A stretch of DNA of 64,000 nucleotides from Neelides folsomi (lineage: Eukaryota > Arthropoda > Collembola > Neelipleona > Neelidae), in the NCBI GenBank assembly GCA_034687125.1, contig JAQGBZ010000033.1, positions 1-64,000 on the forward strand. Direction: 5' to 3'. Numbering within the stretch: position 1 is the first letter of the stretch; every line of letters starts with the position of its first letter. The notes beneath the pieces were generated by a model. It ran no database searches, was not told the DNA's origin, and saw only the letters and a list, made by a program, of their open reading frames with translations. The position numbers and the translations under genes were made by a program. Of the stretch, positions 1 to 64,000 are shown one piece after another.

Positions 1-131
1 CTCTAGCAGCGATGAAGAATAATATTGTTGTAATTTGACGAAATAAATTTATATAAATGAACAATATTTTCTAAATTTTTTAATAAGAGCCCAGGCTCTT
101 AATCGAACAATAACGGTACATGTAATTTTAG

Positions 132-3100
132 AGTCTGGAAGGTTAGTTGCAACCAATACAAAGCGAGGATGGTCCAAGAGAGTAATGGTCGTAAGTGGAA
201 ACGATGTTGGACTAAAGGGAGAAATCATGTATTTCATTCGTCTCCACAATTACAACAAAATGAGCACGAAGAACATCAACGACGAAGTTTTCTTTGGAAC
301 TCTCGACTTAAAGGACCCAGATGAACCAGGAACAATTATAGACACCGTAGTCTATAATTTGTCCAAAATCTATTTAGAAAACTTGAAGGCGAGCACAAAT
401 TGGGTTCCACTTCTCGATCCAGAATTAGCATCTCGTGTTCGGCTCAAGTTTATCACTTCAATTGAACATTACGCTAACTTTTTGCAAGGTAATAAATATA
501 CAATCATTATTTTCTTATAAAGACTATTGGGAACACATTAAGGGTGCTCGTAATGATTAATGTTTTATGGGATTTATACAGAGTCTCGGAATGATATTGG
601 GAGCAGGTTAGACCTGAGAGCCATTTCCGACATGGACGAAGTGATGGATAAATTGAAGAGTTCTGATGAAGTCATTGAGGCGGCAAAGAACCCTGAATTT
701 GTGGTGAAAGTGGAACACACCGTCATTACCTGGTGCAAAAATATTGAGAAAGTCCTTGCTCTCTCCAAGCAAATGAGAAAGGAAACGGACTCAATGGGAC
801 CAATGGCTGAGTTGGCTTATTGGAGAAATTTACTTGCCAAAATGTGCTACATCATACAACAAGTCCAAGAATGGAAATTCATTAATTTGATTCAAGTTCT
901 CATTCATGCAAAGTCAAAAGTTTTAAGAGTAAAATCAATATAATTGCACTCAATTTTTTACCATTTCTAAAATTGAATACCTAATAAACATTTTAAGATG
1001 ATTGCTTGTTAAATATGAATTTAATGGAAATCTTTCAATTCAATTACAGCGATGGCGAGATGTAGATAGCAGGGTGACAGATGAATATCATGAAGCGAAG
1101 GATAATGTTCGCTACATGTACGCTTTGGAAAAGTTCTGTGAACCTTTGTACCAACTTGACCCGCCTGCAATGATTGAGCATATAAGTAGCATGATTTACA
1201 CCATACGAACAATTCACACAACTTCAAGATATTACAATTCTTGTGAGAAAGTCACTGCTCTTATGGTCAAGGTAGGTTGATTTTTACATTTAATTAGTTA
1301 AGTAATTGACTTCAATCAAAATAAATTAAAGAATTGGAAAATTAGAGAATCTCCATAAATATCTAATAAAGTCAAAGTCAGAATTACTTATAATAAATGT
1401 ATTTGAACAGATTAGCAATCAAATGGTAGCAGCTTGCAAACGTTATCTTACAAACGATAACACAGAAACAATTTGGAGCCAAAACAGAAGGATCATGGTT
1501 GACAAGCTAAAGGTATTAACAATAAAAATATTTTTATAAATATTATTAAAATATTTGATCGTAAGTTTCGTAAAGTAATAAATAATTTTTATCAGAAATG
1601 CATTCAACTTTACAATACTTATCGCGGGTGCTATGAACAAACAAAGAAAGAACTTGAAAGCAATTTAGAAGGAAAACGCTTCAACTTTTCTGCTAACCAC
1701 ATATTTAGAAGATTTGAGAAGTTTTGCGAACGACTTAAGAAAGTAAGTCTTTTGTCTCATTCACTCTCATTCCATTTACTTGATTAAAAAAAGTTAGACC
1801 CATTCAAGAGTAAATTTTCTCTAATTCTACTAAATTGACTTTCTTCATAAATATTGTAATAGATCATTGAACTTGTTGAAATGTTCGACATGTATCAATT
1901 TGTTCACGAATCTCATATTGACGGAATTGAAAAAATTTCGTCTCGTATTCGAATGGTTGAGAATGAATTGCTCGAGAAAACCTACGACACGCTCGATTTC
2001 CGAAATCCGAAATTTGATGATGATTATGCAGTGATCAGAGCGGACATTGATGAGATTCAAGAATCGCTCGAGAGATTCATGGATGAGAAAATTGACAATT
2101 GTGCCACTTGCATGCAGGGTCTTGAACTTCTTGAACGCTTTCGAAACTTGAGAAATAGATGTTTGGACATTGAGGGGAAAGAATGGTAACTAATATTCCT
2201 CAATACCTAGAAAAATTCTTCTTAATTGGTTTTGTTGATTAAAGGTACTTGTTCCAATTCTACCACAATGAAATCAGTATGCTTAAATCAATTTACGAGA
2301 CAGAAAAGAACGATACTCCTATTCCTAGAGGATTCCCTCCATTCGCTGGAAAGCTTGCATGGAGCAAACATCTTTTTAGGTTTCCTAATTGTATCTATTA
2401 ATATTTATTATGAAGGTTAGTTAAATATTGGTTTATATAATTAATTAATAATATATGGTACATATAATAGGTATTATGCTTTCTGAAATTCTAAATATGC
2501 TCAATAATAAAGGGAACCCAAAAAGATAATATCTAGTATATACTAAACACAAATATTAGTTTAATTGATTATTATTCAATTTATTAGACGACTTGAAAGG
2601 CCTATGCTTTGGTTCCAAGAAAAAACCAAGATATTAGATAAAGATGAAGCGAAACCAACAATTAAGCTTTATAATTCAGTAGCCAAAAAGCTCGTCTTTT
2701 ATGAAATTATCTTCCACGATGGTAAAATTTTAATAATTACAAAATGCATATACAAATTAAATCTTATATATTTATAACTTGGAATTAATTTTATCATTAG
2801 GATGGGTCAAGCAAAGTGCTTCTATTTATGATTCATTGGAAGCTCCAATTTTAACCCTAAGAGGAAATCTCAGACAGGGTACAATAATTAATTATATATT
2901 ATTATAATCGAACAAGACAAACAATCTGACAATTACAATTTCTATTTCGCCAACTAAATAATAAACGTAATATTTTATATACTATTCACATTTGCTTTAA
3001 AGTAAATATTGTTCTATATAATTATCAGAACTCGTCCTGAATTTCGACCCCTTTTTCCGTCAAATAATCGATGAGACTGAAATAATCAGGAAAATGGATC

Positions 3101-6100
3101 TATCAATCCCAGATCACTGTCTCATCACTTATTACAAACAAGACAAGTTGTTCGAGAAATACGAAAAGATCAAAGGTCTCCTTGAGAGATTCCTGACGAA
3201 CAAAGGGAAAATCACGACCGACTTAATGGTCTTGTTCCGTCCCAAGCTGAAGAAGGCAGAAAAGGCCTTCATGCCTGGAATTTCCAATATCAATTGGACG
3301 TCCCTGAAATGCGAAGAATACTTCCAATACATCACTGTCCACCTTGAAGAACTCGAAACCATTGTGGCCAAAGTGAATGACATCATTACCATTCAAATAA
3401 ATCAGTTCCTCTATGAGATATCTCACACCATGATGATCGACTACCCAGAAGTTCCCATGCCTATTGCTGAATACATGGATCGAACCCGCCACTACCAACC
3501 CATCGTTGCAAAAGATTTGGAATACAAGTCAAGGGCATGTGAATCGGCTGTCATTGAATTGATCAATACTTTATTAGCCGTTTGCGAAATTCCCGTTCCT
3601 GATGAACTTCTCTTCCATTGGCTCAACCCGAATATCTTTGATGCGAAAGTGGAGATTAATTTAAAAGATCCAACTCATCATGTCGGAGTGAAGCGAAAGT
3701 TTGATAGAGGTGGGAGAAAGAACGACGAGCTCATTGCTTCCCTTACCCAGAGTCAAAAGGATGAATTGAAAGCAATTCATGAAGAGTGCAGACATGTTTT
3801 CGCATTTTACAGCTCTAAATGCATTGAAGCTCTTCAAAAGGCCACTCGAGTTTCTTTAGACACTTTAAGAAGGCGCACGGAAGAACCACAAATTTCCAAA
3901 AGAAATCCAGAGAAAGTGACCAATAGAATTCCACTCTTTTCGGCTAATCTTGTCTTGACCATTCCTACAATTCAACTCAAGCCCACACTTGAAGACATTC
4001 AGATGATTTTAACAAAGAGTGTTAATATGATTGTAGAATGTCTCAAGCGTGTTGTAATTTGGGGACAAATACGTCGACAGTCTTTTGATGTAAATGCAGA
4101 GGAACCGTTTTATAAAGAACCTGATCAAATTGTCACAGAAGTCGTTCCCTATGCCAGACTTCAAACTGAACATGAGGAACTTACTCGTGGTCCGCAAATG
4201 GATAATTTTAATCCAAAACTCAAAAACTGTTTTAAACCGGTCATGGACTATAAAGGTAAACTGAAAATTACTGCTTTTTATCTAATTTGGACTTTCTACT
4301 AAATTGACTAAATGCGAATAAATATAAATATTTGCAATTACTTATTGTTCTTTTATGTTTTGGTAGATGTGAGCAAAATGATCCTGATGATGCAAACGGC
4401 GTGTATACAAGCAAAATCCAAAGTAAATGTCTTGATTAAAAAATACGTGACATTATTCAGCTATCTCTGGAAGGACACAAAAGATCAGGAGATTAAAGAA
4501 ATTGTGGATAGGAAACCTGTAATTACTGAAATATACGCAATCATGAAACGATATTCAGAAATTGAAGATGAAATCAATGAGATCGAAGGGAACAACCGAA
4601 TTGGTCCCCTTGAAATTGGAGTTGAAGAGCTGAAGCTTGCATTCAATATTGAAGTCAAACAATGGAAAACACAACTTTGCAAACTCCTTAATGAAGACTA
4701 CAAAACGAAGGCAAATGCACTTAACAAGTTCATTGAAGAAGTGAACAAAGATTTGAACCAGCCGATTAGAGATATGAACGACATCCGGGCTCTTATGAAC
4801 ACAATGGAAAGGATCAGAGAGAATTTTAGTGAGCAAGATTCAATCATCCGCCCAATTGAAGAATGCTATGCTTTCCTTGGGTCGCAAAACTATAAAGTTC
4901 CTGAAGATGAGTCAAATAGAGTTGATACTCTCAGATACAATTTTGATAAACTCCAATCCAAGGTAAGTTTTATAAATATTTTTATTTACCGAATGTTTTT
5001 GATTTGATTTTTTATTTGATTTGACAGTCACTAGAAGTCCAACTTAAAATATCGAGCATTCAAGAAGAGAATCGGAAAACACTCATGGAGTCAATTTCAA
5101 AGTTCCGAAGTGATCTCGTTGCATATGCCGCTAAATACAACAGGGCTGGGCCAATGGTCGTTGGAATTCCTCCACAAGAAGCATCTGATAGACTTGTTAG
5201 ATTTTATATTATTCAGTACTTTGTCAATTCAATGAAAGTATTTGTAAAGAATTTATCTCATTATACAAGTATGAATCGATTATTGTAGATAACCTTTCAA
5301 GACGCCTTCGATGAACTTAATGAACGTTACACAATGTGCAACTTCGGAGAAAAACTTTTCGGTCTTCAAGAGTCTGACTATCCATTGCTTAAAAAACTAA
5401 AAACAGAATTAGCTCTTCTTCAAAAGCTTTATGGTCATTAAGAGTTTTGATATTTTAGAGATAAATGTTGTACATTAAAAGTACATGGATCGTTTTTTCA
5501 GTGTTAACAATGTGTATACATTCATAATGAAATTATGATTCATAATATTTCATCCTATATTTAAAGGTTTGTATAACGAGGTTATAAGAAGCATCACTGG
5601 ATACTATGATGTCAAATGGTCAGAAATGGATGTCAAGAAAATTAAAAGTGAATTGACGGTAATAATCAATTCAATATATAATAATATGAACACATTTAAC
5701 ATTATTTAAGTTAAATAAATATTAAGGATTGTATTGTAATCTGACATTCATATTGCTCTTTATAACCGTGGCAGGAATATCAAAATCGTTGCAAAAAACT
5801 TCCAAAGGGACTCCGAAATTGGCCTGCCTATTTAAATCTTAAAAAGAAGATTGATGATTTCTGTGATCTTTGTCCACTCCTTGAGCTCATGGCAAACACA
5901 GCAATGAAAGATCGACATTGGGAAGCTATCAGCGCTATCACCAAATATCCTTTCGATGTCGACAATGAAAATTTCACCTTGAAACAACTTATGGATGCTC
6001 CATTGAAAAAGTTTTATCCACAGGTTGGGAAAAACAAAAATTAAAGTTGAATATAAATCCCAATAATAAACATTTTTCTACTGTAATTTCAATTCCATTT

Positions 6101-6782
6101 TCAATTTTTTAGATTGAAGACATTTGTCTTGGAAGCATCAGGGAACGGGAGATTGAAGGAATCTTGAAGCAATTGGCAGCAGATTGGCTTTTGATCAATA
6201 TGTCACTTGGGCAATATAAATTTAGAGGAGAATTGCTCTTGAAGAAAGAGGAAATGGGCGAAGTGATGAAGGAAGCGAAAAAGGCACTTAAAGCTCTCAA
6301 CGACATTTTCAAAGATAGATACAGTGGGCTTTACAGGACCAAGATCCAACTTGCGATCAACGAATACACAAACACGTTGAAGATACTCGAGTAATATTCA
6401 ATTCTCGCATATAATCCATTTATAAACATTTTATAAAAATGACTTTGATATTTTTGATAATCCTTTAATGGAAAATTTTAATAGACAATGGTTTGTCGTT
6501 CAAAAACAATGGATCTTTTTGGAAGTTGTATTCGGGGCTGGAGGAGATGTATCGAGAGCTCTTCCTCTCGAAGCTAAACGATTCAGAAATGTTGACAGAA
6601 GTTGGGTCAAGTTGATGAAGAGAGCTAAGGAAAACCCCATTGTCCTTCAATGCTGTGTGGGGGATGAAACGATGGCTCAACTCCTTCCGCACATGCATGA
6701 ACAACTCGAGATTTGTCTAGCAACTTTGAGTGGATTCTTGGAACATAAGTACTGGAGTCCAGTTGTTCCAACTCAAAAATGA
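132..6782 (+). CDS. Axonemal dynein heavy chain, DNAH5/DNAH8 type: stem and partial linker only (5' end outside window)
   Basis: Outer-arm dynein heavy chains move cilia and sperm flagella: the stem binds intermediate chains and partner heavy chains, and the linker joins it to the AAA+ motor. Seventeen exons: 132-488, 582-928, 1050-1271, 1411-1512, 1596-1742, 1863-2185, 2245-2379, 2588-2721, 2801-2878, 3029-4255, 4367-4962, 5028-5195, 5289-5433, 5567-5658, 5775-6023, 6113-6390, 6485-6782. All junctions are GT/AG and phases agree, giving about 1,631 residues. Stretches such as [23 protein letters not shown] and [17 protein letters not shown] match DNAH5/8 as I remember it, through DHC_N1 and into DHC_N2. 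Full family members run about 4,600 residues; this one stops at 6782 after ten unaligned residues, with no P-loop, AAA module or microtubule-binding stalk. The first about 110 residues lie upstream. The family call is firm; whether the product is functional is open. Confidence 0.9.
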
Positions 6783-6821
6783 ATTCTCATTCAAATCCTT
6801 CTTAAAATTTATATAAAATAT

Positions 6822-6847
6822 AATAAAATTTGGCATTAAATAATAAA
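6822..6847 (+). terminator. Poly(A) signals of the short dynein gene
   Basis: AATAAA occurs at 6822-6827 and again at 6842-6847, 40-65 bases after the dynein stop codon at 6780-6782. This suggests the short message ends here instead of running on to motor exons. The opposite-strand gene VPS26C has TTTATT (AATAAA on its own strand) between about 6890 and 6925, so the two convergent messages probably end within about 100 bp of each other. The hexamers are seen directly; their use is inferred. Confidence 0.5.
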
Positions 6848-6969
6848 CTAATTCGGCTCATAAAAATTGTAATAATTGGCAATAAAGTAATTTATTTAAA
6901 CGAAAATGTTTTATTTATCTTACTTTATTTAAAAGTACAAATAAATATTCTTTAGAAAATTAATAAAAT

Positions 6970-8902
6970 TTAAAATCTAGTTAATTTAATTGGAAAGTTT
7001 TCTGATTTGAAAAAATCGTTGGCAAAAATTACGACAAGGTTGATTTCAAATTCTAAATATAAAAAGAAGTCAAACTCAGTCAATAAATTCGCAATCACAT
7101 TAATACTCATAATGTTTAAGAATCGTAATTTGGTTTTATGATAATTTAAACTGAATAAGAATATAACCGATTTTGAAGTTTGTAGTAGAGAGAGTTGGAC
7201 AAGCGAAAAGTCTCGGGAAAATCATAAAGATTGGAATAGGAAGACCTTTGAAAACGTCTCCATCTCCTATCTGAATAGTTTGAATCTCCGATGCTAAAAT
7301 AGAAATATTTGTAATATTTACACATCTTGTTCTATTATATTTTACGTGAAAGCAAATCCAAACAAACTATCTTTTAAATACTTGTACTTGTTGAAGTAGA
7401 GTTATTAGGAACTACGGTACCATCTTTGGCAAAACCTTCAGCACAGCCACAAGTCTCAACTCTGACAAGTTGCACTTCAATAGATTTGATTGGAAATTCG
7501 CTCTTGTCAATAATGATTTCTCCAGTGAAAGGTTTAGAAATTGGACAAACAAGAGAGTCGATATGACCTGAACAAACAAAACAAGACCTAAGTTTATTAT
7601 ATTATCCAAACTCTCATTATTTTTAAGCTAATTTTAATGAATTTTATGGAATAGAAAATATGAATTTTTATGTGTAGGTAAAAGACCATGTGCCCTGAAG
7701 AAACCAAGTTTTGTTCCAATTTCACTCATCATCTCAAATCCAATTCGCTTCATATCTGCAGGTGTGAAGAGATCAAGGGAAGGAGAAGGAGGAATCTGCT
7801 GACCAGTGGGAGGACTCTGTCCATATTCAATAATAAACTCCGTCGTCTTTGCTAAACTATTTCCAATGAGGAATGAACGCTTGATCTCACATTTCAAACT
7901 ATATTGGACATTGATGAAAACACCTAAATCCATATAGAAAAAGATAAAACTTTCATTAAAAAAATATTCTAATAATCTCAGTAACAGTAACACCAATAGC
8001 ATACTCTCGCCGTGACGTCTCGCCTCGTTCAACGACGCGAGTTGATTATTTTAATATAAACAATTAACTATAATAATAAATAGGTAGTATAATATCAACA
8101 AAATTACAACCAACCGTGGTAAGTTTCATATAAAATTCTGTTATATTTGGCCTTTAGAGGAGCCTCAAATGAAATCTCTGTTTTTCCGCCTGCTAACTTC
8201 CCAGCTTTCACTAAATCAACTTGAAATGATAAAAGTTGAATGGGCTGTAAAACGTTATAGAACCTCGATTAAAACTGAATAAAGAACGTCGTTTCAGATA
8301 TTTTGTTAATTATTGTACATACTTTAACGGATTGATAAAATGACTCGAATATTCCAACAGTCTTTGCGCTCAGCTATATTTCAAATATTAACAATAAGCT
8401 CATAAAGTAACAGTAAGGAGACATTGACATATAATTATGAGTAAAATATTTGGTAATAAAGATATAAATCATGGCGTAATAAATACAAACAATCTGTAAC
8501 AGACTGAAAGTTTTTATCTATATTTAACTAGTTTAATAAAACAAGCATCCCATCATTAAAATCAAAATTTAAATACCTGAAGGTTGACTTGTCCCTCCAT
8601 GCTTAACCTGAAATATATTTGATATTTAAAAAAAACACTCTTTTAACCTCCTTTATTAACCTTCTTAATAAACTATTAAGTAATTAATATTTTAAACTTA
8701 CACAATGCCATCATGTTTCAGTTCATTTTTTGATGAAATTGTAACAATTCCTCGAATAATTTCCTGAAAATACAAATATAATAATTATTCATTTGTTACA
8801 AATAAAACTGTATAATTCTTGGATTAATTATATAAATTAACTCACATTTTCATTATAAACTTTACAATGTCGATTAAGGCGAACATCTAGAGTGATAACC
8901 AT
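6970..8902 (-). CDS. VPS26C: VPS26C, arrestin-fold subunit of the Retriever cargo-recycling complex
   Basis: VPS26C (DSCR3) joins VPS35L and VPS29 in Retriever, which with the CCC and WASH complexes returns membrane cargo from endosomes to the surface. Nine exons on the minus strand: 8846-8902, 8702-8763, 8577-8607, 8323-8373, 8115-8244, 7687-7923, 7421-7567, 7168-7293, 6970-7052. They join in phase to 307 residues, close to the 297 of human. Diagnostic runs include MEGQVNLQLSAKTVGIFESF, LYETYHGVFINVQYSLKCE, VQLVRVETCGCAEGFAKD and FMIFPRLFACPTLSTTNF, which separate it from VPS26A/B. The start at 8902 is the first ATG and fits the family N-terminus. The gene is convergent with the dynein fragment and divergent from MAX. 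Confidence 0.95.
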
Positions 8903-9453
8903 TTTTGAAAACAGATAGATTTAATATTCAAAATCAAAAGACTCAAATGACGGCAATATTCTTAAACTTTTACAATATAATTTTTTACTAACGAAAAAAT
9001 GAGAATTATAACAATTATAATAAAAATAATTAAACGAGGTTAACATTAAGCAAAATGTATTTCATTTAGTAATATATAAAATTGAATTAACTAGCGGTAA
9101 AAGTCACGTGTGAGTATGAAAGAGTCATCATGGACTACGCAAATGAATATAGGCATAACCAAAGGCTTCTTGTACTGATACCTGTATAGGAGATGGTGTG
9201 GTCATAGCACAAAGACCACGAGAGCGAAGATGCCGTGTTAGTGCTAAAGGAGCCGCCAACCCAGCTTCATCTCTTCCACAATTTGGGGATTTATTATATA
9301 AATACGAAGATCGTCACAATTAAATAGAGTTTAACCCTCGAGGTTAACCCACCTTGCCCTTCGGTTCGTTAAGTTTTAGCTGTCGACCATTCCCATTCCA
9401 CTGGCTACCTGAATTGAAGGAGAATAATTTGAAAATTATTCCAAGGACTTAAA
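8903..9453. promoter_or_regulatory. Shared VPS26C/MAX upstream region with a CACGTG E-box
   Basis: This 551-bp gap separates the start codons of two divergent genes. It holds a perfect CACGTG E-box at 9105-9110 in the context GTCACGTGTGA. MAX heterodimers bind CACGTG, and GTCACGTG is also the core of the lysosomal CLEAR element bound by MITF/TFE factors. The stretch 9105-9420 is less AT-rich than its surroundings and probably carries the MAX 5' leader. No TATA box is obvious. The E-box is seen; its function is inferred. Confidence 0.5.
9105..9110. promoter_or_regulatory. E-box CACGTG
   Basis: A perfect palindromic E-box lies about 345 bp upstream of the MAX start codon and about 200 bp upstream of the VPS26C start codon. 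It is a candidate site for MAX feedback control or for a TFE-family factor. Confidence 0.45.
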
Positions 9454-10388
9454 ATGAGTGGCGACGATGAAAGAGATATTGATATTGATAGTGAGGTGAG
9501 AAACGGAATTGAGTTGATAAATAAACACCTGTAATAAAAGGCATATCTCGATATCAATATTTATTTGATAATGTTTATAGGAGGATGACGATATGGGAGA
9601 AGATGACTTCAATGATAAATCCTTACTTTCCTCAGCATCTTCTAAACCAATGACCCAGGTTTGTTATTATTCAACACAATTATATTTTTGTAATCTGGTT
9701 CCATACCCGAGAATTATAATTATGAAGATGATTATTATGTTAACTAATAACTAACTAACTAAAATTAAATTTAAATTATTTAGGCTGAAAAGCGGGCTCA
9801 TCATAACGCATTGGAACGAAAGCGTAGAGATCATATAAAAGACAGTTTCACAAGTTTGCGAGATTCTGTTCCTACCTTGAACGGAGAAAAAGTTTCTAAG
9901 CGTGTGGTAATTTTCATAATATATTAATATTGGTATTATTTAATAATTAAGTCGAAAAATATTCTCTAACGATTTTTTTATGAATAAACAGTCAAGTCGA
10001 GCTCAAATTCTTAAAAAAGCTGCCGAGTACATTCAGTTTATGAGAAGGAAAAACTCAGCCCACCAGCACGATATCGAAGACCTTAAGAGACAAAATCACG
10101 TACTCGAGAATCAAAGTAATTTTAAAACTAAATTAATTTGAATGATTAAATCATGATTTATGATTATAACTATAATAATATAATTTTATTGATATAGTAC
10201 GATCTTTGGAAAGAGCGAGGCTAACGGGAAGTTTGCGATCTGCAAATGGAGATAAAAAAGGGAAAGGAGACGAAGACGATACGAACGAAGAGTTGACTAA
10301 CGGTGGGAAAGGAGATAAAGCACCTGCTTCTGCAAGCGGTAGTGGTGTCGCTACGAGGAAGTTGAAAACAATGAATAATTCTAAATGA
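9454..10388 (+). CDS. MAX: MAX, bHLH-leucine zipper partner of MYC and MXD proteins
   Basis: MAX dimerises with MYC, MXD/MNT and MGA proteins and binds E-boxes in the nucleus. Five exons, 9454-9495, 9581-9658, 9784-9906, 9992-10115 and 10198-10388, give 185 residues. An acidic N-terminus (residues 1-40) precedes the basic region, which has the DNA-reading pattern HNALERKRR, then helix-loop-helix and a zipper to about residue 130 ([10 protein letters not shown] and DIEDLKRQN match MAX closely). The C-terminal tail is rich in K, G, D and S and ends with a basic patch, as in MAX. Start: the first ATG, leading into [14 protein letters not shown], like the acidic start of vertebrate MAX. Length and layout are normal. 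Confidence 0.95.
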
Positions 10389-10706
10389 AAAGTCTCTAAA
10401 TTTTATTTATAAGAAAATATTAATTAAGCCAACTTGATAATTCGTGTATCAGGCATTTTCCATTTAACTACCGCTCCTTTGTATACTTTTATGACCAAGA
10501 CCAGAATTTCTTGTTTGATTTTTTAAACCTAATATAATTTTTCTATATTTTAAAATTAATCTATAGGATGTTTTTAGATAGTTAAATACATAAAATATGT
10601 ACTTATTTAACACTGTAAATAATTAGTTAAAAAACTATTTTAAATAGTTTATGTTTATCGATACACATACAAGAACAATTTTGAGAAGAAATATAATTTT
10701 CAGAAA
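10389..10706. other. Short tail-to-tail gap between MAX and Maelstrom
   Basis: AT-rich sequence with no open frame of note. It must hold the 3' ends of both convergent messages. I see no repeat or RNA gene here. Confidence 0.5.
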
Positions 10707-12222
10707 TTAAAAAGAATCTACAAAATCTAATTTTGCATTCAAATCGAGCTGTAAAATTCTTTCTTCCAGAAGATCTTTGCAGTTGTGTCGTTTGGTTGAA
10801 GAAGTGAATTGATGGATAAATGTTTCAATCAATATAAACATCTCGCGAATAACAATATTCCTAGAGCACTGCCTCACTTTTCTTGAAATCTCTTCCTTGA
10901 TATGAAAATCCGTTAAATGTTATAATAAACAAGATAATTAAAGTTAATGTAATTTAATAGCATTCCGAGAATGAAAGCGTAAAAATATATACTTGAAACG
11001 TGATCTCTTACCCTTTGATGGTATTTGCAAGCAAGTTCTTTGAGATACTCATATTCATTTGACTCTCTGAAAAGGGATACAGCCGCAGGTTTGTATGACA
11101 AAATCTTGAAATTCAGATTAATTTGAGAAAATTTCTTTCCAAGGCTCATAACCAACTTGGGCAATGGTAGAATATTTAGCTTGTAAAAGAAAAAGTTTGA
11201 AAACTCGTTTTGAAATTCAATGTCTATAAATTAATAAATTAATATTATAAAATATATTTAAGTTAAACTTGAGACATTTATAAAACATTTAAAATTTCAT
11301 TAAAATATTTAATTTGAAAGTAAATAGGTTTAAATGGGTTTAAATACCTTCAACATGGTCAATAAGCCATTTAAAACTTGAAACGCAAGGCTTGAGATCG
11401 CAATCCATTCCAAAAATGAACGTCTCTGATTTTCTAACATCACAATGGTTGTTTCTTTCAATAAACAATTTGATATTCTGGAGAATTTTTGTATACTTTT
11501 TATCTTCAGGAGAGAAATGATTTGATCCAGGTTTTGGCAATCCGGTAAACTTCATTGTTTCTTTTACTGAATAAGCATAGCCCAATGGATATGAAACTGA
11601 GAGTTTAAAAAATAATATGTATAACCATTATTATAAGAAATAACATAACATTATTTTTAATAAGATTATTCCAAAAGATTAATCAAATGCTCGAATGGCT
11701 ATAAAATAGAGTATTGTAATAGGTAATATACTCTACATGTATAAATAAATATAAACTCACCAGTATCAATAAGGGTCGAAAAGTCTTCAAGATATCCTTC
11801 ATTAAGCCTGAATGCAACAATAGCGAATTCGAGAGGAATGAAAATATTTTCAACGTGGTGATTAATGAAAACTTCACAAGAATGAACTGTTTTGACTATA
11901 AAAATGGTCTTTTGAGCGAAGTTGGGATTATTCACGAGCTCTTCGATTAGGAGGGTTTCCCTTTCTTTGTCTTCATTTGCTAACCTTTCTTGAATCTGGA
12001 TCTCAAGAAAGCTGTTAATAATTTAAAATACAATATTTTTCATTTTATAAATAACGATGAAATGAAAAATGATGTTATATTACATGACTTATATGGGTTA
12101 TAAAGTAGAGTTAGAGGATAAATTATATTAAATACATGATACCTTTCGCCAGTAACGGTAAATTTTTTATGAAGTTCCATTAAAATGTCTAAAATTAAGT
12201 TCGTCCACCGATATGATGTCAC
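10707..12222 (-). CDS. Maelstrom-domain protein without an HMG box
   Basis: Maelstrom acts in the germline piRNA pathway, in nuage and in transcriptional silencing of transposons. Its MAEL domain is an RNase H-like fold with a conserved Glu-Cys-His-Cys set. Five exons, 12143-12222, 11761-12011, 11348-11596, 11012-11223 and 10707-10895, give 326 residues. Family-like runs are PLEFAIVAFRLNEG (with the Glu), LIDTGVSYPLGYAYSVKET and, later, ACKYHQR followed by a Cys eleven residues after the His; this fits E...C-x2-H...C. The usual N-terminal HMG box (about 70 residues) is absent. Exon 1 encodes only MTSYRWTNLILDILMELHKK and a few more residues, and nothing HMG-like lies upstream before NRDE2. 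Assignment rests on the domain pattern and is fairly divergent. It lies head to head with NRDE2. Confidence 0.75.
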
Positions 12223-12905
12223 CCGGTCACCGTCACTTAACCAACGACCTTCACGCCTTCACTATCACCAATCCAGTCGCAAATTATCACGCCAAGCAAT
12301 TGCCAATTGAATTGGCCCAATTCGTAAATCGTGTATAAAGCACTAATTTTGTAAATAGAATTAGCTTTTAGCTTGATATAGCTCATAGATTTATGTGCAT
12401 AGACCCGGCTCAAATTATATTATATCGGCAATATTGGTATTCCCATTTCTTGACAAAAAACGAATAGTTGTATTACATAATTATGCCTAAATACTAATTA
12501 TCTTTATACGAGAACGAACGATTCCTTCTGAACGGAACGGAACGCTCCTCGCCCTTTATTGAAAATAACGGAACTGAACGGGAAAGTATCTTACCATTCG
12601 ATTCGATATATGAAATTAACTTGACACTATACCGTGTTCAACGATCCGTGTATCAATTCAAATTCGTACAGAAAGTTTAAGTATAATTAAAGTTTCTTAA
12701 AAAATGCTTGTCTTTTCATTCTTTAATTACACAATTTCGATTCAACATTATATTGATTATATTCCAATTAATTGACTTTGGATTTAATTAAGTAAATTGT
12801 TAAACGGTAATCGTTATTTTTTGTAGTTATTATGTTCATCATTCATCAAATTTTTATTCATTATTAACCGGATAATTTGTAATATTGAATTTATTATAGA
12901 GTAAA
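12223..12905. promoter_or_regulatory. Shared upstream region of Maelstrom and NRDE2
   Basis: A 683-bp gap between divergent start codons. Around 12503-12585 the sequence is less AT-rich and repeats the unit GAACGGAACGGAACG with nearby variants (GAACGAACG, GGAACTGAACGG), which could be a cluster of factor sites or part of a leader. No TATA box is evident. The role as a bidirectional promoter is inferred from gene order. Confidence 0.45.
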
Positions 12906-15900
12906 ATGGGAAGAGATCGAGATCATGGGAATAGTCGGGATAGAGATCGGGATTACAGCAATAACCGGGAAAGAGACCGTGGTGATCGATCTCATCATAA
13001 TAGGAGGGATGATAGGAATCCAAGAGAAAATAATAGAGACCGACATGATGATCGAAGAAATCCGTCCTCTTCAAATTATCAACAGAGATCTCATCAAGGT
13101 TCGTCGTATCAGAATTCCTATCAAAATTCGTCCCATCAAAGTGGCAGAGGTCAAGGGGGCAGTTATATAGGTGGAAATTCATACAATGATTATTCGCTTT
13201 TGACGCCTCCTGGAGTGCCAATGATGCCGCCTGGAGTGTCAATGATGCCACAGATGGGAATGGGTCCACCTGGAACTGGACATTCTTATGGAATGGACCC
13301 ACAACAAATGGCATATCAGCTCCAGCAGCAAATAATGATGTCCCAGCTCCAAACGCAACAAGCCCATGCAGGTGGATACAATCATGTTCCATGGGGAATG
13401 CAAAATCAAATGGGCCGACAAGGAAATTACCAAGACTCACGATCAAGAGGGATGAGAGACGAAAGAGATCGAAGAGACCAATATAGGGATCCTGAAGAAC
13501 ATCATAGACAAATGGAAGAACACAGGTTTAAATCAATAAATAATTAAAATCAATTTGATCATATTTGATATATTTTAACATCTTAAATTATTTAAATTCA
13601 AGATTGAGAGTGACTCGAGAATGCCCAGGTGCAACTTTCGTTGAAGAAGTGAATCTTCCTCCAGAATACGCATTTTGCATTGATACTAAACCCGATCATT
13701 CATTGTTGAATCTTAAGACTCTTCCGAACAATCAGAAGCCTGCATTTTATAAAGATTATTTCGAACAATGTGCGTTGGGTGCTTCGCCAGATGAACTCGC
13801 CTTGTTAGCGAAGATTTATAAAAGACCAATGCATCTCCCACCACCTGCAATTGATGAAGATGGAAATCCAACTGATCCCTCCATAAGAGCAGAAGACAAT
13901 TTGAGAAAGAGACGTCGTGAAGAGGAAAGCGGAAAGACGCAGGAGAAGGAAAAAGATGTAATTTCATTGGAAGGAGCCACTAACCCCAAACGGCCCTTTG
14001 CAGAATTCATTGGATTTGATAAGGGGTTAAAAAATCCTAAAGTTTTCGATCAAACGAAAAGAAGGGACGATGGATCTATGCGAGATAAGGTTGAGTCATA
14101 CAATTCTCGATTGGCCAAAGATCCAAAGAATGTTGCTCTGTGGAAAGAGTTCGTCATTTTTCAAGACGAATATTTTAAAGAAAGCAACCGTCAAGAAGAA
14201 GAGATGATTAATCAGGCGAAAAGATCAAAAAGGGATGGGAAAATCAAGGGAAATAAGAAAAGGCTGATTGAAAAGAAAATTGCAATTCTGGAAAAAGCTT
14301 TGGGTAATCATTAAATAATTATTTTCAAACTTGTTTTTATAAATAATTTTTAATGTTTTAATTTAATTCTAAAATATTTAAATTATAACTCGGTATAGGT
14401 AAGTTAATATATTAATTGGAACTAAAGGTAAATATGTTTGTAGAAGCAAATCAGAACAACGTTGAATTAAATCTGGATAGGATGTTTTTCATGAATGAAA
14501 TTAACAAACCAGAGAATGTTCTTACAAGTTGGAGAGATTTGGTGAATTGCAATCAACAAATTGCCACATTCTGGGACCAATATTTACTTTATACTGCCAC
14601 ACAACTTGGAGTTTTTAAATCATCAACAGCTACTGCTGGATTCCTCAAATGTTTCAAAAAATTCCGAATGATGCTCAATGACAATTTCCCCGAATTTCAA
14701 AGACCAAAGAAGTTTCATCTTCTCGCTTCCGATCTCTTCTTAGGATTTACTCTCGTACTCAAAAATGCTGGATTTATAGAGAAAGCCACGGCAATTCATC
14801 AAGGACAACTCGAAATGGACTTTTATTTTCCTGAAAATATGAAGGAAAATAACCAAAATGAGATTGAAAACGCCTTCGATAAATTTTGGGACGAAGGTTC
14901 TGCACGATTTGGAGAACCAAATTCACCTGGATGGTGTAATTTGATGTCAGTTGAAAATTATACCACATTAACTCTTGGTGAAACTGGAAGTAAGTTACAA
15001 ATTCAAATATATTTAAATGTAATCTACTTATCTATTTATTTATTATGTATTCATGCGTTGTTTTGTGATATTGGGAAATTGTGAACACTGGATATGTTTA
15101 ATTAAAATACTGTTAATTTATTCAGTTTCAGACTTCGAATTTAAATACTTCCAGAGTTGTATTGAAAACAAAGAGATCATAGGGCCAGATGGAAAATTGA
15201 AACATTGGTTGGCCATTGAATCCTTCAGAAGCAAAATGCAGTGGCTTCCATGGAGGGCCAATTGCTCAGATAAAGATGAAATTGATGATTCTCAGCGTAT
15301 GGTTCTTTCTATCGAAGTGACTCCTTTCTTAATAAGATATCCAGAAGAGTCAAAGATTTTTAGCGAAAATGAAAAAAATGCAATTTCATTCCGCCACGTT
15401 CTCAATTTCATTCTCGTTCTCCAGGAAGATTTCCTCACCAGAACTCATACACTTGAGTTCATTATTTCCTCTTTCTCGTCAATTTCTATATCAGAAATAC
15501 GGAGTTTGTTCACTGAGATTCATTATTGGAAAACATTCAATCATTTTTATCACACAGGAGAAGTGAAATTGAATTCAATTATTCCTCCTGGATTCAAACT
15601 CAACGATTTGCTCAGCTACTCATCAAGTGATGGGAGTTTGGATGATGAGACTTTCTTTCCTAAATATGAACCGCTAATGAACCAAGAAACTACCCAAATT
15701 GCCAAGTTCGTGAAAGAAAATTCCAATAAACGAATTGAAATGATTAGAAACATTTTAGTGAGAAGTTTGGATCATTTGAGTCCCCAATTTGCAAGCTTGT
15801 TAACGAGGATATATCTCCGATTTGAGCAGAAAAATACCTTTGGGAATATTGAAGATGTGCGGAAAACTATCAAGTTCTCAAAGAATCTCTTGAAACATGA

Positions 15901-17637
15901 TAAATTGAAAAATTCGAGCGAATTGTTCGGAGAAATCGCACTTTTGGAGCATTTTGCCGGGAAACGAGTCAAAGCCACTGTTCTTTTGACAAAAACTGTC
16001 AATTTAGGAGGAAATTTCCTATCTGCGATTGACATCTCTGTTTCGAATGATTGGCTTGCGACTAACTGGGCAATTGTTGCTGACATCACACGACTCTACA
16101 GGATTCTTGCTGAATTCCACTTGAAAGATGATATGAAAAAAGCTGCAAAGGTCTTGACAGCTTTAGGAAATAATTTCCAATCTGTTAACCTTGAAGGAGA
16201 CGAGAAGCCGAAATCCACTGAGATATTAAAAGCCCGGAGAGTCTTTGAGAAGCTTTTTAACGAGCTCCTTTCACTTGATTTTTCTATTAAGCACACGAAC
16301 AAATTCGACAATGAATTAACGCTCCATACTTTTGGTGGCGAACTGTGTGTGGAAACTCTTGTACAAATTCCGAACCTATTGGTTGAATGGACAACTGCTT
16401 ATGCTCTTTTTCAGTATTTAACTGTTGACTATACCAGTGCTAATGAAGTGTTCGCTAAAGTCATTTCAACTATTAAAATCGAAGATGAGTTAACTAGGAT
16501 AACAAAATACGATGCTGAGATTGTGAAGTAAGTGCATATTAGGATTTTTGTTTTTAAACTTTTTTTAAAACTTTAATTTGTTTAATTAAATATTTATATG
16601 TTTAATTAAATAAGTTTGTGATAAAGGATTTTCATGTATTTATAATAGTATTAAAAACATACGTGAACAAGTTTACCTTGCTTGGTGTAAATTCGGAGCC
16701 TACATCACAACGGTGAACAAGACGGAAAATGCACTTTTCAGAAATACATTACATGCTGCTTTGCTTGAGTTTCCTTCAAGTCCACCGCTGCTACTTTTAT
16801 TTGTGGATATTGAGGTAAGCAAATCTTATGAATAAAATCCCATCCTATTTAAATATTTTTAATCGAATTTTCATATGATTGGTAATTTATTAAACATGAT
16901 GATTGATGACGTGATGATTGATAACTAACAATGGGCTGTTTTAATTTAATTTCAGAATCAATTTACGATCATTGGAAAACTCTGGCGCTTGATGATGAAT
17001 TACATCAAACAAGAAGGGAAAAGAACATCGATGATTTGCAATTTTTGGGGCCCGACTCTCATGGCATTAGGTTTAGCTAGAAAAATCGAAGAGATGGACC
17101 AGGAGGGTGATTTGGCCCTTGAACAATTCGGATTGGGTTAGATAAAATTTTAATACATAATAATATGTAAGTTAATAATTTCTTCAGTAAATTATAATGA
17201 CCAATTTAATCATGCTTTTATGAATTCGTGATTTTACAGGCGGCCCTTCAGTTACTCTTGACACCTTCTTTTACAAGCTTGATTCCCTTCTTACTGCCGC
17301 TGAAGAAAATCCACTCATCAGACATTCGCCTTTGATCTGGAGAATTCATTTGAAGTTGATGGCACTTCGTGTGAAAGAAACAAAGGATAACAAGGATAAG
17401 AAAAAAGCATTTTCAATTTACTACGACGCTATCCGAAACTGTCCATCTGTAAAACTCATTTATATGGACATCATCGCTTACTTTCCAGAGAAATTCAAAG
17501 AAATATATGATGTCATTTCGGAAAAGCAAATTCTCATTCGCCTCCCCATCCAGGAACTGGAACTTCTATTAGAAGAAGAAGATGAAAAGCTTGAAGTCTT
17601 TTCTATTGCTTCTATGAGTGATGGTGAAGTTGAATAG
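12906..17637 (+). CDS. NRDE2: NRDE2, nuclear RNA interference and RNA surveillance factor
   Basis: NRDE-2 acts with small RNAs in nuclear silencing in worms; in mammals NRDE2 binds MTR4 and controls nuclear RNA decay. Exons 12906-13525, 13603-14303, 14444-14989, 15126-16527, 16649-16814, 16956-17136 and 17240-17637 join to 1,337 residues. HAT/TPR-like helical repeats begin near residue 385 (ESYNSRLAKDPKNVALWKEF, IEKKIAILEKALEANQNNVE). The C-terminus (RNCPSVKLIYMDIIAYFPEK, then QELELLLEEED) matches human NRDE2 closely. The first exon is unusual: about 50 residues of RD/DR repeats, then a serine/tyrosine/glycine and Met-Pro-Gln-rich low-complexity tract. The phase of the first junction joins it to the NRDE2 body, so I treat it as one gene. 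Convergent with ZNRD2. Confidence 0.93.
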
Positions 17638-18009
17638 TAATTAAAATTACTAAAATTATTAATTAGGCAGTTTTTTACATTAAAATTTGCTACTGTGTAT
17701 TTAATTAATAAGTACAGAGAAATTTAACTATTTTTTAAATAATAGTATTTGAATAATTTGAATAAAATTAATAAATTACAATTACAGAAAAGTTAATGAA
17801 ATTGTCTTTTTTGTTCATTATGATTTATGAAGTTGACATAAAAAGTAATTTTATTGTATATATATTTATGATTATATTCAAGAAAATTAAGACATTAACA
17901 TTACATAAATTGTTTATTACAATTATTTGAGTATCAGTTCATCGCTTCAGGGTATAACAAAGCTTAATTTAACATTCAAAAGACAGGTAATATTATATTA
18001 TCTAATTGA
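17638..18009. other. Tail-to-tail gap between NRDE2 and ZNRD2
   Basis: 372 bp of very AT-rich sequence holding the 3' ends of the two convergent genes. No open frame, repeat or RNA gene is seen. Confidence 0.5.
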
Positions 18010-19182
18010 TTATTTTTCAATAATTTGCAAAGCATTAATAGTTTCAGCACACTCGCGAATGTAACGAACATAAGTTTGTTTGCAGAGAATATCCTGCTTG
18101 AGATTCGAATTTAGTTTTTGAGATGAATCGTAGATTTCTTTGAGTAGAATTCTCTTAGCTTGAACAATCTCATCAACTGGAAATTCATTTGAGTTATATT
18201 TCAACTTCTTTTCTTCGGAAGCATCCACTGAATGAGACAAAAAATATTGAATAACATTACATAACTATGAAAGTTATATTATCGACTTATTACATACCAT
18301 AAATGGTTAATTTTAAACTTACATGGAGTGTCGAACGTCTCCTCCTTGTTTTCGTCCTCACTGGCCTTGGGATTTTTCCGACAATAAATGCAAATATAAG
18401 CCATCTTTTTATCTTGCATCAGGATGTTCTATTAATACAATTAAAAGTATATTAAACATAAGTTACATATGGGTATATCACCATCTTGCGCAATTATACA
18501 TTTGTCCGATTATTAAATTCACATAAGAATTTTATTTTCTTTTGTAATTGTATTCTTTCACTCGGAATTGAAAAGGTAAAGTAAAAAAATTACAAAGCAA
18601 AGTAAATCACAATTGAAAGGAAGATCCTTAGTTTTTCATACTTTATTAGGCATTATATCAGGCATTAAGGTAGTTTTGATAGTCCTTAAAATATGGAGAG
18701 TCATGATAAAAAATCGATGTTCCGAGGTCCGAGAATAAAATTTAATGCGTTTTAGGTTGAGGTATTGTCCAATAAGACAAGTATTGGAATTTCATCACCT
18801 AACATTGGAACGTAATTTAAGTGCTATTATAATTTTACTACCTTTAATAATTTATGCATAGGAAAATTACGACAAGTTCCTAAAATAAGCGACACTTGTA
18901 AGCATTTACTACAATTACAATGGACAATGAAAATTATAGCTCATAAGACTCTCACATAAAAGCATTTCATTTTAATAAAGTTTAATAAACAGCAATTTAA
19001 CTGACGAGATGAAAGCACATGGGGCATTTGAATATTGAAAGGATGTTAACGAGGGAATGAATGGATGAAAATGAATGTAAATTCGAACTTACGTTGCACG
19101 TTTCGCAATTAATGTCAAGCATTCTGTATCCCTTCAAGAGAAGGTCTCCCATTTCCTTCGCAATCCAATCCCGATTCGCCAT
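18010..19182 (-). CDS. ZNRD2: ZNRD2 (SSSCA1/p27), small zinc-ribbon protein
   Basis: ZNRD2 is the vertebrate Sjogren/scleroderma autoantigen 1, a small protein with an N-terminal zinc ribbon; its exact role is poorly known. Three exons, 19093-19182, 18323-18428 and 18010-18227, give 137 residues, shorter than the 199 of human mainly because the variable middle is compact. Zinc ligands are Cys-x2-Cys in CETCN at the end of exon 1 and Cys-x2-Cys in ICIYCRK of exon 2. MGDLLLKGYRML matches the human motif MGDYLLRGYRML, and IRECAETINALQ matches IRACAEALRSLQ at the C-terminus. Intron 1 (18429-19092, 664 bp) is long for this window and shows nothing I can name. Confidence 0.93.
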
Positions 19183-19447
19183 TCTCTTATACCTGACCTT
19201 AAAAGAACACAGTGATTAAAAATTAGTTTCCAATTGAATTGATTAAATGTTAAGTAAGATTTAAATTAATCGTCTCGATTTCTTAATATTAAATATTGAA
19301 TAACATTAACGCTATCCAATGTCTTATCTTTGCTTTTCTCCCTTGCTTCAAAGCGTCAACAACAATCTTGGAAGAATGTACGAAAATCTTTTAGCTTTCA
19401 AAAAAGGATTTATTTCATCTCTTATTTGATAGTATATGCCTTTTATA
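19183..19447. promoter_or_regulatory. ZNRD2 upstream region up to the mariner element
   Basis: 265 bp between the ZNRD2 start codon and the transposon end, where its promoter and leader should lie. It includes a C/T-rich patch near 19330-19370. The mariner insertion sits only about 265 bp upstream of the start codon, so it may bound or have moved away part of the promoter. Confidence 0.35.
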
Positions 19448-19577
19448 CAGGGTCTTTACGTTAAGTATTTACCCTTTTGACGCTAAAGAACAATTAGACT
19501 AAGAAATGAAATAATTTTTATTTTAATGAAAACTCAATCACAAATGCTTAACTTAAACTAGAAAAATAAGTTTAGCA
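19448..19577 (+). repeat. Left terminal inverted repeat of the mariner element
   Basis: About 130 bp starting CAGGGTCTTTACGTTAAG. It pairs with 20071-20200 on the opposite strand at roughly 95% identity. Confidence 0.9.
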
Positions 19578-19859
19578 CCATCAATCTCGATACACCTTTG
19601 CAATCGACCCTCAACTCCGCGACAAGAATTCTTGCACATGGCAACACTTAGTTGAGCAAATTCATGCACAGTTCTTGCCCATAAATCTTGCATTGTTGAT
19701 GAATTTTTTGGGTAGACTTTGTTCTTTAGATAACCCCAATAGGAAATCCGGTGGCGTAAAGTCCCGAGAACGTGGCAGCCAAACAATTGGTGCCTCTCGC
19801 ATAAATCCAATGTGTCCCAAAGCTTTCGTTGAGCCAGGAGCCAGCTTCTTACTTTCCAA
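19553..19859 (-). pseudogene. C-terminal mariner transposase remnant
   Basis: On the minus strand, 19859-19730 reads WLPRSRDFTPPDF, the motif around the third catalytic Asp of mariner DDE transposases. The reading then shifts by one frame and continues to 19553 as YWGYLKNKVYPKN, a common mariner C-terminal motif. The N-terminal DNA-binding and first two catalytic blocks are missing. This is a dead fragment inside a deletion derivative. Confidence 0.85.
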
Positions 19860-20070
19860 TGAAAATGTCTGATAATAATTAATGAAATTAAATGTTTAAT
19901 GCTTTATATGAGTAGACTTGGATGTCATTGAGGTCGGTTGATAGTGGGTGTGACACCTGGACTGGTAGCACAAATTCAGATTCGATAGAATCTTCATTTT
20001 ATGTGAGTAAGCATAGGAATACGAACCCTGAAGTTGAAGGCCGACTGTGAAGACGCTTCAAGTTTAATTG

Positions 20071-20200
20071 TACTAAACTAATTTTTCTAGTTTAAGTTAA
20101 GTATTTGTGATTGAGTTTTCATTAAAATAAAAATTATTTCATTTCTTAGTGCAATTGTTTTTTAGCGTCAAAAGGGTAAATACTTAACGTAAAGACCCTG
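20071..20200 (-). repeat. Right terminal inverted repeat of the mariner element
   Basis: Reverse complement of 19448-19577 with about six differences, ending CGTAAAGACCCTG before the flanking TA. Confidence 0.9.
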
Positions 20201-20202
20201 TA

Positions 20203-22193
20203 TAAATAGTAATATGTTCTACTCTCGCGTTAAGAATAAACGTATCAAACATTGTATGAAATGAGATTTGAGGTTTTAAAAGAAAAGGCTATGTCTGGGA
20301 AAAAACGTGCTATGTGGCTGTAAGATGATGGATCTCTTATTATTAGCCTCAAATATTACCAAGATATGGCAGATAATAGAGATTCAAATGTAGGACAAAC
20401 AAGGCAAGTGAGTTTTATTTCACGGTTTACTGAACTTTCAGATCCCCATCCCATCACTTACTATCCCCAATTTATCTTTATTTCTAAAAGAGCTTTCAAC
20501 AGTTCATCTGTCTTCTCCTATTCACACTCACCCCAACACCCCCATCGAGAAGATGCTAAAATGTGTTGGTGGTCGTGTGTTAAATAATTAGCATCAATTG
20601 TCTTCACGTCATTTTATGAGTTGGGAATTTAAATGAATGCGCATATATTGGCATGCCAAATGAAGGAGCAAGGTAAAAGGTGAGGAAGAGGATGTAAACA
20701 ATGATCATTGGATTTCGTCTTTTGCCCCTTAAAGAGGAAGAGTGTTGTTGGAGTGTTGAGGAGGGGCGGACCATTTCAACTCTCCTTCTCAGATTTATAT
20801 ATGTGATAAAAGAACATAGGGAGAGATATCTAAACCACAAACCCTCATTCAGATCCTAACTTTCACCTTTGCAGCGAGTCAAAATCTCTTCTCGTCTTCG
20901 TGACGCAGTTCGCCGAGTTGGACCGTTTCTCTCCCCAAGTCAAGTTGAAACATATATAGAATCAAAAAGCTCATTTGTTGGACCGACCACACGACCAAAG
21001 CGGTGGAGATGAAATTGGGGAAGGAGACCAAACACTCTCCGCTCTCCTGAACTCTCCCACAGTTGACGATTCCAAGCCCAAGAGACACCACATCGAAGAT
21101 GTGAAAATAGAAACCGGATCCTTTGTTTAGCAAAAATATATATGAGTTTCCACCTCCAGTTTTCCACAACCCTCGCTCCGTGGAGAACACGAAGAAACAA
21201 CTTTCCAGACTCACGACGAATGTCTCCCAAGTTATCAAACAAACTCCCTCTCAAACCAACTCGATCTTCCTTCCCCTTCCCATTAGCTCTCTGAAGACAA
21301 TTCCAATCCTCACAAGGTAAAATTTAAACATTTATTTCTAATTAAGATCATTGATATACGAGACCTAACAAAATAATTATACAGTTTTCTATTATTATAA
21401 TATTTTTTATTATAATTAAACGATATTTTAAATAAATTCAATATTTTTGTGACCGCCCGCTATTAGGTAGATCTTTTAAATATCAGTGCTCACGTACACA
21501 TGTATTGTATTGTCAGTACGCTACATACAATATAAAAGTATTGTAGTACCTACTCTAATTGTAATCATAAAAAAGCAGTTAGAAACTTTCAGATTTTACA
21601 TATGATTTCTTTATTGTCTTAATTAATAACTTAATTCCGTTTTTGGTATCAGTTCAAACATCAGTCTGTAGGATAATGTTATTATTTGTTAAATCCAAGT
21701 CATGTCAGTATAATGAGCTTGGTTTGCCCACCCATTCTCAAGGTTCGGAATCTTGAAAGGGAAATAATACAATAATTGGGTTAAATAGGGTGAAAAGGGT
21801 TAAGAGAGCCCGTGGACTGTGTCAGCTCTCAACTTCCTGAGAGAGACGTAACGAAGTGTGTCTCCTCGTAATGTGTTATTAAGAGAGTAGGGTGTATATA
21901 ACACGAGACCTGTTTGTTACGACGAGTCTCCCCTTTCGAAAGCCTCCACCATCTCTTGCATGTTCTCGTTGGCCCACTCATTCATATTCGGCGAACACTC
22001 CTCGTGAGCGAATACAAATGAGAAAGTAGCCGGGGCAGAAAGTGAGAGTTGTTGAGAGTAAAAAAGATCTAGGAGGCGGATGTGAGAGAGATGTCCTCTA
22101 ACTAACCATCTCACCACTGACATTACTTTACATAGCAGGAGTTTGACAATGCTCAGTTCTTGATCTTGGTTCCAGGTGCAAGACGGGTGCAAG
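20203..22193 (+). promoter_or_regulatory. Upstream region and probable 5' leader with leader intron of the UDP-glycosyltransferase
   Basis: About 2 kb before the glycosyltransferase start codon. The part from about 20440 to 21316 is richer in G+C than its surroundings. A good donor at 21316/21317 (CACAAG then GTAAAA) and an acceptor at 22174-22175 (TTCCAG) would join a leader exon ending at 21316 to the coding exon beginning at 22176, leaving an 859-bp leader intron. The splice sites are seen; their use is inferred. Long open frames on the minus strand here (about 100-120 codons) resemble no protein. Confidence 0.4.
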
Positions 22194-24595
22194 ATGCGGG
22201 TCACAGCGGCCTTCGTCTTCCTCACATTCCTCCACCTTGCCACTGCGGCCAAAATCCTCATCCTTCATCCCCTCTATTCTGGGTCACATGTGCTCACGCT
22301 GAGGTAAGGACAAGGAACCATCAAGAGCCCATTCAACAGAAACCGTATTTAGGTCTGTGGCAGAAGCCCTTGCTGAACGTGGCCACAAGATCCACATTGT
22401 GAGATGGAAAGATGCTCACATTTTCCCCGCTCAAAGCAATGCCAATATCTCCGTCACAACATTAGCCATGGACAATAGCCACGGTCAATATGCCTTCCTC
22501 ACTCAAGAGGCTCAAGCTGCCTTTCAAGTAAGTCATATTCTCATAAATACAGATAAATAATAAAATAAAAATCATACTCTATGTAGAGAATCTTCCTATG
22601 GACGGATTTAATAGAATTAGTAATGTGGAATAAAAAGGACGATGATTCAATGAAAATGCCCACTTTGAGAAAAACATTATCTAACATTAAGTCTAACGTA
22701 ATAAGTTAAACCAGTTTATTACGCAAAGGTCGTATAGATCAACTTGGTTGTCTGCTGATTACATATTATTATAAGTTATTGTTCATAAATCCTAATTGGA
22801 AAATCTTCTGCATTGGAAGTTTAGAGGTCATGAAAAAGTGCTTACTATTCTATATTTATAAAATTAATTTTTAATTTAAAACAATTCAATTATTTTGAAA
22901 GGTGCCATTTGACATTTTATGGAATTCGGGGCTGACAGCCAAAGCAGTAGTCGACTCATATCGTGCATTTCCCCTCATGGGTGGTCACTGCGACACACTG
23001 TTGGGAAATTCCGAGCTCCGTCGTAAACTTGGGAAGGAAAACTTCGACCTTGCCATCATTGACATCATCTACAACGAGTGCGGACTGGCTCTGCTTCATC
23101 ATCTCAAAGTGGCCACAGTTGGATATTGGGCATTTCCCTTTGCGTCAGGTGAAGCTGACTACACCACGGCCTTCCTCCCATCTTCACACGTTCCAATGTT
23201 CCTCTCAAAACTTGGCCACGAGATGAGCTTTATGGAACGTGTGTTCAATACAGTAATGAAAGCTGGAAGTCATCTCATCATGTGGATCCATTGTTCCATT
23301 GTCAACTCGTATATTCAAAAGCACATTCCTGGGACGCCACATCCAATGGATCTCCTCAAAGACCTCAATGGGATGTTGATCAACACGGATTATTCTCTAG
23401 ATTATCCGAGACTCCTTCCTCCAACTTTTATCAACGTTGGAGGAATGCAAATAAGAGAACCAAGACCTCTTCCTAAGGTAAAATGATTTTCATGAATTTT
23501 TATCTTATTTAAAAATAAAAAGTTTAACAACTCTTTATTTTTAAATAAAGTATTGAGTTTGGCTAATTCACATTGTATTTGCTTTCAGGAAATCAAAGAG
23601 TGGATGGAGAGTTCTGGAGATGAAGGAGTTATTCTTTTTACAATGGGATTCATTTTTAACCCAAAGATTGTGCCGAAGAAACTAGTCAGTGCATTTATGA
23701 ATGCTTTCAGTAGGTTACCTCAAAAGTTTTTAGTCAAATTCGACGGTCCCATTGATTACATTCCACCCAATGTCAAAGTATTTGATTGGATTCCCCAACA
23801 AGATATTTTGGGTAAGAGAAAATAATAAATACAAATTTTTAGAAGTTAAGTAAAGTAATGTGTAAAATCAAAGACTAAATTGCGATTAATTTTATAGCCC
23901 ATCCAAAAACAAAAGTTTTCCTCACACATTGCGGACTTCATGGAGTTATGGAATCTATTTACTACGGCGTTCCAATGGTGGGAATGCCAATTTTCATTGA
24001 TCAAGGAGACGTTTTAATCAAAATGAAAGAAAAGGGAATCGCCGTTGGATTCAATAAAGACAATACAACAAGTGATGAAATCTACGAATCTCTTCGAGAA
24101 GTTCTCTACAATCCAAAGTACAAGAAGAATATCATGATATTGTCGACTCTAATGAGAGATGTGGAAGAAACACCCCTTGACAGAGTTATCAAATTCCTAG
24201 AATATCTCATCCGACATGATGGAGGTGAACATTTGAAACTCAGCAGCAGACATCTCAATTTTATTCAGTATTTCTGTCTCGACACAATTGCATTTTTATT
24301 CGTATCGACCCTCATCGTCCTCTACATCTGGACATTGTGTGTGAAGACAGTCATGAGGAAATTGTTCAATGTTTATTGCAACAGAGAAGAAAACAATAAT
24401 GTTAGCCAGAGTGAGGGATCGACAAGGAGCAAGTTTAGATTTAGGAATTACTTGGGCAAAAGAATTAAATCTCAAAAGAATCCTACTTTGTACAAAAGCA
24501 TTAAATCGTACCAAATTCAGAACACTGTGGCTGACATGACACAATTCAGAGAACCACCCTCGAAATTTTATTCAGAGGAGAAGAAAATATCTTAA
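22194..24595 (+). CDS. UDP-glycosyltransferase (UGT), ER membrane, long cytosolic tail
   Basis: UGTs transfer sugar from UDP-sugars to small lipophilic compounds in the ER lumen, in detoxification, pigment or hormone metabolism. Exons 22194-22303, 22353-22527, 22902-23477, 23589-23811 and 23898-24595 give 593 residues. A signal peptide (MRVTAAFVFLTFLHLATA) leads into AKILILHPLYSGSHVLTLR. The UGT donor-binding signature spans about residues 362-399: HPKTKVFLTHCGLHGV, then YYGVPMVGMPIFIDQGD. One membrane helix lies at about 488-510. The cytosolic tail after it is about 80 residues, basic and Ser-rich, against about 20 in most UGTs, yet it still ends KKIS, a KKxx ER-retrieval signal. Start: the first ATG giving a signal peptide. 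The subfamily and substrate cannot be told from sequence alone. Confidence 0.93.
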
Positions 24596-26280
24596 GTTCT
24601 TTAAAAACAATAATTTTTTGTTAAAATATTTACATATTTAATTATGTTTATTATCTCTGCATTTTCGAAAATATAAGATCTTCATTTTACATATACTACA
24701 TTTAAAAGTTCGATAAACAAATATTCCTCCTATACAAAATACAAGTAATGTTTTACTTATTTTGTTATAGTTGAGTTGTTCGTCGCTCTTTAACGATTTT
24801 CATGCCAAAGTGTAAAATATTTAATATTTCAATATAAAGTCTAAAGCTTTAGAACTACTGTAAATAGTAAGTATAAAATGGTTAGATAATATGATTGACT
24901 GAATGACAATATATGAATATGTATGAAACCTAACTATAATTACGTATGGAGTAATGGATGTTGAATTGTTTACATAGGTATTTCATATTACATATGTTAA
25001 TTAGTAAATAAATTAAAAGAGAGAAGCACTAATTTTATACTTCAGTAAATTAATGGTGCGTAACGTGCGTGAACTTTCAAAAATGTTTACGCAATGGAAA
25101 GTCAAATACCAAGTTCTGTATTGTGATACTTCAGCGATTGTTTTAATAAACATTTAATCAAAATCTATTGTATAACTCTTAAGAATACATCTTTTCTGTT
25201 TTAACATTATTGCTCATATGAAAATATTGTACTCAACAACTCAACAAGTGAAACAAATTATTAGACTTATAGAATTCTATTTGTTGTTTGTTTAAATGTT
25301 TTTGTTGTACTCTATTACTATTCAGTAGACTCTACATTTCTTACTAGGTATGCATAATTGAAGATTAATGTGATCATAAATGGGTGTTATAATTGTTGGT
25401 GTTTAAATGAAGGTATTTAAAAAGGCTTTATTAGTGAATTTAAGTGGTGTTCTATTATAGTGTTCTATGTGCTAACATTTGCTTGTTTACATGTATGAAA
25501 TTATACTTTTGTTAATAAAGAAAAAATTAATTGAATATTATAATAACATTAAGTATTTATCCTTCTTGAGTATTTCTTTCTCTTTAATATCAAGACGGAA
25601 TTTGTGGTATCTCTCTTCAATCAGAAATAGAAATGTCTCAATTTATCAGACTGACAAATTACAGTTGATTGTTAGTTTTTGGTAATAAATTAAAATGCAT
25701 AAAGAAGTTTATTTGTTTTCATTTAACTATGTAGCAAATAATCATGAAGATCCATATCAGTGTAATATGGGTATTCTTCTACATACCCATTTTAAAATTT
25801 TAACGTCGAAACTTATAAACATCATTCATAATGAGCATAATTTGAATAGGAATTAATCTCGTATATTCCATAATATGGAATAAATTATTGAGTATACACA
25901 ACATACATTTTATCTTCTTTAGATTGTACTGTCAATATAAATTGAAGAGAATGGATGAACCAAATGTTTAAAAACTATAATATGAGTCAACATTTTGTTT
26001 ACAAATCTATTATTTTTGAACCTATAAGTGAGAAGGCAATCGAGTTGAAATGCTTTTGATAATTAAAACTACTTGGCTCTACAAGTGACTTTGATAAAAA
26101 CAATTACACAATTAAAGGTATGAATAATTAATCAAAATCATAATTGATTACAGAATTAAAAAACCATCAAGCCACTCAACTTTTTAACTCTTTTGTGTCA
26201 TTTAACCCCATCTGCTCCCCCTTTCTTTAACGTGAGTTCAATTACCCGACAAGGTAGTCGATTGCCTAACAATCGCTCTC
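24596..26280. other. AT-rich intergenic stretch between UGT and RMDN genes
   Basis: About 1.7 kb of very AT-rich sequence. Apart from the UGT 3' end I see no credible coding frame, RNA gene, inverted repeat or tandem array. Confidence 0.4.
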
Positions 26281-27036
26281 TATATAAAAACCTCACACAT
26301 GAAATCAAAAGTTAATTGAACTGGTTTATAAAAGGCCATTTCCTTCATTATGCTCAAATCTGTGTCACTCTTTACAACAATTTGTTATGATAACTCTTAC
26401 TAAAATCCCTTAAAACAACACACTGCGGATCTCTCTCCATTATACTGCGGGTTTCTGAAATTTCGATCTGTTTGTATCCCAGGATATTTTTTTTAATCGG
26501 CTGTAAAAGGTATTAAATTTTTACTTACTTGTTTACGTAACTTCTTCGTATAATTTTCCTTACTTTAACAATAATTAAGTAATACTGCAAAAGAACCACA
26601 CGAATTGGAATTAATTTTATTTGGAAAGTTAATAAAAATTTGGAATCCAGAGGTCCTCTGTAGAGATGGCGTATTCTCAATGTAATATACTTTTGCTAAC
26701 AATTTTTGTCCAGCAATACCCTCAGTACTTTCTCCATATTTAAATGATACAACTTTCACTTTGTTTAACTTGTTTAACTTTTGTGACAGTTTGTATTAAA
26801 AATGTTAATATAATTTGCATTTTAATTATTCTATAATTAATGCATCTTATGAACTTATTTTAATTTACTTCGGTATCTTCAAGAAAGAGTAAACATAAAA
26901 TACATAGTAGTTTGGTTAAAATGTCAATGCGCAATTCTTACAGATGCTTTATTAGATAAGATGTGAATGAATATTAATTTTTGATCCAATTTTTTATCAA
27001 TTGACATTATTATAGATTGGAGCAAACGGTTAGAAA
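26281..27036 (+). promoter_or_regulatory. TATA box, leader and leader intron of the RMDN gene
   Basis: TATATAAAA at 26281-26289 is a good TATA box. A leader exon could run from about 26310 to a donor at 26509/26510 (AAAAG then GTATTA). The acceptor at 27014-27015 (TATTATAG) joins it to the coding exon, whose ATG is at 27037. This leaves a leader intron of about 505 bp. All sites are seen; their use is inferred. Confidence 0.45.
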
Positions 27037-29024
27037 ATGAATTCCAAACATGTTCCTCTTAAACCAAGAATGGATAATTTTTGGGACAAGCGAACCGCTG
27101 TGATATTTTCCACATTCGGTTTAGTGGTAAGTCATTGTATGCTATAAAGCTATATCAATATAATATTTATAATATTATGTAAATCATTATACTAAAAGTT
27201 AATTAACAAAATTTAAATTGTTTTGTATTTTCAGGGTTTTGGAGCTATTGTCGGTGCTACAACGGTGTATTATTTTTATATAAGGCATAAGATAGCCGAC
27301 CATTTTAAAATTCAGACAAGTTTATCATCAGAATTGTCACAACTTAGGAAAGATGTAGATGAGTTAAAGACTACTTTTGGTACATTAGATGCGAATCAAG
27401 CTAAGAGTAAGCGATTAAAATTTAATAAACTTGAATCAAGACAAACTGCAGAGTCTCGTCGAGAATTATGTTTTAATTATCTTTCTGAAGATGACGAGTT
27501 TTATATTACAGCCTCCTCTGATTCTGAAAACGAAGGGTCGATTAATGAAAGGTATTTTAATTTTATTCTAACATTTTTTTAATTATAAAAGTATTGTTTA
27601 TTCCATATAATATGTACAAAAACCAAATATTTAAAATCATTTATGATACATTACTTTTTCTTTGAATTTTTAGTTACACGGGAGAATGTAAGGGTGATGG
27701 TGGAGACGCAATTACTAAAATTGAAAATCAAAAATTTTTTCAAAGTATTGACAAATTGCTTGATGGAGTCACGAAGGATCAACAAAGTGCTTATGATACA
27801 TTAAAACTGAAACAACAAAATGTAATTATGATTAAAAAAATCTTAAATGATTAAATTAATAAGAACCTTGCATTTATATTACTTCGCTAAAATTGTTATA
27901 ACTTTAATAAATTATTCAAAAACTTTTTACAGTTTCAGAACTCTTCTTGCTTTTGGTGGAGATTTGCAAAAGGTTTTTTACTATGAAATATTTCCATACA
28001 GTACATTGTGTAATATTTATTACAAGTTCAAATATCTATATCATTTATAAACATGAACGATTATTACATGGCATAATCAATTTTATGTTTAGCTGCCCAT
28101 TTACTATCAAGAGTTGCAGAACAAAATGGAGATAAGGAGCTGAGAAAGTCATTGATTCAAGCTGGTATTGCATTTAATTGACCAAATATTCCAGAGATAA
28201 AACACATAATTTAATTTTATTAAACAACAAATGAAAGTTTATTGTGTTTTATAACAACAATTTTCATTTCCTTTAGCTTGTGCTTATGGTGAAAAGGCTC
28301 TAAAATTTGATGACAAGGAAGCCGACGCACATAAATGGTTTGCAATAGCGAAAGGTATACAAATGAATTATAAACGGAAATAAAGCGTTGAAAGTTAAAT
28401 TGTAAATTAAAGATCCTCTTATTCCTCTTTGATATACAGGCTCAATGGGGGAATTCTTGGGCGTAAACGAGAAGATTAAGAACGGCTACATATTTAAAGA
28501 GCATGTTGATAAAGCCATTTCTCTCAATCCTAACGACCATTCTCTTTATCATCTCCTCGGAAGATTCTGCTTTGAGGTTCAGTGTTAGGAATTAATTATG
28601 CATCACTATTTCTAATTTACTTTTAAAGGTCTCTCAACTCTCTTGGATTGAACGACGTGTTGCTGCAACACTTTTCTCCGAACCTCCGAGTTCAACACCC
28701 AAAGAAGCCCTCGCGCATTTCCTCAAAGCAGACAAACTTGGGAAACCATTTAAAGAAAACCAACTTTACATTGCTAAATGCTTCATTGACATGAAAGATT
28801 ATAAGGCTGCGGCTAAATGGCTCGAGTCCGCTTCAAAGCTTCCTATTATCAATGGCAGTGTAAGTTTAGTCTTCAACAATTTTCAATTTAATCAAAATGT
28901 AATTTAATTTAATTAATTATCTAACATGTAAGTCTGATTTTTACTTGAATTTTTTATTCAGGATAAAACGAATCAAAGCGTTGTACTCGAGCTTCTTTCC
29001 AAATATCGGAGTTATTTAGCATGA
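27037..29024 (+). CDS. Regulator of microtubule dynamics (RMDN/FAM82) family protein
   Basis: RMDN proteins are TPR-like; RMDN3 (PTPIP51) is a mitochondrial outer-membrane tether to the ER, and RMDN1/2 associate with microtubules or mitochondria. Exons 27037-27126, 27235-27551, 27674-27821, 27933-27972, 28093-28164, 28277-28354, 28440-28576, 28629-28859 and 28962-29024 give 391 residues. A membrane helix lies at about 20-46 (VIFSTFGLVGFGAIVGATTV), followed by a short coiled coil (LSSELSQLRKDVDELK), an acidic Ser-rich linker with EDDEFYITASSDSE, and C-terminal helical repeats. FWWRFAKA, DADAHKWFAIA-like and LNPNDHSLYHLLGRFCFE segments match RMDN1-3. The N-terminal anchor plus coiled coil suits RMDN2/3 best. 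The paralogue is not settled. Confidence 0.88.
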
Positions 29025-30927
29025 TTTTCATCAATTCGATTTGCAATTCCACCAAGTATTAGTGATAAAATACTTTAACTTAAAACGGGTGTATTTCACA
29101 ATATGATATCTTAGTATGTATATATAAAAGTAAATATTATGCATAAATATTTTTTTAACAAATATCCATAAATAAAGTTTATGATCGTTAAACTTATAAC
29201 TGCTTATTTATGTATAAAGCAACTTGTCCATAAATTACATACTAAACTAAAGCATAAAATCTAAACCTAGTGCACTATGCAGGCTCAACATAAATAATGT
29301 TTTAAGAATTAATTTATTGAAATAAAACTAAATAAATTAACTCTTAAAGAAATTATAAATCTGGCACCATACATAATTATGTTTATTCACAAGTTAAAGT
29401 TGTTTATTCAAGCTAAATTAAGTTGTTTGTTCAAGCTAAATTAACTTATTTTGGAAAATAGTATACTGTAACACATTATGTAATGCTGACTTATGCCGAG
29501 GATAGTATCAGATGGAATAAACACATTTTAACGAATATTCACAATTCAGGCATTTTTAATCTTGGTAATGTTTCTCATTGAGTAAAGGATATATTTATGC
29601 AAGCGAGTATTATATGAGTCTCATTTCTCATATTATAAAATGGTAAAATGAAATGGTAATTCTCTTTTGAATAAAATATAAGAAAAGTGATATGGTTATG
29701 ACAAATTTTCCCCGACCGGGAGGCATGGAGTTTGAGCCGATAAAGGCGGCGGGCGGCGGATTGTGGATTGGATGCTGGGAAGTGGGAAGATGTGGAAAAA
29801 GATCAATAGATATGGTAGGCAAGCGAAGTAGGGGAAAGTGTGTGTCTGATCTTATTGAGTCCTTCCCCGGCTCGCCACGACCGAACACGGTTCCCCGATC
29901 GAGTGGTTTCGAACCGAAATTATAATTATCCTCCCCACTTCCCCAAAATATCCACTCTCACACTTGGAAGTAAAAGGATCCAAAATAGACACAACCACGT
30001 CTTCACTCAACAACTCAGAGATCATTCTATCTATGGGATATTAACGTTCGTCGAAATATTTACAACTTGTGTGAGCTCATTCAGAATTCCCTTTGATTCT
30101 TCATTACTCGTATATTCAACTTGCGGCTTCTGTCTCCTACATTTTTAATTGGAAGGATCTCTTCCAGAATGTATATTGATATATATTTAGTCTTCCTTTT
30201 GATACAAGAGAGTTTATGAACATTGTACGTGATCGTGACTGGAATTCACTTAAAATGCAAAAGAAGTAGAGCTGGTAAAAGGTAATTTGAGATCTTTGTT
30301 TATTCATTTTCAAGTCATGAGAGCAACAGTGTTGGATTGAACCTCCTATTGATCTTCAAACAGCTTCGAAGTAAAGGAAAAACATTCACCCTGCATATTT
30401 AACATAACACAACACTCACAGTTGATTAAGTTATCTGAAATTCTTAACAAAAGTTTACTTATTCCAAAGATTATTAAATAATTTAAAATTATGATGCCTT
30501 GTAGAATTAAGTTAATTATATGTGTATAGACATTCAGATTAAGATTAAGAATATTAAATGATTTCTGTAAACTTTCCTCTTCTGAGAAAAATATAAACTT
30601 TTTATTGAGAACAAAACAAACTCCCAGGCTGGAAACTTATTTTATGATTTGGACATAAAGTAAGTAATTAAATTTGACTTAATCTATTAAGTAGCATTAA
30701 GATGTTATTTATATTTTTTCTTTCAACATTGAATGATTTATGTAATGAAGTAATGATACGTTCATGTCAATGTCACTCACACCACAAACAAGAATGGGTT
30801 GTATATTTTTGTATTATATGTTTATGCTTTCATAAACATCCAGTTCTACATAATTATCCTTATTCTATTTTATAAAAAATCATGCATTCAGAAATTCAGA
30901 CTATACAAATTTAATTTTTCATATATA
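29025..30927. other. Intergenic stretch with a G+C-rich block at about 29690-30150
   Basis: Mostly AT-rich. The exception is about 29690-30150, which is clearly richer in G+C and CpG and contains runs such as GGCGGCGGGCGGCGG near 29745. It resembles the promoter and leader blocks seen before other genes in this window. No coding gene follows until 33312, so it may be a distant first exon and promoter for the acyltransferase gene or an unannotated transcript. Its short open frames match nothing. Confidence 0.3.
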
Positions 30928-30931
30928 TGTA

Positions 30932-30977
30932 CCGGGTGGCCGGTTAAGCAGGCTTTATTTTTAATCAACAATAGCTT
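30932..30977 (+). repeat. Left inverted end of the miniature element
   Basis: About 46 bp beginning CCGGGTGGCCGGTTAAGCAG. It pairs with 31323-31368. Confidence 0.8.
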
Positions 30978-31322
30978 TTATGTTTATAAACGAATGTTCA
31001 TCAAAATTATATGATATACTCTATATATAACTAGTTAAAGGTGGTTAGGTTAGGTGACCCATCTTCGTGCAACTTCGAGGGCGTTTTGTACTCGCGAGTA
31101 TTCTTCAACAATGAAAACCTTTTCTTCTTTTAACAGATGACGGCGGTTTTTCATGTTAACGAAAAGTAAAAGTAGTGAAATTGAAAGTTGGACTTTCTCT
31201 GACCAAAGTGTTTCCCGTTTGCTTATGTTTTAAAATTTTCTGCTTATAGTCTGCTACAATTAACACTAACATATTCTCCATCGTCTAATTATTATTAAAG
31301 TTTATAACATTTACGAGCCTTA

Positions 31323-31368
31323 AAGTTATTGTTGATTAAAAATAAAGCCTACTTAACCGGCCACCCGG
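31323..31368 (-). repeat. Right inverted end of the miniature element
   Basis: Reverse complement of 30932-30977 with two differences. Confidence 0.8.
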
Positions 31369-31372
31369 TACA

Positions 31373-33311
31373 TACCTAATGTAATTATTATCATTCATAT
31401 GAATAAATAATGAATTTATATACCATATAATAATTTGAATAGCAGAGCTGCAAAATGGAGCAAAATTATTAAGGCATTTATTTCCTATATGCCTTAAATT
31501 ACAGTAATTATGGGTTCATTAAAGTAACCTTTTCCTTATCATGAAAAATTATGATACAATTCATATAAATATTCGATATTTTGTAGATTTATGTATATCT
31601 AGTATAATATGTATGTATGTAAGTGTGTAGTAGTGTAGTATTTCTTTTAACACAATGATAATAAACAATCGGCATATGTTACTTTTATAATAACATGACG
31701 TTATGTATTGTACAATAGTTCAATTTATAAGTCATAATTTAATAATAAAAAAAGTAATGGCTCTGTACATATTTTACTATTGTACCATTTTCCCTTTTAA
31801 CATTTACTACGTATTACGTATATGAAATATACTAGCTTACTAATATTTTTATTATAATCTTATCATATCATACATCGTTGTTATACCATACATGTAAGCA
31901 GATATCATAGTCATCTATTGACATGCTTGAACGAATAGCAAACTAAAAGGATCTATAGTTTGATTAAATGAGTAAAACATTAATACCTATGTATATGAAG
32001 AATGTATTATTTATGTATAAATTCTAATAGTATGTATAACTAAATAACTATCCTACTTTGTATTACTATGTCGTGCCTATTACGTGATTAACGTGCATAA
32101 TATTTATAATAGTATTTAGAATCGTATATAAATTGTGAGGGATCATTTTATCCATCCATCAGATTGAGTGAGCACATGGGTCGTGGAACGGGAACGTCGT
32201 GTATTAGCTAATAATGTACACGGCAACCTATTGCGAATTAAGCTGGAAGAGTCGAGGTACAGTTGCGATATTGAGGATGGAGGAAATAAAAATGCCCCTA
32301 TAGTAGACATTTATATCAAATGATTTCTCTTTTGGATATGGAGTGTCTCACACGTTGGGTTGATAGAAATGCAAACACACGTTGTATTCTGTAGTTAGCT
32401 CCATGATAAACTCCTGAAAAGAGGTTAAGCTCACTCGTCCGTTGTAGGCAGAAGAGAGTGTGTGTTGGAAGGGAGATTTAATCAAGTAAGAGATCAGAAG
32501 ATTGAACAGCATTTGTGAGTTCATAAATTTTTTAAGACCTTCATTTAACATTCCAGAAGTCAGATTTACTTTCCACTCTCCACTTTCTTGTTCTCCACTT
32601 CTCAATTCTCCCCTCTTTGTGGAATGGAAGTGAGGAAATGGGGAGAGAAATAAAGACCCAAATTGCTTCATAATCTCCCAGAGAAGAGATGAACCGGCGA
32701 TCATTGGAGAAACGTTAAAAGATTGAATAAGGTGAGAAGGGAAGTCTGGCACTCATGGCTCTTCACAATGAATCTCGCTGGCAGTTGAAAGTCTTGAGGC
32801 AGTTCCTTCTGATATCACCTGTCTGCCCTTTTTATTTTCAACCTTCTTAGAAGGAGAAAAATCCTTTCCAGTTTCACACAAATATTCCCTTTACGGGGCT
32901 TTTATCCAAACTCCCTTGGAATATTCTTTTCATTAGACTCAGAGTTTATTTACAGTGGAGCTGAGAAAATAGTTTGGAGTTAAACACTTTTGTTATGAAT
33001 TCCTTATTCAAAAGTTAGGTAATAAGAACATTAAACACTCTTGTAGACCCCACATTCATAATAATTAAGTTTTATTTAGTAAATTGAATTATTTGGTTAG
33101 AATGAATTGTTTTGTTGGCTCAATAAGATTTAGTTGTTTCAAATTACAGACTTCTTTTATTACTTTTAATACATACGTTACATATATTTTTATATGTAAA
33201 TACAATACCTCTTGTATATTGTAATATAAAGTTTTATTAAATTAAAATATAAAGTTTTTAATTTTTTGTTTCGATTTGCAGGTTGCAGAATTCCTTCATT
33301 CTATTTTGAGA
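31373..33311. other. Upstream region of the acyltransferase gene
   Basis: 31373-32150 is very AT-rich with a short TATG-like repeat near 31608-31640. 32160-32900 is less AT-rich and may hold the promoter and leader of the acyltransferase. An acceptor at 33280-33281 (TTTGCAG) shows that the start codon at 33312 lies in a second or later exon. The donor of the leader exon was not fixed. A 134-codon open frame on the minus strand (32348-32752) has no recognisable features. Confidence 0.35.
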
Positions 33312-35665
33312 ATGTCAGCCGTGTGGATTTCAGTTTTTAAAGGAGTTTCATTTATGATTCTCTGGTACTCCTGTATTGTATTCAGTGTAATTTACCTCTA
33401 CACTCCATTTACGCTTCTTCTCTTCATTAACCGGAAATGGTTCCGAAAATGTAAGAAAATATTATTTAATTAATTGTTTACCAAATAATTATTATAACTC
33501 CGTTAAAATTAAAAATATAAAATTTAATTTAGACTTATACTTAAACAGAACTCTATCAGTATTTGTAATCCAAGTCGCTTGATTTTAAAATTGCCATTTA
33601 TAATTTAGTGAGAGTTGAGAGTAAGTAATTTAGTTTATAAATAATATTCATTTAACTTCCGTTCCAGGTACTGATATTATTCTGAGCTGCTGGGAAATGT
33701 ATCCAGCGGTAAGTCGTTAAAATTATACGTTGCTCTCTATATTAGACTTTTCCGTTTAATTCCTCCGTTAATGTTCTTTCATTGAAAATATATACAGTTT
33801 ATATGAAAAATATAAGGATAAAAGCATCGATAAATAATATTTTTATTATGTCCCAGAGAGGTTTATTGATAAACGTGACGGTTTTTATTTATGAATTTGA
33901 TATATGATATATGTATTCTCCTCCAGGCTTTGTTAGAGATTCTTTACGGATGCCGGGTATGTCTGTCTGGGGACTTTATCGACCCAAATGAGTCTTCCAT
34001 TCTAATTATGAACCACCGAAACCGTCTTGACTGGTTTTTTCTTTGGGCTGCACTTCTTCATTCTTCAAAGCCTCCCTCACACCGCTGCAAGTTTGTCCTA
34101 AAGTCAGAAGTAAGGCAAATTCCAGGAATTGGCTGGGGGCTTCAGATTGCAGGTGAATTTCTTAGAAGGGTCTAAAGACCTTTTTACATTACCAAAACCC
34201 TCGTTTTATGAAAGTTTTATGAAAGGCACGATTTTACGGAATGCGAGGAATTCTCGTTCTTTCCCTTATTTTAACTATTTAAATTGATTTTTGTAATGAT
34301 TATCCCAAACAATGTATGAGATTTTTTAACTTACACGAAGACATGAAGAATGCAATAAACATCAAATATTTTTCAATATTTTATTTTTTCTTTCTTTTTC
34401 CTTTAAGGTTTCCTTTATATTAAGAGAAATTGGGACGAAGATAAGCTCGTTTTGAAAAGTCATCTCGATTACATGAAAGAGTTGGAAAATAAGTACCAGG
34501 TAATTCATTCATTTAGTACAGTTTCTTTTTTACATCCGTTGTTCTTACATTCTTTTATAAATATTTATACTTGGCGGATTTATTGAATAATTAATCTTGA
34601 ATTACCTCCCACAGATCTTAATCTTTCCGGAAGGAACGGATTTTTGCCCAGCAGCCCAAGCCAAGAGTAATTCATATGCACAAAAGAGCGGACTTCCAAA
34701 CTACAAATACTGCCTTCATCCCAGAACGACCGGATTTACATTCCTCATCGATCATATGAGAAAAAGTAATGAGATTCCCATTCAGTCCGCAACTACTTAC
34801 AATTAATTCATTCTCATTAGCTTCGTTATTTATAGAGACTAGTTTTATAGTTCAATTATTTTTAATTATTACATAAACGTTTGTTTTTAGATTCACAAAT
34901 AGATGCAGTATATGATTTGACAATCGGATATCCTAAAACACTCCCACATTCTGAACTTGATATCATCCAAGGTTCCTTACTCGTTACTAATTAATTTAGA
35001 CTTTTAGGTATTGCGCCATTGTGCGTTGTGCGTATAAAGCTTTTAATTAAATCCTATCATAAAATCTCTCGATCCACATTTACACAAGAGCTAATTATAT
35101 TTTATTGCTTATTGCAGGAAAAATACCAGAAGAGGTTCATTTTAAAATTAAAAGGTATTGAAACAAAAATTCCTATCTTGCATATTACCTACATATTGTA
35201 TACACAATTAATTTTCTATATTTGTTACATATCCTATGTTACGTATGTAAATGTTTTACGTTAATGCATTACTAATTATATTTTAATGAATGTTGCAGAT
35301 ATGATATTAAAGATCTTCCACAAACGGAGGAAGAAATCACGAGCTGGTGTGTTGATAAATGGGCTGAAAAAGAAAAGTTGCTTGAAACCTTCTACACTGC
35401 CAAAGAAGATGAGAAAATGTTTTCTCCCAATCCAAGATGTGATGAACCTTGGAACGCCATGTACTTAGCATTTTTTGCCTGGACTGGATTTACATTCTTC
35501 ATAATCTACGCTTTCTTTACTAATTTTTATTTCTTTTGGTATGGGATTATTGCTACGAGCTCACACATCTTACTCTCATGTTTTACAAATGGGATTCAAG
35601 AGTTTGAAATTAAACTATTTAATAAATTCGATCAAGCTAAAGATTGTATAAACAAGGCCAAGTAA
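33312..35665 (+). CDS. LCLAT1: Lysocardiolipin acyltransferase 1-like / AGPAT-family acyltransferase
   Basis: This family adds fatty acyl chains to lysophospholipids at ER membranes; LCLAT1/ALCAT1 acts on lysocardiolipin and lysophosphatidylinositol. Exons 33312-33450, 33668-33708, 33927-34152, 34408-34499, 34615-34765, 34891-34971, 35118-35154 and 35299-35665 give 377 residues, the usual length. An N-terminal membrane helix lies at about 10-40. The catalytic NHxxxxD box is NHRNRLD (about 89-95). The EGT box is FPEGTD (about 170-175), followed by YKYCLHPRTTGFTFLIDHMR, nearly identical to human LCLAT1. Two C-terminal membrane helices lie at about 318-350. The start is the first in-frame ATG after the acceptor. 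LCLAT1 fits better than AGPAT3-5 because of the LHPRTTGF and WAEKEKLLETFY-like segments; the exact substrate is not shown. Confidence 0.92.
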
Positions 35666-36553
35666 ATTATGATCCACATAATTTATAATTGTTAAGTTTG
35701 TTTAGCCAAAGGAGTTTAATAGGGTACTAATGTTCTTATGCTTCAAAACATCAACTTATTGATTTCTTAAGATATACGAGTATTTAGTGAGTCGTAGGAC
35801 GGAGAAGCTTTGAGATGTTGAATACAAATGAGTTCTTTGTTGTGTAAATTGTGTGGGGAGAATGAATAATGTTTAAGAAATGTGATAAAACATTCATCGT
35901 TGTTGTGCTTTTTTAAATTTTTGAAGAGGAGCTATTTAAGGAGTACATAATGATAAAAGCTAATTAAAATTACATGTAAGGTATACGGTGTAAAGTTTGA
36001 CCGAAACTTGCTAAATTAGTCGTACCTGAGGAAAATTAACTCGTCTTTGCCTTTACCTAGAGCAAAAACAAACATTTACGGATCCCTCCTTACAAAATTG
36101 AAATTTGGGTATACAATAATTTCATTATAAACTATGTAAAGTTGTTTAAGTATTTTATAATGGGAAATATGACCTGTTCTTTGTTCTATATCTGATAACT
36201 CATTTGGGAACTTGAACGTATTATAGAATTTAAACATTTAAATGTTTCCCACTTTTAACAAGAATGTAATCTTTAACAATCAGAAATGTTCATATAATCG
36301 AATTATTAATTATTGTATTTCAATCCTTAACATGAATCATTAGTTGGTCAGTGACAAAAGGTGTCAATACAAAGATTAAATACAAATTACAAATATTAAT
36401 TACAAATATTTATTGCTGTAAATGTTGAATCAGTGTTGATCTCGTATAAAAGTAGGCCTTAAGTGCTACTAATAAATAAATAAAGTGATAATTGAAAATG
36501 TGATTTTTTGACCATACAAATATCACTGATGAGTTGAAGCTCAATTGTCATGT
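35666..36553. other. Tail-to-tail gap between LCLAT1 and PUS10
   Basis: About 890 bp, AT-rich, containing the 3' ends of the two convergent genes. AATAAATAAATAAAG near 36470 could serve as a poly(A) signal for the plus-strand gene. I see nothing else. Confidence 0.4.
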
Positions 36554-38969
36554 TTAGCTTGAAGCTGGAGGCCAATCGAGTACAATTTCCTGAAAATTAC
36601 ATAAATCGCATCGGTTAAGAAAACAACTATAGTAGTTTTTAATCATTTTTACCTCGACGTCAAGTGCGATTATGTCGGTTTCGGTGTTTAATATTTCAGA
36701 TATTGAAGGTGATGTTCGACCAAAATCTCCGTGAACAAATTCCTTAACATAGGTACCCGCCTGGGTTGTTAAACGCATCTTGAACATTTTATCGTCTGAA
36801 TTCACTCTTTCAGCGTGTAATTCAATAATTGATCTTTCACGTTCAGCAATCGATCTAAATATAGCAATATTTAATTGAATTATGAAATTATGATTGTAAA
36901 CAAGGATTTCAACGAGCTCCAGTAGGTTTTAATCGAGGTATTGAAACTATTAAGCTAATATGCATACCTTCTATGAAGTACACGAAGCGGGGTATTTTGT
37001 TTCAAAATAATCGGCAATGGTAAAGAATTTAAAGTGTTGATCATTTCATTTGTGACAACTGAATAGGGAGTATAGCACAGTGCACAGTATATCTTTGTTT
37101 TAGTTTCTTCTCCATCTTTAATCACATGTAAATCCTTCCTTTAATTATAAATATAAAGATTATACAGAATGCAAAAATTATATAGATACCTATGTAATTT
37201 TATCCGATATTATCTTAAATACTCTATGTATTATCTATGTATAGTAGATAGTCTACTATACATAGATAATACATATTAGGTAATAAGATTTAATTACTAC
37301 TTTTCTACTAATTGCAGATCTCTTATAGAAATTAATGAAGTGCTTTTGTTCAGCTCGTTTTCCATTTCTTTCATCTTTTCTTTAGAAAATCTGGTCTTTT
37401 TTGCGTTATTAATTTCAAGAACAAATGGACGGCCCCTACCTAAAGTTCTTTTGGAAAATAAATTTTAGTATGAATACTTTATTCAATGAAGAATTATCGA
37501 TTTTATCTTTTTATTGTTAGTTGTAATTTATTTATCGATATATTTAAACATTAATTCTTAAATAAATATGTGTAATTACCTAACATCGACATCCTCTCTA
37601 CCAGAAGCAGAGAAAATGGCATCTGTAGTTTTAAAATAAGGCAAAATGTATTCTTTAATTATTTCTTCTATAGAGTTTGTGATTTTAATTTCTCCATCGA
37701 CTGTCCACGGCGTTTGACTTACAATTCTTGAAAATTTACAATAACGACCTAAATAAAAATTTTAGAGAATAAAAGCATTCAATTAAAGATTTTGTAAAAC
37801 ATACCAGCTAAATATAGCGGTGCATGAAAGCAAGAAACGTTTTGAATTTTTAACGGTTTGTCAGGAATTTCGGGAGGAGATTTGAAAAAGGAACAAAAGA
37901 TCTCTCCATTCATATCAGACAAAGTTGAATCAATCATCACTCGAGTTAATGTTGGTTTTCCTTTTCCTTTGTTCCTCTGATAGTTTTTTGAAGATTTCCC
38001 AATAAAATGATCGTGTCTAAAATGTAAATATTCGACAAGAAGTTATTAGGTAAAAATAGTAATTTAATTATAATCATTAATATTGATAATGTATTCCTAC
38101 ATCGGTTTGCATTCTTCTCTGTCATTTTCTAATGTGCAATTAACTTGAATTGTCAAAAGTCCCACGCTCAACCATTCTGATTCTTTATCAATTTCATCCC
38201 TCAACAAATCAGCAAAAAGCCATTTCCAAGCGTTCTTCATCGGGACACCTTCAGGTTTGTACTCGTTAGTACCAGAATAAGCGTAAATATCTGGAAATAA
38301 CTTTTAACGACAAATAAAAATTAACAAAAAATCAAGTTAATATTTATTAAAACAATGAGCAAAAATAATTTCACTTACTTTCTCTAAATAATACCAAATT
38401 GAGAAAGCTCTGATTTGTATAGTCATCGGTAAAGAAAGAACCGGACAATACGAGTTTGCTTCAATTTCACATTTTTTTACTTCGTTGATAATCTAACAGT
38501 GAATAAAAAGTTATACATGTAAAAGGACTATCAAATCGTTAAAGATTTAAAAAGCAATTTCATTCGTTAAACTTATAACATCTTTGTATTAATTGTATTT
38601 ATAGTTATTTAACCATTTGAATTCCTTCATCATCCATAGTTTGTTGAAGAAGTCCTAAACAAGCAGTGCATGTATTTCTCTTCAATTTTTTACTCACATC
38701 TCCATTCTCGTCTTTAATATCAGAGTCAAAAATCTAAAAAGAAATAAAATGTAAAAATACAAGCAAATCAATACAGCCTATTATACGTTTATACAATATA
38801 TTTAATGGTTAGTTAAATTAAGCAGTACTTTAATTGTTTCAGGGTTTCGGTACGAGGACGGATTCCTGAATCCCAAATAGCGGAGAATGCACAATTTGCA
38901 GAGGCCAATTTGCAATAGAACTTTCCCAATTTGCGGTATAAGAGCCTCTTCAATGCAAAACGAGTCCAT
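36554..38969 (-). CDS. PUS10: PUS10, tRNA pseudouridine synthase
   Basis: PUS10 makes pseudouridine at tRNA positions 54/55 and has been tied to microRNA processing. Exons 38829-38969, 38614-38733, 38379-38492, 38101-38300, 37805-38016, 37580-37748, 37301-37447, 36968-37138, 36653-36854 and 36554-36589 give 503 residues (human 529). Zinc ligands of the N-terminal THUMP-like part are CKLC in exon 1 and CTACLG in exon 2. The catalytic Asp lies in SGREDVDVRTLGRGRPF. Further anchors are RIVSQTPWTVDG, QNTPLRVLHRR and GTYVKEFVHGDFGRTSPSI, then the ending VLDWPPASS. The upstream ATG at 39140 was not chosen because its extension has no family match. Alternative acceptors were chosen by phase at 38300 and 37447. 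Head to head with WDFY3. Confidence 0.95.
37226..37274. repeat. Perfect 23-bp inverted repeat with a 3-base loop
   Basis: Arms 37226-37248 and 37252-37274 are exact complements with loop TAG. The repeat lies inside the PUS10 intron between exons 37301-37447 and 36968-37138. It could form a hairpin in RNA or a cruciform in DNA. The stem is too short and the loop too tight for an ordinary microRNA precursor. No flanking duplication was seen. Confidence 0.85.
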
Positions 38970-39765
38970 GTGGATTGTCAATAAATGGAGACGTGGGAAT
39001 TCGGGATCGGTGATGAAAGCGACGAAGATGGAATTCAATCTGGGGGAAAACCGAAGAGTCGGGAATCGGGAACGAGAGAACCTGCTGGAATTGCTGGAAG
39101 CTGGAAAAGTAAAAGGGTATATTCGCGGTTCCTGGTTCAAGATATACTGTATACCAAAGGCGGTGGTTTAGGGCTATATAAGGAGACGACTCACTGTGCG
39201 AATTCGGGAAGAAAATTTATATATATCCATTAAAAACTGTTCGTCTGCGAAGACACTAGTTGACTCCGAGATGAACAACTCGCCCTAATTGCCCTTCATC
39301 CACTTCGATACTTATTTAAGAACATGATCATCGCCATTCCCAAGTTGGTGAAACTTCGTCATCACTTTCAAATGTTTTGAATCGATTTTTGTGCGAGGCG
39401 ATCAATTGAATCTAATTGCCTCCCCTTGTTCATCTCTTTTCCTTTCCTTGAGGAACGTGAATCTTCAAGTGTCAAATTATCCTTTTGTGATCATTATTTC
39501 ATATCTCTCTAGATAGCTGTACACAAAGATTTTCCCATTTAGATCAACAGATAGCCGAAATGATTATTTTTATCATTCGAAAGGATCGATCGCTCCGATT
39601 GTTTCTTGAATTCATTCTACGATAAAAGATTGTTGGTGAACATTGAAAGAAAATGTGCAAAATTAAGGACAACACTTAGGTTGAGATCGAATTAGATTAG
39701 CAAGTAAATTCTGAAGTAGGGAAAATATTCCAATACAAATTAATTCAATCATTCCAAACACGAAG
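38970..39765. promoter_or_regulatory. Shared PUS10/WDFY3 upstream region
   Basis: 796 bp between divergent start codons. The PUS10-proximal part (38970-39330) is richer in G+C than the rest. The leader of WDFY3 must lie in the right-hand part. No clear TATA box or E-box was found. Confidence 0.4.
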
Positions 39766-52621
<12,856 letters not shown>

Positions 52622-54072
52622 ACTTTCAATCATACAAAGATTTTTAAAATTCTATTGAAAATACATAGAAGTATTCTAGTCAATACAAACATAGAGAATA
52701 TAATTTATCATTCACATTCATAAGAATACTTTTTAGATTGATTGATAGTCGAAAGTCGAAATCAATTTATCGGATAACTGTATTGAGATGGCCAATAAGA
52801 GAATTAAAATTTCTAGTTCATAGGCTCCAGATTGTACAATACGTAAATGCTGTTTTTTAAAATACAATTAATGAGAATTAATATATTTAATCTTGAAATG
52901 ATCAATAATTTTAAAATTCAGAGGATATATAAGGAAAAGTGTATAAACTATATTGATGCCTCACGTAGTAATAACTTTTAATGCATATAATGCGCATTTT
53001 AATTGAGTTCTTATAAAGGGAATTACCAATATTTTCAATTTTAATTGAATTATAATTAACAATGTACCTAATACAAATATAATTTTAGAATTTTATCCAA
53101 CTATTCATTCCAAATAATTTTAATGAATTTGTAGTATTTTAAGGTTTAATTTTTAGGATGATAAATAAAAATGATAACTGGTTTAAAAAGTTATAAGATT
53201 AGTTTCATCACGCTATAATATATTTAACGTGCAATCCATCTTACCAATTTATTTACTGTGAAGTACTATGTACCTACTTGGTATTGCTATGATGTACTTT
53301 ACTGATAGTACTTTACTAATTATTTAGTGCTAATATTATGTAAATTAAGATAAAATATATCCATTTCGTTTACCTATTCCAAAAAACAATCATAAATATA
53401 ATTGTATATCATATTATTGTGTATGTTTATTAAGCCAGTATTAACGTTTTTAATTTATTATATATATAATATAAACAAAGGATGTATGGATATTAATCAA
53501 GTCACAATATTTTATTTGAAGAAATAAATCATCTTACAAATAATGAGTTTCTTTTTGTTTATTAGCAATTATAATATCAACAATAAAATGGAATACGCTT
53601 TCATTGCATTAAATATGAAGATTTTGATCACAGTATTCTAGGATTGGGATATCATAATATCAACGCAATATACATAATTCTCATTATGTGATTAAAATAC
53701 ATATTTCGAGAAAAAAAATAATCAAGGAAAGTACTCGTATACGTTGTCGTTCGTATGGCTTATGAGTTATGACTCGTTCTCGTTACTCGCTTGTTGAAAA
53801 TAAATTGCATTGAGACTTTACTTTATAGGCTACAATGAGACTGAAACTTGTGAAAAAATCGAACATCTTTTATTCCAATTCCACATAATGTATTGATGTT
53901 GGAACTGTTGGATAGGTAAAGGTAAAAAGTAATAATAATCGTAAAAAGGTTACCAGTCAAAAGGTCAAAACATACAGAGTAGTTGCAGTTTGCAGTTTAT
54001 TCCTTTAAATTAAATTAAAGTTTAATTTGCGATTAATTTATTTACTGCTAACCCGCTAGAATAACTTGTAAA
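52622..54072. other. Intergenic stretch between WDFY3 and C1D
   Basis: 1.45 kb, very AT-rich, with no open frame or repeat that I can support. The WDFY3 3' end lies at the left and the C1D promoter at the right. There is a short less AT-rich patch near 53740-53810. Confidence 0.4.
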
Positions 54073-54696
54073 ATGGACGGAGAAGTAGAAGAACAGTTAA
54101 AAGTAGTCGAAGACTCAATCGAGCAAATTGGAGAATTATTTAAAGATATTTCAAACCATGATTTTGACGATCTTGTGAAAAATGTAAGCAACAATAAATT
54201 ACAGCACTTATAATTTTGCATTATAAGTGTTTCATATTAAAATATTATTTGATCAAATTATTTTAATTTTTCTTTAGCTGTCCCCTCTCGATCGAGCCAA
54301 GTACGATTTGGCGAATTTATATACAATCAACTCGCTCTTTTGGAGTAAATACCATAATAAATATTCGATATTCATAATTAATTATTTACATAATTATCAA
54401 ATTAATCGCATCATATCTTTATTGTATCATAATATAATATACTTAATTATTTTTGAATAATTTCAGTGTACATTAGATCTTTGGGAGAAGACCCCAATGA
54501 ACACAAAATAACAGAAGAACTTAACCGAATTAAAGAGCAAATGGGACGAGTTAAGGAAATCACTGAAACTGGCCAGAAAAGCAAAATGAGGATTGACAAA
54601 GTCGCCGCTGCACGTATGATAAAACACGAGCTTTGGGAAGCTAAGAAAGGGAACGAGTCCAAGGACACTAACCAAGAAGATGAAAATTGGGATTAA
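54073..54696 (+). CDS. C1D: C1D, nuclear exosome cofactor (Rrp47/Lrp1 family)
   Basis: C1D binds RNA and the exonuclease EXOSC10 and takes part in rRNA processing and nuclear RNA decay. Three exons, 54073-54183, 54278-54344 and 54467-54696, give 135 residues (human 141). The Sas10/C1D helical domain covers most of the protein: LSPLDRAKYDLANLYTINSL, then FWMYIRSLGEDPNEHKI and RVKEITETG, matching human DPLEQAKVDLVSAYTLNSMF and MNRVKEIT. The basic tail after RMIKHELWEAKK is shorter than in human. The start is the first ATG. It shares a nuclear RNA-decay role with NRDE2 elsewhere in this window, but they are 37 kb apart. Confidence 0.93.
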
Positions 54697-56926
54697 AAGT
54701 TTCAAAAAATATATAAATTCATATTTTGCTACAAGGGGTATATTCATAAATTATCTGTTACTATTGTTTTCAATATCTATCATTTAGGTGTATCTTAGAG
54801 CATGTATTATTTCTCCTATTATTTATGCACAATTACAAAGACAACATTATTGTGTCAAAAACATTTGCCAAAATGTCATTCTTTAAGCCTCCACTAAAAC
54901 GCTAAATTTTTCCATTTTTGAAATTATGTGTCAAATCACTGAAAATTGATTACTCTAAAACTAAAATGCTGAATATATTTTAAGAGTGAAATACGTGTTT
55001 CAAACAGTCAAATATTCATTCTATCGGATTTCAAAGTAAGAGATTTCAATTTTTCATCGCTTTTTGGTCATTGAGATTGACTCGAACCTCGGCATAACAT
55101 CGAAAAAAAACTGCCCAATGGTGTCGAAAGGGTTCAAAATAGCTCCGAATTCCTCCAAATCCAACTACATTCCGGTTTTAGAGGGAGTTCATTGCAATTT
55201 ATTTTACTTGATATTATTCGAAGGAGTAGAGTTGAAGGGAGTTTTTGCCTCGGAGACTTCAAACTCAAAAATAAAAACTCCTAGTCTTCATATACATGTT
55301 GGCACTGGAGAGATTTTGGAGCGAGGGATGATTGGGTAATGGGTATTAATATCTAAAGTTTCTATGATCATGCATTATATTTTTCGATTCGTTTTATTTT
55401 AATTTGATCAATGTTCAAGTAGATGAAGTAATATGTGATTGATACCTTACTTAACTGGCAATGTTTTTGTTTTTTGGCAGATATATAATCCATAATAACT
55501 TCAATGACAGTTTGGCATAGCGTTTCTGCAGAATAGTGTGTCCCTGTATATTGTCAAGAAAATTTTTATTTCTATACTAAAATACTTTTTGATGAAAAAA
55601 ACATCCCTAATGATCTATCTCATCTTGGGTGATGTTTCCAATTGTGGGACAAACATCATCATATAGAGAAGACAACATTTAAAAATAGAATTTTTTTTAT
55701 TTAAATCAAAAGATGTGCTCTTTCCGAAAATTAATGTTGAATTTAATTTAATTTCTATATCAAAGCATACATTTATACATGTATTTTTGAAAAGAGACCC
55801 TTGCGGATCTCAACTTTGTATGAAAACGGTGAGGTTTTCAATAATGGGACAAAAACTACTGTAAAGAGCATAAGTATGAGAAGCTCCTGTCAAATTTTGA
55901 AGAAAATCAAAGAATGTCTTTTGCTTTAAAATATCGGTTGAATATAACCCAAAATCGCCTTATACGTATTTACTCCTTTATATATCATACATTAACTAAA
56001 ATGTATTTTACTACATGAAATGAAACACTTTCTAAATATTAATTAAAAATTCTGTCCGTTATTTTGATTTTAGTAAAAATGACTCGCATTTCAAAAAATA
56101 CTATAGTAGTATCATCATCATATATCATTATTTATATCATCTAAAACGCATTTATAATATTTAACTTTAATTAAATAGCTCTTCAAATTGCACTAATAGT
56201 GCAATTATTTTCATTATTTTCATTTATAATCGCGAACACCCTTTTCATTTAATTAAACTAAATTTTATTTTTAAAGTTGCATAATTACAATTATAATTTA
56301 AAGTTGAATAATACTAGCATCAAAGAAAGTAAAAGTATTTGGTATAAAAAGCGTTAGATTGCTCGCATCATTGAGTTTTGTCTCTTTGTGTCAAATACAT
56401 TTACATATTTTGATCAAGTCATTTCTCTATCAGGTCATAGGTCTAGCCGAATTAATAATTATGAATGAGTCAATTCATACTGAATGCGACACGATCTATG
56501 AACATGATCACATGATGTAAAATGAAAGTTGGGGTCGGAGCATAGGGAACAAAGGACAATGAACTCCAAGGTGAAAGGAGAAGGAGCCAATGAGAAAGCA
56601 GCTTTCGTTTCCAACTTTCTCCATTTTTTCTCGTTCTCGCTCATCAATTTTGTTGTAGGAAGCGTCAGACCAAGAGCAATTTTCTCTCGCGTTTTCTTAA
56701 TTTTCTTAGTTTTTTCAACTAGTTGAATTCAATCGACTAATCACTCAACACCCTTCTAACTTGCCAACCCATAATTAACGGTAAGTCGGATTCAACGGAT
56801 TGCCAATTCTTACAATTTCATTCTTTTCTCTAAAGTGAAAATGAGTGAAAATTCGCTATGGGTGGTTGTTGAATTTCAGGTTTTGCTTAGCTATTTATCC
56901 CCTATGTAGATTTGAAAGAAGTTGAA
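54697..56926. other. Intergenic stretch with an unexplained block and degenerate repeats; leader of the CCCH gene at the right
   Basis: 55030-55345 is less AT-rich than its surroundings and carries an uninterrupted 92-codon frame (55064-55339) with no recognised domain. Two diverged copies of about 130 bp, at about 55610-55740 and 55810-55940, share patterns such as GTGATGTTTCCAATTGTGGG and GTGAGGTTTTCAATAATGGG; this looks like an old local duplication or a decayed repeat. At the right, a leader exon ending at 56780 (donor GTAAGT) and an acceptor at 56908-56909 give a 128-bp leader intron for the zinc-finger gene. Confidence 0.35.
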
Positions 56927-58129
56927 ATGGAAGGTCCGGTGAGTACTTCAATTGGTAAATCCTGCAGTTTGGCTAAGGCGGATCGTGAAGATGAGAAGAA
57001 GATGCTTCCATGTCGTTTCTTCATGAGTGGCTACTGCCACAAAGGCACCCGCTGTCGGTTCTACCATCCATCCCAAGCTCTTGCGAATATGGCCATCAAG
57101 GTGCTTTTAAATTAAAATGATTGAAATCTATAGATTTAATTGTATATCCAAAATTACATAAAAACCTTTTTGTAAAATAAATTATATGGTATTGCATATA
57201 AATACTTATAAAAAATCTTAAATGTATGTAAAGGTGCCGGCTCTTCCTATTCATTGGACAATGAGAAATAACATGAACATGGTTCATCCTGGGATCCAAC
57301 CCCAAATGAATCATGCCTATCAACCAACAATGCCTAAGAAGAGTAATCAAAATATGAATTGAATATTATATTACTTGATTATGATTATGATTAATGAAAA
57401 CCATTTATGTAATTTAGAATGACCAACTTAAAAATTGTTAACTCATTAGGTCATTTTCATTTGCCTCACCAGCGGCCAATGGGTAACCAACAACCTTACG
57501 AAGAAATAATGATGTCAGGATATGGATTTGGGCAAGGAAATCAAAACCAACCTGGACCGAATAACTTTCATGATTATGATTTGCCTAATGGGAATCAAGC
57601 AACGCAAAGACCATCATCAGGAGGAAGAATGAACGGATCTCCAGCTTGGACTCCACCTCCAATTAGAACTCCAATGGCTCATCAATCGACATTGTTCAAT
57701 CATATTGACTGGAATGAATTTCTTGCACCGGGACAGCAACCACCTCCGGTGTTTGATGTTGATCGGTAATTAATTCTAACTTGAAATGTTTTTACAATGT
57801 TTTGATATTTAAAGCTTTAAGTAGGGAAAGTACTATATTAAATCCTAAGTTGTAAAATTAGTGATAAGGGAGGGAATTCGAATGGTGGTGGTGAGCCGGG
57901 AGCTGCTGCTAAGCCGGAAGAAGTTCAAGCGAGCAACAGCAATGAGGACATGCCTCCTGAAGGTACTTCAAAGAAAATTCGTGGTCATGTGAATGAAGTG
58001 GAAGGAGATGTCGAGAAGAAGCTTTCTGCCAAGGAAGAGTTTCAGCGCAAAGTGAAAGAGAGGGCTTTGGAGGAAGAACTCGGTTCGGGTTTCAGTGGAG
58101 ATGTGGACATCCATATGGCTTCTCAATGA
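56927..58129 (+). CDS. CCCH zinc-finger protein of unknown family
   Basis: Four exons, 56927-57100, 57234-57342, 57450-57765 and 57862-58129, give 288 residues. One zinc finger of the form C-x7-C-x5-C-x3-H lies at residues 29-47 (CRFFMSGYCHKGTRCRFYH), the kind that usually binds RNA. The rest is low in complexity: a Met/Asn/Gln/Pro-rich middle (about 60-190), then a Gly/Glu/Lys-rich charged C-terminus with EEFQRKVKERALEEELG, likely helical. I do not recognise an orthologue; makorin-like and nucleoporin-associated CCCH proteins share the finger style but not the rest. The ATG at 56927 was chosen because it is the first ATG in frame after the acceptor at 56909. A role in RNA binding is inferred only from the finger. 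Confidence 0.85.
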
Positions 58130-58786
58130 GTCTCATTGCACGTTAATGACTTTAGCAAATTGCATGATCAAACGTTATATAATTTCCAGCATTTAACTAC
58201 ATTCACATCTATACTCTTTCGTTCCTTATTAAATCTGTCATCCATTATAAAAAGAAATAAAAAATGTAATAAAATCAAAAAAATCTTACATTTAGCATTA
58301 TTCCACATCTCATTAAGATTATTTAAGGTTAATTTGAATACAAGAATAGTTAATTGAATTAAGCTTCAATATTAACAATTTCTGCAATTTTAAATTCTTT
58401 TAACTTTTGTGTGAAAGTTGGAAAAGATTGGAGAGGAACAAAGGAACAAGCCAATCCTTGGTTGAGCTGATTCCAACTCTAAAAGTTTCACTATTCCCCC
58501 GTTGATTTAAAAAGTGGGAAATTAGACATTGGAAGTTGGATTTGAATTTTGGAATTGGAGTTGGACTTTGAATCATTCAATCGACATCGACTCTCATCTC
58601 ATCTAATAAATCAAACTAATTTATTATATCAAAAAAGGATATTTAAAAGGTATTTTTACATATTTTAATAATAATAACTATTTTTAATAAACATTGTTTT
58701 CGTACTTTAAGTCTTTAAATTAATTCAAACCGCTCTCATCTGTAACATAATGATAATAATTTTATTTAATTTTATTATTTCTAGAA
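58130..58786. other. Gap between the CCCH gene and ETFB
   Basis: 657 bp. It begins with the zinc-finger gene 3' end. 58425-58600 is purine-rich with repeated TTGGA/GGAATTGGA-like pieces. The CTAG three bases before the ETFB start codon (58781-58784) could be an acceptor for a leader intron. Confidence 0.35.
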
Positions 58787-59919
58787 ATGGCTCTTCGTGC
58801 TCTTGTTGGTTGTAAACGTGTAATTGATTATGCAGTTAAAGTAAGCCATAAATCTCATGAGTAAATTTTATAAACGAAATTTAACATTAGACATCATAAA
58901 TACTTATACGCCAGAAAGTTACGAAACAATATTTACCTGTATGGTTAAATAATTTTTTTTAAATTCTAAAGGTTCGAGTAAAACCTGACAAAACAGGCGT
59001 TGTGACCGAAGGGGTCAAACATTCAATGAACCCCTTTGACGAAATTGCCGTTGAAGAAGCAGTTCGTCTCAAAGAGAAGAAAATAGTTTCGGAAATTCTT
59101 GCTGTCTCTTGTGGACCAACTCAATGTCAGGAAACATTGAGAGTTGCTCTTGCCATGGGTGTGGATCGGGCAATCCATGTTGAAGTTCCCCAGGCTCAAA
59201 GCGATTCACTTCAACCAATTCATATTGCGAAAATGTTGTCAAAATTGGCTATAGAGCAAGACGTTAATCTTATAATTCTTGGAAAGCAGGTGCGTGTTTT
59301 AAAATGTTAAAAAGAGTATCGATAAATATGTTTTGATAGTCTTATGGTTAATGAATAATTATCTTTATTTTATTCTTTAAGGCAATTGATGACGATTGTA
59401 ATCAAACTGCACAAATGACCGCAGCTCTTCTGAATTGGCCTCAAGCTATGTTTGCTTCAAAGGTTAATATTCTTAATATTGTATTAAATACATAAATCTC
59501 ATTGTTTTTCGGTATTAAGATTTATAAATTATAAGGTTGAGAAAGACGGTGATAATTTAACTGTGCTTCGTGAAATCGATGGTGGACTTGAAACGATCAA
59601 AGTTAAACTTCCAGCTGTAATTTCCGCCGATTTACGACTTAATCAACCACGATATGCAACTCTTCCAAATATTATGAAGGCTAAAAAGAAGCCTCTCGAA
59701 AAGAAGACTCCTGCTGATTTAGGAGTGGATATAACTCCTCGACATGACGTAATTTCATTTTATAAGTATTTTTGTAACTCGTAAATTAAGATTGATTTTT
59801 CACAATTTTAAAAATTTTAGGTCATATCTGTCGAAAATCCTCCAACAAGAGAAGCAGGTGCCAAAGTTGCAGATGTTGATGAATTAATAAGCCGACTTAA
59901 AGCTTTGGGAAGAATATAA
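58787..59919 (+). CDS. ETFB: Electron transfer flavoprotein beta subunit
   Basis: ETFB pairs with ETFA in the mitochondrial matrix, binds AMP and helps hold FAD, and passes electrons from acyl-CoA dehydrogenases to ETF-QO. Five exons, 58787-58840, 58972-59289, 59382-59462, 59536-59748 and 59821-59919, give 254 residues (human 255). Diagnostic runs are [40 protein letters not shown], the nucleotide-site region around [20 protein letters not shown], and [20 protein letters not shown], which contains the dehydrogenase-recognition loop. The N-terminus lacks a cleavable presequence, as is normal for ETFB. No ETFA gene is in the window. Start: the only ATG fitting the family N-terminus. Confidence 0.97.
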
Positions 59920-60453
59920 AAGCCTCTTGATTTCGATAAGCCATTTTGTTTTACAAATACTTTAAATATTGAATAGCATAATTAACAATTTGTTATAAAT
60001 TTTAAAATATTTTTTTGATTTATAAGATGGTTTATTGTGGGCTTATTTATCTTAAATCACAAATTAAATATAATGAGAGTGGGAATATTATGCACTTTAA
60101 ACAATAAGAAACATGAATAAAAACTGTACATAATCATGTTATTAGTGATTCAAAATATTTTGGCCAAAATTCAAATTAGGTAAAATGGATATTATTGCAC
60201 TTTTAATTTAATGATGCATACAATATTAAGAACTTATTACAATTTGATGCCAATAATCCAATCTCTTTTTGCCCAGCATGACTTTTATTATTGTTAGCTA
60301 TCTAAACAGCTCCAATGTTTCAAAAGTCTTCATCACTTTATGCATCTATTTTAGTTATATCCATATTACTTGAACATTGTAGCAATATTATCTTAAAGAT
60401 ATTAATCAGTGGAAGTATTCTAGAAGAGATAGTAGGCATAATGTTAAAGAGAT
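59920..60453. other. Tail-to-tail gap between ETFB and the DHRS11-like gene
   Basis: 534 bp, AT-rich, holding the 3' ends of both convergent genes. No other structure is seen. Confidence 0.4.
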
Positions 60454-63400
60454 TTAAACCTCTTCTCCTGTCGGTCTCATAAGGATGTCATGGACCTAAA
60501 AGAAAAGTTTGAGCAATTTAGATTAGAAGTTCGAATTAAAGGTTTAAATTGAGATAGTTGGTTATCTCTGCAACATCTAATTAGATAATTCTCACTTGGA
60601 CATTTTCGGGAGATGAGAGGGCGAAGACGAGAGTATTCGCGATATCTTCAGGAGCCATCACATTCGTAACTCTGGAGAAAACCTGTTCTGCTCTCTTTTC
60701 TCCTAATGCTCTTCCAAGGAATTCGGTTTTTACAAGGCCTGGGCTGATTGACTACGCAAGGAAAATAACAGAGAGGCATGTGTAAATGAATTCAAGTAAT
60801 GAAGACACAGATAAATCTAACAAATGGGTTGTGGAGTAAATGAGATTTTACAGTTATTCTAATCCTTGTGTTTCGTCCAACAAGTTCTCGCCGGAAGCCT
60901 TCAGTCAGGGCCGTGACAGCAAACTTTGTAGCAGCGTAGAAATGCAGAATGGAAGTTAAGCGATGTCCAGACATACTAAAAATGTTTCAAATATTCATTG
61001 GCAATAAAAATTAAGTGATTTCATTTATGACAGTGTGTCGTGCTGAAAGTATTTGAAGCGATTTAGTAGTTTAATGATAAGGCGATGAATTGGAATTTAT
61101 AACGGTTTTCATGATTAATCTGATTTGATGAATTTGAGAACTGATGAAAAATAAAAAATAGGTTAAAAATATAAATACATATTTTTATAGTACTAATAAT
61201 TTTAATACCTTAAGGCTGCATATTTTATATTTACAATTTACATTATGGAACAGTTTGGTGGTTACAGTTAAGTTATTTAGAATTCCAACATACGAGTTAA
61301 ATAGTATTTGTAGAAAATTTAGCCAAAAGTTTACTACTTTTATATTTGACATTTCCTTCCTCCACAATTCCACACACGAGATGAATAACATTGACTCAAC
61401 TTTTACTTTGTATAAATAGGAACAGGAACTCTTTCCTCACGGTCACGGAACAAGAACTTTTAAAATTATGCAACGCGAATATCGTTATGTATTTATATGT
61501 ACTATACTCGACGCGACTGCATAGTAGTCGGGTCGTTCAATTTGCCTATTTATAATTTGAGTATTCGTTAATTTCTCCTCATCTTGATTTATTTCTCATT
61601 TCCTGCGAACTGTGAAAATACTCATTTGGGATTGGTAAAGGAAGATGTCAAAAGTTATTTATTTATTAGAAATATTAAAGGTGATAAATAACTGCAGATG
61701 GGAATTAGTAACGATTAAACCATTAAATATTCTCAAATATTTTCAATGTATTAACATACGTATAATTCCTCCAAGATTCTGATTTACCTTTTATATCTAT
61801 TTATTAAGAAATTTTTTTATCATTTTGATTTACAATCGCCCTATCATATTAATGCACTCGATATTCGATATTTTTAGTAGATATAACTTAGATAAATACA
61901 TATTGAAAGTTTTAGAAGTAAATACCTGAAATGTCTAGCTCTAAATAAGAGAATTGAGATGAGTTTTCATATACCTGTATGTATACCAAAAACTATATGG
62001 TATATGCTAATGGTTTTATACGGAGAGAAGTATTCGAGTTGAGTAATTTAAAAAGGACAAGATCCTACTTGATATGCGGATGAAGTAATGCTATTGGAGA
62101 AGTTTCTCTTTCATACTTCTGCCAAGAATTTTATATTGGATTTTCGAGATTCTCTTATAAAAATAGAAAAGAAACTTAATGGAAATTGAATGTAAATGCT
62201 TTTAATGGTATTTGTAATTGCTTGCTGACTATGCTGCATGGAGAGACAACGAGGGTTTCAACAATGCTAAACAAGTTGATTTATAGAATGATTACGGAAA
62301 AATCAAAAGTCAAAGCTTCATCTACGTAATTTTTATCAGTGTCCGATCGATGTGCAATCAAATGATAGGCTTTCTCCATTGACATAATCATTTTCAATTG
62401 GGAAATATACAAACACAATTTTTGCTAATGTAGTAGATGGTGTTTGTTAATGTTGTTTGTATTCTATTAATATGAATAAATTATATTTTTATATAATTAA
62501 AGTAATTACCTATTGAGATTAAAAATGTGTCCATCGTCGACATTTCTTTCTAGCATTGATTTGACTGAAAGTTGAGTACAAATGGTGAGCCCCACGACAT
62601 TGACGTCAAGCATGGCCCTCATCTCCTCAGCAGTTATATCTAATTGGAAATATTCACAAGGAATAAAAATACAATTTTAGCGGCATTTAAGTGGGCTGAA
62701 GAAGGGTAATAAGGAGAACTTCAAAGCCATTTTAATTGGGGGAAATTTTGCGAAAGTTGAGATGCGTTACCCAAGAGAGCCTTATCATTGGAGAAGCCTG
62801 CACTGTTAACGCATACATCCACTCCTCCAAATCTGGACTTGATCCAGGAGAACATGTCTTCAATTTGATTCTCTTTGGAAATGTCACATTTGTAGGAGTG
62901 GATCTCTCCTTTGAACCCGAGTCTTCGGCATTCCTCAGCAACGACCTAGCACAGACGAGATTCCATAGAATATAAATATCTCACAATTGCCCTCATTTCC
63001 TATTTTTTATTCTTTGATTGTCAAGCTAATTGCCTTGCTTCTCATTCCCCTTCTGCCTAATCCTTTCAAGCTCAATGTTCGGCTAACAAATGAACAACGG
63101 CGTCTCTATTCTGACAACTCACTTTACTTTACTTTCAAACAGTTATTTTAGTACATATCGTTATTTCCACATTTAACTTTACATTACTTTGCCCTCGGTT
63201 AATGAATCTTTCTCACCGGATCATTATTTATGTATTTGTGGCCAAGATAAGATTCTTTTCATTGCAATCTTGTCAATCTCAATATTTGTTTTATCTTTCA
63301 ATAAATGTGATTTGTAATTGAAAGAGGCGATTACTAAATACCATATACTAACAATCGAGAGAGGACTGCGATAAAATAATTATTAAATAACATAATAGTA

Positions 63401-63731
63401 AAAAATATGCTTTCAAAACTTACATCAATTTGTTCAATATTTCTTGCAACTCCAACGACGTTGATGCCGTGTGGAACTAATGCCTTGCAAATTGCTAATC
63501 CAATTCCACAGCTTGCTCCTTAATACATAATATATACAATGCAAAATAGATATTTTACATTACATTTTCATGAGATTTTGATAAAGAATAAAATGAAATG
63601 TTTGAATATTTTGTTTGAAACCAAATTACAATGATAAGGATAATTGTAATTTAACATGTTAATATTAACTAACCTGTGACAAGAGCAAGTCTGTTCGAAA
63701 ATCTCGAAATTCCAGGGAGTGCTCCAGACAT
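60454..63731 (-). CDS. DHRS11-like short-chain dehydrogenase/reductase
   Basis: Classical SDR of the DHRS11/arthropod farnesol-dehydrogenase-like group, NADP(H)-dependent oxidoreductases acting on steroids, retinoids or isoprenoid alcohols. Seven exons, 63674-63731, 63424-63518, 62771-62945, 62510-62639, 60852-60975, 60596-60751 and 60454-60495, give 259 residues. The cofactor motif is TGASCGIGLA, the NAG-type motif is VNSAG, the catalytic Ser lies in NLNSMSGHR, the active-site YxxxK is YAATK, and the segment SISPGLVKTEF follows. The ending VHDILMRPTG is typical of this group in arthropods. Between exons 60852-60975 and 62510-62639 lies a 1,534-bp intron, the longest in the gene. The substrate is not shown by sequence. 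Confidence 0.92.
60976..62509 (-). other. Long intron of the DHRS11-like gene
   Basis: 1,534 bp between GT and AG on the minus strand. It is AT-rich with no credible coding frame, transposase motif or inverted ends. It is about ten times the usual intron size here, so an old insertion is possible, but I see no proof. Confidence 0.4.
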
Positions 63732-64000
63732 ATTAATTTATTGATTGTTCAAATTTTAGAGAAAGATGAAAGAAAGTGAATATAAATTTGAATATGAGAC
63801 GGGTTATATGATAATCGTTTAAACGAGGAGATTTAATTGGTGATGAGAGATCAGATGATGTGTAATGTAGAGATTTGTGAATCCTCTCCATCTAATGTAG
63901 ATGGTGATGTATCATAAGTTCATTAAGTTAAATGCACTTGATTGATATACCTAATACCTACATTAGATTTATTCTTTTACACTGGACTGACTGAATGAGG
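63732..64000. promoter_or_regulatory. Upstream region of the DHRS11-like gene at the window edge
   Basis: 269 bp upstream of the minus-strand start codon. It contains a partly repeated piece (CATCTAATGTAGATGGTGATG near 63890-63910). The promoter is expected here; no clear box was found. Confidence 0.3.

Follow-up and report, generated by a model that had tools for sequence, protein, structure and literature searches.

The window analysed here comprises bases 1-64000 of contig C33 (345,861 bases) from an assembly of the collembolan Neelides folsomi with 75.1 Mb in 840 contigs. At its beginning lies a gene of 17 exons on the plus strand (132-6782; Table 1), the borders of which were picked by eye and verified by script. 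All 16 introns show GT/AG borders, and the joined exons give 1,631 codons without an internal stop, followed by a TGA at 6780-6782. This agrees with an earlier note on the same DNA, which had described 17 exons with standard splice sites and agreeing phases and had seen no broken frames or splice sites in nearly 5 kb of coding sequence; with 17 of 17 exons open and 16 of 16 introns intact, these signs of a pseudogene are absent. The gene span given there, starting at 132, has to be corrected, as this position is an acceptor inside a codon. Because the first exon opens mid-codon at an acceptor and base 1 of the window is the end of contig C33, the start of the gene lies beyond the contig, and from the comparison with the dynein chains 9fqr_I3 and DNAH5 we estimate that roughly 100-225 N-terminal residues are off contig. 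The GC content at the third codon position is 0.406 vs 0.213 in the introns; for a long exon at 44740-47697 it is 0.362.

Table 1: Exons of the dynein gene at the beginning of contig C33 and the features following it (positions in the window).
Feature	Position	Strand	Basis
Exon 1 (opens mid-codon)	132..488	+	acceptor gtaattttag/AGTCT, donor CAAG/gtaata
Exon 2 (DHC_N1 start)	582..928	+	splice model and domain match
Exon 3 (DHC_N1)	1050..1271	+	splice model and domain match
Exon 4	1411..1512	+	splice model
Exon 5 (DHC_N1)	1596..1742	+	splice model and domain match
Exon 6 (DHC_N1)	1863..2185	+	splice model and domain match
Exon 7 (DHC_N1)	2245..2379	+	splice model and domain match
Exon 8	2588..2721	+	splice model
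Exon 9 (DHC_N1)	2801..2878	+	splice model and domain match
Exon 10 (DHC_N1 end, mid stem)	3029..4255	+	splice model and domain match
Exon 11 (mid stem; DYH2-5-8 coiled coil slightly under cut-off)	4367..4962	+	splice model, Pfam
Exon 12	5028..5195	+	splice model
Exon 13 (DHC_N2 start, linker)	5289..5433	+	splice model, Pfam
Exon 14	5567..5658	+	splice model
Exon 15 (linker)	5775..6023	+	splice model and DHC_N2 match
Exon 16 (linker)	6113..6390	+	splice model
Exon 17 (linker to FLEHK, 10 unmatched residues, TGA)	6485..6782	+	splice model, alignment
First three AATAAA motifs after the stop	6822..6886	+	weak evidence, 81% AT
Next gene, opposite strand	7200..8900	-	by eye

Downstream of the stop codon AATAAA motifs start at 6822, 6842, 6881, 6940, 6962 and 7082. 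The earlier note had pointed to AATAAA soon after the stop, and the motifs are indeed present, but as evidence they are weak, because these six motifs lie in 318 bases with 81% AT and shuffled versions of the stretch already yield about two. The next gene follows a few hundred bases past the dynein gene on the opposite strand; we take it to resemble VPS26C/DSCR3, and the one fragment of it that was scanned gave no Pfam match.

The protein encoded by the window gene shows a Pfam DHC_N1 match of 453.5 bits at residues 161-712 and a DHC_N2 match of 240.4 bits at residues 1312-1621, the latter covering profile positions 1-308 of 403, which means that the linker is incomplete and reaches about three quarters of DHC_N2. 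The top relative among solved structures is 9fqr_I3 (4,730 aa) with 1,164 bits over residues 2-1621 of the query; its entry is labelled CFAP57, we read it as DNAH8 and term it the DNAH8-like chain. It is followed by DNAH5 (8j07, 4,624 aa) with 1,104 bits, where residues 15-1621 align to DNAH5 111-1710, and then by the Chlamydomonas gamma chain. The homology stops at FLEHK, corresponding to DNAH5 1706-1710 (..GYLEKK) just ahead of the FPRF segment, after which come ten residues without any match and the stop. Judged by these matches the gene encodes the stem and a partial linker of a heavy chain of the DNAH5/8 (gamma) class, as the earlier note had proposed when it described the stem and most of the linker. 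The scores hint at a DNAH8-like rather than a DNAH5-like chain, with a support of only 40-63 for the placement of the window gene and its relative on contig C500 in the tree. The linker loop carries a one-residue insertion (VFGAGGD), which we consider non-diagnostic; loop length varies among dyneins.

To this gene we can compare the other dynein heavy chain genes of the genome. In a profile search DHC_N2 was found on ten contigs (C122, C66, C674, C399, C117, C500, C44, C33, C453 and C335), eight of which also match AAA_6, the two without it being C33 and C335. The gene on C500 is a complete DNAH5-class gene with all main parts, since its linker (401 residues) and N1 region (436 residues) score 620 and 226 bits to human DNAH5, respectively, and AAA_6, stalk, AAA6 and C-terminal domain are matched as well. 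The possibility that the window gene is a recent duplicate of C500 was rejected, as both share only 26.1% identity in N1 and 46.1% in the linker, which is below the identity of the window gene to human DNAH5 and the DNAH8-like chain. C674 is of DNAH3/7/12-type and C453 is a divergent dynein. By their P-loop motifs we take C117 to be of DNAH9/11/17-type, C66 to be DNAH2, C44 to be DYNC2H1 and C399 to be of DNAH3/7/12-type, while the linker and the long exons of C122 suggest DYNC1H1. Two further contigs, C159 and C224, end in near-identical tails, which are presumably of DNAH3/7/12-type according to their tail motif. The assembly loses some dynein sequence: C674 runs off its contig with its stalk and AAA6 not found in the assembly, and a Dynein_C match is lacking on C117 and C453 in the profile search.

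Apart from the dyneins, the assembly contains mitochondrial genes on contig C742, of which ND2-COI-COII-ATP8/6-COIII-ND3 follow each other in this order and share a strand. By eye, a stretch resembling tRNA-Leu(UUR) lies between COI and COII; ARAGORN, run with the bacterial code, detected no tRNA at this place. Gene order and tRNA-like stretch point to a pancrustacean. Only three matches to 7tm_6, a receptor family of insects, were obtained (25 to 36 bits vs a cut-off of 25.8), which speaks against an insect.

The second contig without AAA_6, C335, was also without a match to MT, Dynein_C and Dynein_heavy in the profile search. With GT/AG at their borders, the last six exons of its dynein gene (14996-17670) join into 650 codons, followed by a stop. 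The encoded protein shows 153 bits to 9d2f_U and aligns to DNAH1 780-1305; two further DNAH1 chains rank next, with alignments that reach about five residues further. Thus C335 resembles DNAH1, the heavy chain of inner arm d, from which it differs by its missing motor and its strong divergence, and from these alignments we assign it as a motorless stem of the DNAH1 class. Open frames upstream of the six exons presumably correspond to the rest of the DNAH1 N-terminus, which they resemble by eye. Downstream an SMC-type ATPase is encoded on the plus strand from about 22.6 kb, about 4.9 kb on. Although only 26 of 100 residues in the counted stretch are identical to DNAH1, the frame is still open, and the GC content at third positions is 0.373 vs 0.197 in the introns. 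Because C335 is far more diverged yet open, we argue that the genome's motorless genes arose long ago and are under constraint.

By alignment, the chains of these two different classes end within a few columns of each other in the linker. The match to DHC_N2 (403 positions) ends at 308 in C33 and at 306 in C335, and in the alignments C335 ends either at the end column of the window gene or about five residues beyond. If breaks were uniform over about 4,600 residues, simple arithmetic gives a chance of about 0.2% for two of them within five columns, a figure that could be higher as the break may coincide with an old intron position: by eye, an intron lies within about five codons of the break in two of the eight AAA_6 genes (C500 and C44). 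Reading into an old intron is therefore a possible common route to both truncations. Otherwise, the shared column may be the point from which the linker packs against the ring.

The profiles AAA_6, MT, Dynein_C and Dynein_heavy were without a match on the whole contig C33 when the best candidates of the profile search were scored. Additionally, the window was searched with 226 ORFs of at least 50 aa, which represent motor stretches of eight other dynein genes and not every exon, and the best E value of 0.006 is at chance level for that many queries. Remnants of a motor downstream of the gene were thus rejected as a candidate. The earlier note had reported neither an AAA+ ring nor a stalk or C-terminal domain, and no motor exon in the remaining 57 kb; both statements hold, and by profile the absence extends to all of C33. 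Bases 5900-7300 have a single match in the assembly, the window itself, which also rejects a haplotig or second copy continuing into a motor.

One might still suspect that the real gene goes on into a motor whose exons were lost or wrongly joined at about 6700-7000. The losses described above for C674, C117 and C453, the near-identical tails of C159 and C224, and the fact that the window itself starts at a contig end are in line with such an artefact of assembly or annotation. Nevertheless, the 3' end of the window gene is internal to a contig that runs 339 kb further, of which the 57 kb examined contain ordinary genes, the region around it occurs only once in the assembly, and the stop precedes any possible join. 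As C335 ends at nearly the same column before its SMC-type neighbour, two such misjoins would be needed, which is unlikely, and we regard an artefact as very improbable.

A split heavy chain, whose motor is encoded by another gene with the halves being joined as proteins or by trans-splicing, would have a precedent in basidiomycetes. Passages of PMC4540427 describe Schizophyllum dhc1/dhc2 and Ustilago dyn1/dyn2, which resemble our case in having a natural gene for the N-terminal part only and differ from it in that their chain is cytoplasmic and its motor is encoded separately, whereas here the classes are axonemal and no orphan motor was found. In fact, each of the eight AAA_6 genes encodes a linker of its own that includes the FPRF segment, so none of them is an orphan motor beginning where C33 ends. 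The ends on C224 and C159 were rejected as orphan C-terminal ends of the window gene, as their tails, near-identical to each other, are of DNAH3/7/12-type and not DNAH5/8. The earlier note had considered DNAH5/8 motor exons elsewhere in the genome. Apart from C500 itself none turned up with the 1,493-residue motor of C500 as query, a partial exclusion as 31 of 71 candidates were scored and the assembly has gaps. Moreover, two classes would each require an undetected motor gene, making a split gene improbable.

Stem and linker of the window gene differ in how well they are conserved. In N1 (403 columns) the identity to DNAH5 and the DNAH8-like chain is 36.2-37.5% for the window gene, compared to 30.8-32.5% for C500, whereas in 347 columns of the linker the respective values are 49.6-50.7% and 63.4-65.7%. 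Expressed as mean identity of C33 minus C500 this corresponds to a small difference of +5.2 points in N1 (95% interval 0.4 to 10.0) and a large one of -14.4 points in the linker (-19.6 to -9.1), and the order of the two regions was reversed in none of 5,000 bootstraps. From the columns in which DNAH5 and DNAH8 are equal, 43 are kept by C33 alone and 24 by C500 alone in N1 (176 columns) vs 19 and 65 in the linker (240 columns), a contrast in retention with a Fisher p of 3.8e-7. When the columns are also equal in the Chlamydomonas gamma chain, 95 remain in N1, of which C33 keeps 62 and C500 55, and 139 remain in the linker, with 98 kept by C33 and 119 by C500. In the topology that joins C33 and C500 as sisters, the terminal branches for N1/linker measure 0.39/0.23 for DNAH5, 0.42/0.24 for the DNAH8-like chain, 1.29/0.35 for C500, 0.85/0.81 for C33 and 0.96/0.97 for Chlamydomonas gamma, and for all three topologies that were compared, 2dlnL favoured unlinked over proportional branch lengths by about 50. 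All this fits a linker that has lost its constraint next to a stem that kept it. We consider the comparison supportive and not decisive, because N1 of C500 is unusually fast (1.29 vs 0.85) and causes part of the crossover, and because the Chlamydomonas gamma branch likewise shows equal rates for N1 and linker, so that the linker rate of C33 is not unique.

These data also bear on a recently truncated gene on its way to a pseudogene, whose motor disappeared through a deletion or rearrangement too recently for the rest to have decayed. According to PMC6367277, DNAH8/kl-3 and DNAH1 are both tied to sperm in the animals studied. Provided that the window gene is indeed DNAH8-like, the loss of both motors would be in line with sperm that are no longer motile. 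However, in substitution-only simulations with the coding sequence of C33, a neutral divergence of 0.5% left 82 of 300 copies free of stops, 1% left 23, 2% left 1 and 3% left 0. Hence neutral drift would have to be at or below about 1% (23 of 300 copies), yet the linker shows long-standing extra divergence. Recent decay also does not result in a gene like C335, which is open at 26 of 100 identities to DNAH1, and two classes are broken at nearly the same column. We therefore judge beginning pseudogenization to be unlikely. As the divergence is specific to one region and a second gene is cut at nearly the same column, the truncation seems to be older and repeated, which makes a very recent rearrangement of the window gene less likely.

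Of the three options given in the earlier note, a stem-only chain fits best, while a split gene finds no support, since the eight AAA_6 genes have linkers of their own and no orphan motor turned up among the 31 of 71 candidates scored, and a recent rearrangement is less likely. The window gene probably codes for an outer-arm heavy chain of the DNAH5/8 (gamma) class that has no motor and is kept for its stem. The animal outer arm is described in PMC6367277 as two-headed with one gamma-class and one beta-class chain. The putative stem would pair with the DNAH9/17-class chain on C117 and with intermediate and light chains, and would occupy the place of an outer arm on the doublet without a power stroke; the resulting arm might be one-headed, with the head from the C117-type chain, instead of two-headed, or might be purely structural. 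The setting would probably be sperm or another modified axoneme, with C500 serving those cilia that still need the motor; both the candidate partner (C117) and the alternative chain (C500) are present in the genome. Lineages with altered or immotile sperm, the setting suggested in the earlier note, would be plausible. On the inner-arm side, C335 with its DNAH1-class gene would parallel this, and the truncation of the window gene would not be fresh but date back far enough for constraint to have been lost in the linker and retained in the stem. More tentatively, and with slightly less than even confidence, we propose that the DNAH5/8- and DNAH1-class chains were truncated in separate events, close to one linker column, and are retained as structural dyneins, in axonemes (probably of sperm) in which unpowered stems hold the arm positions.

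According to the title of Liu et al. 2008, the Chlamydomonas mutant oda2-t is partially functional. In PMC11496786 the missing part is given as the gamma motor domain for oda2-t and as the beta motor domain for oda4-s7, although one passage says that oda2-t lacks the gamma chain. We read the window gene as working like the oda2-t gamma chain without its motor domain: it belongs to the same gamma (DNAH5/8) class, and the motor is missing with the stem being present (PMC11496786). Unlike this laboratory mutant the window gene is natural, has a diverged linker and is accompanied by the parallel DNAH1-class case. In the open-licence literature, part of which was covered by title or the start of the abstract, we found no report on natural motorless or tail-only dynein heavy-chain genes, the related work being that on the Chlamydomonas mutants (PMC11496786), and nothing useful on the loss of dynein genes in arthropods.

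With DNAH8/kl-3 and DNAH5/CG9492 the window gene shares its homology over about 1,620 residues of stem and linker to the DNAH5 and DNAH8-like chains, which in contrast possess AAA ring, stalk and C-terminal domain in their PDB entries (4,624 and 4,730 aa). The Drosophila gamma chains have these three parts as well. Drosophila has two gamma-class genes as does this genome, and the text of PMC6367277 calls kl-3 (DNAH8) testis-exclusive, with its row in Table 2 reading 'Ch + Testis', and CG9492 (DNAH5) antennae-exclusive; it links DNAH8/kl-3 and DNAH1 to sperm in the animals studied and gives the DNAH1 orthologue as absent from Drosophila. If C33 is DNAH8-like, both motorless chains would belong to sperm-linked classes, with the sensory-type gamma chain being complete.

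In summary, dynein heavy chains are usually seen as motors whose tail serves the head. If our reading is true, a natural tail-only gene shows that selection can maintain the tail for a role of its own, for example in the assembly, spacing or docking of arms. As a counterpart of oda2-t from nature, it would then allow the function of arms with one head or none to be studied. Furthermore, two classes cut at one column would then mark how far a stem can be shortened and stay stable.

Beside the DNAH5/8-class gene of the window, the genome holds a second motor-free dynein heavy chain, located on contig C335 of the same assembly; the linkers of the two genes break off at almost the same column. For the dynein on contig C453 the profile search of the contigs returned weak matches to the stalk and AAA6 and no match to Dynein_C. 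Its AAA1 P-loop is altered and reads GPPGTGKTE.

Features in the window and on other contigs of the assembly
Feature	Location	Strand	Basis or extent
Motorless dynein heavy chain, DNAH1-class	C335, ~10.2-17.67 kb		stretch covered: 7622-24203
Dynein heavy chain, strongly diverged	C453, ~30.5-42.6 kb		
UDP-glycosyltransferase	window, 22899-24595	+	Pfam scan of one ORF
BEACH-domain gene, large	window, 39715-52368	+	Pfam scan of one ORF; extent by eye
Electron transfer flavoprotein gene	window, 58963-59310	+	Pfam scan of one ORF
Mitochondrial contig	C742		15157 bp

Nearly identical C-terminal dynein exons, which we take from their tail motif to be DNAH3/7/12-type, lie at the contig ends of both C159 and C224. 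With one difference in a 32-residue stretch, the pair is either a recent duplicate or represents unmerged haplotypes; the middle part of this gene was not found.

The three other window genes in the table are ordinary neighbours of the dynein gene. On the mitochondrial contig TGA is read as Trp (12 TGA codons were counted within the COI stretch), and the order ND2-COI-COII-ATP8/6-COIII-ND3, all on one strand, is ancestral-looking.
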